Shown here: one piece after another, positions 1 through 44,511 of the stretch | How the letters are laid out: each line of letters opens with the position of its first letter | Position numbering within the stretch: position 1 is the stretch's first letter | DNA from: a virus | IMG/VR virus record: IMGVR_UViG_3300023176_006733 | Location: 1 to 44,511 of that record | DNA: 44,511 nt | Reading direction: 5' to 3' (one strand) | Notes under the pieces: generated by a model | The model's input: only the letters and a program-made list of their open reading frames with translations | The model's database searches: none | Told to the model about the DNA's origin: nothing | Translations under genes and position numbers: made by a program

Positions 1-1173
1 ATTATTAGAAAATATTGATTTATTGTAAACTTCATTCACATAAAAATCTACATTTCCCCCACCAATTTTACCTCCGGCTGCTGCCTTACCTTTAATTTCA
101 CCTTGCCAACTTTTATCTCCTCCAAAGGTTCTAAATTGCACCTCTCCGCCATCACTGTGTAAATACATGTCTTTTGATGAAAAAAAATCTCCAGTCTTTC
201 CCCAAACCCATTTTGTGAATTTATATTGTGATTTTGTTTCATTTGGAACATTAAATTGTTTAATGGTTGCTATAGCACCTTTTCCTAGTCTTTTCAAAGA
301 AATACCTAATAATCTCATTTTATTGATATTTCTCAGTAATGCAGCTTCTTCGGCAACTTTTGTATTCAAATCTCCCCATGATGTGGTGGAATCTTTTAGA
401 GGATCGGAAGTAGATGATAATGTTGTTGCCCAAATGTCACCTGGGTTCCATTTATCATCAGAGAAAGATCCGGGCGCTTGAGCTCTAATACCTCTTTCCA
501 TCGCATTCTGCTTATCCAATTTATGTACTTTTTTCTTTGCATTGTATATTTTTTGCATAAATTTTGAACCTCTATGAAAATAAACTTTTTTTCCCGATTC
601 AAATTTATCTTTATATTCATCATATATTCCATTTGCAATTTTTATGAAAACCATATCATTAACCCAATCAACTGGAACTTTTTTCAAACAATTATCTAAA
701 CTCATAGATGTTTCACAATATTTTGCAGAATTGGTAAGTCCTTTTAACTGTTCTGCTTGTTTATCTAGTTTCTTAGGATCTGTTATAATATGTCCATTTA
801 ATATATTAAATACTAATGAAGTGTAAAAACATTGCATACATTCAACAACTTCCGTATCATCAGATCCTGCACCTGATCCACCGCCACCTCCAAAATCAGG
901 ATCTTTAAATATGTTTTTAATTTCTATTTCTTGAATATTTTTTTTATTATTTTTATTTTGTCCAGGTAATATGTATTTTAACGTACCTCCCCAGCCATTA
1001 TTATTTCTTGAAAAATATTCAATGCCTATAATTTTTGTTCCATTTTTATTTTCACCTACTATAAATTCTCTATTATCTACAATTTTGTTAAAGATTATTT
1101 CTTTTCTTGTCTTGCCGGCATATGGACCTTTACTTGCAGTTTTATTAAAATCGCCTGATTTTAAGTAAGCCAT
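1..1173 (-). CDS. Uncharacterised protein downstream of small terminase, truncated by the left edge
   Basis: The reading frame is open from an ATG at 1171-1173 to base 1 (391 codons, no stop), so the C-terminus is missing. It begins 3 nt after the gp16 stop and so belongs to the packaging operon. I do not recognise a named family. Visible features are a glycine linker near residues 94-103, cysteine pairs (C112/C115 and C153/C162), the segment KWNPGDIW at 241-248, LLGISLKR at 288-295, and a Gly/Lys-rich stretch around 357-373 (WQGEIKGK...GGKIGGG). GDIW followed about 45 residues later by GISLK recalls the acidic and SxK/ExK elements of PD-(D/E)XK nuclease-like proteins, but that is inference. 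In T4 the gene after 16 is large terminase 17. No canonical Walker A or B motif appears in these 391 residues, so it is not an obvious TerL. Confidence 0.85.
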   Translation of the reverse strand, partial: MAYLKSGDFNKTASKGPYAGKTRKEIIFNKIVDNREFIVGENKNGTKIIGIEYFSRNNNGWGGTLKYILPGQNKNNKKNIQEIEIKNIFKDPDFGGGGGSGAGSDDTEVVECMQCFYTSLVFNILNGHIITDPKKLDKQAEQLKGLTNSAKYCETSMSLDNCLKKVPVDWVNDMVFIKIANGIYDEYKDKFESGKKVYFHRGSKFMQKIYNAKKKVHKLDKQNAMERGIRAQAPGSFSDDKWNPGDIWATTLSSTSDPLKDSTTSWGDLNTKVAEEAALLRNINKMRLLGISLKRLGKGAIATIKQFNVPNETKSQYKFTKWVWGKTGDFFSSKDMYLHSDGGEVQFRTFGGDKSWQGEIKGKAAAGGKIGGGNVDFYVNEVYNKSIFSNN

Positions 1174-1176
1174 TTT

Positions 1177-1581
1177 TTAATCCTTATCTTTTAACATTTT
1201 TTGTAATTCTGCGGTGCTCCCAACAAATAATGCATTTGTAACTTTACTAGGTGTATTTTTAACTTCCTGATTAATATCTTTAATTTGTTTATGCACGTTG
1301 ACTAAATTTTGACTCTGTTCACCAACTGTTTTTATCAATTGACCCAATACCTCATACATTCTAGCATTACCACTATCTTTTGCTTCCTGCATCAATTCGT
1401 TTATAGCATCATGACCTCTTTCTATGATATTATAAAAATTCTCTCTAGCATACTTATAATCCGTATTGACATCATCATCTGTAGATTCAACATTTATTTT
1501 TTCAATAGTATTATTAATTAATTTAATATTTGAATCATTAGAAATGTTCAATAATTCATCTAACTTATCTGGAAAATTCAT
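1177..1581 (-). CDS. 16: Small terminase subunit, gp16-like
   Basis: A 134-residue protein matching the T4-type small terminase, which forms a ring that engages viral DNA and stimulates the gp17 packaging ATPase. The central helical region, around residues 42-95, carries the family pattern: YARENFYNIIERGHDAINEL, then an Ala/Arg-containing turn (ARMYEVLGQLIKTVGEQ), then a lysine-rich coiled-coil end. This resembles the two long oligomerisation helices of T4 gp16. It is somewhat shorter than T4 gp16 (164 aa). Start support is good: AGGA lies 6 nt upstream of ATG. It sits directly after gp15 and the small lipoprotein gene, preserving the T4 order 13-14-15-16. The family call rests on motif memory rather than an alignment. 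Confidence 0.85.
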   Translation of the reverse strand: MNFPDKLDELLNISNDSNIKLINNTIEKINVESTDDDVNTDYKYARENFYNIIERGHDAINELMQEAKDSGNARMYEVLGQLIKTVGEQSQNLVNVHKQIKDINQEVKNTPSKVTNALFVGSTAELQKMLKDKD

Positions 1582-1583
1582 TA

Positions 1584-1922
1584 TTAGTCCTCATACCAAT
1601 TTATGCCTTTTGATTTACAGAAATTACCTGCGGTTTTCATTTCTATTCCTAACTTACCATTTCTTAATTTATTCAAAAATTCATCATCTCTTAATTTTTT
1701 TCTCATCTGATCTAAAGAACAACCACAATACAATATTGCTTTATTTCCATTCCATTTTGTATCAGTTTCTTTAAATTTATTTTCATGAACTTTTTTAAGA
1801 CTTTTTTCACAACTTGACATACCATAATGTACAATAGAGGATTTCCAAGGTCTATCGCTTTTTTTATAATCACCCATACATCCATAAAGAAAAAATAATA
1901 TTATTATCACATTTAATTTCAT
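1584..1922 (-). CDS. Small predicted lipoprotein with CxC motif
   Basis: A 112-residue protein with a short lysine start, a hydrophobic stretch (residues 4-13) and a lipobox-like FLYGC ending at C15, so it is predicted to be exported and lipid-anchored in the host envelope. The mature part has four more cysteines, C38, C66, C68 and C102. C66-G-C68 is followed by SLDQMRKKL, a CxC-then-amphipathic-helix pattern like that of small bacterial periplasmic proteins. Its ATG overlaps the gp15 stop (ATGA), with GGTGAG 8 nt upstream, so it is translationally coupled to gp15. A lipoprotein is out of place among neck and terminase genes. Superinfection exclusion or an envelope-related lysis role are possibilities I infer only from localisation. 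I do not recognise a named family. Confidence 0.75.
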   Translation of the reverse strand: MKLNVIIILFFLYGCMGDYKKSDRPWKSSIVHYGMSSCEKSLKKVHENKFKETDTKWNGNKAILYCGCSLDQMRKKLRDDEFLNKLRNGKLGIEMKTAGNFCKSKGINWYED

Positions 1923-2842
1923 GTTTCATACTCACCTGTTAAATTGTTATAATAAGCACTAGGATTAAATATTGTAATGCTTTTTAAATTTTCAGTTTTA
2001 TCAGCAGTTTCAGATATAGGTGTGATTGAAATTTTACTTATAATATTTTTTGACCCAATATTTGAATCACTATTTTCAAATAATAAATGAGTTTCATCTT
2101 CTAACAATAATCTGTTGATAGAAAAATTATTTGAATTTTCTAAATTTAAAAAAACTAATTCCGAATTATTTAAATTTACTTGATCAATTGGAGTTCTAAA
2201 ACTGATATCAATTGATTTAATAATTTTATCTGAAGTTCTAATATTTGGATATATGAACCCTTTTAAAGTAAAATCTAATGTCCATACTATTGCCCTTCTC
2301 TGCAAAAAATCTCCTAGATAATCATCTTCTACAGATGAAGAATTTAAAACAATAGGAACATCTAATTTCAATCCCATATCAGTTAAAATATTGACTGATA
2401 CTGTAAATTCTGGTGTAAAATAAGGTAAAATTTGTTCTAATATTTGAGTACCATCTTCTGCATTATCGACAAATACAAACAAACTAAAATCAAAAGTATA
2501 AGGATTTGGATTGTACATCGTTTTCAAAGTTCTAGAATTTGATACATAACTTTTATTTACCATTTTGCCGATGGAATTTAATTTCCTCTCCGGATCATAA
2601 TTAATTGCGGTCATCTCAAATCCAATTCTAGGTAATTTTATAGAAATTTGTTTGTCTAAATTTGGATCTGCTTCTAATCTAGCTAAAAATTTCTGTTTCG
2701 GTCCATAAGCGACCGGAACCTTTATTTTAGATACCACATTATTATTTGAATCTTTTTTTTCTATACTAATGTCGTTAAATAAAGTTCCAAATAATGCAAC
2801 ATATTTTCGAATTGTTTGATGGTAGAAAGTTTGTCCTAGCAT
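1919..2842 (-). CDS. 15: Tail sheath stabiliser and completion protein, gp15-like
   Basis: A 307-residue homolog of T4 gp15 (272 aa), which forms the hexameric ring at the head-proximal end of the tail and joins tail to neck. Family landmarks are the N-terminal MLGQTFYHQTIRKYVALFGT, KVPVAYGPKQKFLARL, LPRIGFEM, YNPNPYTFDFSLFVF followed by ILEQILPYF, and a late RRAIVWTLDFTLKGFIYPN block. These run in the same order as T4 gp15 (YNPSPIKMIYELSIF, VEQILPYFQPHF, RRRIEWSLTFEVNGWMYP). Residues past about 225 form a divergent Asn/Ser-rich tail. Start support: GGAG 4 nt upstream of ATG. It has its own upstream region (2843-2893) because the gene before it lies on the other strand. The next gene overlaps by 4 nt. 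Confidence 0.92.
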   Translation of the reverse strand: MLGQTFYHQTIRKYVALFGTLFNDISIEKKDSNNNVVSKIKVPVAYGPKQKFLARLEADPNLDKQISIKLPRIGFEMTAINYDPERKLNSIGKMVNKSYVSNSRTLKTMYNPNPYTFDFSLFVFVDNAEDGTQILEQILPYFTPEFTVSVNILTDMGLKLDVPIVLNSSSVEDDYLGDFLQRRAIVWTLDFTLKGFIYPNIRTSDKIIKSIDISFRTPIDQVNLNNSELVFLNLENSNNFSINRLLLEDETHLLFENSDSNIGSKNIISKISITPISETADKTENLKSITIFNPSAYYNNLTGEYET

Positions 2843-2870
2843 TTTACTCCACTGATTAATATATTTCTAT

Positions 2871-2877
2871 TATTTAG
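2871..2877 (-). promoter_or_regulatory. Candidate late promoter for the gp15-lipoprotein-gp16 operon
   Basis: On the minus strand this reads CTAAATA, the TAAATA core of the T4-like late promoter (consensus TATAAATA). It ends 28 nt before the gp15 ATG, leaving a normal leader that includes GGAG. It is needed because the plus-strand gene at 2894 separates gp15 from the gp14 train. The same heptamer stands at a similar distance before the gp48/gp54-family operon. Such A/T-rich words occur often by chance here, so only the placement supports the call. Confidence 0.5.
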
Positions 2878-2880
2878 TTT

Positions 2881-2888
2881 TATAAATA
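2881..2888 (+). promoter_or_regulatory. Late promoter box, exact TATAAATA
   Basis: An exact match to the T4 late-promoter box. It is followed by GTTAT and then the ATG of the plus-strand gene at 2894. T4 late transcription starts about six nucleotides past this box, so the mRNA would start at or next to the start codon. No Shine-Dalgarno sequence is present. The minus-strand box at 2871-2877 lies only 3 nt away, making this a compact divergent late promoter. Confidence 0.65.
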
Positions 2889-2893
2889 GTTAT

Positions 2894-3247
2894 ATGACAA
2901 CATCAATAAAAACACAAGGACAAAATTTAGTAATGTATCAAGGAGCTACATTTGAGCAAACATTTGTCGCAAAAGATAAAAATAGTTTAAACGTATCTTT
3001 ATCTGCAGGAACTTGCATATCTCAAATGAGAAAAAATTACAGCACATCTAATTCTTCTCATATTTTAACATTTTCCACAACAATTAATGACAGTGCTGTG
3101 ACTATTTCAGCATCTGCTAGTGATACTACAAATATGGAACCTGGTTTATATTTTTATGATGTTGAATTTAGGCAATCCGATAATGTAACTGTTGAAAAAA
3201 TTGTAAATGGTATGGTAAATGTTATTGGGGAATCAACAAAAATTTAA
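2894..3247 (+). CDS. Small beta-rich virion-type protein on the opposite strand
   Basis: A 117-residue protein predicted to be almost all beta strand. The pattern is an opening LVMYQGATFEQTF, then ISQMRKNYSTS, a TISASASDTTN segment, EPGLYFYDVEFRQ, and a closing GMVNVIG. I have seen this pattern in many marine phage small structural proteins and in BppU-like N-terminal domains of tail and baseplate adhesins. The role is probably an accessory virion or baseplate component (inference). It is the only plus-strand gene between positions 1 and 41698. It has an exact TATAAATA box 5 nt before its ATG and no Shine-Dalgarno. Its TAA overlaps the gp14 stop by 4 nt in convergent orientation, so there is no room for a terminator between them. 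Confidence 0.85.
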   Translation: MTTSIKTQGQNLVMYQGATFEQTFVAKDKNSLNVSLSAGTCISQMRKNYSTSNSSHILTFSTTINDSAVTISASASDTTNMEPGLYFYDVEFRQSDNVTVEKIVNGMVNVIGESTKI

Positions 3248-5760
3248 TAATTTGTTTCACTGAATGGATTTGTTTCTGAAAAATCTATGATAGAATCAGC
3301 TTCTTTTTCTATAGTATCATTTGTCGCCAGTTCATCATTAATAAAATTTTGTTCATCGGTTTGATCATAAACTCTTACAGAATTTCCATCAGAAGTTTTT
3401 ATGAATTCATTATCATTAAAAGACCCTCCAGAATTGATTATTTTTATAGTAGTGGAATCTTTAAATGAAACTTCTCCTTTTAGTCCAGAATCATTGCCTA
3501 TAACTATATCTCCCTTTAATATATTTGTTTTTGGGGCATCAATAGTTAATGTTGGGGGCGAAGAATATCCATAACCAGAATTGTCTATATTAATTAGTTT
3601 TAAAGATCCATTAGCATACATTTCGGTTGTAAAAGATGCTTTATAATCTTGAGCTAATCCAGTCGGATTTGAAATTGTCACGGTTGGATTAGTATAATAA
3701 AATTTACCTGAATTTACAATGTTTATTTTATCTACTATACCTCTACTGCTATTATATGAAGAAGTTGCCGTGGCATTGATATTTTCAAAATCATTATAAT
3801 TTCCTGTGGGATCTGAAATTGTTATGGTGGGGGCTGAATTATAAAAATTTCCACCATAGTCAATATTAATTGATTGTAAGATTCCATCAGATATAACAGG
3901 AGACATAATTGCTTTAAAATCATTACTCGTTCCTGTCGGAGAATCTATTGATATCAATGGAACTGATGAATACATTTCTCCATTTTCCGTCAAAGATATA
4001 GAAGTAATGATTCCGTTTTCTACTGTTGCAGTAGCAACTGCCTCCTTTTTTTCAAAACCTTCATAATTAATTTTGTAAGAATCATCGATATCAATTATAT
4101 AATCTCTAGAAGTTGTTGGCGTATTTAAAGAATTGAAATTAGTACCATTATAATAGATATCATCTACAATGAATCCTTTTGAACCTGAATTTTTTAAAAT
4201 GATTCCGCCATTTCCTGTAAATGAATTATAATTGGTAAACCACTCATCGGTCCATACTCCATTAAAAGGTGCCGTGTAATTTACAACTTCATTCGAATCG
4301 ATTATTATTTTTAGATAAGTTAAATTAAAACCACTTCTACTTTTTATGAACTGTAAGAAATGCCAATTTCCATCAAGTATATCTGTTGCAGGACAAGATG
4401 GATAATGATATAATTGATTAGCAGAATCATAAGTTGTAAATTTTATCTCTCCATTTGTGTTCAATATTGATATTACACTTTGAATCTGATTCTCATTTTT
4501 AAATTCAAATATTGACACATCTGATATACCTGAATTTGTGTGTAAATTTTGATCATATTTGAACCAAAATGAAAAATTTCCTCCATAATTAATATTTGAA
4601 CTATAATCACTTCTAAATTTTCTTAGTATCTGATCATTATTATTAGATTTTGAAAATTGATAAGAATAATTACCAAATTTACTATCTGTTGTCCAATTTG
4701 ATGGAATCTGAATAGTGTCCTGAATTGTCACATTCGGAACATCTTTATAGTACGTACCAGAATTACCTAGAACAATAGAAGAAATATAATTAGTTCCACT
4801 GAAACTATTTGAAGTCATTATGGCAGAAGCAGTTGCAGTAATAGGATCAGTAGTAGGCGGATTAACAATTATGGTGGGATTATTGTTATAAAAGCTTCCA
4901 GGATGCGTAACGCTAACACTTGAAACTGAGTTAGATATTAATGATGATGTTGCCGTTGCTGTAATCGGATCCCCTGGACTATCTATTATTATTGTAGGAT
5001 CCTCCACATAATATGCGCCAAAATTTGTGATAATAAAGCCGGTCAAACTTCTATTTGAAACTATTGCTGTTGCTGTTGCCGTTGTAGGTGATAAATCAGG
5101 ATCGGTAATCGTAACGGTTGGATTATAAAAATATCCACTACCATAATCTAATATATTAATTTTAGAAATTCTATAGTCTGATATGTCCGCAGAAATTATT
5201 GCTGTATTGCCAATTAGATATTTATATTCTGAAACATAGGAATATTTTTCTTCAATTTGATCGATATCATCAATTCCAGTGTCAATAGTTTGATCATCAT
5301 ATTGAAATAACTCACAGGTTAAATCATAGATGGGCAATTTACCAAATTGATAAAAAATTGATTCATGCTCAACAAATTTTATTTCATACAATTTTTTATT
5401 CAATGGAAAAAATATTAAATCTCCTTCTTTAGGACGAACATAATCCAGAATTTCTAAATTTTCCCATCTTCTCCTAGCAATTGAAAATGTAACCTGGTCT
5501 CTTATTTCCAATCCAAATCTAGAAATAAAATCTCCATCTCCTTCAAACCCATCTACCGATTTTACATACATCTCTACTAGAAAAGAACTATTAAATTCTG
5601 ATATTGTATCTTCTAAATATAGTTTATCCAAATTAACCAATGTTCTCGGTAAATAATATACATCAATTCCAAAATTTTTGATAGATTCAATAATTAAATC
5701 TTGATGTAGATTTTGTTCAGGAATATTTTGAAAATGATTGAAATATGGATTCGTTGGCAT
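3244..5760 (-). CDS. 14: Neck protein gp14 with large repeat and LamG-like insertion
   Basis: The N-terminal ~190 residues match T4-type gp14, a head-tail connector (neck) protein: MPTNPYFNHF, then GIDVYYLPRTLVN, then RPKEGDLIFFPLNKKLYEI, then FGKLPIYDLTCELFQY. The C-terminus (about 805-838, ending ETNPFSETNY) also fits the family. T4 gp14 is 256 aa; this protein is 838. The extra ~600 residues hold eight copies of a ~22-residue beta unit of the form (I-x-I-x-x-x-G-x-x-Y-x-x-x-P-x-[VI]-x-I), near 198, 241, 281, 327, 587, 629, 678 and 721. Between the two sets of four, residues ~350-547 look like a LamG/concanavalin-type sandwich (FSFWFKYDQ; GNWHFLQF; LKIIIDSNEV). TAATG overlap with gp13 implies coupled translation. 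The insertion probably projects from the neck as a decoration; glycan binding is inference. Confidence 0.88.
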   Translation of the reverse strand: MPTNPYFNHFQNIPEQNLHQDLIIESIKNFGIDVYYLPRTLVNLDKLYLEDTISEFNSSFLVEMYVKSVDGFEGDGDFISRFGLEIRDQVTFSIARRRWENLEILDYVRPKEGDLIFFPLNKKLYEIKFVEHESIFYQFGKLPIYDLTCELFQYDDQTIDTGIDDIDQIEEKYSYVSEYKYLIGNTAIISADISDYRISKINILDYGSGYFYNPTVTITDPDLSPTTATATAIVSNRSLTGFIITNFGAYYVEDPTIIIDSPGDPITATATSSLISNSVSSVSVTHPGSFYNNNPTIIVNPPTTDPITATASAIMTSNSFSGTNYISSIVLGNSGTYYKDVPNVTIQDTIQIPSNWTTDSKFGNYSYQFSKSNNNDQILRKFRSDYSSNINYGGNFSFWFKYDQNLHTNSGISDVSIFEFKNENQIQSVISILNTNGEIKFTTYDSANQLYHYPSCPATDILDGNWHFLQFIKSRSGFNLTYLKIIIDSNEVVNYTAPFNGVWTDEWFTNYNSFTGNGGIILKNSGSKGFIVDDIYYNGTNFNSLNTPTTSRDYIIDIDDSYKINYEGFEKKEAVATATVENGIITSISLTENGEMYSSVPLISIDSPTGTSNDFKAIMSPVISDGILQSINIDYGGNFYNSAPTITISDPTGNYNDFENINATATSSYNSSRGIVDKINIVNSGKFYYTNPTVTISNPTGLAQDYKASFTTEMYANGSLKLINIDNSGYGYSSPPTLTIDAPKTNILKGDIVIGNDSGLKGEVSFKDSTTIKIINSGGSFNDNEFIKTSDGNSVRVYDQTDEQNFINDELATNDTIEKEADSIIDFSETNPFSETNY

Positions 5761-6767
5761 TAACCTGGTCCTACCATAAAATCTATTGGTAATTGATATT
5801 TAATTTGAACTTGTTCTTCTATTTCTCGTAGTTCATTTACGGCATCATCGAATAATTGTCTACCATCGAGCGTTACACCTCCTGGCAATGAAACTCCTTG
5901 GTATTTTATTAGATTTGATCCCCATTGTTTTTTAAATAATGCAGTAACATATCTTTTTAAAAACATATCGTTATAAATTTTACCATATAAAGACGGATCA
6001 ATAATTCTATATGCTTCTACAACAATATATTCGCCAATATCTATATCGGAAACCCAATCCATATCCAAATATAATCTGCTTTGATGTCTATTGAATCTTA
6101 TAGGTTTTTTACCAACAAAAATATCATTCAATAATTGTATATGCTGCATTGACATTTGGTAATTTATGATAGAAGTTGCCGTTAAATATGGCAATTCATT
6201 TAAATGAAATTGATATCTAAAGGAAAACATATCACTTGTAGTTTGTCCCCCTCCAGTATCTTGTATGTCAAAAATACTAATAACTCCCGTTATTGAATCG
6301 GTCAATGGAATGTATTTGTTATCAACATCTCCAAACACTACTGGATTATCAATTGCATCGACAATCGCAGAACTTCCAGATTTTTTACCTATGATAGTTT
6401 CACCACTTGAGAAACTAGATGACACATTATTATTTGAAATTCCAGTACTATCTTTGTGATTTTTGAATGTTATGAAACTTGAATTCGAAGTTGTTAATGT
6501 GGCAGAAGCATTCGATGTTTGTCCCTCTATAATTTCACCATTTGAAAAATCACCTATGACAGTATTAACAGAAACCGTTGATCCTGTTATTTGATGACGG
6601 TGATATATTTTTTCAATAGAATCAAAGTGATATTCCTGAAAGTATTGTAAACCCTCGTCTATTCTGTCCTCAAGTTGATCATCATCAACATTAATTTCTA
6701 TGACCGGTTTTCCAAGAGTTCTCAGACAATATTGTTTTAATTCTTCTCTAGATAATGGTTGCGACAT
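5760..6767 (-). CDS. 13: Neck protein, gp13-like
   Basis: A 335-residue homolog of T4 gp13 (309 aa), which with gp14 forms the neck that seals the filled head and binds the tail. Family landmarks are SREELKQYCLRTLGKPVIEI, QLEDRIDEGLQYFQEYHFD, QMSMQHIQLLNDIFVG near 203-218, and KRYVTALFKKQWGSNLIKYQ followed by LPGGVTLDGRQLFDDA near 271-309. An insertion at about residues 64-140 contains two copies of the short unit FxxGExIxGxxSxxSAxxx (FSNGEIIEGQTSNASAT, FSSGETIIGKKSGSSAI) that also appears in gp7, gp8 and the DUF4815-type protein. The start has GGA 7 nt upstream. It follows the fibre gene after a 17-nt gap and overlaps gp14 by 1 nt. Confidence 0.93.
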   Translation of the reverse strand: MSQPLSREELKQYCLRTLGKPVIEINVDDDQLEDRIDEGLQYFQEYHFDSIEKIYHRHQITGSTVSVNTVIGDFSNGEIIEGQTSNASATLTTSNSSFITFKNHKDSTGISNNNVSSSFSSGETIIGKKSGSSAIVDAIDNPVVFGDVDNKYIPLTDSITGVISIFDIQDTGGGQTTSDMFSFRYQFHLNELPYLTATSIINYQMSMQHIQLLNDIFVGKKPIRFNRHQSRLYLDMDWVSDIDIGEYIVVEAYRIIDPSLYGKIYNDMFLKRYVTALFKKQWGSNLIKYQGVSLPGGVTLDGRQLFDDAVNELREIEEQVQIKYQLPIDFMVGPG

Positions 6768-6784
6768 TTATTTCCAATTTTAAT

Positions 6785-9700
6785 TTAAGAAATTGTTGGG
6801 TTAAATAAATTTAAAATGGTACCGGCACTATTATAAATTGGAATTGCACAATCCACTTGATCTCCGGTCGAAGCTTTTGCTGATAATCTAGCTGATATTT
6901 TTACATTTTTAGTAAACTCGGACATACCATCAAATTTTGACTTATTTGAAGTTACCCATAAACCAGGTGTTTTTACGTTACCCGTTTCATTTATGACACC
7001 ATTAGTTCTTATAGTTATTTTTTGACAAGTAATATCACCTGCATTGGTTATATTTCCATAACTTGAACCATCGTAACCAAGTAAATTCAGTGATGTGCCT
7101 CTGATTCCAGCACCAGATATAGAACCCGTAGTACCTGCTGAAAGACTGGTACCTGTAATTGCTCCTTGTGCGGTTATATAAGAACTAGATGTTATGTACG
7201 AACTTGCAACTATCGAAGTTGCATTCACTCCTTGAAAAGTAGATGTTCCACCAGTAGCATTAAAATAAGTGCCCTCAACATAACCAGTTGCACTATAATT
7301 ACCTGCTACGCTTACCGATTGATAAGTCACAGATGCTGCTCTTATATCTCCAGTTACAAATATATCTCCCGATACCGTAAGATCTTGAGTGACGGAGGCA
7401 TTTCCAGATATGTAAACATTACCGTTCTCATTAGTAGGCCACGAAACTTTTAATGTACCTCCTGCTATTGAAGATTCACTTCTACTATCAACTGTTAATA
7501 TTCCAGTTGATTTTAAATTCTTCTTTGTCCATAAATCTCCGTTGGTAGTTATAGCACCTTCTGAATATGTAGTTCCATCAATAGTTGTACTACTTTTAAC
7601 ATGTAAATTACCGTCCTTAACTATTAACCCGTTTTTTACATATAATTTATTTTGGATATAATTATTAGCGGTTGTACTTAATACTTCTAGTTTTCCGTTG
7701 ACAACTTTAACACCTGTAGAATTAGTTGTATTTCCTGTTGTTATAACCAATGAATTTGCAGTTATTTCGCCATCAAAAGTTATATTTCCATTTGCTGTAA
7801 GTTTATTTCCTTTGAAAGTAGCATCTTTATTAACTGTTAAAGTGTCTTTCAATAATGTTTGTTTTTCAACAAAAAGTCTATCATGTATGGTTAAATCTTT
7901 TGTAATTGTGGTATTTCCGGTAACATACACATTACCCTCATTGTTGGCTTTAACTACTGTTAATGTACCGCTTCCTAGTTTATTGACATTATCAGTCCCT
8001 GTGCCTATAGTTTCAATGTATTTTTGACTATAAAAATGTAAATCAGTTGTTATTTGTTTACCGGCACTTATACTTCCTGTTACAGTTAAATCATCATCAC
8101 CAATAATATCTCCCTGAGATACTCTGAGTGTTCCATTAATTATATCAACATCACCTCGACCAATTGTTAAAGTTCCTGCAATGTAATTATTAACCAGAGG
8201 ATTATCGACCCATAAATATCCTCTAGGTTCTAATTCCTCATGGCCTGCATAAGTATGACCAACCGCATTTGGATTTTCTCCTCTTACGATTAAATTACGA
8301 TTTATAAACAAATCGTCACTACCAATTATGTCACCTTCAGATACATTTATATTACCTATTACTGTAGCGTCTTGTTCAACTCTTAAATTCCTAACATTTA
8401 AATCAGTATTTTGCATATCGAAATCACCGGAACCCTTGATATTTCCTGATATAGTCAAATCACCAAATATTTCAGTATTACCTTTATTATTCAATCTGCC
8501 TACTATCCAAGTATTACCGTATTTAACTCCAGTATCCGTATATTCTCCAGTCACAGTTAATGCAACACTTTCCAAAACATCATCTTTTATATTAACCAAA
8601 GAAACAGCATTTTGAGAATATACCAAACCAGAAATATTTACATTTGCCGTAACATCTGTATTACTTCCATTAAACTTTACATTACCGCCTACAGTTAAAT
8701 TTCCTCTGGAAAATGTGTTAGAACTAACACTATCAATATATAAATTTGCTCCAAAAAATCTAGTATTTCCGTTAAAATTAGAAGTTCCTTTTACATGCGT
8801 ATTTGATGTAGATGAGCTTACAATTACATTCTGTCCCGTGTGATATAGTTTACCATCGAATGTTACTGTTTTATTAGTAGAATCAAAACGAACATCTCCA
8901 TCAAAAAAAGAATCTGTTTTTACATGTAAATCTTTATCGACCGTAAGATGGTCTTTCATCAAAACATTGCTTTTAAAATAAGCAAGAGGATTTACTGTAA
9001 AAGGTCCAGTGTAATCAAATAATGCATTGCCACTTACTACAAAATCACCATCAAAAGTAACTCCTCCTCTCGCATCTAATGGACCTTGTACGAGTAAAGA
9101 TGTCTCAAAAGTTGTAGGATGTCCAAATGTAAATTGACCATCCGCTGGATTAGGCCCAGTATCTGTAAATGTTACACTACCATTTGCCAAAGAAATATCA
9201 CCATCAATTGTCATATCACCATTTGCCGTAACATGTTTATCAATATGAACATTATGTTTAATTAAAACATTATTGGCAACTGTCATTTTTCCTGGAAATA
9301 ATAAACTATTGTTATATTGATTGAATTCTATACCCCAATATTCTGGTCTACGATTTTTTGCTTCATTTCCAGGACCTGCATCCCATATAATTTGACCCAT
9401 TCCTAAATAACTGTATCCTTGTCTTGTTCCTCCTGGATAGGTGGCATATAATGTTGTACCTGATGTGCTGTCTGTAGCATTTTCTCCGATTCCAAAAATA
9501 GCATATCCATCAGTTCCATGTGCATCCATCAAAAATATAGTAGTATTTCCATTCTGATGAACTACATTTGAATTAATTCTCATCTCATTTCCATTGAAAA
9601 TCGAATTTGCCTCAACACCTAAAGTTCCTCCCACATGCAATGTATGCCATGCTGTACCATCTCCAATTACTTCAATGACTTCGTTGGGTGCCACTGCGGT

Positions 9701-11473
9701 TGGTTCGTTGGTCTGTCTTTTAATTAGAATGGTTTCACCATCTACCAATGATAAATTAACACCTACTTTGCCTAATGATTCCACATTTAAAACTTTACCA
9801 TCATTGTTTTCTACAAGAAGTGTATCTCCTAAATTATCAGCATGAGTTCTTACGTAAAGAGATGATCCTAAAGTACCTGCTCCTTCGCTAACTATACTCA
9901 CCAAATTTGAGGTATGATCTGATATGGATCTAACAAATATAGCGGAACCTGATGTTATATTATCTGAAAAAATATCAATAGTGTTTGCTGTTGTATTCTC
10001 AGAGTCAACAAAAATAGAATAATAATTAGAATCAGAATTTATATACAAACCTCTTCCGGATTTTGTATATAAATCCATCAATCTTGTTCCTGAAGCATCT
10101 TCATGATTCTGATTTAGAACAAATAACTTTCTTGAATCATTAGTTTGATTATCATCATTTAATTCTACAATAGAACCTGTCCAATTAATGGTTGAAGTTC
10201 CATATCTCATATTAAGTAAAGAACCGGTGGTCAATGTAGTGGTTCTAATATCGATTATATCAGATGTTGATTGATCACCATCAACAACAACTGCAGATCT
10301 ATTTCCTTTATCAGCATTAATATAAAGAGCATAAGTATCGTCTAAATTATTCTGATGGATATGTAATTTTCCTTGAATATTTTCAAACGAACCTTGTGTT
10401 GCAATTTCTAAACTTCCTCCATTATCAGGATAAATTTTTACTGTTTCAGATTGATTAACACCTAATGTTAATTTGTTTGAATCATTACTATATTTTATGA
10501 ATCCTTTTGTAGGTGATACAGCATCACCGAACTTTATATGTGAATTTGAAGTGGTATTTGCTAAAAAGGTCATTCCGACAGAAGTATTACCCTCAACTAC
10601 CAATTCATCAGAATTGGCATCAACTGTAATTTTTTGAGAATTGACATCCGCAAAATCTCTTCTAATATGCAATCTACCAGAAGATGATACGGGATATCTC
10701 AAAGATCCTGGACCTGACCATTCCGGAAACTTACCAATACCAACATTAGCGTCATCATTTGATGCAAATATTGCGCTGGTATTAGTTATTAAATAGTAAC
10801 CTGTGTTAGCCGTAAAATCTGATGAATGTATTAGTCCTGAGTAAAATTCAGAAGAATCATATTTTCCCCCTAAAACCGTAGCACCTGTAAAATTATGAGT
10901 TCCACTTTGCACAGTAATTGTTCCATAATAAGTACTATTGATTTTTAGACTAGTTCCATGAATCGTTCCAGCAGTTCCTGTTCCTCCTGAAGGCACATAA
11001 GGGTAAACATTAAGTATCTGCACTTCACCCAAATTTGTTATCACTGCTTCTGTAAAATCTATTTGCGATTGTCCATCCGCTCTTAAATCTTGACCATTTA
11101 ATAATATTTCACTATCTCTTATTTGAACACTTTGAATGTAAGAATCAGGATTTGAACCGCTTACGGTAGAACCACCTCGAACTTTTATTTGACTAGCGAT
11201 TCCTAGAGAAACAACATTTGCATCTGTAAAATCAACAATAGAAGATTGGCCAGTAAATGTTAATTTAACACCAGTGACGGTATTGGCGGATACAGAATTT
11301 GAAGAGATAACATTTATATATGTCGCACCAGTGAAATCTGTTGTAACAATAGCATCGATAGGATCATCATCCGATGATTCTCTCAAAACTTTCAATGCTT
11401 TGTTAGTTTCGTTTCTCCAGTCTTCAAAAGTATTGATTAATTCTACGTCTATTAAAGTTTCAGATATTGCCAT
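6785..11473 (-). CDS. Long repetitive tail fibre or whisker-like protein
   Basis: A 1562-residue fibre. The N-terminus (MAISETLIDVELINTFEDWR then NETNKALKVLRESSDDDP) is the attachment type seen at the start of many marine T4-like tail-fibre proteins. The shaft is built of dozens of short beta repeats of the form [D/G]-[L/V]-x-[V/I]-x-G-[N/D]-[I/V]-x-x-x-G (examples: GNLTVGGNVKFNG, GDLTISGNIKGSG, NASVTQDLTVSGDIFVTGD), typical of trimeric beta-helical fibres. The last ~60 residues (KFDGMSEFTKNVKISARLSA onwards) are less repetitive and may be a tip or trimerisation end. Position just before gp13 is that of the T4 whisker gene wac, but I see no sequence likeness to fibritin. Receptor binding is plausible but not shown. 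AGGA lies 7 nt before ATG. Confidence 0.82.
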   Translation of the reverse strand: MAISETLIDVELINTFEDWRNETNKALKVLRESSDDDPIDAIVTTDFTGATYINVISSNSVSANTVTGVKLTFTGQSSIVDFTDANVVSLGIASQIKVRGGSTVSGSNPDSYIQSVQIRDSEILLNGQDLRADGQSQIDFTEAVITNLGEVQILNVYPYVPSGGTGTAGTIHGTSLKINSTYYGTITVQSGTHNFTGATVLGGKYDSSEFYSGLIHSSDFTANTGYYLITNTSAIFASNDDANVGIGKFPEWSGPGSLRYPVSSSGRLHIRRDFADVNSQKITVDANSDELVVEGNTSVGMTFLANTTSNSHIKFGDAVSPTKGFIKYSNDSNKLTLGVNQSETVKIYPDNGGSLEIATQGSFENIQGKLHIHQNNLDDTYALYINADKGNRSAVVVDGDQSTSDIIDIRTTTLTTGSLLNMRYGTSTINWTGSIVELNDDNQTNDSRKLFVLNQNHEDASGTRLMDLYTKSGRGLYINSDSNYYSIFVDSENTTANTIDIFSDNITSGSAIFVRSISDHTSNLVSIVSEGAGTLGSSLYVRTHADNLGDTLLVENNDGKVLNVESLGKVGVNLSLVDGETILIKRQTNEPTAVAPNEVIEVIGDGTAWHTLHVGGTLGVEANSIFNGNEMRINSNVVHQNGNTTIFLMDAHGTDGYAIFGIGENATDSTSGTTLYATYPGGTRQGYSYLGMGQIIWDAGPGNEAKNRRPEYWGIEFNQYNNSLLFPGKMTVANNVLIKHNVHIDKHVTANGDMTIDGDISLANGSVTFTDTGPNPADGQFTFGHPTTFETSLLVQGPLDARGGVTFDGDFVVSGNALFDYTGPFTVNPLAYFKSNVLMKDHLTVDKDLHVKTDSFFDGDVRFDSTNKTVTFDGKLYHTGQNVIVSSSTSNTHVKGTSNFNGNTRFFGANLYIDSVSSNTFSRGNLTVGGNVKFNGSNTDVTANVNISGLVYSQNAVSLVNIKDDVLESVALTVTGEYTDTGVKYGNTWIVGRLNNKGNTEIFGDLTISGNIKGSGDFDMQNTDLNVRNLRVEQDATVIGNINVSEGDIIGSDDLFINRNLIVRGENPNAVGHTYAGHEELEPRGYLWVDNPLVNNYIAGTLTIGRGDVDIINGTLRVSQGDIIGDDDLTVTGSISAGKQITTDLHFYSQKYIETIGTGTDNVNKLGSGTLTVVKANNEGNVYVTGNTTITKDLTIHDRLFVEKQTLLKDTLTVNKDATFKGNKLTANGNITFDGEITANSLVITTGNTTNSTGVKVVNGKLEVLSTTANNYIQNKLYVKNGLIVKDGNLHVKSSTTIDGTTYSEGAITTNGDLWTKKNLKSTGILTVDSRSESSIAGGTLKVSWPTNENGNVYISGNASVTQDLTVSGDIFVTGDIRAASVTYQSVSVAGNYSATGYVEGTYFNATGGTSTFQGVNATSIVASSYITSSSYITAQGAITGTSLSAGTTGSISGAGIRGTSLNLLGYDGSSYGNITNAGDITCQKITIRTNGVINETGNVKTPGLWVTSNKSKFDGMSEFTKNVKISARLSAKASTGDQVDCAIPIYNSAGTILNLFNPTIS

Positions 11474-11476
11474 TTC

Positions 11477-11692
11477 TTAATCCTGAGAAATTTTTTCTAA
11501 TATTTTTCGCAACATACATTTTAATTCGAATATTTCACTCTTCAAATTATTTATTTCATTCGAATGATTCATTAGCAAATTATTTTGTTTTACTTTATTT
11601 CGATGATTATCAAGAGTTTTTTTATCATTTCTTATAATCGCATTAGAATACGTATCTTTAAGATACTTTGGATCATCTGTTTTCACAATCAT
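11477..11692 (-). CDS. Small coiled-coil protein between DUF4815-type protein and fibre
   Basis: A 71-residue protein with the opening MIVKTDDPKYLKDTYSNAII, a recurrent N-terminus of small proteins at this locus in cyanophage-type genomes (from memory). It continues with a basic helix and a leucine-rich coiled coil (residues ~45-68: INNLKSEIFELKCMLRKIL). Its ATG overlaps the stop of the 2288-aa gene (ATGA) with AGGTG upstream, and the fibre gene starts 3 nt after it. A short coiled coil coupled to two giant virion proteins could be a fibre-assembly chaperone or an attachment adaptor; that is inference. Confidence 0.85.
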   Translation of the reverse strand: MIVKTDDPKYLKDTYSNAIIRNDKKTLDNHRNKVKQNNLLMNHSNEINNLKSEIFELKCMLRKILEKISQD

Positions 11693-14600
11693 GGAACACC
11701 TACACTATCCAATGCGATTGCTTTCATGTCTAAAATTTTAGGTATCCCTATAAATGTAGTTTGTACATCTCTATTCAAGGTAAATGCTATTTTTATAGCA
11801 AATGTTCTAAAAGTATCAAATAAAGACCCATCAGAATTGGTGTAAGAAATATATTCATCTTTGGTTCTAAATACAAAATTCTTAGTATCATTTTCATTTA
11901 ATGAATATGTTGATTCTGCTGTATCTTGTACCATTGCAATGTAAGGTTTTTCATCAAAAGATTCTGGATCACTATTAGATAAAACTTTATAATATACATG
12001 TATATTTGATCCTCTAGGCTTGTAAGCATTCAAATATATTCTCAAATCTCTAGCATCAAAATTTTCTTCCAAAGTAACACGTTTACTAATATATCTTGAT
12101 AATAAATTTCCGCCAAATGAATGACTTACATTTGCGGTCAACATCTCTTCTGGTTTTGCTCCTTCGCCATTAACCTTAACAACCATCGAAGTTGTTGAAG
12201 CAACATTATCAGTCAACACTCCAGGTGAACCACCATCATAAATTGTTATTGTAGGTGTCGTCACATAACCTGAACCAGGATTTACAACATATACACTTTT
12301 AATACTTGTATTTGAAAAAACTTCTGCAGCCAATGTTGCTCGGTCTGTTCCATAATCTGGCATTGAAACTTCAAATAAATCTGTATTACCATGCGCATCA
12401 GTATCATATCCCTGACCAGTATTCGTAATTATGATATTATTATTTGTAATCTCTCCATTATTTAATATATTCTCTACAGTTATGAAACCCATTCTAGTAA
12501 CATCAAATACTGGAGATAATTTGGTATTTGTTGTTTCAAAATACAAATTTATCATTAAAGAATTAGAATACTGCGCATTATTTACATCAGACATATAAGT
12601 GATTTGTTTTTGCTGTTGCAAATCAACCGTTTTATTAGGAGTAAATCTAATTTCAGGATTTCTTGTTATGGAATCTTTTTCTGTCAAAGAATGTTTAAAA
12701 TCTACGAATGTATCAGTAAATTCTAATTGATCTGTCATTAACTTAAAAGTATCAAAATAAGTATTAGAATATTTTTTATTTGCTGAATACAGTTCATTCT
12801 TAAAATTTGCCAGACCACTTAATGCTGAAAATTCACACATATATACTTCAAACATTAATCCTGAATTGTTTACACGATTGTATGTACCAGTATTTGTTGG
12901 TAAAAATAAAGACCCCACAAAATCATTTTTATTAACAGTCAAGGAATCAAACGGATTAGTTCCTGTAATTAAAGCATTTACATCAAAACCATATAAATTG
13001 TATGAACTACTATTAGAAAGTAAAGTTATCGCATATTCGCCAGGTTCAACATAAACAGGATGATCAAACACAAAATTAGTTTTAGATCCTTTATCCAAAC
13101 CACTTGCGTTTGGTGTATTTGAGTTGCCAAGTTCTAAATCGGGATAAATTTGCTGTGAAGTTAAAGCATCTGTTTGTGCAGTTGGTGTTTCAGTATTTGC
13201 TGTTACTCGTCCTGGACTTAATATTACTTCAGATCCTGGAATTATAACCGATGGACTAGGATTACCATTAACAATTGGCCTTAATTGCAAAGTGACTGGA
13301 GTTTTCGCTCCGACAGTATCATCTTTTGTTCTAAAAAATAAAACCACTCTCTCTAAAAAAACACCTTTTGGATATAAATCTTCACTGATGTAAAATGTTT
13401 GTGCCAATGGATGATAATAGTTTGTCGTACCTGTTTCATTAGATTCTAAGACATCTTTGATTATTATTTCACTTGCGATATCGTTTCTTCTTAAAATTAA
13501 TGGACGTGTAGAAAATATTCCATTTTCATTTTTATTATCGATTAAACCTTTAGAATAAAAAGTTTGTTCGGCAACTGATGTTGTTAATTCTGGTATATTT
13601 TCAGAATCATCACACACTCTAAATAATAAATCATTAGATTTAAAAATTGATGATGGTACAAAAAATTCTCCAGCTACTACTCCATCTTGATTAACAGACA
13701 ATTGCTGATCTTGTAGTGTAAAATTTTGAATGCTTTCGATTATTCCTTCACAAAAATGTTCTTTACCTCTGATTTTTTGGCCTATTCTAAACGAATCTTC
13801 ATTGGAAAAATTTGTTACCATTATAGCACATGAATTGATAGTATTCCTATCTGACATGAAAACAACTGTAGCAGTATTTCCTGCCTGGTCTTCGGAACCG
13901 GGTTCATCTAAAATTTCAATTTCCTCGTAATTATTTGGTGTTGTTCTAAAAACGTTTGCGGTATTTACATTTTTGAGATTAATAATAGTTGCTTGTTTTA
14001 TTTGATTAGTCACTCTAGTATCACCAAAAAATGCAAAAACATTTTTATTTGGTTTTAATCCTTTGGCTAAGAATGTTATTTTTTGTTCCCTTACTCCAAA
14101 TACAACACTCATATTCAAAACTTTGTTGCCAAAAGTTTTTATTATTTGTTCTGGAATATTTCCTGTTGTGAGTCCAGATAAAGTTTTTTGTTGATTTGTC
14201 GTTGTGGTAGAACGATCACTGATAGATGGACTTCCTAAATCAACAATACCGTTTTTAGTATCATTATTGATTTGTTTGCCTGACCAAAAATCTTCCCAAT
14301 CTTTCCACTGAGAACCATGACCATTTTTATATTCTATTTTTCTCCAGTTATCAAATTGTCCCTCAATATTAACTTTAATATTAGCTTTATTAACCGTGTC
14401 ATACCATATATCACTAGGAGGATCTAGAAACATAGATCCAATATAATTCTGTAAACCCGGACTTATCTGAATAGTCTTTTGAAACGATGCGCCATTCCAA
14501 TTTCCTGTTGTTAATTGACTAACAATAGGTGTTTTTATAAACGGTAATGTCAAAATTCCAGAATTATTTACAAGAGTTGTTGAATCAGTGTCAATATTAA

Positions 14601-17600
14601 ATTTAAAAGCATCACTATAAAATGAAGGTCTTAATTTTTTATTTTCAAAATCTATTGCACATGAATAATCTAAATTCAAAACATCTCCAATATTATGTCC
14701 GGAGAAAGGATCTACTAATATACCATTTTTAAATCTATCATTATTATTCGAATCAGTAATTACTAATCCGTCGGCTTCTTTTTCCATCAAACTCAATGAT
14801 GTATAATATTCCAATGTTTCTATTCTACGTTCTAATTTTCCAATATCCCTCATAGTATATCTTTTATTATCAATATATCGTATCTGCACATCACTAATTA
14901 ATGAGGTATATGGTGCTAAGTCTAGACTATATAATGTCAAAGAATCTTCATCATCTGGAGGTAATACAGGTTCTAAATCAGATATACCTTCTATAACTCT
15001 AAACTGTCGGTCTTTACCTAGTACTAACTTATCTTTTCTTGGTAGATAGTGATTATAACTACATTCAAATGCAAAATCATAATCAGGCATACATTTTTGA
15101 GAAAAAACGTTTGATGTTAGAATATCATTTGTTGATGATGATCCAAATTGATCTTCCGTTTCAATACCAACTCTTTTAGGTCTAAAATCTATAACATCTC
15201 GTAAATTGAAAGTTTTTCCTGTAGTTGGACTTGTATAATATGGTATGCTTTGATATTGAGTATTACCGGTTCCTGAATAAATGTATGAATCAACGGTAAA
15301 AGGTCCAAAACCTTCATGATTATAGTAATTCAAAATTACTAAAATTTGACCTGCTGGAACAGTAGCATTATTTTTTAATCTAATATTCGCATAATTATAG
15401 TAATTATCTTTTTGACCGTTGTCAAATATAAAATCATTTGTTACATTATAAATACTTGGAATTCCTGTTGTTTGGGAAGAAATTGCCGCCGCAACCATCG
15501 CATTTGATACATTTTGATTCGGATTTCTTGAGTCTACTATTGTTACTATTTCTTTAACATCTGAGATTTTTAAACTATTAATAGCACCAGGACTGTAATC
15601 TAATTCTGTTCCGAATGCTATTTGTCCTTGCTGTGCTTGAACCAATGATGGGGTAAGAGTCGAACTTCTTGAATCAACAACTGCTCCACTAGTATTGCCT
15701 GAAACTAATATTTTTTTACCTATGAGTCTACCTTCATCAGCATCTGATGCTATCATTGTGGCAACTACATGAATATATTTACCCTCATAATTAAAATTTA
15801 TACTGTCAGGATGTGTTGACCCCACATTTATCTGCAATTGTTCTGCTCCATTCAATGATGTAATAGATCTACCGGCAGATAATCCTGTGCCTGATGTATT
15901 AGAAAATTCAATATAATCTCCTTCTACACCCGTTTGAGATGAATCTGGATCTAAAACAGTAACTATGTAATTTTGCTCTGCTTGTGATTCCGATAAAGTC
16001 AAATTTGAAATCGTTCCTGGATAAAATTTTTCCTTAGAACCAAAAGGAGTATTTAAAGTTGCAACATTACCTGTTAATGGCTCATAGAATGTTCTCTTAA
16101 ATTTATATTCTCTGTTTGATGTCGATTCTATTGCTTTATTATTAAATGGAAATATCAAAGTTCTCTGATCATCATTATCATCAAATAGTACTGTTTCTCC
16201 TTCTTCAGTCAATGTATTTTTACCAGTAACATCAACATTAAATGCTGAAGTGATTACTGATGTGCCCCCTCCAGTATCCTTTAATTTTATACCAGATTTA
16301 ACATCTTTCAATGAAAAATTAATTGAAAAAGTAGAGTCTGATTGTGTAGGTTGGGTGAGTGGAGTGTCTAAAACTGCAGTATATTGCACACTGGGATCAC
16401 CATTCACACTTGTTCCAGTATAAGAAATAATTTTTCGTATATCACTTGTGACAACACCTAAAAAACTAGTATTAACAGTAATTGTCGCTCCAAATAAACA
16501 ATTTGGGGTTTTATAATAATCATCAATCGTTATTAAACTGGTATTAGAATTCGATGCTGTTACTGTGCTATCGTGCTTTGAAAATCTAAAATCAAATAAA
16601 TGCATATTAAAAGTCGATGGATATAATCTATGATAAGTTCTATTAACACTATCGGTAGCATATTTACTGTCGATGGTTAAAGATCTACCTCCATGGTGGT
16701 CTATTTGTCTAACTCTTGCTGTTCCGATTTTAGTTCTATTTGTATCATCAGTTGATAAAACATCAATACCCACAAAAGATATCTCTGCATCAGCATCTGA
16801 AGTTATAAGATTCACAGTTCCATCAGTTCTTGATGTTGATGGCCATTTTACAATATGTAAATCAACTATGTCCATACCAGAACCTCCCCCATCTGCTGTA
16901 TCTATTCCGGTATCTAAAACATTATTAGCAAAAAAATCAGTTACCCGCATATAAGGACCAAATTCTAGTCCTTGCTGTTCACTCACAACATTTCGTAAAT
17001 CTCTAGCCTTTTTAAGATCGACATACTTTGTTGTTATAGTTTCATGCTCATAACCTTTTACATATGCTTTTCCTGGTCCTAATTGTAATGTTAATTTTGA
17101 TTCTACACCAATATTTTGATTTTCTGTGCCATTTCCTAAAGATTTTCCTGTAGATAATATCAAATATGAAGTATTTTGTATTGTTCCTACAGTAGCTGTT
17201 TTTGCAGTGTTACCAGATAAATAAATGACATCGCCTTGATTTAAATCATTGACAAAGTTAGTTCCTGTTCCATCTAGATTGTCCGATGTATTTTGTGTAG
17301 TTCTAGGACTCGCCACACCAAAAATTTTATGTTGTAAAACATCAATAGGAAAAGGTCTGACTGTAAAATCACCGTTAGTATCATAAGTTCTTCTCGCCAA
17401 AGTTTTTTCTATTTCACCTAAAACAGGATATACTATTTCTTCAGTTTTTTTACCGTTTTCAATCCTTAATAATTCAATAAAATTTGATGTTACATTTTTT
17501 TCTATTGGATTTACAATACCTCTAATGTACTCAACATCACCTATTACAGGAGTTGATGGTTTACCTTGTATATTAAAACTAAAAGAAATACTAGTTCCAA

Positions 17601-18555
17601 CTTCTGAAATTACATGCTTACCGTTCACTGTGTTATCAAGTGCTCCAGTAACAACAACTGTATCTCCAACACTTAAATTATGATCTGTGGCAGTTGTTAT
17701 ATTAATTTTACCAGATTTTAAATCTTTTTCATCAACCGCAAAAGTTACACCAGCAGGTATGATTTTTTTACCTTTTTCATAAAAATCTTTTTTCACCAAT
17801 GTTAAAGAAATTTTATATCTATTCCCTCCAGGTGCGCTAAAATTAGGATATCCCAATGCATTATCTAACAATGTTGTATCATCAATGCTGGATACAATTC
17901 TTTCATCTATTTCTAAACCTATTCTATTTGTGGGGGTATTGGAATATTTTTCAAGTATTATAGTTTGTTTCGGAATATATAAAAAATATCCTCCAATATA
18001 AAAAATACCTTCACTGATTCCACAAATAGAACCACTTTTTGATGATAGGGATGTAACTAATGTTTCGGAAAATAATATTCCTTCTGAACTATCAGTTACA
18101 ACTGCAAAATAAGAAACTCCATCATCTATTGTATTAATAACTTCACCATCTAAAAATAAATCTTCACCAAAATAATTTATCATAATGGTGTTGTTATCTA
18201 TATTTGTATACGTAGATGCGGCAATAACTTCTGCCTTTGCCAAAGAAGTTTGTCCTTGAATGGTTCTACCAACTAAATTATTAACATCTATCTCTTGTCC
18301 TAAATACTCTACTTTTAGTGTCAATGAATTTATTTTTGTATTGAGAGTTAACTCGCCACCAAAAACTCTTGATCCCTCGACAAAATTAACTTCACCTAAT
18401 TTTTCTATTTGATTTAAAAGTATGGATTGTATTTGATTTAATTCTCTCGCTTGTACAGAAAACCCTGGTCTAAATAAAATTTTATAAAATTCATTGTCTT
18501 CAGAAAAATCATCAAAATATGGTGATATATTAAAATTTTGTGTAAGTTTAGGCAT
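11689..18555 (-). CDS. Very large DUF4815-type baseplate/tail structural protein
   Basis: A 2288-residue protein, the largest in the window. Its N-terminus (NISPYFDDFSEDNEFYKILF, then RPGFSVQARELNQIQSIL, LLNQIEKLGEVNF) is the hallmark of the DUF4815 family of phage virion proteins placed next to gp8 in marine T4-like phages. In that position it may do the work of the T4 wedge pin proteins gp9 to gp11 (inference). The middle carries many beta segments, with F-x-x-G-x-x-I-x-G units (LVGRTIQGQTSLAKAEVIA; FRIGQKIRGKEHFCEGIIES). A GSGYVTTPTITIYDGG unit, the same repeat type as in gp14, lies near the C-terminus. The central RYTMRDIGKLERRIETLEYY then TSLSLMEKEA helix is also typical of the family. 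Start: GGAG 9 nt upstream. It begins 3 nt after gp8. Confidence 0.85.
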   Translation of the reverse strand: MPKLTQNFNISPYFDDFSEDNEFYKILFRPGFSVQARELNQIQSILLNQIEKLGEVNFVEGSRVFGGELTLNTKINSLTLKVEYLGQEIDVNNLVGRTIQGQTSLAKAEVIAASTYTNIDNNTIMINYFGEDLFLDGEVINTIDDGVSYFAVVTDSSEGILFSETLVTSLSSKSGSICGISEGIFYIGGYFLYIPKQTIILEKYSNTPTNRIGLEIDERIVSSIDDTTLLDNALGYPNFSAPGGNRYKISLTLVKKDFYEKGKKIIPAGVTFAVDEKDLKSGKINITTATDHNLSVGDTVVVTGALDNTVNGKHVISEVGTSISFSFNIQGKPSTPVIGDVEYIRGIVNPIEKNVTSNFIELLRIENGKKTEEIVYPVLGEIEKTLARRTYDTNGDFTVRPFPIDVLQHKIFGVASPRTTQNTSDNLDGTGTNFVNDLNQGDVIYLSGNTAKTATVGTIQNTSYLILSTGKSLGNGTENQNIGVESKLTLQLGPGKAYVKGYEHETITTKYVDLKKARDLRNVVSEQQGLEFGPYMRVTDFFANNVLDTGIDTADGGGSGMDIVDLHIVKWPSTSRTDGTVNLITSDADAEISFVGIDVLSTDDTNRTKIGTARVRQIDHHGGRSLTIDSKYATDSVNRTYHRLYPSTFNMHLFDFRFSKHDSTVTASNSNTSLITIDDYYKTPNCLFGATITVNTSFLGVVTSDIRKIISYTGTSVNGDPSVQYTAVLDTPLTQPTQSDSTFSINFSLKDVKSGIKLKDTGGGTSVITSAFNVDVTGKNTLTEEGETVLFDDNDDQRTLIFPFNNKAIESTSNREYKFKRTFYEPLTGNVATLNTPFGSKEKFYPGTISNLTLSESQAEQNYIVTVLDPDSSQTGVEGDYIEFSNTSGTGLSAGRSITSLNGAEQLQINVGSTHPDSINFNYEGKYIHVVATMIASDADEGRLIGKKILVSGNTSGAVVDSRSSTLTPSLVQAQQGQIAFGTELDYSPGAINSLKISDVKEIVTIVDSRNPNQNVSNAMVAAAISSQTTGIPSIYNVTNDFIFDNGQKDNYYNYANIRLKNNATVPAGQILVILNYYNHEGFGPFTVDSYIYSGTGNTQYQSIPYYTSPTTGKTFNLRDVIDFRPKRVGIETEDQFGSSSTNDILTSNVFSQKCMPDYDFAFECSYNHYLPRKDKLVLGKDRQFRVIEGISDLEPVLPPDDEDSLTLYSLDLAPYTSLISDVQIRYIDNKRYTMRDIGKLERRIETLEYYTSLSLMEKEADGLVITDSNNNDRFKNGILVDPFSGHNIGDVLNLDYSCAIDFENKKLRPSFYSDAFKFNIDTDSTTLVNNSGILTLPFIKTPIVSQLTTGNWNGASFQKTIQISPGLQNYIGSMFLDPPSDIWYDTVNKANIKVNIEGQFDNWRKIEYKNGHGSQWKDWEDFWSGKQINNDTKNGIVDLGSPSISDRSTTTTNQQKTLSGLTTGNIPEQIIKTFGNKVLNMSVVFGVREQKITFLAKGLKPNKNVFAFFGDTRVTNQIKQATIINLKNVNTANVFRTTPNNYEEIEILDEPGSEDQAGNTATVVFMSDRNTINSCAIMVTNFSNEDSFRIGQKIRGKEHFCEGIIESIQNFTLQDQQLSVNQDGVVAGEFFVPSSIFKSNDLLFRVCDDSENIPELTTSVAEQTFYSKGLIDNKNENGIFSTRPLILRRNDIASEIIIKDVLESNETGTTNYYHPLAQTFYISEDLYPKGVFLERVVLFFRTKDDTVGAKTPVTLQLRPIVNGNPSPSVIIPGSEVILSPGRVTANTETPTAQTDALTSQQIYPDLELGNSNTPNASGLDKGSKTNFVFDHPVYVEPGEYAITLLSNSSSYNLYGFDVNALITGTNPFDSLTVNKNDFVGSLFLPTNTGTYNRVNNSGLMFEVYMCEFSALSGLANFKNELYSANKKYSNTYFDTFKLMTDQLEFTDTFVDFKHSLTEKDSITRNPEIRFTPNKTVDLQQQKQITYMSDVNNAQYSNSLMINLYFETTNTKLSPVFDVTRMGFITVENILNNGEITNNNIIITNTGQGYDTDAHGNTDLFEVSMPDYGTDRATLAAEVFSNTSIKSVYVVNPGSGYVTTPTITIYDGGSPGVLTDNVASTTSMVVKVNGEGAKPEEMLTANVSHSFGGNLLSRYISKRVTLEENFDARDLRIYLNAYKPRGSNIHVYYKVLSNSDPESFDEKPYIAMVQDTAESTYSLNENDTKNFVFRTKDEYISYTNSDGSLFDTFRTFAIKIAFTLNRDVQTTFIGIPKILDMKAIALDSVGVP

Positions 18556-18558
18556 TTG

Positions 18559-20334
18559 TTAAAACTCCAGAATTATCTTATAATTTTCAACCTGATCGGT
18601 AACTCTTTGAACTTTTTTCTTATTCTCTATGTAAAGTATATCACCGGAATAAGGTTTCATATCTCTATCTTTAAAAACATTAATTTTTGCCGTAGCGCCA
18701 GATTTGTTTCCTGTTATTACAGAATTTACTGAAAAATCACCTAAAATCGAATTAACTCTCATAGTAGATCTGCTTGTAAAATCAACTAAAAAACCATTAG
18801 CTGTACTAGATTCTAGTGTTTCTCCGACATATATTTTTTCATCTATTAAAAATCTACCTGATAATTCTATTAATTCTAATGTTATCATCTGACTAGCATA
18901 CGCAGAAGTATAAAATTCATTGTTGGAATTTAATGGATCTCGTAAAATGCCAAATTGTCTATAATCATTAGTTGTGGTAAAATATCCAAATTCATTGCTC
19001 GTTAATGTGGTATCAATCATTAATCTGTTACCATTTAACTCTTCAATAGCATTTTTTCCGTGCCCTCCAACTGGCCCTATTATTATTTTCGCAGTTGCGC
19101 CTTGACCATGCTGACTATTAGCACTAATAATAGCGGTCCCTCTACGATATGAATATCCTTTATTTGATATCAGTGTACTTGTGATACCATGTGTTGCATT
19201 TCCTAAAGTTCTTGCGGTAGCACCAACACCATCTCCTTTTACAGTCAAACTGGGTGAAATTATGTATCCGGAAGAAGTATTAGGTGTTACAACAAAAGGA
19301 GTTTGTGTTATAATTCTACGAGATTGAGAATCATATCTAATTATCTTAGACTGTTCACCTTGTCCTGCATTATTTGATATGTAAATGGTTGATCCGACAT
19401 ATATGTTATCATTTTGATTATCTGCCGATGAAGATAAAAACATCGCTGTCGAATTCAATACAGATGTGAACCTCCCTTCACTAAATACATATGTCGAAAT
19501 AGAATCTGCTGTCGATTTTGCCAATGCGCCAGATGTCAATCCTTTTATGGTTTCAGTATTTGAAAATTTTTCTCCGGGATAACTAACTATAATTTCTGTA
19601 TTACCTGTCTCAAAATATTCTAGTGTTGCATAAATATCACTGACACTAGAATATAAAGTTTCTCCAACTATAAAATCTTGTGTATCACCATCATTATTAA
19701 CTGGTTCAGTTTCTAAAAAAACTTTAAAATATCCATTAGAAGTTTTTGAGATAATATCTATCGCACCATCAACGGCAGAATCTTCAACATCTCTTTGATT
19801 TCCAACAACTGATTGTACTGTTACTTTTTGAACAGGAATAAAATTATCGTCAGAAAATTTTAAAATATCTTGTGGTTTTATGGTGTACATGTATTTCCAC
19901 TTATAACCATCGGATGTTTCTATAACATTCAATCCTGTACCTGTTGGCTTAACAGTTGAGAAGCCATTCGATAAATTATTCTGTAAGCATTTATAGACAT
20001 TATTGTCATCTGTCACTACATAAAAATTTTTATCAAACATATCATTCACATCGTGAGTGTATGCAAAATAATCAGAACTAAATGACCATTCTATTCTTGG
20101 TATAATATGTTTAACATCTCCAGGTTTAATTTTTTTTGCAGATAACATATCATCCCAATATTTGAAATGAGTATTTGCTATCGATTGTGTAGGGCCAGGA
20201 GGATTTTCTTCATTATCCCATTCATCAGTTTTACCGATAAAAAGATACATATTAGTCGGATCTATTTCCGATAATGATTCAACAATTTGTTCCGCAATAT
20301 GAATTTTAAAATTATTTGTAATTAATCTAGGCAT
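18559..20334 (-). CDS. 8: Baseplate wedge protein gp8, enlarged
   Basis: A 591-residue homolog of T4 gp8 (334 aa), a dimeric wedge component. The N-terminal part matches in order: NMYLFIGKTDEWDNEENPPG, FKYWDDML, HIIPRIEWSF, then YKCLQNN and SDGYKWKYMYTI. The last 31 residues (561-591, PYSGDILYIENKKKV... ending YKIILEF) align with T4's HSGEMIYMENRPP...INILFTF. A conserved middle block lies at ~428-476. Insertions at ~190-425 and ~480-555 hold F-x-x-G/x-E-x-I-x-G-x-x-S-G-A-x-A units (near 258-272 and 534-551) and a KGYSYRRGTAIIS unit. The 21-nt gap before the gene is the largest in the long minus-strand train. It carries AATAAATA 5 nt before ATG with no Shine-Dalgarno. Confidence 0.9.
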   Translation of the reverse strand: MPRLITNNFKIHIAEQIVESLSEIDPTNMYLFIGKTDEWDNEENPPGPTQSIANTHFKYWDDMLSAKKIKPGDVKHIIPRIEWSFSSDYFAYTHDVNDMFDKNFYVVTDDNNVYKCLQNNLSNGFSTVKPTGTGLNVIETSDGYKWKYMYTIKPQDILKFSDDNFIPVQKVTVQSVVGNQRDVEDSAVDGAIDIISKTSNGYFKVFLETEPVNNDGDTQDFIVGETLYSSVSDIYATLEYFETGNTEIIVSYPGEKFSNTETIKGLTSGALAKSTADSISTYVFSEGRFTSVLNSTAMFLSSSADNQNDNIYVGSTIYISNNAGQGEQSKIIRYDSQSRRIITQTPFVVTPNTSSGYIISPSLTVKGDGVGATARTLGNATHGITSTLISNKGYSYRRGTAIISANSQHGQGATAKIIIGPVGGHGKNAIEELNGNRLMIDTTLTSNEFGYFTTTNDYRQFGILRDPLNSNNEFYTSAYASQMITLELIELSGRFLIDEKIYVGETLESSTANGFLVDFTSRSTMRVNSILGDFSVNSVITGNKSGATAKINVFKDRDMKPYSGDILYIENKKKVQRVTDQVENYKIILEF

Positions 20335-20339
20335 ATTAG

Positions 20340-20347
20340 TATTTATT
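20340..20347 (-). promoter_or_regulatory. Candidate late promoter immediately before gp8
   Basis: On the minus strand this reads AATAAATA, one mismatch from TATAAATA. It is followed by CTAAT and the gp8 ATG, the same 5-nt spacing seen at 2881 and 42130. It lies in the largest gap of the 38-kb gene train, and gp8 has no Shine-Dalgarno. A chance A/T-rich match remains possible. Confidence 0.42.
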
Positions 20348-20355
20348 AATTTTAA

Positions 20356-23300
20356 TTAAGATTTAATTTCTATGGTTATCTCTACATCATTAAAAGGAGT
20401 TTTTGGTTCAAAAAGTAATTTTCCTTCTAATGATGTAGTGCCACTGTATAAAAAGTTTTGAGTACCTATACCATCTTCTAATAATAATTCTCCAGTATCA
20501 TTAATCGATGACACGACATGCATATGATTATTTGAACCGTCATAAGGTAAATTCAGATGTAATATGTCTCCTTTTTCTTCAAGATCCAAATTTCTTGTCG
20601 ATTGCAATCTAAATGTTTGATTATTGCTACCATTACCTAACGGAACACTTAAAACTAATTCTTGATTCTGTATTGTAGTATCTTCGGTTATCATTCTATC
20701 AAAAATGCTATTTTCAAGTAATAAATCAGAATCATCATTCTCTAATTTTATAACACTAAAATCAATTATATCAACAATTTTTGCAATTTTATCATCTTTG
20801 GAAGAAAGAGAAATGATATCGTTTACCGTTAAATCTTTATGGAATCTAGTATTTATACCTTTTAGCGTGGTTATTCCATCATTTAAACCATTCGCAGTTG
20901 TATATCCTCTTACTGTTTGTTCCAATATCAAAAATGATTCAAATTGTTTTTTATCATAATTTGTTTCAGAAGGATTTAAACTTTCTAAAGAAAAATATAC
21001 AGTGCTTGTATCATCTTCTAAAATAATAGGAACATTATTGTAAAAATTTTCCGTTATTAAATTAAAACTACCTTCTGCCTCAGAATCAACTCTAGTTTTA
21101 GTTGATACACAAGATGAATTTATAATTGATACTATTTCTACTTCTTGGTCATTGTTAGTTAAAGTTATAATATCTCCGATTTCAAAATCATTTTGGAAAT
21201 CAGAAGATAAAACATTATATAAATTTGCCGTGGAAAAATCAGGAATTATATCATCATCAATATTGAAACGAACAGAAATTTCAAAAGTTTTTTGATCTAT
21301 AATATTTTCTATCAAATATTCATTATCATAAAACCTAAATTTCTGTCCTCCAAAAACAGTATATAATGGGGAATTTTGAATTAAAACCGTATCATAGTTT
21401 TTTAAATTGTGATTTATTTCTGTTTCAATTTTTATAGTTCGCAAAGAATAATCCAAATTTTTCACTTTTGGTAATGGATAATTATAACTATTGGAAAACA
21501 TCAAATTAGAAGTATAATTTATTATTCCTGCGGTTATATTATTTGTATAGACATTAGTGTTTAAATCAAATCCAGTATTACTATTTAAGGTGTGAGTTAA
21601 TAATTGTATATTATTATCTTGATCAACAGTTATTTTACTGATTATAGATCTATACTCTTTACCATCGGATAATCTTTGATAGAGTGGATCATTTAATTTA
21701 AATTGATTAAAATTACTTTCTCGATAAAAATAAGTTTCTAGTCCTATTAAAGAGTATCCGTCTTCCATGACCAAATTATCATAATTTTCTAAAACAAATA
21801 AATTTTGTTTGGTATATGCAACAGGATTACTCAGTGTTAATAAACTAATTGTATTTTGACTATCCGTAGTTATTTTGCCATAATAATTATGTTCTAACTT
21901 TAATTCCCCAAAAGATGTTTTGAATTTTTGCTCATTATCAATTATAATGCTGTTATTAGCATCATAATCATCATTCAATTTTTTAATTGTACTCGTAGCA
22001 GATATTATATTATTTCCGCCCTGAACTCTAACTAAAGTACCCGATCCATAATCACTAACATTTTTTCTTACCAAATAATTTATTTGATGATTAGGTTCAA
22101 AATAGGATTCGGCAATAATTTTTTTGACATCTTGATTTTCTAATAATATTCCTGATCCATCTTCAAATGTTAAATAATTATCAAAACTAAAATTAATATC
22201 ATCAGTTGGTATCACATACTCACCAAACATTTTTGTGCCTGCAGGATGTATTAATTTTTTCAATAGTTGTTCATATTCCGCAAACTGTATTTTATTTTTC
22301 AATACATACGAAAAATCTTGATAATAATAACCATCATATATTTTTTTGTTATAACTTAAAAAACCATTTTCATCAAGATACTTGCCTGAGGTATTTGCTA
22401 TAGTTCCTATATTTGCAGTCAATATAGCATTACCATCTCCTATTAAATTTGCAGAAACAATTGGATTCGTAGTATAACCTGCACCAGGATTAGTTATCTC
22501 TATTTCTCCAATTGCACCTGCATCATTTTCCTTCGCAGAACCAACAATTCTAGCATTTTCCCCTTTATCTAAATTTATTGAGAAAACAGATCCGGAATTT
22601 GTCACATAAGCTTGTGCTCCACTATTATATCCAACAATAAAATCATTTTCTGAAAAATCTACTGTAGAAATCAAAAATCTATCAGAAACATCATGATTAT
22701 ATGGTATTGTAAATTTTACGTAAATACCTTCATGAAAAAATAAACTTCCTGTGACTGGTGTTGTAGCATTCTCATCTATTTCGTATTGAAATGCGTAATC
22801 ATTTAAAACAACAATTTGATTTTCTCCATTATAAGAATTATCAACTGAACCAACTACATTTACATTAATTCCTGTTGTTAAACCATGCTTGTATAGGGTT
22901 GTAGCAATTGCTTTATTGCCATCTTTTTCTATCGATTCTATAGGAAAATCTAGTCTTTGCCAATCGGCAGTCATCGATATTGGATCTGAGATGTAATCTA
23001 TGTCGGTAAGATTATCCGCTATATCAATGTTTTTATCATTTGCAACTAGTCCTCTTCTAATTTTGAATTGATTAGGACCTGTTCCTTTGCCTCCTTCAGT
23101 CACCAATAAATCATATATGGTTGGATTACTAGGATTGATGTAACTAGAATTATTAACCGTCAAGTCATTAGATCCTAATCCGTAAGTTCCCAAATATTCA
23201 GAATTTTTCATTCGCATTCTGAAGGGACTAAAATCTAACTTTTCCCCGTCATATACTAACCCTAAAAATGTACCTATTTTACTGCCGCCATTGCTGGTAA

Positions 23301-24867
23301 TCGAATATATTCTTTCTCCTGGCGTGAAAGAACCTGTTATAGAAGGAGTAAATACTGATGAATCAGGATCTTTGTTTAAATTTAAGATCAATACACCACT
23401 ATCTTCTGGAATTTTTACGGTTATTCGGTCAGTTGCGGTAATTTTGGGCAATGCCTGATATCTCGAACCAATAACTAAAGTTTTGATGGAAGATATTGTC
23501 CCCGAATTTAATTTTCTGAAACCAAAAGCATCTACTAATCTATCGTAATGACCAGCATTTGGATCTCCTGATAAGCCATATTTTGATGCCGAAAGTCTTA
23601 CGCCTGCAAAATCAAAAATGATGTCATTATTAAATGAAAAAGTGTAAGAATTAGTTATAGAATTAATTCTACCGGCAAAACCTGATCCTTGTGTTCCAAA
23701 ATTGTTCACCGTTAAAATTGAATCTGTTGTATAACCATCACCTCCATCTAATATATCAAAATCTGTTAAAATTCCTGATGCTACATCCTTAACTCTAGCG
23801 GTTGCTTCTAACCCTCCTCCTCCTGTTATGGTTAATAAGTCTCCAACACTATAATTAGTTCCAGGACTTATTATGTTTACCTTATTGAGAACACCATAAG
23901 TAGTACCTTGTGAAAATTGGTCATCGACAACATTTGTTTTTACAACTTCTCCTATGACAAATCTTCCTGATAAATTTTTTAAATATAATTCTGTTATTGT
24001 TAAATTTCCAATGGCAAATCTATCAACCCTATCTATCACAGCACTAGCTAAACTTTTAACTCCTGTTATAAGTCTGCCCTCAAAATCTGTTAAATCATTG
24101 CTTGTTTCAATTCTAAGTATACTGTCAGATGTCCAATCACCCGATGAAAGTTTAAATATGTCTTCTTTGGGGGTGTAAAAAACTAAATTTTGCTCGTTAT
24201 ATAATGATTTGAATAAAAAATCAAATGTGACATTTGTGCCTTTTGATCTATAAACTTCAATGATGTGTTTAATAACGTTTGATTTATCTGCTTCTATGTT
24301 TAAATCAAAATTGTGTAAAAATGTTTTAAATAAAATATCTATAAAATTTGTTGTTGATGTATTCAAGTCTATATTTTTCAATAAAGATCTTGATGCAAAA
24401 ATTGGATTTTTAAAAAAAGAATTTACGTTTGCTTCAACTCTTGATGTTTGTCCTTTGATTACCTCATTTTGTATGAAATCAACTCTTGTTAAATCTTTTA
24501 CGTAAATTTTATCATTAGATATGAAAGTATCTCTATCAATAGTTGCGGTCGCACCTGATTCTTGTCCAACTATTTGCTCACCTTGAATAAAACCGCTAAG
24601 ATTATTTCTTCCACTTTCTAATATCAATACAAAATCATCTTCTGTCAATAAACTATCTTCACCATTTTCAATATAAAATTTAAATTCAAATTGAGTAACA
24701 TTTTCAACGGTTAATTCATGCAATTCCATCCACTTATAGTACGTTTTGATGAAATTACTGAATTCTGGTCCTTCTTCTAAAATAAAAGAAGGTAACTGAT
24801 TTTCTATTAAATTGGAGATTCTTTTTTCTATTAAAAGATTTTCAGAATCGTTTAAAAATATACCCAT
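20356..24867 (-). CDS. 7: Baseplate wedge initiator, gp7-like, enlarged
   Basis: A 1503-residue protein between gp6 and gp8, where T4 encodes gp7 (1032 aa), the wedge initiator. Motifs matching the T4 gp7 C-terminal region occur in the same order. PEFSNFIKTYYKWMELH is at 34-50. The helical block with VYRSKGTNVTFDFLFKSLYN is at 205-224 (T4: FYSTKGIEASYKFLFKVLYN). KKLIHPAGTKMFGEYVI at 870-886 parallels T4's RFVHPVGFGFIAI. Between these lie repeat units shared with other proteins here (FIQGEQIVGQESGATATI at 93-110; FIVGYNSGAQAYV at 743-755; NPGAGYTTNPIV at 793-804). Residues ~890-1503 are an extension with no T4 counterpart that I can see. No Shine-Dalgarno is visible; it starts 5 nt after the gp6 stop, so coupling is likely. 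Marine homologs are often just labelled structural protein, so the gp7 equivalence is my inference. Confidence 0.76.
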   Translation of the reverse strand: MGIFLNDSENLLIEKRISNLIENQLPSFILEEGPEFSNFIKTYYKWMELHELTVENVTQFEFKFYIENGEDSLLTEDDFVLILESGRNNLSGFIQGEQIVGQESGATATIDRDTFISNDKIYVKDLTRVDFIQNEVIKGQTSRVEANVNSFFKNPIFASRSLLKNIDLNTSTTNFIDILFKTFLHNFDLNIEADKSNVIKHIIEVYRSKGTNVTFDFLFKSLYNEQNLVFYTPKEDIFKLSSGDWTSDSILRIETSNDLTDFEGRLITGVKSLASAVIDRVDRFAIGNLTITELYLKNLSGRFVIGEVVKTNVVDDQFSQGTTYGVLNKVNIISPGTNYSVGDLLTITGGGGLEATARVKDVASGILTDFDILDGGDGYTTDSILTVNNFGTQGSGFAGRINSITNSYTFSFNNDIIFDFAGVRLSASKYGLSGDPNAGHYDRLVDAFGFRKLNSGTISSIKTLVIGSRYQALPKITATDRITVKIPEDSGVLILNLNKDPDSSVFTPSITGSFTPGERIYSITSNGGSKIGTFLGLVYDGEKLDFSPFRMRMKNSEYLGTYGLGSNDLTVNNSSYINPSNPTIYDLLVTEGGKGTGPNQFKIRRGLVANDKNIDIADNLTDIDYISDPISMTADWQRLDFPIESIEKDGNKAIATTLYKHGLTTGINVNVVGSVDNSYNGENQIVVLNDYAFQYEIDENATTPVTGSLFFHEGIYVKFTIPYNHDVSDRFLISTVDFSENDFIVGYNSGAQAYVTNSGSVFSINLDKGENARIVGSAKENDAGAIGEIEITNPGAGYTTNPIVSANLIGDGNAILTANIGTIANTSGKYLDENGFLSYNKKIYDGYYYQDFSYVLKNKIQFAEYEQLLKKLIHPAGTKMFGEYVIPTDDINFSFDNYLTFEDGSGILLENQDVKKIIAESYFEPNHQINYLVRKNVSDYGSGTLVRVQGGNNIISATSTIKKLNDDYDANNSIIIDNEQKFKTSFGELKLEHNYYGKITTDSQNTISLLTLSNPVAYTKQNLFVLENYDNLVMEDGYSLIGLETYFYRESNFNQFKLNDPLYQRLSDGKEYRSIISKITVDQDNNIQLLTHTLNSNTGFDLNTNVYTNNITAGIINYTSNLMFSNSYNYPLPKVKNLDYSLRTIKIETEINHNLKNYDTVLIQNSPLYTVFGGQKFRFYDNEYLIENIIDQKTFEISVRFNIDDDIIPDFSTANLYNVLSSDFQNDFEIGDIITLTNNDQEVEIVSIINSSCVSTKTRVDSEAEGSFNLITENFYNNVPIILEDDTSTVYFSLESLNPSETNYDKKQFESFLILEQTVRGYTTANGLNDGITTLKGINTRFHKDLTVNDIISLSSKDDKIAKIVDIIDFSVIKLENDDSDLLLENSIFDRMITEDTTIQNQELVLSVPLGNGSNNQTFRLQSTRNLDLEEKGDILHLNLPYDGSNNHMHVVSSINDTGELLLEDGIGTQNFLYSGTTSLEGKLLFEPKTPFNDVEITIEIKS

Positions 24868-24872
24868 ATTTT

Positions 24873-26690
24873 TTAATTATTTGTAGTTAATGTGGAAGAT
24901 ATATCACTCATTTCAACCGTTACATTATTTTCCTTAATTATCAGTATTTGCTCATTTTTCGTATTGATATCATAAGAATCGGGCATTACAAAAATATCTA
25001 ATGTAGTTCCAGTTATAGAACTTGGATTAAAATTATTTAATGTCATAATTCCAGTATCTAAATCGATAGATCCTATATTTGCTTTTCTAATTATTCTTTC
25101 CCCATCTATAAAATTATAAACTCTTAAAACATTACCATCATTATCTATTCTACAATTTTCTCTAAAAACATTTATATCATCTACAATAGAAAAATACGAT
25201 GATGTAACTGATCCGACAAAACCTGAATAAGGATAATATAACGGATTATTGAATAAAATTGAATAATTTATTTCTGAACCTAAAATGGGATTTAATTCCT
25301 TTTTTAATAGTATTTTAGTATCATTACCTATTATGGATGAATCAGTATTATCGATACTTCTCTGTAAAGACGATATAACAAATGAATTTTCAAAAGATTC
25401 AAGATTTGATGATGAATAATTGACAATGGATTGTGTGATTAATCTTTTTATGGTATCTGAACTTCTATTTGTCAAAGTTGAATTAAATTTAACTTTTGCA
25501 TTAACTAAAACATCAAGATAATCTATATCTACAAATTCGGGTGTTATGGATGCTACATTATATTTTTTTAATATATCATTTTTTATTCTTTGTTTAACTG
25601 AAGTAGATAAATTTATTCCTAATTTAGGTCGAATTCCCACAAAAACTTTACCAAATTGCGGAGGATATGCATCTTCCCCACCAAAAACTACAACAGATTG
25701 AGCCCCAGGATAATCTCTATAAATTAAAGATTTATAATCGTCTAATGTTACTGCTCTATTTTGAGTAGAATATTGTCTAGGAGCATTGAATCTAATAGAA
25801 TCCAAAGATTCTTCATCATTTCCTCCATTAGAATTACTATTAGTTGTAATTATAACATTATCATATCCTGCTATTGATCCGATAGAAAAAAATGAATTTG
25901 CACCATTACCTAAAACTCCTGAACAAACATTATAATCGACTATGACAATATTACCTGTTTTCGGTTTTCTACCCAAAACATTATCTCCAAATATTATTTC
26001 CTGATAAAAATCTGTCGTATCTTCTACAAAATACACATTTGATGTATTTTTTATTTCCAATATATCATCAGCTAAAGTATACTTAGATCTTTTGGTTTCT
26101 ATGGATGATTCTTGAACATAAACTTCTATTGAAGAACTGTCAATACCTCTATTTGGTAATATAAATCTTTGAGTAGTATCAGAAGTATCAACGGTAAATC
26201 TATAAGTTAAAGGTTCTCCTTCTTTTACCGATACATTAGACACAAAAATTGTAGAATTTAAAGTAGGATTAGAAACAGTATATGCGGTATTTGTACAAAA
26301 TGTATAATTTATACCATTTATTGTAGAAAAGATTTTTGTATTTTTAGGAACTGTTAAACTATTGACATTAGTTTCAGTAGAGAATACTAAATTAACATTT
26401 GCAGTTGCACCTGTCCTAGATCTAGGTTTATATCCAATTTGTTTTGACAATGAAATTAAAGATGATCTTAGCACTGCCGAGTCCAAAAACATCTCATTGG
26501 CAACCATATTCAAATAAAAAGAATTATAATGTGTATTGTATGCTAAAATATCCAACAATGAATTAATTGTTGAACCTTCATAATCAAAATCTCTAAAATA
26601 ATCTTGAGATTTTAAATATTTTTTAAAATTATTTTTAATTTCATTGAAATCTAATTCGGAAACTCTTAATTTTGATGCTTCATTCATCAT
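24873..26690 (-). CDS. 6: Baseplate wedge protein gp6 (gpJ-like)
   Basis: A 605-residue homolog of T4 gp6 (660 aa), the wedge protein that ties the baseplate ring together and belongs to the Baseplate_J/gpJ superfamily. Clear signature: FKKYLKSQDYFRDFDYEGST, then INSLLDILAYNTHYNSFYLN and MVANEMFLDSAVLRSSLISL, all in the first ~85 residues. TENVYF-type beta segments and FGDNVLGRKPKTGNIVIVDY follow near 232-251. The gpJ-type block RAVTLDDYKSLIYRDYPGAQ is at about 310-330. Length is normal for the family, so unlike gp7, gp8, gp13 and gp14 it has not gained insertions. SD-like AGAGG precedes ATG, and there is a 1-nt overlap with the gp25 stop. Confidence 0.95.
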   Translation of the reverse strand: MMNEASKLRVSELDFNEIKNNFKKYLKSQDYFRDFDYEGSTINSLLDILAYNTHYNSFYLNMVANEMFLDSAVLRSSLISLSKQIGYKPRSRTGATANVNLVFSTETNVNSLTVPKNTKIFSTINGINYTFCTNTAYTVSNPTLNSTIFVSNVSVKEGEPLTYRFTVDTSDTTQRFILPNRGIDSSSIEVYVQESSIETKRSKYTLADDILEIKNTSNVYFVEDTTDFYQEIIFGDNVLGRKPKTGNIVIVDYNVCSGVLGNGANSFFSIGSIAGYDNVIITTNSNSNGGNDEESLDSIRFNAPRQYSTQNRAVTLDDYKSLIYRDYPGAQSVVVFGGEDAYPPQFGKVFVGIRPKLGINLSTSVKQRIKNDILKKYNVASITPEFVDIDYLDVLVNAKVKFNSTLTNRSSDTIKRLITQSIVNYSSSNLESFENSFVISSLQRSIDNTDSSIIGNDTKILLKKELNPILGSEINYSILFNNPLYYPYSGFVGSVTSSYFSIVDDINVFRENCRIDNDGNVLRVYNFIDGERIIRKANIGSIDLDTGIMTLNNFNPSSITGTTLDIFVMPDSYDINTKNEQILIIKENNVTVEMSDISSTLTTNN

Positions 26691-27169
26691 TAGCCTCTTG
26701 TTGACTGTAAAAATGTATCTATTTGTTGTACAATATTAGTATTTTTAAGTGAATAAGTAATAACAACGTCATATCCATCTTCATCTTGTCTGGCTGTCAC
26801 TGATACTGATATTAAATTAACTCTTGGTTCGTAATTATCTATTACATTTGTTATAGAATCTTCCAAAATTCTTTCGCTAATAAAATCGACTGGTTCAAAT
26901 AATAGTTGTTTAATATTACTGCCTATATTTGGTCTAAATAATTTTTCGTAAAAATCTGTCAATAACAATGATTTTATCGATTGTTTAACAGAGTTTTCTC
27001 CTTTTTTTACAACTAAATCCGTATTGGTAGAATTAGTTACAAAAATAATATCTAGATCTAAAGATTCGGATCTTCTTATTCTTTCGTTTATAATTTGTCG
27101 ACCAACATCATCATACTCATAGATATATAAGGAATCATAATAATCTGTTTGTTGAGAATTATTAGCCAT
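26690..27169 (-). CDS. 25: Baseplate wedge protein gp25
   Basis: A 159-residue homolog of T4 gp25 (132 aa), a lysozyme-fold but non-enzymatic wedge protein that with gp6 nucleates sheath polymerisation. The central landmark is EKLFRPNIGSNIKQLLFEP (about residues 75-93), followed by the conserved YEPRV-L segment (YEPRVNLISVSV) near 113-124 and a terminal beta strand. The pattern LLTDFYEKLFRP fits the family's TxxGERxxxP-like core in divergent form. Translation probably starts at 27169 with a weak GAAAG upstream. It sits 10 nt after the 110-aa gene and overlaps gp6, the usual marine T4-like order. Confidence 0.94.
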   Translation of the reverse strand: MANNSQQTDYYDSLYIYEYDDVGRQIINERIRRSESLDLDIIFVTNSTNTDLVVKKGENSVKQSIKSLLLTDFYEKLFRPNIGSNIKQLLFEPVDFISERILEDSITNVIDNYEPRVNLISVSVTARQDEDGYDVVITYSLKNTNIVQQIDTFLQSTRG

Positions 27170-27179
27170 TAAATTACTT

Positions 27180-27512
27180 TCAAATTACTGTTGTACTAGC
27201 ACTAAATGACAATTGTTGCACATTTAGAGGAGGTATTACAGGAACAGGAGTAGGTGCTCCTAATGCTGGTATTGTAACAGTTAATGTTCCTGTCGCACTA
27301 CCGGTTGATAAATTAACATTTCCGGGATAGAATAATTCTACCTGTAATTTAGAAGCAAATACTCCAATTGCAGTTGCAATATCATTTGCTAATTCTTCTT
27401 TTGCTGTCGGACTAGGGTTCAATTCTGCTTTGTCTAATGCAAATTTTATTGATGATGCTAAAGTCGCTGTGTCTATCAATTCAAATCTCCTATTTTGTTG
27501 TGAATTTTGCAT
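27180..27512 (-). CDS. Small protein of unknown function upstream of gp25
   Basis: A 110-residue protein. Residues 1-65 are predicted helical (FELIDTATLASSIKFALDKA; AKEELANDIATAIGVFASKL). The rest is beta and proline-rich (LTVTIPALGAPTPVPVIPPL). I do not recognise the family. It overlaps the end of the 1358-aa gene by 23 nt and has no clear Shine-Dalgarno, so coupling is likely. Small genes with a similar helix plus Pro-rich layout near gp25 are common in phage baseplate loci, which suggests a baseplate accessory part, but this is inference. Confidence 0.8.
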   Translation of the reverse strand: MQNSQQNRRFELIDTATLASSIKFALDKAELNPSPTAKEELANDIATAIGVFASKLQVELFYPGNVNLSTGSATGTLTVTIPALGAPTPVPVIPPLNVQQLSFSASTTVI

Positions 27513-30500
27513 ATGTATAGGATTTATCTAAAATCACTCCATATGGATTTTCAACAGTATCATTATTATTTATTCGCAAATAATAGTCGGTTAATGTTGT
27601 AAGTTCAGAATCAGGTATAAAAACAATTCTATTTTTATGAATATCATATATCGTCACTGTTCCTGTGATAAAATTACTTTGAAAATTTGGATCCGTAGAT
27701 AATTCGAAAGAATTATTTTGTCCTATAGTAAAACTAGATAATGAAACGGTCTCGTTAAAAATAATTTGTATTAAGGGAATTAATGAAATGTCTGTTATAC
27801 TATTATCTTGATTTGAATCATATTCCAATAAATTTACATTATCTATTATTAATTTTAAAATTTTAAAATCATCAGTTGTTGAAACTTTAAAAGTATAATT
27901 ATGAATTAATATTTCAGTTTCCGAAGTTTGTGATGAATTTGTTGTGTAAGGAAGTGTTCCTCCTTTAGTTTTAGCGGTTCCTCTAGTACCAAAATATATG
28001 AAACTATTTTGAGATAATTGCAGATCATCATTCTTCATCAATAATGACAATTTAAAAAAAGTATCATTATTTGAACTAGTTATATAAGGACTAAATGGTA
28101 TGCAATTAGAAAAATTTGAATCATAAGATAGTATTAAATTGTCAGTACTTTGAATATTCTGATTATTTTTATTTGTGTTGAATGAGAGAGAATCAACATT
28201 CATTGTTTGATCAAAAGCAAAATGGATATCTGTCGTTGGCGAAATATTTTCTTGATTTGAACTAAAATTTGTTACAAGTTGATCACTAATATTAGTGGCA
28301 TAAAATTTAACTAAATTTGGTTCGGTTTTTGTATTAAAACCAGGTAATGTTGGTTCTGATGGATCACTTGTTTTTCCAATACCCTTACTCGTATATCCAT
28401 AAATTCTATCGTTTGCTCTAGCAAAAGTCACATCAGTATATTTTTCTCGATATATTAATCTACTTTCATTTTCTATAAATTCTATTACAGTTCCTTCAGG
28501 AGCTTTACCAATAGCAGTATAATCTACGGAAAATCTATATGTTTGTTCATTTTCCTCAAATCCACATATTTCACCGGGAGCTATATCAATAATGTATTTA
28601 CCAGATTCAATTGGAGTGTAGTCAATGTATGATAAATCTCCTTGTTCATCTAAACCATATTGATATACCTTTCCTCTACCTCCAGTGGTAAATCCATAAA
28701 AAACTTTTCCACTTGTTAGTCCGTCTATCTGAAAATTCTGATTTATCAAATTCAATGCTGATCTAACGAACAATCTCTTAGTACCTCTGATAGTCTCTCC
28801 AGAAACATAGTAATTTTCAACATCATCTGGAATAGTTTGCAAAACCAATGATTTTATATCACTAATTTTTTGTTCTTCCAAATAATTTTTATTTAATGCT
28901 TTATCGCCTACTTTTTTTGTAATTTTTAATTTATAATTTGAATTTGACGATAACTTTGTTAAAGGCTTAAATGAAAATGTGTCCGATTCTTCGATAGTTT
29001 TTAGAACTACAGGTGATTCCATTTGAACAACCGTATTAAAATCATCACACGATAATTGTATTGTTCCAGAAGGTCTTGTGGATTCAGTGTTAACTGTGAT
29101 AGTTGTAGGATCTATAGATTCATCAAACATAATAAGTATAGATTCACCATTTAAATCCAATTCAACATCTTCATATGTGGTAGGATCAGATATTTGAGAT
29201 ATTGTCCTGCTATCTAAGATTTTTTGATAAAGCACACTACTTGAATTACTGTCGGAAAAATATATTTTTTTCACTGTAGGAGGTGTGGTATCTAATTCAT
29301 AGATAGGAATTTCTGAAGGTTCATTAGTTGTCGTATCAGATTCAACAGGCCTAAAACCAGTAGTAATTGGTTCTGTGGTTTGAAAATTATAAGTCATAGT
29401 AGTTCCACCCAAATCAGAAACATCGGATTTAACTTTTAAATAATAGTTTGTATATTTTTCAATTGTGCTAGGTGTCAAGATGAATTGTGAATTTCCTGTG
29501 TTTGATGTCACACTGTCAAAATCAACTAAAGACAGTAAATCAAAATTGTCATTTGATTTTGACAATTGAATTGTGCTACTTAATTTTGTTAAATTTTCAG
29601 AAAAAGGAATAATGACACCATTTGAACATATTAAATGTGAAGAGTTTGATACAGTTATAGTAGAAGTATTCATTGATTGACTGAAATTGATTTGAATAAT
29701 TCCTACCTTCTCTTGATAATTATCGACATCATTTAAATTTTCAGATGTTTCTTCAATACCAGTTAAAAAATATAAAAGTTCTGTTCGTTGAGTGCTAAGT
29801 ACAGGAGAATTTTCATTTATTGTTTTAGTAATTAGATATCTAAATGAATATTCATCTAAAATTTCAGACACTAAAAAAGGACCAGTAAAAATCGTGTCAA
29901 TTTTTCCATCAATGTAAATTTTATCTCCGATAGACAAAGTATGCTTTAAATTTGTTGTAACTGAAGCAGTTGAATCGTTTCTACTAATTTCGGAGATTTT
30001 AATTTTACTCGTTGTTGATTGGCCTTCTGATGGATAAATTTGTGTAATTTCTGGTGCCGAAGTATTAAAAGGATGAACATTATGATTTGGATAGGTATTT
30101 GCTTTAATGTGACATAATAATTTTTCTTGGCCATTTGATATTTCTAGAATTGAATTATTTACAAAATTATCTGTTATAATTTGATTATCAGAATTCACGC
30201 AAACATAATTTATAACATCTTCATCTTTTTTTATTATGCGCCCTAACATAACATCATTATCAGGAGAAATTGATGCTCCTCCATTCGGATTAGCATACAA
30301 TAAAGTTTTCATCGATGAATTCAAATTGATATCATCTCTAAATCGTATGTGATTTTGAAATGTTGTTGCTTTTTTTAGTGTTACTTTTTTCTGACCGTCA
30401 ATAGTTTTAACATTAACTATATCTTGATTTTTAGACAACATCGGATGATAATTTAATCTACCTGCATTTTTTGATGAAATGTTATAAGGAATCGTAAATT

Positions 30501-31566
30501 TAAAATCATCTTTTCTGGTCACACGATAAGTATCAGTTTTAACATCACCAGATACTACATCATAAATTTTTATCAAATCTTCATCATTTAAATTATGTTT
30601 ATTGTATGTTGTTATTTCAGTATTCGTGCCATCAGAAGAATATGCTACATTCATTCGATAACAACTTAAATCAAGAGTAAATTTTAAATTATTTTTATCT
30701 ACATTTGTTATTTTTCCAAACAATGGTTTATTTAAATTATAGTTATCAATAGTATCATTTTCTCGCAATAAATAAAAATTATCTCCAACAATAAAATCGG
30801 TTCTAAATGATTCCAAATCTATATTTAAATATTCTTCCTGACTGACTTGTTGCGGAATCTGTTCCGTTCTTCCATTAATTACAATGCGTTCTCCATTTTC
30901 ATCTAATCTATCAACTAAAATAGTAATTGTTTTTTCTTGAGTTTGAGATAATTTTAAAAAATATAGAGTTAAATTTTCAGAATCAATTGTATTGACATTG
31001 AATCCTGAATATATTCCTTGAGAAGAAATTATCAAACTTCTAGAATTATCCGTCATAAATCCAGAACCTACCTCAAAAGAAATTTGTTTTTCTGTGCTAT
31101 CTAATATTCCATCGTCTGCTAAATTTAAAAAATATACAGTATTAGATGACAAATTAATTTTTGGTATTATTGAAATTTTTTCATTTACTGATGAGGAATT
31201 TTCATCAAGCATTACTATGTCTTCAATATAAGAACTTATTGATTCTATTTGTGTTATCTTTGAAGGTTTTGCTTCATTTTTTAACGTTAAAATATTGTTG
31301 TCTTCATTTGAAGATGAGGAGCATATATGAGTCAACTGAACAGTTCCTCTAATCAAATTATTATCTGTAGAAAAAGTTACAGATTCGGTATATAAGTTTG
31401 ATGTAAATGTGACATCAAAATTTGAATCAATCGGAACAAAAATTACACCATTTGCTAAATCCAAATCAGAAAATTTTCTAGTATCCTGACCATAATCAAA
31501 ATCAACTTCAGAAGATATATTATTATCATCTATTGATGTAATTTTTCCTGTTCTGTTATATGGCAT
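27490..31566 (-). CDS. Large virion protein with repeated Ig-like (Big_5-type) domains
   Basis: A 1358-residue beta-rich protein. At least four stretches, near residues 618-730, 760-912, 1082-1240 and 1245-1358, with a fifth weaker one near 45-165, show the Big_5/SbsA-like pattern: an I-x-I-x-F-[SD]-x-[ST]-[MI] strand (IIQINFSQSMNTSTITVSN; ILIMFDESIDPTTITVN; IHFAFDQTMNVDSLSFN; IQIIFNETVSLSSFTIG), then G-T-[IV] strands, a F-x-P turn, and a closing Y-x-L-[KR]-[IV] strand leading to F-x-T. Middle parts (~250-600 and 920-1080) are other beta modules. Such Ig-like arrays decorate phage tails and baseplates and are thought to bind cell surfaces weakly; the role here is inference. It lies between the 1124-aa protein and gp25, and its ATG overlaps the preceding TAA. 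Confidence 0.85.
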   Translation of the reverse strand: MPYNRTGKITSIDDNNISSEVDFDYGQDTRKFSDLDLANGVIFVPIDSNFDVTFTSNLYTESVTFSTDNNLIRGTVQLTHICSSSSNEDNNILTLKNEAKPSKITQIESISSYIEDIVMLDENSSSVNEKISIIPKINLSSNTVYFLNLADDGILDSTEKQISFEVGSGFMTDNSRSLIISSQGIYSGFNVNTIDSENLTLYFLKLSQTQEKTITILVDRLDENGERIVINGRTEQIPQQVSQEEYLNIDLESFRTDFIVGDNFYLLRENDTIDNYNLNKPLFGKITNVDKNNLKFTLDLSCYRMNVAYSSDGTNTEITTYNKHNLNDEDLIKIYDVVSGDVKTDTYRVTRKDDFKFTIPYNISSKNAGRLNYHPMLSKNQDIVNVKTIDGQKKVTLKKATTFQNHIRFRDDINLNSSMKTLLYANPNGGASISPDNDVMLGRIIKKDEDVINYVCVNSDNQIITDNFVNNSILEISNGQEKLLCHIKANTYPNHNVHPFNTSAPEITQIYPSEGQSTTSKIKISEISRNDSTASVTTNLKHTLSIGDKIYIDGKIDTIFTGPFLVSEILDEYSFRYLITKTINENSPVLSTQRTELLYFLTGIEETSENLNDVDNYQEKVGIIQINFSQSMNTSTITVSNSSHLICSNGVIIPFSENLTKLSSTIQLSKSNDNFDLLSLVDFDSVTSNTGNSQFILTPSTIEKYTNYYLKVKSDVSDLGGTTMTYNFQTTEPITTGFRPVESDTTTNEPSEIPIYELDTTPPTVKKIYFSDSNSSSVLYQKILDSRTISQISDPTTYEDVELDLNGESILIMFDESIDPTTITVNTESTRPSGTIQLSCDDFNTVVQMESPVVLKTIEESDTFSFKPLTKLSSNSNYKLKITKKVGDKALNKNYLEEQKISDIKSLVLQTIPDDVENYYVSGETIRGTKRLFVRSALNLINQNFQIDGLTSGKVFYGFTTGGRGKVYQYGLDEQGDLSYIDYTPIESGKYIIDIAPGEICGFEENEQTYRFSVDYTAIGKAPEGTVIEFIENESRLIYREKYTDVTFARANDRIYGYTSKGIGKTSDPSEPTLPGFNTKTEPNLVKFYATNISDQLVTNFSSNQENISPTTDIHFAFDQTMNVDSLSFNTNKNNQNIQSTDNLILSYDSNFSNCIPFSPYITSSNNDTFFKLSLLMKNDDLQLSQNSFIYFGTRGTAKTKGGTLPYTTNSSQTSETEILIHNYTFKVSTTDDFKILKLIIDNVNLLEYDSNQDNSITDISLIPLIQIIFNETVSLSSFTIGQNNSFELSTDPNFQSNFITGTVTIYDIHKNRIVFIPDSELTTLTDYYLRINNNDTVENPYGVILDKSYTYAKFTTK

Positions 31567-34500
31567 TATTTTATTTCCACGTCTAAAACGGTTGTTTGTA
31601 AAATTTTAAAGCCTCTTTTTAATGTCATTCCTCTATCAGAATCAACTTTCATTTTTTCTATGCTGTACACTGGATTTTTAACCGCAGAAAATATATAATT
31701 AGAATCACCAGGTTCTGTTGCTGATAATGTGTCAACCGGTGTAAAATCAACATTAAAAAATTCTCTACCATTTTCAAATGTTGTACTAACTGAAGGAGGA
31801 TTTTTTAAAAGGAAACTATTTGTTCCTTGCGTTAATGTAAATTCTGATTTACCATTATCGACATCTTCTTGTGATAATTTAAATGCCGATGTTAATACCG
31901 TTGGAGACATATTAATTGTTCTGCCTTGTATTTTATTTATTATTTCAATTTCATCGCTCGAAAACAAATGTGAATCATTCGCAAATATAACTCTAATTTT
32001 CGAATTACCTGGAATAATTGCAGATTCTGCATCGACAAATTCATTGTTAGTATTTTGAACTCTAATATCATACACATACGGTTTTATTTTATCAGAAATA
32101 GTTCTACTATCTCCTTCTCCTAATAACTGTTCTATAAGAGATTCTAATGGTGAGCCTTCCACCAAAGATCTTGCAAAATTTGTACTAAAATCTTGTGCTA
32201 GTTTAAAATTATTTACAAATTTATTAAATCCTTTTGAATCAGTTCCAGAAGCATAAAAAACTATTGCAATAGTGTATTTTAAATCATCTAAATCTTGGGC
32301 AGATAATACAGTAGGGGTATCACTAGATTTATCTGCCGGAACTAAAACAGGTTTTAGTGTTTCAGTAGTCACTGTTTCCTCAATTCCAGTGATTGGATTT
32401 ATTACTGTTGAATTTACCTTTACAGTTTCTATTTCCATGCTAGGAAATGGATTTGCTTTCTTTTGTAAAAATTTTGCATTAGCCAATTTTGTTTTGAATT
32501 CATTCACCCCTCCAAAACCACTTAAAGATAAAGTATATAATCCATTTGCATTCAATCCTTGTGTCAAAACAGTTAAAGCATCTAAAATTAATTTATTTGT
32601 ATCATTTAACCATTTTATAAAATCTTCTATAAAATTTAATGCCTCATCAATTAATCCCAAAGGCTCTTCAATCCAGCCTCTTACAGTACTTGTTAATCCA
32701 TAAATTCTATCTATTAATCTCCCGTAAACAGGTAAAAACTCAGCAATTGTAAAATAATTCCAGTTAGGGGGTATTGATGAATCTTGCTCGGAAAATAAAT
32801 CAAAAAAAACATTTGATGTACCATCTTCTTTAGTATTGAAAAAATCGAACCAGTCCGTTTTACCATTTGGAACTTTTACTGCATTGTCCAACAGAGAGGA
32901 AGAATCATCTATAGATTTATCCGATATCATTCTACCCAATTTCACCTGAATTTTATTCATACCTATAATTTGTCTATCAACTTTTTCCTTTGACTTTCTC
33001 TCAGGAACTGAATACCTGAATAATTCAACATTTCCTCTATTATCGGCAACGTTAGTTGAATTTCCTTTATCATCAATAATATTAACTTCTTTAATGTGAA
33101 GATTTGTTCCCATTCCAGGAATTAATTTTTTCAACGATTGCCAATTAAACGCAGAATTATCTTTCTTCAAATCCTCAGTGTCCACAGTACTCTCAAGTTC
33201 ATCTGAACCCAAAAAAGGATGATTTACTTGCATACCAGGAACTAATTTATTCTTAACAAATTCATTCATTAAAAAAACAAAGTCTTCATCATATAAATCT
33301 GGTCTGTTGTAAATATCTTCTCCGTTCTGTGCCAATTTTGCAAATTTTCTAACCCTAGGATCATTAGGAAAAACTTCTTCTAATGCTAAATTAGAAGAAG
33401 TAACTGTACCCGCAGCTGAACCAACCGGTTTGATGGATGTTTGATCCGAATCGCCAGGTAAAAACATAGGAGACATTAAAATATCTCCATCATTAATATT
33501 TTTTCTAATCGTACCTGGATTTGAACTATCTCTAGTAGAATGGTTCAATAACAATTCGCCATCTACATTTTTCACCTGAACGGTATTAGATATGACTTCA
33601 TTATTGACAATAATGATAGGATTATGTTTCACAACGGTGGCGGAAAAACTTTTTTGAAATAAACCTTCATTAGTTTGAACAATTTTATCGCCTTTTTTAA
33701 ACATTGGTATTGTAACGGGTTCATCTGTAATTTTATAAGTTCCATCTTTAACTTTTTTAATTTTTACATCATTGAACCAATATCTGCTTACTTGATCAGT
33801 TTTATTTCTCAACTGAACAGGACTACCTAAATTAATCGTCTGAGTTTGTTCTTCTTTGTCTGAAATTACTTTTCCATCCTCTGGAGTTAAAATTTCGAAT
33901 ATTCCTGCTAAAAAATTTGCCAAAGAATTTATTACTTTATTCACTCCACTAAAAGAAGGCAAAGTCGCTAAAATGACAAGTGATGAATACTCGCCTGTTC
34001 CTGTCGGTCTATTACTATCATTACTATCATCAAATGATTTAATGATATGATCTATTGCTTCTTTTGGGGTAAGTTCTCTCTTATTTAAAAATGTAGACAA
34101 ATAACCAAGTGCTTCTCCTATTAATGAATCTGCCCATGTTGATGAATCTAAATCCAAAAAATTTTTTAGTGACTGATAACTTTCTAAAACATTTTCTCTA
34201 AGTTGTGATGAAGATTGAGCTGGTTGTTGGATAAAGGATTTCGAATCAATTAATCTAGAAGTTCCTGAACGTATTGAACTAGATATTCCAAAAGGTTTTT
34301 CTACTCCCATCTCAATTTCAAATCCTGAAATGCCTGCTTTATATTCACTGGGTAATGTTACACCGGCCAAATCAGAAATTGCATCTGTTACTGATGCTGT
34401 ATTTACACCAGAAACTATTTGATTAAGTACAGAATTTGCAGTTTGTACATTAGTGACCTCATTAAAATCAATTCCTGTTCCTAGAGGAACCTCAAAATTT

Positions 34501-34940
34501 TCTTCAATTCTCAATGATTCTTCAATAGATTCATCCGTTCTCAATGATTCTTCAATAGATTCATCCGTTGATTTACTTTTTAAATATTCTTCAAATTTTT
34601 TAAATGCAATCAATAACTGAGAAAAATTTACAGGTTCAGGAACTGTTCCTACCTCCCAAGGATAAACTGTTAGAATTCCAGCACCAATATTTTTTAATTC
34701 ATTGATATAAGATTGTAAACTATCTATAACAGGTAATAAAATTAACTCTAGAGGACTTTTTATGGCTTTTAAAAATACTGAAGCAATATCTAAAAATCTA
34801 CTAATATCTTCAATAATATCTGCCAAATTATCTGAGAATTCATATGCATTTTGTACAAATTGATTGACAGGACCTTCAAGATTTAAAATTTGATCTCGTT
34901 GAACAAAATTACTTCCATCAGCGTTTGGTAAAACTGCCAT
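31566..34940 (-). CDS. Large virion structural protein of unknown role, downstream of hub genes
   Basis: A 1124-residue protein. Residues ~30-100 are helical and partly hydrophobic (IASVFLKAIKSPLELILLPV; SLQSYINELKNIGAGIL). A second similar segment lies near the C-terminal third (GLIDEALNFIEDFIKWLND, then NANGLYTLSLSGFGGVNEF). I recall this helix plus G-x-Y-x-L pattern from uncharacterised tail proteins of marine T4-like phages but cannot name a function. Middle and C-terminal parts are beta-rich. A TDESIEESLR decapeptide is exactly duplicated near residue 130 from a 30-bp DNA repeat. It follows the 60-aa gene with a 23-nt overlap. The location between gp5 and gp25 suggests a baseplate component. 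Confidence 0.82.
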   Translation of the reverse strand: MAVLPNADGSNFVQRDQILNLEGPVNQFVQNAYEFSDNLADIIEDISRFLDIASVFLKAIKSPLELILLPVIDSLQSYINELKNIGAGILTVYPWEVGTVPEPVNFSQLLIAFKKFEEYLKSKSTDESIEESLRTDESIEESLRIEENFEVPLGTGIDFNEVTNVQTANSVLNQIVSGVNTASVTDAISDLAGVTLPSEYKAGISGFEIEMGVEKPFGISSSIRSGTSRLIDSKSFIQQPAQSSSQLRENVLESYQSLKNFLDLDSSTWADSLIGEALGYLSTFLNKRELTPKEAIDHIIKSFDDSNDSNRPTGTGEYSSLVILATLPSFSGVNKVINSLANFLAGIFEILTPEDGKVISDKEEQTQTINLGSPVQLRNKTDQVSRYWFNDVKIKKVKDGTYKITDEPVTIPMFKKGDKIVQTNEGLFQKSFSATVVKHNPIIIVNNEVISNTVQVKNVDGELLLNHSTRDSSNPGTIRKNINDGDILMSPMFLPGDSDQTSIKPVGSAAGTVTSSNLALEEVFPNDPRVRKFAKLAQNGEDIYNRPDLYDEDFVFLMNEFVKNKLVPGMQVNHPFLGSDELESTVDTEDLKKDNSAFNWQSLKKLIPGMGTNLHIKEVNIIDDKGNSTNVADNRGNVELFRYSVPERKSKEKVDRQIIGMNKIQVKLGRMISDKSIDDSSSLLDNAVKVPNGKTDWFDFFNTKEDGTSNVFFDLFSEQDSSIPPNWNYFTIAEFLPVYGRLIDRIYGLTSTVRGWIEEPLGLIDEALNFIEDFIKWLNDTNKLILDALTVLTQGLNANGLYTLSLSGFGGVNEFKTKLANAKFLQKKANPFPSMEIETVKVNSTVINPITGIEETVTTETLKPVLVPADKSSDTPTVLSAQDLDDLKYTIAIVFYASGTDSKGFNKFVNNFKLAQDFSTNFARSLVEGSPLESLIEQLLGEGDSRTISDKIKPYVYDIRVQNTNNEFVDAESAIIPGNSKIRVIFANDSHLFSSDEIEIINKIQGRTINMSPTVLTSAFKLSQEDVDNGKSEFTLTQGTNSFLLKNPPSVSTTFENGREFFNVDFTPVDTLSATEPGDSNYIFSAVKNPVYSIEKMKVDSDRGMTLKRGFKILQTTVLDVEIK
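34508..34569. repeat. Tandem 30-bp duplication inside the 1124-aa gene
   Basis: Two perfect 30-bp copies (34508-34537 and 34538-34567) plus 2 bp of a third, encoding a repeated TDESIEESLR decapeptide. The following residues RIEENF look like a degraded further copy. The reading frame is kept. Perfect identity points to recent slippage or duplication. Confidence 0.9.
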
Positions 34941-35100
34941 TTTCTTTTGCCTTTTCTAATACTTTTTTATGCTCATTTAATAATTTTAAAAGACTATTAT
35001 TGAATTCTAAAGTTTTATTAAATATTTCTACTAATTGATTATTATACAAAGTTTTATTTTCAAAAAAATTTTCTGTTATTTGTTGTTTTTTTTCTTCCAT
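34918..35100 (-). CDS. Small coiled-coil protein after gp5
   Basis: A 60-residue, highly charged, helical protein (QLVEIFNKTLEFNNSLLKLL, then NEHKKVLEKAKEN) with heptad-like leucine, isoleucine and phenylalanine spacing. It fills the space between gp5 (stop 5 nt before) and the 1124-aa gene (23-nt overlap) on the same strand, which supports a real gene despite the lack of a clear Shine-Dalgarno. I do not recognise the family. A small helical chaperone or linker for a neighbouring baseplate protein is possible. Confidence 0.68.
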   Translation of the reverse strand: MEEKKQQITENFFENKTLYNNQLVEIFNKTLEFNNSLLKLLNEHKKVLEKAKENGSFTKR

Positions 35101-35105
35101 AAATT

Positions 35106-37154
35106 TTAATTCAAAAATGTTGATAGTTCTTGTTTTATTGCCGTAAATGCAGAACTATTAATTGGAGGACCACTTGGTCCACTAGGAGTTGTGACTGTTA
35201 AACTGTTTATGGCATCTAACAACTTATCTACAATACCTTTTAATGAAGATGTTTGATTTTTTATACTAATGCGACCATCATTACCTATACTAATATTAGC
35301 TAAAAGATTTTGTAAATTAATTTTTCCTCCTAAAGAATTTAAATCTATACTGCTACCACTAGACACAGAAAAAGAAGATGTAGGTCCATTTAAATTAAAC
35401 TCAGCATTTCCCAATCTAGATTCCACTCTAACCCCCTGACCTCCTATTTTTAACCCGGTGTAAGTTGGAGTTAAAATTCCCTCATCATCTTCATCAAAAG
35501 AATGTTTTAAAATAATATCTCTTAATGGATTAACTACGTAATGCATTAAATTACCAGTTGATGCGGATTCTACTTTAGCATTACTGCCTAATAGATTGTT
35601 ATAAGTTTCTGAAGCCTTACCTAATACAGTTTTTATGTATTTGTCATCTATTGTATTATTAAAAACACCAAGAACATTTTGATCTAGTTGACCGGCATTA
35701 ACACCCATAGATCCTAATGTTTTTAATGCAAATTGTTGAACATTATCGAAATTTATAATTGGTGAATTTTTTACTTCTAGATTAAATTTTTCGAAAGTTT
35801 GAGTTAATAAATCTTCATTGCCATCCTGTCTCGTATGAAGAATTTTTTTTGCTTTAAGTATTATATTTTCACCAGCAGTTATCATAATGTTACCCGAATC
35901 AGATTTTATCTCATAATTACCTTTACCTTTAATTCTAAAAATAGAATTTGTAGTCGCTCCACGGCTATTGATTAATATGTTTTGATTACCTCCAACATTC
36001 TTAATTTCATTACCCATTATGAAAGATTCAAAATTAGAATCAGTAGTTAAATAATATCTTCCGATTACATTATCTATTCTAGAACCATCATTTTGAAAAT
36101 CTATAAAACTAGTGCTTCTATGTAAAATTCTAATTCTTTCTTTATTTGGTGTATCATCCATCTCAAAAGCATGGCCGCTCTCCGTATATGTAACATGATT
36201 AAACGGGTATTCAGGATCATAACAATTTACTGGTACTGAAATTGTGACTTTTGGATCAGCAGTTAAAATTCCTGTATGCAAATTTCTACGATATTCATCA
36301 ATCATATTATTGACGCCATATAAAGATTTATAAATTTCAGAAAAAGGATTTAAAGTCGTTTGATACTCTTCTGAATCAGATTCTACCGGATTATCTTTAT
36401 AATAACGATCAGTTTTTAATTTAAGTCTTTGCTTAGTGAATGATAATAAAGGTATCGAAGGAAAACTATATAACATTTTACCTTCATCGTCAAATTCCAT
36501 AAAATTTTCATTAGGATTTGATGAATAAGTTTGTAAGGATGCTCTTACAAAATCATCGTTTGTTTGCTTCACAATTGCAATTGCTTTATCAGAAACGCTG
36601 TCATATTCATAATATAATTTCGAACCAGTTTTTGCATACGTATTTTCTCCTCTAAAATAATAAACTTTATCAACATTTTCATGAAAATCTACTATATGAC
36701 CCGGCTTGCCATCTCTTGTTCGATCTATATAAAAAGGAGGATAAGGATACATTGTTTTATCTTCAAAAGATCTAGGATCAAAAAAACCTTTTCTTCTATT
36801 AGCCATGACAGAAGGTATGCCTACACAAGACCCTAGAACAACAGGTTCTTGTCCTTCTTTACCATCTCTAAAAAAACCAAAAACATGAGATCCTTCTATT
36901 AAACCTACAGGAGTCGTACCAATACCAGATATACCTGAAGAAGTGATTGGACTAATAACTTGTGCCCATGGCAATTCATCTGTTGGAATTTCATCCTTAT
37001 TATCTGTATGAAATCCTATACATCTTACTTTTAATCTGCCTAAATATAATGGATCTTTTCTGTCCTCGACAACACCATACCACCAAACAAAGTCAGACAA
37101 ACCTGCAAAATCTTGGTTATCAATTTGATTTAAAATTTGTGATAATTTTTCCAT
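35106..37154 (-). CDS. 5: Baseplate hub and spike protein gp5, without lysozyme domain
   Basis: A 682-residue homolog of T4 gp5 (575 aa), the central spike that punctures the host envelope. The N-terminal OB-fold (residues ~22-113) is well conserved (WWYGVVEDRKDPLYLGRLKV; IPTDELPWAQVISPITSSG; SGIGTTPVGLIEGSHVFGFF). The region after the lysozyme also matches (YPFNHVTYTESGHAFEMDDT at 316-335, then KERIRILH), leading into a beta-helix (~365-440). Where T4 has its ~165-aa lysozyme there is instead a ~190-residue linker (125-315) with no E-x8-D-x5-T catalytic pattern. A C-terminal extension (~445-682) adds a second possible beta-helix (560-635) and a Pro/Gly-rich end. SD GAGG lies upstream. It overlaps the hub gene by 1 nt. 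Confidence 0.92.
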   Translation of the reverse strand: MEKLSQILNQIDNQDFAGLSDFVWWYGVVEDRKDPLYLGRLKVRCIGFHTDNKDEIPTDELPWAQVISPITSSGISGIGTTPVGLIEGSHVFGFFRDGKEGQEPVVLGSCVGIPSVMANRRKGFFDPRSFEDKTMYPYPPFYIDRTRDGKPGHIVDFHENVDKVYYFRGENTYAKTGSKLYYEYDSVSDKAIAIVKQTNDDFVRASLQTYSSNPNENFMEFDDEGKMLYSFPSIPLLSFTKQRLKLKTDRYYKDNPVESDSEEYQTTLNPFSEIYKSLYGVNNMIDEYRRNLHTGILTADPKVTISVPVNCYDPEYPFNHVTYTESGHAFEMDDTPNKERIRILHRSTSFIDFQNDGSRIDNVIGRYYLTTDSNFESFIMGNEIKNVGGNQNILINSRGATTNSIFRIKGKGNYEIKSDSGNIMITAGENIILKAKKILHTRQDGNEDLLTQTFEKFNLEVKNSPIINFDNVQQFALKTLGSMGVNAGQLDQNVLGVFNNTIDDKYIKTVLGKASETYNNLLGSNAKVESASTGNLMHYVVNPLRDIILKHSFDEDDEGILTPTYTGLKIGGQGVRVESRLGNAEFNLNGPTSSFSVSSGSSIDLNSLGGKINLQNLLANISIGNDGRISIKNQTSSLKGIVDKLLDAINSLTVTTPSGPSGPPINSSAFTAIKQELSTFLN

Positions 37155-38962
37155 TAATCTAAAACCTCTTGATTTGTGCCAGGCTTAACTGGCAAAGTAG
37201 ATGGATTTGTTAATTTATTGGAATTTATTGAACCAGAATAAATTTCCTCATCATCAGGAATTTCATACTCCGTTAATGCCTGAGAATAACTTTCAACTGG
37301 CTGTAAAGTATTAAATAAAGAATCTTTCACTAGTTCCATTTCTGTTCTATATTTTGAATCTTGAGTAATTGTATGTCTTATTTTTGTTATCAAATAATTG
37401 CCTTGATAAAAGGTGTGTTCATCAGATCCACCTACACTTGAGTAATACATTGATGGTATTTTTAATCTAACAATTTCACCTATTTTTCTATTTTGATCTC
37501 CTGATACTTTTATTTGTATAATTATATTTTTTAACATTCTTTTTTGTGCATTTGAGGTCAATAAGTATCTTTCTACCTGATTATCAAAAGTTGAAAATTT
37601 TGTAGTATTTCCTGTTAAAATTCCTCTCAACAAATTTATATTTCTTTTTTGAGAATGTCCAAAATTTGTAAATTTTAATTTGTATGATGCATCAGCACCC
37701 TTTAAGGCAATATGATTACTAGATGTTAAAGGTGCGTTAAATATACCATCTCCCTCTGTAACATGTCTAAAATCATAAAAATCAACAAGATAATTATACT
37801 CATATTCAAAAATTCCACCTCTATAATCAAATATTTTTTTTACATTATCTGTTCTACCTCTTGAAATTTCAGATATTGAAGGAAGTTTTATTCTGTCAAT
37901 GTTTTCACCTATTGTTTGTGTTATAGGATCATATGTTAATAATTTCGATCCATACATACCTCCAACCAAATTAGAAATCACATCAAATGTAGATAAAAAT
38001 TTATATGATTGAACTGAAATATCGCTTGCGGAAAAACTATATCCAAAATTATTTTGAGGCACAATAACATATGTTGCCATCGGAACTCTCACCGAACTCG
38101 CAACCGATGATACATTTACTCTTAACTTGTTCTTATTTTCTCTTAAAGATGAAGAAACATTTTGAGAATCCAAACCTTTTTCTTCATATATCTCATCCAA
38201 TGAATTTTCAGCAAATTCGGCAGCACTATTTGATCTTAGAGGATTTAATAGATCCCCAATAGACTTAAACCAAAAACCCATACTATTTTCGTAAAAAACA
38301 AAAGAACTAAAATTTCTAGATTCTAAATTTGTATCAATATTTTTAACGTTTATTGGAGTTGCTTTTCTAGCCAACATATTTATTGCCTGAAAAGGTCTAA
38401 TTCTAGGAAATACTATGTGATTTAAATAAAAAGATGAATCTGAATCTCCAACCTTATCGAAATATAAAGGTTTACGATTTTTTGTTACATTTTTTGCTAT
38501 GTAAGTATCATATATACTTGAAACTATTTCAGATGCGGTTTTTGCCTTATAAGATTTTGAAACTTTATTTTTTAAATTAATAATATATTCTTCCGAAATA
38601 AAAAATAAAGTATACATCTGTATTCTATCTCGAATCATTTTTTCGGACATCTTATAAACTATGTAAGTACCTTCAAATTTATTTGCCGGAATTCTTTTAT
38701 TAAAAAAAGAAATTTTTATTTTTTCTTGACCTATGATAGGTAATCTTTCTTCCCATCCAGCCGAATCTGAAAAAGTTATATCACCATTAACAACATTATC
38801 CTCAAATAATGATTCATAAATGTTTATTTCAGTGAATAACGATGGTCCTACCTTGAACTCTACATTTTTATAATTATAGAATGAAATGTCATAATCGCAT
38901 TCATTTTCATAATTTTGTAAAGTATTTGTAGAGTTGTCTAAATTAGTTAATTGCTGTGTCAT
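37154..38962 (-). CDS. 27: Central baseplate hub protein, gp27-like
   Basis: A 602-residue protein immediately before gp5, where a hub trimer adapting the sixfold tail to the threefold spike is expected. Features consistent with the gp27/gpD/VgrG hub fold are an N-terminal barrel-like region (EINIYESLFEDNVVNGDITF; GQEKIKISFFNKRI; YTLFFISEEYIINLKNKVSK), a helix-rich block with SSFYLNHIVFPRIRPFQAIN near 175-200, and a C-terminal barrel (KIGEIVRLKIPSMYYS; YQGNYLITKIRHTITQ; YRTEMELVKDS). T4 gp27 is 391 aa, so this one is enlarged. Sequence likeness to T4 gp27 is weak; the call relies on fold-type pattern and position. It abuts gp53 with no gap. Confidence 0.74.
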   Translation of the reverse strand: MTQQLTNLDNSTNTLQNYENECDYDISFYNYKNVEFKVGPSLFTEINIYESLFEDNVVNGDITFSDSAGWEERLPIIGQEKIKISFFNKRIPANKFEGTYIVYKMSEKMIRDRIQMYTLFFISEEYIINLKNKVSKSYKAKTASEIVSSIYDTYIAKNVTKNRKPLYFDKVGDSDSSFYLNHIVFPRIRPFQAINMLARKATPINVKNIDTNLESRNFSSFVFYENSMGFWFKSIGDLLNPLRSNSAAEFAENSLDEIYEEKGLDSQNVSSSLRENKNKLRVNVSSVASSVRVPMATYVIVPQNNFGYSFSASDISVQSYKFLSTFDVISNLVGGMYGSKLLTYDPITQTIGENIDRIKLPSISEISRGRTDNVKKIFDYRGGIFEYEYNYLVDFYDFRHVTEGDGIFNAPLTSSNHIALKGADASYKLKFTNFGHSQKRNINLLRGILTGNTTKFSTFDNQVERYLLTSNAQKRMLKNIIIQIKVSGDQNRKIGEIVRLKIPSMYYSSVGGSDEHTFYQGNYLITKIRHTITQDSKYRTEMELVKDSLFNTLQPVESYSQALTEYEIPDDEEIYSGSINSNKLTNPSTLPVKPGTNQEVLD

Positions 38963-39541
38963 TTAATACAAATTCCTAAATTCTTTTTCTATCTGTGAAA
39001 CATAAGATTTATCGATAAGAATTATATTTCTTTTTTTCTCATTTTCTATGATCTCATAATCATAATTTGTCACTGCATTTTTAAGACCACTATCGGTTTC
39101 TAAATAACTTTGTTCATCAATAATTACTTTTTTTTCTAAAATTCTTTTATAAGATCCGTCTACCAAAATTTGAGTTTCTTGTCTAAGAATTTTTTCATAA
39201 TGATGAATGGATGTTTGCGCTTGCTCAACAGAACCGTATTTAGAAGAAATGTAATTAGTTAAAGATATACCAAATAATGGCCAATCATAATGTACATCAA
39301 TTATATCATTGGCAAGTAAAATAATCCAAGTAAATCTAACATTACCATAATAATCATATGATATTGAATCAGGTCTCTCGTAATCTTTAATAATGTAAGG
39401 ATAAAAAGATGTTAAATTTTTCTTGACCAGATCTCTTAATTTTACTCTATTCATCACATTCACTGAACTTGTTGTGATTATTGGTAATTGCTTTTCTATG
39501 TTGTAATTAATTTTTGAATAATTTTTAAAAAATTCAGACAT
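38963..39541 (-). CDS. 53: Baseplate wedge protein gp53
   Basis: A 192-residue homolog of T4 gp53 (196 aa), the wedge protein that bridges wedges to the hub. The gp53 core is visible at residues ~46-90: YPYIIKDYERPDSISYDYYG, then NVRFTWIILLANDIIDVHYD and WPL (T4: YYIKGSPRPEELANAIYGNPQLYWVLLMCND). The C-terminal NYDYEIIENEKKRNIILIDK corresponds to T4's YEAAVLENEKLRQIKII. Normal length and no insertions. AAGGA 5 nt before ATG gives good start support. It overlaps the 392-aa cap gene by 1 nt. Confidence 0.93.
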   Translation of the reverse strand: MSEFFKNYSKINYNIEKQLPIITTSSVNVMNRVKLRDLVKKNLTSFYPYIIKDYERPDSISYDYYGNVRFTWIILLANDIIDVHYDWPLFGISLTNYISSKYGSVEQAQTSIHHYEKILRQETQILVDGSYKRILEKKVIIDEQSYLETDSGLKNAVTNYDYEIIENEKKRNIILIDKSYVSQIEKEFRNLY

Positions 39542-40719
39542 TAATATCCTTGTGCAGCAAATTGATTGTTCAACGCAAAATTTTCTTTAAAAGAAATACT
39601 TAATGAAATATTAGTCGGGTATGATTGATCTTCAAAAAATGTATTGCCATATTTAACCGATAATGATTCCAAAACCGATTGTCCTATTTTAAATAGATAC
39701 TCATTTCCTGTTGTTTCACCATCTAAATCATAAAAAGTTATTGTATATACGTTTGGAAATTTAAAAAATTGAGAAGGCATTGTTGCTGTGTTTGTCGTTG
39801 TTATAGTTTTGGATTTTTTATTTTCTGTTGACATTGACGCTAAATCATTTTTATCAACATCAGTTAAAGAATCGTCTTGTATATCTGTAGTAATTACCTC
39901 ATCTCTTTCATGTTTACCTAGAGAAGGTAACATGCCTTTTTTTAAATTTGATATAATTTTTATTGCATTTTTCGCATCATCCGCACTTCTTGGTTTAAAT
40001 TCAAAATTAAATGAATGTTGTCTTAAATTTCTCACTCCATTGAATGATAATGCCGCATATGGATTTATTTGTCTTCTCATTGATTGAGCTGCGATGTCTA
40101 CAGTTGAAGCATCGAATGCAGGAGATAAAAAAGTTGCACCTGCAGTTATGGCATTATATTTGATTCTATCAGTAAAATTATTCATATAGGCATCTAATGC
40201 TTTTTCAGTGTATGGAGATAATGATTGCCATACATCTCCATATAATTCTTTAGTTTTTTCCCAAAAAGAATCATTACTATTAGTGTAATTATTATATGCT
40301 TGTTGAAGTCTATTTCTATCAGTAGAAGAAAATTGTTCAAATGCTTTACCTATTAAGCCTAATTCTACGTTCTGATAATCTGCGACATAACTAGTATTTA
40401 ATGATCCTGATGGTAAAAATAAAACATAAGAATTTAAACTTTGATAAGATTCACTTGTATTACTGGATGTAAGATAACTACTAATTTCAAAAGAATTGTC
40501 CTCTAAAAAATTTGTCAATCCATTATACGGATCATTTTGTTTTTCTTGTTCTAATAATCTATACTCCCTTATAATCATAAAATGATGAAGTCCTTCAGAT
40601 TTATCTCCTATATTTTTAGGGTATCTATATACATTCTTACTTGTGACTAATTTTTGTATATAACTTATATAACCAGTAGGGTCATTGTTTGTTGATAAAG
40701 TAGATACCCCTTTTTCCAT
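39541..40719 (-). CDS. 48: Baseplate tail-tube cap or initiator protein, gp48/gp54 family (392 aa)
   Basis: A 392-residue protein with the gp48-family layout. There is an N-terminal YRYPKNIGD followed by a HHFMIIREY strand, then YVLFLPSGSLNTSYVADYQN and VELGLIGKA, a helical middle, and a C-terminal tube-like half with NPYAALSFNGVRNLRQHSFN, FEFKPRSADDAKNAIKII then LKKGMLPS, and FFKFPNVYTITFYD. Its C-terminal half is paralogous to the upstream 312-aa protein. In T4, gp48 and gp54 stack between hub and tube and template tube assembly. I favour gp48 for this copy but cannot separate the two securely. A strong Shine-Dalgarno (AGGGGG) precedes ATG; the TAATG overlap implies coupling. Confidence 0.74.
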   Translation of the reverse strand: MEKGVSTLSTNNDPTGYISYIQKLVTSKNVYRYPKNIGDKSEGLHHFMIIREYRLLEQEKQNDPYNGLTNFLEDNSFEISSYLTSSNTSESYQSLNSYVLFLPSGSLNTSYVADYQNVELGLIGKAFEQFSSTDRNRLQQAYNNYTNSNDSFWEKTKELYGDVWQSLSPYTEKALDAYMNNFTDRIKYNAITAGATFLSPAFDASTVDIAAQSMRRQINPYAALSFNGVRNLRQHSFNFEFKPRSADDAKNAIKIISNLKKGMLPSLGKHERDEVITTDIQDDSLTDVDKNDLASMSTENKKSKTITTTNTATMPSQFFKFPNVYTITFYDLDGETTGNEYLFKIGQSVLESLSVKYGNTFFEDQSYPTNISLSISFKENFALNNQFAAQGY

Positions 40720-41657
40720 TATGCCCCCTCTTCTAGAATTTGATTATAATCACTCTCACATCTCTCTCTAGTATAGATGACAGTTTCTTTTAAGTTTAGA
40801 GTTAAATTAACCGAATGCGGAGAATTATTTTCCTCGTGAAAAACTGGTTGAGGTGTATCACCAGAATATGTTACATCAAATTTTGTCATAACAGCATCTT
40901 CAATTTTGAACATCAAATTTCCTTTTTGCGAAGAAAAATTTTTTGTTGTGGGATAAAATCTAACACCAAAAACGTCTGGTAATAATTGAACACCATTATT
41001 TTCAAAAGTCATACCATTTAGAGACTCTGGACTAGTTACAAGATCTTGTGGTAACATGCTAGATTTGAATATTTGAATCACCCTATTTAGAGCAATAGAA
41101 TCATTTTTATTTTTGGGTACTAAATTGAAATTAAAAGAAAATTCTCTAAAACCAACTCCAGAAAAAGTTGAAGTCATAAATGGATTTTCTATTTTATTTT
41201 CATTATTCGTAAAAACTGCCCTAAGACCGGGTTTACCTTTTAAAGCCAATTCTGCTGCAATATTGAAAAAATTGGAACTATTGAAAGAACCTACTCCTTT
41301 TTTCAAAATTCTTGTAGCATTGGATCTGATTTCATCGAATTTTTCACCACTTATATTACCTCGCAATGAACCTACAGCAGCAGCTCCCACTGCACCGAAT
41401 GATGAAGTATTATAACTCACATTCAATCCATCATTTAATTCTAAAGGTATAGGCAATGCAATAAAACCCTTTAATATCTTTGAATTTCCGGATCTTCTTT
41501 TTTTAATTGTAAATACACAAAATTTAGCACTTTCTCCTCCTGCGTTTGAGAAAATTAAATCAGAAGGAAATCTAGCAACATATGTAGAATCACCACTATC
41601 TGAAATTGGTAAATCAGTGACAATGTTTTTTAGTTTATCAGTCATTGATAAAGTCAT
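40719..41657 (-). CDS. Baseplate tail-tube cap or initiator protein, gp48/gp54 family (312 aa)
   Basis: The first gene of the long minus-strand train. Its 312 residues show YVARFPSDLIFS, a KFCVFTIKKRRSG strand, FIALPIPLELNDGLNVSYNT, a Gly/Ala-rich link, then ENPFMTSTFSGVGFREFSFN, FNLVPKNKNDSIALNRVIQI and SSMLPQDL. The last blocks match the 392-aa neighbour, making the two paralogs. Both belong to the fold group of T4 gp48, gp54 and tube protein gp19. This copy could be the gp54 equivalent. The start is supported by AAGGAAATAC before ATG. A CTAAATA late-promoter core sits 33 nt upstream in the divergent region. Confidence 0.72.
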   Translation of the reverse strand: MTLSMTDKLKNIVTDLPISDSGDSTYVARFPSDLIFSNAGGESAKFCVFTIKKRRSGNSKILKGFIALPIPLELNDGLNVSYNTSSFGAVGAAAVGSLRGNISGEKFDEIRSNATRILKKGVGSFNSSNFFNIAAELALKGKPGLRAVFTNNENKIENPFMTSTFSGVGFREFSFNFNLVPKNKNDSIALNRVIQIFKSSMLPQDLVTSPESLNGMTFENNGVQLLPDVFGVRFYPTTKNFSSQKGNLMFKIEDAVMTKFDVTYSGDTPQPVFHEENNSPHSVNLTLNLKETVIYTRERCESDYNQILEEGA

Positions 41658-41690
41658 GTATTTCCTTATAGAATTTTTTGTTGTAATATA

Positions 41691-41697
41691 TATTTAG
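41691..41697 (-). promoter_or_regulatory. Candidate late promoter for the 38-kb minus-strand gene train
   Basis: On the minus strand this reads CTAAATA. A 33-nt leader with AAGGA follows before the first gene of the train. It lies inside a 41-nt divergent region and is 1 nt from the gp4 ATG on the other strand. The same heptamer stands before gp15 at a like distance, which strengthens both calls. Confidence 0.52.
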
Positions 41698-41698
41698 T

Positions 41699-42133
41699 AT
41701 GGCTTACAAAGGAAAATATAATATAAAAAATATAAAAAAATATAAAGGTGATCCCACTAATGTTACATATCGTTCATTGTGGGAAAGAAAATTTATGAAA
41801 TATTGCGATGAAAATTTGAATATTATTGAATGGTCCAGTGAAGAAATAATAATACCTTACCGATCTCCAATCGATAGAAAAATACACAGATATTATCCGG
41901 ATTTTTGGGTAAAACTAAGAAGAAATGATAAAAAAATAGAATGCTTTTTAATTGAAATAAAACCAAAAAAACAAACAATTCCGCCCAAAAAACCTTCTAA
42001 CATGACACAAAAATATATTAAAGAAGCATATACATATGGAATAAATGAAGCAAAATGGAATGCAGCAAAAGAATATTGTAAGGACAGAAATTGGAAATTT
42101 GAAATTATTACAGAAGATCATTTATTTAACTAA
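41699..42133 (+). CDS. 4: Head completion nuclease, gp4-like
   Basis: A 144-residue homolog of T4 gp4 (150 aa), a head-completion protein with a predicted PD-(D/E)XK nuclease fold needed before tail joining. The family opening is clear (MAYKGKYNIKNIKKYKGDPT, then NVTYRSLWERKFMKYCD). The nuclease core is visible as E29, D68 (YYPDFW) and E86-I-K88 (FLIEIKPK), followed by KKQTIPPKK. The C-terminal NEAKWNAAKEYCKDRNWKFE also matches T4. Catalytic residues appear intact. No Shine-Dalgarno precedes the ATG. The upstream 41685-41692 AATATATA is only a weak late-box candidate (6 of 8, 6-nt spacing). It is the first gene of the rightward cluster. Confidence 0.94.
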   Translation: MAYKGKYNIKNIKKYKGDPTNVTYRSLWERKFMKYCDENLNIIEWSSEEIIIPYRSPIDRKIHRYYPDFWVKLRRNDKKIECFLIEIKPKKQTIPPKKPSNMTQKYIKEAYTYGINEAKWNAAKEYCKDRNWKFEIITEDHLFN

Positions 42134-42136
42134 ATA
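42130..42136 (+). promoter_or_regulatory. Candidate late promoter before the 191-aa gene
   Basis: CTAAATA overlaps the last base of the gp4 stop codon and the 8-nt gap. It is followed by TAGAT and ATG, the same 5-nt spacing as the box before the gene at 2894. There is no Shine-Dalgarno, so a transcript from it would be leaderless. Only the TAAATA core matches the T4 consensus. Confidence 0.4.
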
Positions 42137-42141
42137 TAGAT

Positions 42142-42717
42142 ATGGCAAAAGAAACGTTTTCAGATAAATTAAAAAAATTAATAAGAACCAGTCAGGGTAC
42201 TCAAAAAACTAAAGACGCATCAAAATGGCTAAAAAGAAGAATCAGAAGCATTTCAACCGGACTAACAAATCGTTTTTCACAAATAAAAAATGCAGATGAT
42301 TTTTACAGAAAAAATGATAAAAAAACTATATCATATGTAGAACCTGGTGTAATGGCTACTTATTTTTATGATCCCAAATGGAAAAATATATTACCTTATT
42401 ATGATAGATTTCCTTTAATTTTATGCGTAAAAATGTATAAAGATGGATTTTTAGGATTAAATTTTCACTATCTTCATCCAGTAATGAGAGCAAAACTAAT
42501 GGATTCTATTGATAAAATTAATGAAATCAATTGGAACAATGTTTCGAAAATAAAACAAATTAGGCCAACGGTAAAAAGATACCTATACAAACACATAACA
42601 TCAAAGGTAGTTATTTTAAATGATGAGGAAAAAGAATTAGCATTGTTTTTACCACTTGAAAAATTCGAAAAACAAGACAAAAAAACTGTATGGAAAGATA
42701 GCAAAGGAATGATATAA
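42142..42717 (+). CDS. Conserved T4-like phage protein of unknown function (191 aa)
   Basis: A basic protein. Its N-terminal ~60 residues are Lys/Arg-rich (DASKWLKRRIRSISTGLTNR), suited to nucleic-acid or acidic-surface contact. The core reads MATYFYDPKWKNILPYYDRF, then PLILCVKMYKDGFLGLNFHY and LHPVMRAKLMDSI, then RPTVKRYLYKHITSKV and a final LALFLPLEKF. I recall this YDPK-LPYYD-FPL...GFLGLN-HYL signature as recurrent in marine T4-like genomes next to gene 4. In T4 the neighbour of gene 4 is gene 2 (DNA end protector), so a gp2-like role is a positional guess I cannot confirm. It starts 8 nt after gp4 with no Shine-Dalgarno and overlaps the next gene by 1 nt. Confidence 0.83.
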   Translation: MAKETFSDKLKKLIRTSQGTQKTKDASKWLKRRIRSISTGLTNRFSQIKNADDFYRKNDKKTISYVEPGVMATYFYDPKWKNILPYYDRFPLILCVKMYKDGFLGLNFHYLHPVMRAKLMDSIDKINEINWNNVSKIKQIRPTVKRYLYKHITSKVVILNDEEKELALFLPLEKFEKQDKKTVWKDSKGMI

Positions 42718-43313
42718 TGCCCATATCTATCAGCGAATTTAGAACAAAGATAAATCTAAATAAAAGTGTTACTCCTGTAAACAGGTTTGAAGTAAGATTT
42801 AAAAATAGTTTAAATCAAACGTATAATCCAGAAAACCTAAGTTTTTTTTGTGAAATTGCAGAATTGCCGGGTAGGAATTTATTAACTACAGAAGAAAGAA
42901 TGTACGGACCAATAAGAAAAATTGCTTATGGCAGCTCTTATGTAGAAACCAATATGACTTTCTTATGCACAAACAATGGAATGTTGGAAAAAAGATATTT
43001 TGATGAATGGATGGACAATATCATACATCCAACATCATTTGACACTAATTACTATGAAAATTATACAAAAGAAATAGATTTAAGCATTTTTACAGAAACA
43101 AATGAATTAGTATATTTCTGTACATTCTATGAAGCATATCCAACTCTAGTCAGTGGAATTTCATTAAACGCTGCAGCAAAAGATGATTATGCTAAAATAA
43201 ATGTAACTTTTTCATATAGATATTGGTTGAGAAATAGTGATCAAAATACAAATCTTGATACTATTTTAGATACCAATTTTGAAATGAGGCGTCAATATGG
43301 AATTGGGCCATAG
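42717..43313 (+). CDS. Tail-tube-fold protein (gp19/gp54-like)
   Basis: A 198-residue protein with the tail-tube barrel pattern. NRFEVRFKN is the first strand, then LSFFCEIAELPGRNLLTTEE with the typical Cys/Ala-x-x-LPG turn, YGPIRKIAYGSSYVETNMTF, FDEWMDNIIHP, EIDLSIFTE, FYEAYPTLVSGISLNAAAKD, and a closing INVTFSYRYW strand. T4 gp19 has the same order (FQCKATALPAG, FVDWQ, GLWPTNVGELQLDW, VTLALDYW). Being in the head-completion/hub cluster rather than beside the sheath gene, it is more likely a specialised baseplate tube ring (gp54-type initiator) than the main tube protein. AAGGA sits about 9 nt upstream of ATG, inside the preceding gene. Confidence 0.72.
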   Translation: MPISISEFRTKINLNKSVTPVNRFEVRFKNSLNQTYNPENLSFFCEIAELPGRNLLTTEERMYGPIRKIAYGSSYVETNMTFLCTNNGMLEKRYFDEWMDNIIHPTSFDTNYYENYTKEIDLSIFTETNELVYFCTFYEAYPTLVSGISLNAAAKDDYAKINVTFSYRYWLRNSDQNTNLDTILDTNFEMRRQYGIGP

Positions 43314-43407
43314 GCTAATAGTATTGACTTATATTATAATCACATAACAAAAATCAATTGTTAAAAATTGATTTAAATTGAAAATTTTTAATGACACAGG
43401 CAAAATT
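43314..43407 (+). promoter_or_regulatory. Intergenic gap before gp26 with AT-rich hairpin and -10-like box
   Basis: At 94 nt this is the longest non-coding stretch in the window if gp26 starts at 43408. It holds TATAAT at 43335-43340, a possible sigma-70-type -10 with no matching -35 at 17 nt. It also holds an 8-bp inverted repeat (43351-43358 with 43367-43374, 8-nt loop, one G-C pair) followed by A/T-rich sequence. Either a weak terminator or a promoter region would make sense here; neither is strong. Confidence 0.3.
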
Positions 43408-44142
43408 ATGTTACCGAAATTAGACATACCTACTTATGAAATAAGTCTAGTATCAAATGATCAAAAAATAAAATTTAGACCTTTTTTGGTGAAAGAGGAA
43501 AAAATATTATTAATGGCACTGGAATCTGGACAAGAAAATGATATATTAAGGGCTATAAAACAAATACTACAAAATTGTATCATAACAGAAATAAATATAG
43601 ATGATCTTCCATTATTCGATCTTCAATATATTTTCTTACAACTTAGAGCAAGATCTGTAGGAGAAACTATTGAAGTTAGATTGAGACACAGGGATGGTAT
43701 AAACAAAAATGGTGTTGAATGTGACGGAACTCAACTAATTAAAATAAACATTGATGAAATAAGACCATCAAAAAATAAAAAATTAGAACCGAAGATTGAA
43801 CTATCCAAAGATATCGGAATAGTTTTAAAATATCCTACTGTAGATATTCTTGATAAGATTTCAACAACATCAAATACGCAAGGAATATTAGACAACACTT
43901 TTGAGATAGTTGCAGAATCTGTCGATTACATATATGAAAAAGATGAAATATATCATAGAAAAGACCATAAAAAAGAAGAATTTGTAGAATTTTTAAATAA
44001 TTTAAATTCAGAACAATTTGAAAAAATAAAAGAGTTTTTTTCAAATATGCCAACTATGTCTTTGACCAAAAACTATAGATGTAAAAAATGCGGAATTGAT
44101 GAAGAATTAGAATTGAAAACATTAGAAGATTTTTTTTCGTGA
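43408..44142 (+). CDS. 26: Baseplate hub assembly protein, gp26-like
   Basis: I place the start at the ATG at 43408 (244 aa, MLPKLDIPTYEISL), which matches the family opening and has AGG 7 nt upstream. An in-frame TTG at 43378 would add ten unlikely residues. Family landmarks are KFRPFLVKEEKILLMALESG, IKQILQNC, LPLFDLQYIFLQLRARSVGE, and DIGIVLKYPTVDIL. The end carries YRCKKCGIDEELELKTLEDF, where a CxxC pair may be half of a zinc site; a cysteine near residue 111 could contribute. T4 gp26 is 208 aa and acts in central hub assembly. The gene is followed by a gp51-like gene with a 4-nt overlap, the hub-assembly pairing seen in T4. Confidence 0.87.
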   Translation: MLPKLDIPTYEISLVSNDQKIKFRPFLVKEEKILLMALESGQENDILRAIKQILQNCIITEINIDDLPLFDLQYIFLQLRARSVGETIEVRLRHRDGINKNGVECDGTQLIKINIDEIRPSKNKKLEPKIELSKDIGIVLKYPTVDILDKISTTSNTQGILDNTFEIVAESVDYIYEKDEIYHRKDHKKEEFVEFLNNLNSEQFEKIKEFFSNMPTMSLTKNYRCKKCGIDEELELKTLEDFFS

Positions 44143-44330
44143 GCCTGTGTCATAGTTCATTAGAAAATTATTATATTTTAAATTTTAATTTAATGCAACA
44201 TCACAAATATAGTTTATCAGATCTGGATAACATGATGCCTTATGAACGTGACATTTATGTTACTTTATTGTCGAATTTTATTAAAGAAGAAAATGAAAGA
44301 TTAAAACAACAACAATTAGCGAGAAAATAA
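44139..44330 (+). CDS. 51: Hub assembly catalyst, gp51-like small protein
   Basis: A 63-residue protein starting at a GTG that overlaps the gp26 TGA (GTGA). The GTG start is preferred over the ATG at 44193 because the upstream residues (ENYYILNFNLMQHHKYSL) belong to the conserved part. The core LSDLDNMMPYERDIYVTLLS, then NFIKEENERLKQQQ, is the pattern of short gp51-like proteins placed after gp26 in marine T4-like phages. T4 gp51 is longer (249 aa), so likeness is only partial. The hub-assembly role is inferred from the family and neighbourhood. It overlaps the next gene by 1 nt (TAATG). Confidence 0.65.
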   Translation: MSLCHSSLENYYILNFNLMQHHKYSLSDLDNMMPYERDIYVTLLSNFIKEENERLKQQQLARK

Positions 44331-44511
44331 TGCCCCAAGAAAAAAATTTTTCTAATTTAATTAATTATGCTAGAGAAAATTTTAAAAATAAAAATGAAAA
44401 AAGTAATGATATTGAAAAAAATTTAAAAAATATAACTCCAAGTATAAAAGGTATTCTAAAAAATACAAATTCGATTAGTGGAAATTTAGACATACAATTA
44501 AATTCTCAGCG
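44330..44511 (+). CDS. Start of a further hub/tape-measure-region gene, cut by right edge
   Basis: An open frame of 60 codons from ATG overlapping the previous TAA and running off the window. The visible part is Asn/Lys-rich and helical (INYARENFKNKNEKSNDIEK, then NLKNITPSIKGILKNTNSIS). In T4 the genes after 51 include the hub/tape-measure gene 29. Marine T4-like phages often have a long structural gene with this helical, N/K-rich opening here, so a tape-measure role is plausible but unproven from 60 residues. Confidence 0.62.
   Translation, partial: MPQEKNFSNLINYARENFKNKNEKSNDIEKNLKNITPSIKGILKNTNSISGNLDIQLNSQ

Follow-up and report, generated by a model that had tools for sequence, protein, structure and literature searches.

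The gene that runs off the left end of the window, meaning the whole virus record of 44,511 bases that was analysed, belongs to a large and so far unstudied family of marine virus proteins. Judged from sequence, the product is probably a metal-dependent DNA endonuclease of the replication and nucleotide operon, of the PD-(D/E)XK-like, Ser-x-Lys kind, and is a candidate for the cutting of host DNA. In the proposed site, E111 in helix A, D246 at the start of strand 2 and K294 at the end of strand 3 would together form the catalytic centre, with S292 standing in for the usual acidic residue, and the site would lie on an antiparallel sheet of three strands, surrounded by a variable N-terminal barrel and a helical C-terminal domain. 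Family membership, residue conservation, gene order and the coevolving strands are observed; catalysis, metal, substrate and biological role are inferred. In the window, the gene and its immediate neighbours are placed as follows.

1..1173, minus strand: first 391 of the 500 codons of the nuclease-like gene (family PHROG 1462), cut off by the contig edge
1177..1581, minus strand: small terminase gp16 of T4 type (phrog_445, E 1.3e-37), directly upstream of the nuclease-like gene
1584..1922, minus strand: 112-aa protein between gp15 and gp16, with a lipoprotein-like N-terminal signal and no family
1919..2842, minus strand: tail sheath stabiliser gp15, by family match

The minus-strand frame from 1173 starts 3 bases past the gp16 stop and is still open at base 1 after 391 codons, which confirms an earlier note on this DNA that had read at least this many codons of another protein after gp16. 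The same note had proposed leftward extension to the full protein and to gp17, and contig L001, whose copy is 100% identical over the 391 codons of the window, supplies both: a full-length protein of 500 aa and, in overlap with its stop codon, the start of gp17, a large terminase of 547 aa. The order on this contig is gp15, the 112-aa protein, gp16, the nuclease-like gene, gp17, an HNH gene on the other strand and an 817-aa protein, which we take to be the tail sheath gp18 from its position and start; contig L003 has the same order and a protein that is 70.5% identical. The HNH_3 endonuclease gene (L001:8143-8673 and L003:8134-8559) lies downstream of gp17 on the opposite strand, overlaps the gp17 end and is, near the moved nuclease-like gene, a possible homing element. 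Contigs L008, L009 and L010 have right ends exactly at codon 110, near the Gly-rich linker before the core, and these shared ends are probably assembly breaks. As for the other neighbours, the 112-aa protein has a lipobox-like LYGC motif, which is unusual in a head and tail cluster, and had no match in Pfam and none of significance in PHROG. Next to gp15, the opposite strand carries a gene for 117 aa (2894-3247) with a weak, below cut-off match to an LtfC-like beta-sandwich, and a T4 gp4-like head-closure protein (41699-42133) has two matches, one to the head-closure family phrog_218 and one to a TnsA-like endonuclease N domain (PF08722, E 8.4e-24).

The window protein matches PHROG 1462 at E 2.1e-30 and the full protein at E 3.2e-43, where residues 74-500 align to positions 69-488 of the 488 in the profile, and the profile is matched by 36 of 36 family members. 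PHROG 1462 is a family of unknown function that annotations describe solely as hypothetical, and GenBank notes on its members carry the cyanophage annotation T4-like GC 533 or GC 419. Searches of Pfam, NCBIfam and PADLOC gave no significant match for the family, the NCBIfam hits being scattered (each in one or two of the 36 members) and the single PADLOC hit being at chance level, as were the hits of sequence searches against the PDB. In viral contigs, three queries yielded 184, at least 446 and at least 555 confirmed relatives, of which the locus lists hold the best 80 in each case. With the window protein as tblastn query, 45 of 50,697 phage records gave a match, mostly of Synechococcus and Prochlorococcus phages, and diverged members as queries found more, with 45, 54, 118 and 132 records per query at differing E limits (these counts are not a union). 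Bacterial genome records held only five family loci, all in metagenome-assembled genomes (MAGs). In P-SSM4, S-RIM2, S-RIM12, P-RSM4 and ACG-2014g the match of the homologue spans two annotated coding sequences, and in these phages the gene may be split or frameshifted.

The two domains of the protein and the codons of the putative site map to the window at these positions.

886..1110, minus strand: variable N-terminal domain, residues 22-96, a small beta-barrel in the predicted structure
10..885, minus strand: conserved core domain, residues 97-388 (pLDDT 90.7, pTM 0.87)
841..843, minus strand: codon of E111 in helix A, invariant in 125/125
436..438, minus strand: codon of D246 in the KWxPxD motif, invariant in 125/125, partly favoured by the search patterns
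292..300, minus strand: codons of S292-L293-K294, invariant in 125/125

Conservation was read from complete ORFs of more than 300 aa, in a pool of 145 ORFs without internal stops (from loci L001-L157), 9 proteins from phage records and 75 of 80 relatives from the third scan. The pool was thinned to 94 sequences at 85% identity and to 125 at 80%, and these sets include a subfamily that is only about 20% identical. Six of the 500 columns are invariant in the 125 non-redundant relatives: E111, W242, D246, S292, L293 and K294. Two of the three scans used W-x-P-x-D patterns and so favour W242, P244 and D246, whereas E111 and S-L-K were in no search pattern; the 36 sequences collected without D246 in the pattern all keep it as well. 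T107 and P244 are each kept in 93 of the 94 sequences, and residue 369 is always basic (80 Lys and 45 Arg of 125). Together, E111, D246, S292 and K294 are the residues to be expected in a restriction-endonuclease-like active site whose motif III has Ser in place of its acidic residue.

These results bear on the motifs that the earlier note had picked out. Its GDIW and GISLK are present as G245-D246-I247-W248 and G290-I-S-L-K294, and the D246 and K294 that it singled out are both among the six invariant columns. The Lys/Gly-rich motif (W356-G373) fared less evenly: one subfamily conserves it, in the other it is degenerate, and only the basic residue 369 is kept throughout. The suggested zinc-binding cysteine pairs find no counterpart in the family: no Cys or His column is conserved in 80 or more of the 94 relatives, position 112 is Ser in 71, position 115 is Cys in 68 and position 162 is Cys in 30, while at 153 and 460 Cys is not the commonest residue, and a zinc site was rejected on these grounds. 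An ADP-ribosyltransferase (F-x-R-G, Q-x-E) was likewise considered and dropped because Arg at position 201 is kept in 118 of 125 sequences but not in all, and position 357 has Lys in 43 of the 125.

The core model, predicted from 82 sequences, consists of helix A followed by strands 102-105, 151-154 and 192-195 with helices between them, which correspond to 198-201, 247-250 and 288-291 in full-length numbering. E111 falls inside helix 101-124, D246 directly precedes strand 247-250, and S292-K294 stand at the end of the next strand; an unusual helix separates strands 2 and 3. Fold searches of the PDB gave no match at E ≤ 0.001 for the core or the whole protein, the best Foldseek E being 1.0 and 0.43, respectively. 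The best VIA Z was 3.7 for the core (44 aligned, rmsd 3.1) and 4.5 for the whole protein (60 aligned, rmsd 3.8), the latter through the N-terminal barrel only, whose weak matches are chromo-barrel-like. A viral fold library gave 10 matches at E ≤ 0.001, including proteins of P-HM1, S-RIM44, S-RIM14, S-RIM8, P-TIM68 and P-SSM3, which are called 'uncharacterized' wherever they are named.

Coevolution was computed from 229 sequences (Neff 107), with pairs ranked among 24,939 from variable columns. Strands 2 and 3 are linked by pairs 249-291 (rank 34) and 251-285 (rank 61) and strands 1 and 2 by pairs 196-251 (rank 33) and 199-249 (rank 89), and the key pairs recur in 24, 15, 19 and 13 of 30 bootstraps. 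Set against 2000 random windows, the antiparallel band scores above all of them for strands 1-2 and above 99.7% of them for strands 2-3, with parallel bands nearly as high as the antiparallel ones (1.07 vs 1.19 and 1.11 vs 1.38). Of the two controls, the hairpin 336-340/343-350 scores higher than the tested strand pairs and 343-350/355-361 about equal to them. The antiparallel register (sum about 540) sets D246 opposite K294, a pair whose direct coupling is invisible because both columns are invariant. A sheet of order 1-2-3 with D246 and K294 side by side thus has moderate support from coevolution. For the PD-(D/E)XK-like elements claimed in the earlier note, conservation, secondary structure and strand coevolution all speak in favour, and the failure to match a solved nuclease fold speaks against.

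The neighbourhood of the gene in its relatives differs from that in the window. Counted over 123 distinct relatives, the gene has gp41 on its upstream side in 79, a DUF6267 start no more than 1.5 kb downstream in 78 and gp17 as its direct downstream neighbour in five, and 17, several of them on short contigs, have none of the three; for the 71 distinct members of the second subfamily the counts are 51 for gp41, 57 for DUF6267 and 0 for gp17. Annotated cyanophages have the order gp41, mazG, small genes, the family gene, the GC 71 protein and a cytidylyltransferase (GC 190), where GC 71 is the DUF6267 family according to a note in the S-PM2 record. In the annotated isolates with PHROG 1462, GC 533 or GC 419 members the gene thus comes after gp41 and mazG, in contrast to the window copy between gp16 and gp17. 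Its usual home is the replication and nucleotide operon (gp41 - family gene - DUF6267 - nucleotidyltransferase) of marine T4-like phages. The DUF6267 protein (PF19782; L145:8993-10219 and relatives) carries K-x-D-G, G-D, E-G-x-V and K-L in this order in 20 of 20 sequences, which look like motifs I, III, IV and V in the covalent nucleotidyltransferases. By these motifs it resembles a polynucleotide ligase or a capping-type nucleotidyltransferase; it is matched in 465 phage records and had no PDB sequence match. At one locus (L018:2172-3287) a 371-aa protein has a DruA-like domain (PF14236, E 9.9e-10; PHROG 19197), and this type of protein occurs at 42 loci in all, mostly one gene upstream of the family gene.

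The earlier note had suggested a packaging-operon nuclease that might trim ends or attack host or rival DNA. Some placements are in keeping with a terminase partner that trims or protects DNA ends: the five contigs L001-L005 have the gene between gp16 and gp17 with 3-base and overlapping junctions, and in L150 it stands, independently, just before another large terminase and portal. The relatives as a whole point elsewhere, being mostly linked to gp41 and DUF6267, with gp17 adjacent in 5/123 against DUF6267 in 78/123 and in 0/71 of the second subfamily. In addition, the L006 protein, at 89.9% identity to that of L003, groups with L003-L005 within the gp16-X-gp17 clade (support 100/99), yet its gene lies in the order gp41, family gene, DUF6267 and nucleotidyltransferase; in L090 the gene stands between those for the major capsid protein and the tail tube. 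The placements in L006, L090 and L150 indicate that the gene changes place. The gp4-like head-closure protein, which is itself TnsA-nuclease-like, is encoded separately. Gene 17 directly follows gene 16 in T4, and to that extent the order that the earlier note called normal holds. In marine cyanophages, by contrast, the gp16-gp17 gap is an insertion hotspot, one of four described in Synechococcus phages (PMC3037559, in excerpt), and the g15-g18 region is likewise a hotspot (PMC2984593, in excerpt). As the copy of the window lineage lies in this hotspot, its position says little about packaging, and the hotspot and the mobile placement together remove most of the support for such a role, which is now very improbable. 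The contigs of the window lineage, which are fragments, showed no second gene copy, no DUF6267 and no gp41.

A place in the virus particle, as a structural or injected virion protein rather than an intracellular nuclease, is unlikely; in its favour, the relative in S-SCSM1 is labelled a virion protein in GenBank. The study of that phage reports 45 proteins by mass spectrometry of CsCl-purified particles, and its authors allow for carry-over of highly expressed proteins in the case of three non-structural ones (PMC9602691). Virions of S-SM1 contained the T4-GC190 cytidylyltransferase, which belongs to the same operon (PMC3037559, in excerpt), whereas in S-CREM1, for which 14 virion proteins were found, the relative is annotated just as 'hypothetical protein'. 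The invariant E, D and S-x-K fit an enzyme, though they are compatible with packaging in the virion, and delivery of a nuclease with the particle is possible on the strength of the one S-SCSM1 record and a proteome with carry-over. It is also doubtful that the protein is some other enzyme, for example a nucleotidyltransferase or phosphotransferase whose Lys and acidic residues are merely nuclease-like. Such an enzyme would accord with the lack of a nuclease fold match, with the nucleotidyltransferase among the neighbours and with the Gly/Lys-rich stretch W356-G373, which could bind a nucleotide; this stretch is, however, lost in the second subfamily, the order of P-x-D-hydrophobic followed by hydrophobic-S-x-K is nuclease-like, and the KxDG motif of adenylyltransferases belongs to the neighbouring DUF6267 protein and is absent here.

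If the family is a nuclease, an enzyme made together with the replication genes would most simply cut intracellular DNA during infection, and its substrate would most likely be DNA inside the infected cell, the host chromosome first. According to a review, denA, ndd and denB are absent from cyanomyoviruses, which degrade host DNA either less efficiently or by an undescribed method, and no homologues of the T4 g30 ligase are found in them (PMC2984593, in excerpt). The myoviruses Syn9 and P-HM2 reportedly break host DNA down in a matter of hours (PMC7852597, in excerpt), and its degradation by S-TIM4 was followed by qPCR (PMC7853090, in excerpt); Syn9 (gp182), P-HM2 and S-TIM4 each encode a family relative. 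Degradation of host DNA also occurs with the podoviruses P-SSP7 and Syn5 (excerpts of PMC7852597 and PMC7853090), and there is no podovirus among the family matches listed in the phage-record searches, so the link between the family and host DNA degradation is a correlation only. The family is a candidate for the missing host-DNA-degrading nuclease of cyanomyoviruses. A more speculative and rather unlikely extension would be a cut-and-seal pair, partly carried in the virion, in which this undescribed host-DNA nuclease of marine T4-like cyanophages and, from the same operon, the likewise undescribed ligase-like DUF6267 protein replace the denA/denB and gene 30 of T4. A literature search found no paper under DUF6267 or 'PHROG 1462', and no title or displayed abstract on cyanophage nucleases and host DNA degradation names the family. 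Should the protein be a nuclease, the source of recycled nucleotides in common ocean infections would become directly testable through a named gene and named residues; should it not be a host-DNA nuclease, hundreds of 'hypothetical' phage proteins would still gain a likely active site.

Among known nucleases, many PD-(D/E)XK families have an acidic residue in the helix that precedes the core, and the phage family has one in E111 (125/125) as well as the Asp that starts core strand 2 (D246, 125/125); the literal (D/E)xK of strand 3 is absent from all 125 sequences, which have S292-L-K294 instead. HaeIII enzymes have the PD-(D/E)XK fold, and in a control set of six RE_HaeIII (PF09556) sequences, from six of seven fetched loci with L176 left out, the order is the same, with E16, D104, S119 and K121 all invariant, so that S-x-K occurs in a restriction-enzyme family; most of them have IGxSxK and one reads YNISLKHN. 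The likeness lies in the order of an N-terminal E, D and S-x-K, and the differences in the spacing from D to K, which is 17 residues there and 48 in the phage family, and in the methyltransferase partner, none of which was seen beside the phage family. The PF09556 profile was matched by 0 of 36 family members at E 0.1. HaeIII was the best of seven hhalign templates, with GISLK aligned to IGVSAK at a level that is not significant (P 0.064, probability 0.9%), against P 0.11-0.52 for five unrelated decoy profiles and 0.41 for a reversed profile.

In the restriction endonucleases Cfr10I, Bse634I and NgoMIV, Ser replaces the acidic residue of motif III, and the pattern D ... S-x-K with about 50 residues between is shared with the phage family; none of 349 genomes and none of 14 controls matched PF07832, the Bse634I family, and these enzymes differ from the phage protein in giving no fold match to it. 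T4 DenA and DenB belong to other nuclease families, and the phage family is a candidate for the same host-DNA role. The nuclease reading of the family is likely from its conserved residues, and since no fold was matched the protein is better said to work like a PD-(D/E)XK nuclease than to be a member of that class.

Follow-up and report, generated by a model that had tools for sequence, protein, structure and literature searches.

A probable lectin-like domain among beta repeats in gp14, a neck protein of a T4-like marine phage: a candidate exchangeable adhesin at the head-tail junction

The stretch of DNA analysed here (the window) is a 44,511-base IMG/VR virus record with a T4-like structural module, in which the neck protein gp14 appears to carry, inserted in its C-terminal arm, a cassette of beta-rich repeats arranged around a LamG/ConA-like domain. 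The best explanation of the observations as a whole, to which a probability of about 0.55 is given, is that this gp14 cassette displays six heads, that the lectin-fold unit is exchanged, and that it acts as a predicted accessory glycan adhesin. The neck genes and the segments of gp14 are located in Table 1.

Table 1. Positions of the neck genes and of the gp14 segments in the window, with the supporting evidence.
Feature	Positions	Strand	Evidence
gp14, the neck protein (head closure Hc2; 838 aa), including the repeat-LamG-repeat insertion	3244..5760	-	Pfam PF11649, phrog_460 and PDB T4 gp14 matches; intact in four other contigs
gp14 core, residues 1-172 (T4 gp14 beta-barrel core)	5245..5760	-	profile and PDB matches; dN/dS 0.05 vs L004
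Beta repeats 1-4, residues 183-345	4726..5214	-	motif cores at 207, 248, 288, 335; repeats common to cyanophage gp14
Probable LamG/ConA-like jelly-roll, residues 354-543	4132..4701	-	profile envelope, AF2, Foldseek PDB and BFVD, hhalign with the other two sequence types
Beta repeats 5-8, residues 570-746	3523..4053	-	motif cores at 594, 637, 685, 729
gp14 C-terminal module, residues 747-838, common to insert-free relatives and cyanophages	3247..3522	-	alignment with L014, L020, P-SSM2
gp15 tail sheath stabiliser, 307 aa, without LamG in the window	1919..2842	-	PF16724, E 8e-72
gp13 head-tail adaptor Ad2, 335 aa, gp14 partner, own extra stretch of ~80 aa	5760..6767	-	phrog_211, E 3.2e-38

Sequence matches identify the 838-residue open reading frame as gp14, the neck protein, of a T4-like marine phage with kinship to the pelagimyophages. 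Its residues 4-172 match the T4_neck-protein family PF11649 (E 3.8e-37, 128.6 bits for a gathering cut-off of 25), the protein matches phrog_460 (head closure Hc2) at E 1.8e-115, and T4 gp14, as found in PDB entries 9mkb and 9lu4, matches its core at E 3e-26. The gene order gp13-gp14-gp15-gp16 is present on one strand, with two small ORFs interspersed, as deduced from the phrog_211, PF16724 and phrog_445 matches of the neighbours. Since the closest isolates by baseplate gp6 are Mosig and HTVC008M (40% identity), phages of Pelagibacter and hence of SAR11 bacteria, a streamlined marine bacterium is the probable host. The initial annotation had described an intact N-terminal core and a family-type C-terminus around an insertion, and both were recovered, the former through the above matches, the latter by alignment with relatives. 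The family size it gave had to be revised: about 256 residues is true of T4 gp14, but gp14 spans about 272 to 1,022 residues in marine T4-like phages. The insertion, initially put at ~600 residues, amounts to 552 residues over the closest insert-free relatives (286 residues).

Several neighbouring features can be mentioned. A 112-aa ORF lying between gp15 and gp16 (1584-1922, minus strand) has a lipobox-like N-terminus (MKLNVIIILFFLYGC) and possibly encodes a phage lipoprotein; a similar ORF occupies the same place in contig L004. The opposite (plus) strand carries, between gp14 and gp15, a 117-aa ORF (2894-3247) that belongs to phrog_1084 and resembles a family involved in L-shaped tail fibre assembly (phrog_3304, E 3.8e-10). 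The extra ~80 residues of gp13 (6339-6578, minus strand), also present in the insert-free relatives L014 and L017, resemble the C-terminal module of P-SSM2 gp14 (pairwise BLASTP E 2e-5), and neck modules may thus have moved into gp13 as well. Elsewhere in the window, a 1,358-aa protein without PHROG match (27490-31566, minus strand) contains a bacterial Ig-like domain Big_5 (E 2.7e-7); the adjoining 1,124-aa ORF (31566-34940) likewise has no PHROG match.

The insertion itself is real. Identical (100%) copies of gp14 are found in three other metagenome contigs and a fourth, partial copy is 99% identical, while L004 encodes a full-length homologue of identical layout, 68% identical and gap-free over the 838 residues. 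Comparison of the window with L004 gave approximate dN/dS values, at dS 1 to 1.9, of 0.05 (core), 0.22 (domain) and 0.20-0.25 (repeats); with values around 0.2 against 0.05, the insert is maintained but evolves at a higher rate than the core, which would be expected if it is exposed. A chimeric assembly or a frame artefact, a risk already raised in the initial annotation, is ruled out by the identical copies in independent contigs, the 68% homologue and the purifying selection; nothing was found in its favour and its probability is practically nil.

Residues 354-543, as delimited by the profile envelope, probably form a LamG/ConA-like lectin fold, in agreement with the jelly-roll initially proposed at about residues 350-547. 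Without an alignment, AF2 prediction of the complete 838-aa protein reached a pLDDT of 32, hence the domain was modelled with a 16-row alignment. The model obtained is mostly beta, with about 13 strands (mean pLDDT 54.6, pTM 0.58), and its Foldseek matches are mostly LamG/ConA-superfamily folds, at query TM-scores of 0.3-0.5; this confidence and these scores are low, so that claims at the residue level would be unsafe. The PDB matches of this low-confidence model include neurexin LNS/LamG domains, galectins, a sialic-acid-binding CBM40, ConA-like lyases and the lectin-bearing pilin PilC, and those in BFVD are phage proteins labelled 'concanavalin A-like lectin/glucanases superfamily'. The relatives of the domain fall into three sequence types, A (that of the window), B and C, which align to one another by profile comparison (hhalign), weakly so for B and C. 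The positions conserved across the three are mainly structural (G, W-H, D), and their common W-H and late-D signature is typical of LamG domains. Sequence searches of PDB, Pfam and PHROGs, as well as tblastn of phages, gave no significant relative of the window domain. None of the three types has a match in Pfam or PHROGs with a significant E-value, a weak Laminin_G_2 Pfam match (E 0.09-0.11) being seen only in the type-C relative domain, and a search of NCBIfam with the full-length proteins gave no match. Because no Pfam model matched it significantly, the domain is called LamG-like and is not filed in the Pfam LamG family. A search of genome contigs returned no relative, and no cellular donor was found.

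The lectin-like domain is present in 21 IMG/VR contigs including the window, three of them short ones in which the gp14 core lies off the contig. Type A is carried by the window, by the three contigs whose copies are identical and by L004 (68%); type B by the gp14 of L021 and L096 and by the gp15 of Pelagibacter phage Mosig; type C by gp14s of about 1,021 residues in L043, L097 and their relatives. Among cultured phages, Mosig is the sole carrier of types A-C at the sensitivity of tblastn. Most relatives do without the domain, which is thus dispensable at the family level. The gp14 of L014-L020 has 286 residues, with neither repeats nor domain, for a best-segment identity of 73-79% to that of the window; the gp14 of HTVC008M (290 aa) and Melnitz (287 aa) is also without such an insert, as is that of Mosig (272 aa). 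In the fetched loci, which were ranked by similarity and would therefore bias any frequency of LamG-bearing necks, 61 distinct complete gp14 of 250-299 residues lack repeats and domain, and all 15 complete gp14 that bear the domain have at least four repeats.

The most interesting result is the exchange between gp14 and gp15. Together with the occurrence of one domain type in the gp15 of a cultured phage and the existence of natural insert-free relatives, it is the strongest evidence, and lay out of view of the initial annotation. The DNA of the type-B domain is 90-91% identical among L021 gp14, L096 gp14 and Mosig gp15, whereas the gp14 cores are far less alike, with 67% identity in protein and 69.5% in DNA between L021 and L096, and 42% in protein between L096 and Mosig. 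The flanks also diverge fast, the 60 residues upstream falling to 31-70%. As regards gp15, the insert-free relatives of Mosig (L101-L106) have cores about 90% identical and end at 268 residues, the point beyond which Mosig continues into repeat, domain and repeat. A gp14-core tree places the domain by four changes, this being a quick tree with several forks and the root open and T4 on a very long branch. The close identity of the type-B DNA relative to cores and flanks, together with these four changes, most readily indicates that the domain is passed on horizontally as one piece, also from one neck gene to its neighbour (gp14 and gp15). This conclusion is drawn from type B, the window being of type A.

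The beta repeats are the ordinary part of the insertion, as judged from cyanophage gp14, and the lectin-like domain its distinctive part. The core motif G-x-x-Y-x-x-x-P-x-[IVL]-x-[IV] occurs eight times in the window gp14, as four units before and four after the central domain, which bears out the initial count; the spacing is 40-48 residues, with a gap of 259 residues between the two blocks, and composition shuffles of the insert gave a mean of 0.004 hits. The initial view of these repeats as a special feature does not survive the comparison, since they are standard in cyanophage-type gp14, which has mostly 446-557 residues and 3-6 repeats and reaches 657 residues with 8; eight are counted in both S-CAM9 and S-PRM1. 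Repeats of the same type are also found in other marine phage structural proteins (phrog_701, 5342, 708 and 4406 matches), and a 2,288-aa virion-type protein of the window (11689-18555, minus strand; phrog_358) has one copy near its C-terminus. The arrangement around the domain is 4+2 in L021, 7+4 in L043 (counted by eye) and 1+1 in Mosig gp15. The 4+4 symmetry is peculiar to the window lineage, and the idea of a symmetric stalk as a general design feature was dropped after comparison with the other LamG-bearing necks, which are asymmetric.

Insights into the location of the domain come from T4, where gp14 is a hexamer whose ring is bound to the gp13 dodecamer, and where gp14 residues 178-256, disordered before tail attachment, afterwards touch gp15 residues 203-245 (PMC12270204). 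The window insert begins at about T4 gp14 residue 200 and the Mosig cassette comes after about gp15 residue 255. By homology, both the gp14 insert and the gp15 cassette would lie near the gp14-gp15 junction. A lectin-type jelly-roll at such a site makes an external adhesin at the collar level plausible; this is the part of the proposed adhesive collar that stands, the repeats and the symmetric stalk as its design being abandoned. By analogy with T4, a gp14 hexamer would project six heads at the junction, with the repeats holding them away from the channel. The heads would most likely serve as an accessory adhesin alongside the tail fibres, their ligand being a polysaccharide or glycoconjugate external to the virion, either on the host surface or on particles. 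Sequence evidence from the sister type shows that the lectin-fold unit has been exchanged between phages as well as between gp14 and gp15. The neck would thus bear, where head and tail join, six lectin-like heads that can be exchanged and probably have an adhesive role.

Several known systems look partly similar. Residues 4-163 of the core align with T4 gp14 (PF11649; PDB 9mkb, 9lu4) over the beta-barrel region, but T4 gp14 (256 aa) has no repeats, no lectin-fold domain and a different C-terminal arm. The gp14 of Kyanoviridae, for example P-SSM2 (470 aa) and S-CAM9 (657 aa), shares the core, the beta repeats and the C-terminal module, with 4-8 repeats that are uninterrupted and no LamG-like domain. 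The gp15 of Pelagibacter phage Mosig EXVC030M (QOI69014) is an adjacent neck protein with a LamG-like domain and one beta repeat on each side; unlike in the window, the cassette is in gp15 rather than gp14 and is of type B. The collar spike gp40 of Vibrio phage XM1 is an adhesin-like appendage at the connector/terminator junction, proposed to act in host sensing or attachment, although it is a separate trimeric protein with an Ig-like anchor and a tailspike-like head, not fused to the neck ring (PMC10457771). In Agrobacterium phage Milano, the collar protein gp13 provides the neck with a jelly-roll decorating domain, structurally similar to glycan-interacting proteins, but forms a separate sheath-like collar of four disulfide-linked 15-subunit rings, with no protruding heads (PMC10491603). 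The T4 fibritin whiskers (gp wac) are appendages at the neck level too, in the form of a trimeric fibre bound to gp13. In the relevant passages of a pelagimyophage survey, concanavalin A domains were reported in unidentified structural proteins assigned to the tail fibre or baseplate, not to the neck (PMC7029224).

Among the other explanations, the main one is a structural or assembly role, in which the heads would dock another virion part (long tail fibres, sheath or capsid edge) like the T4 fibritin whiskers or the Milano collar. It takes this rank because fibritin went undetected in the phages examined: Fibritin_C (PF07921) was not found in the window record, Mosig, P-SSM2, S-CAM9 and two related contigs, while it was found in the T4 positive control, which is compatible with something else filling the whisker niche. 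LamG/ConA-like folds also serve protein-protein contacts, so the partner of the domain could be another part of the virion, and its position at the gp14-gp15 junction would suit such a role. The jelly-roll of the Milano collar, which connects neck to sheath, provides a precedent (PMC10491603). However, phages without the domain lack fibritin too, and assembly does not need an insert that most relatives, including HTVC008M and Melnitz, do without. The occurrence of one domain type in two different host proteins is also a better fit to a self-contained display unit, and docking is thus considered rather unlikely.

Less likely again is a neutral or weakly selected hitch-hiking, by which repeat-rich structural genes that recombine often would pick up beta-domains of no definite function. 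The repeats shared with many marine phage structural proteins would indeed provide recombination sites, and the domain distribution is patchy, but a dN/dS of about 0.2 at a dS of about 1 and the gap-free alignment of 838 residues with L004 argue for a maintained function, and the domain is retained recurrently in several lineages. An enzymatic head, namely a ConA-like glycoside hydrolase or lyase trimming surface polysaccharide at the neck, is very improbable, even though alginate lyases and GH131 appear among the Foldseek matches. The sequence shows no GH16-type E-x-D-x-x-E motif, conservation across the three types falls mainly on structural positions, and comparable matches are obtained with non-catalytic lectins. 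The accessory glycan adhesin remains the preferred reading. Its extension to marine T4-like phages in general is tentative and less likely than not: a mobile lectin cassette, swapped between two neck proteins at the head-tail junction, would provide an exchangeable ring of six predicted neck adhesins replacing whiskers, for binding to hosts or particles apart from the tail fibres.

The neck ring is usually viewed as a conserved gasket. The lectin-fold unit that it bears here varies among closely related phages and moves between neighbouring neck genes, the DNA being about 90% identical. With Mosig in culture as a carrier (on Pelagibacter HTCC1062), and with relatives that naturally lack the insert, the adhesin idea can be tested directly. 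If the unit is adhesive, abundant ocean phages would have, apart from their tail fibres, a second site of recognition, and host-range prediction from tail proteins would miss this neck site.
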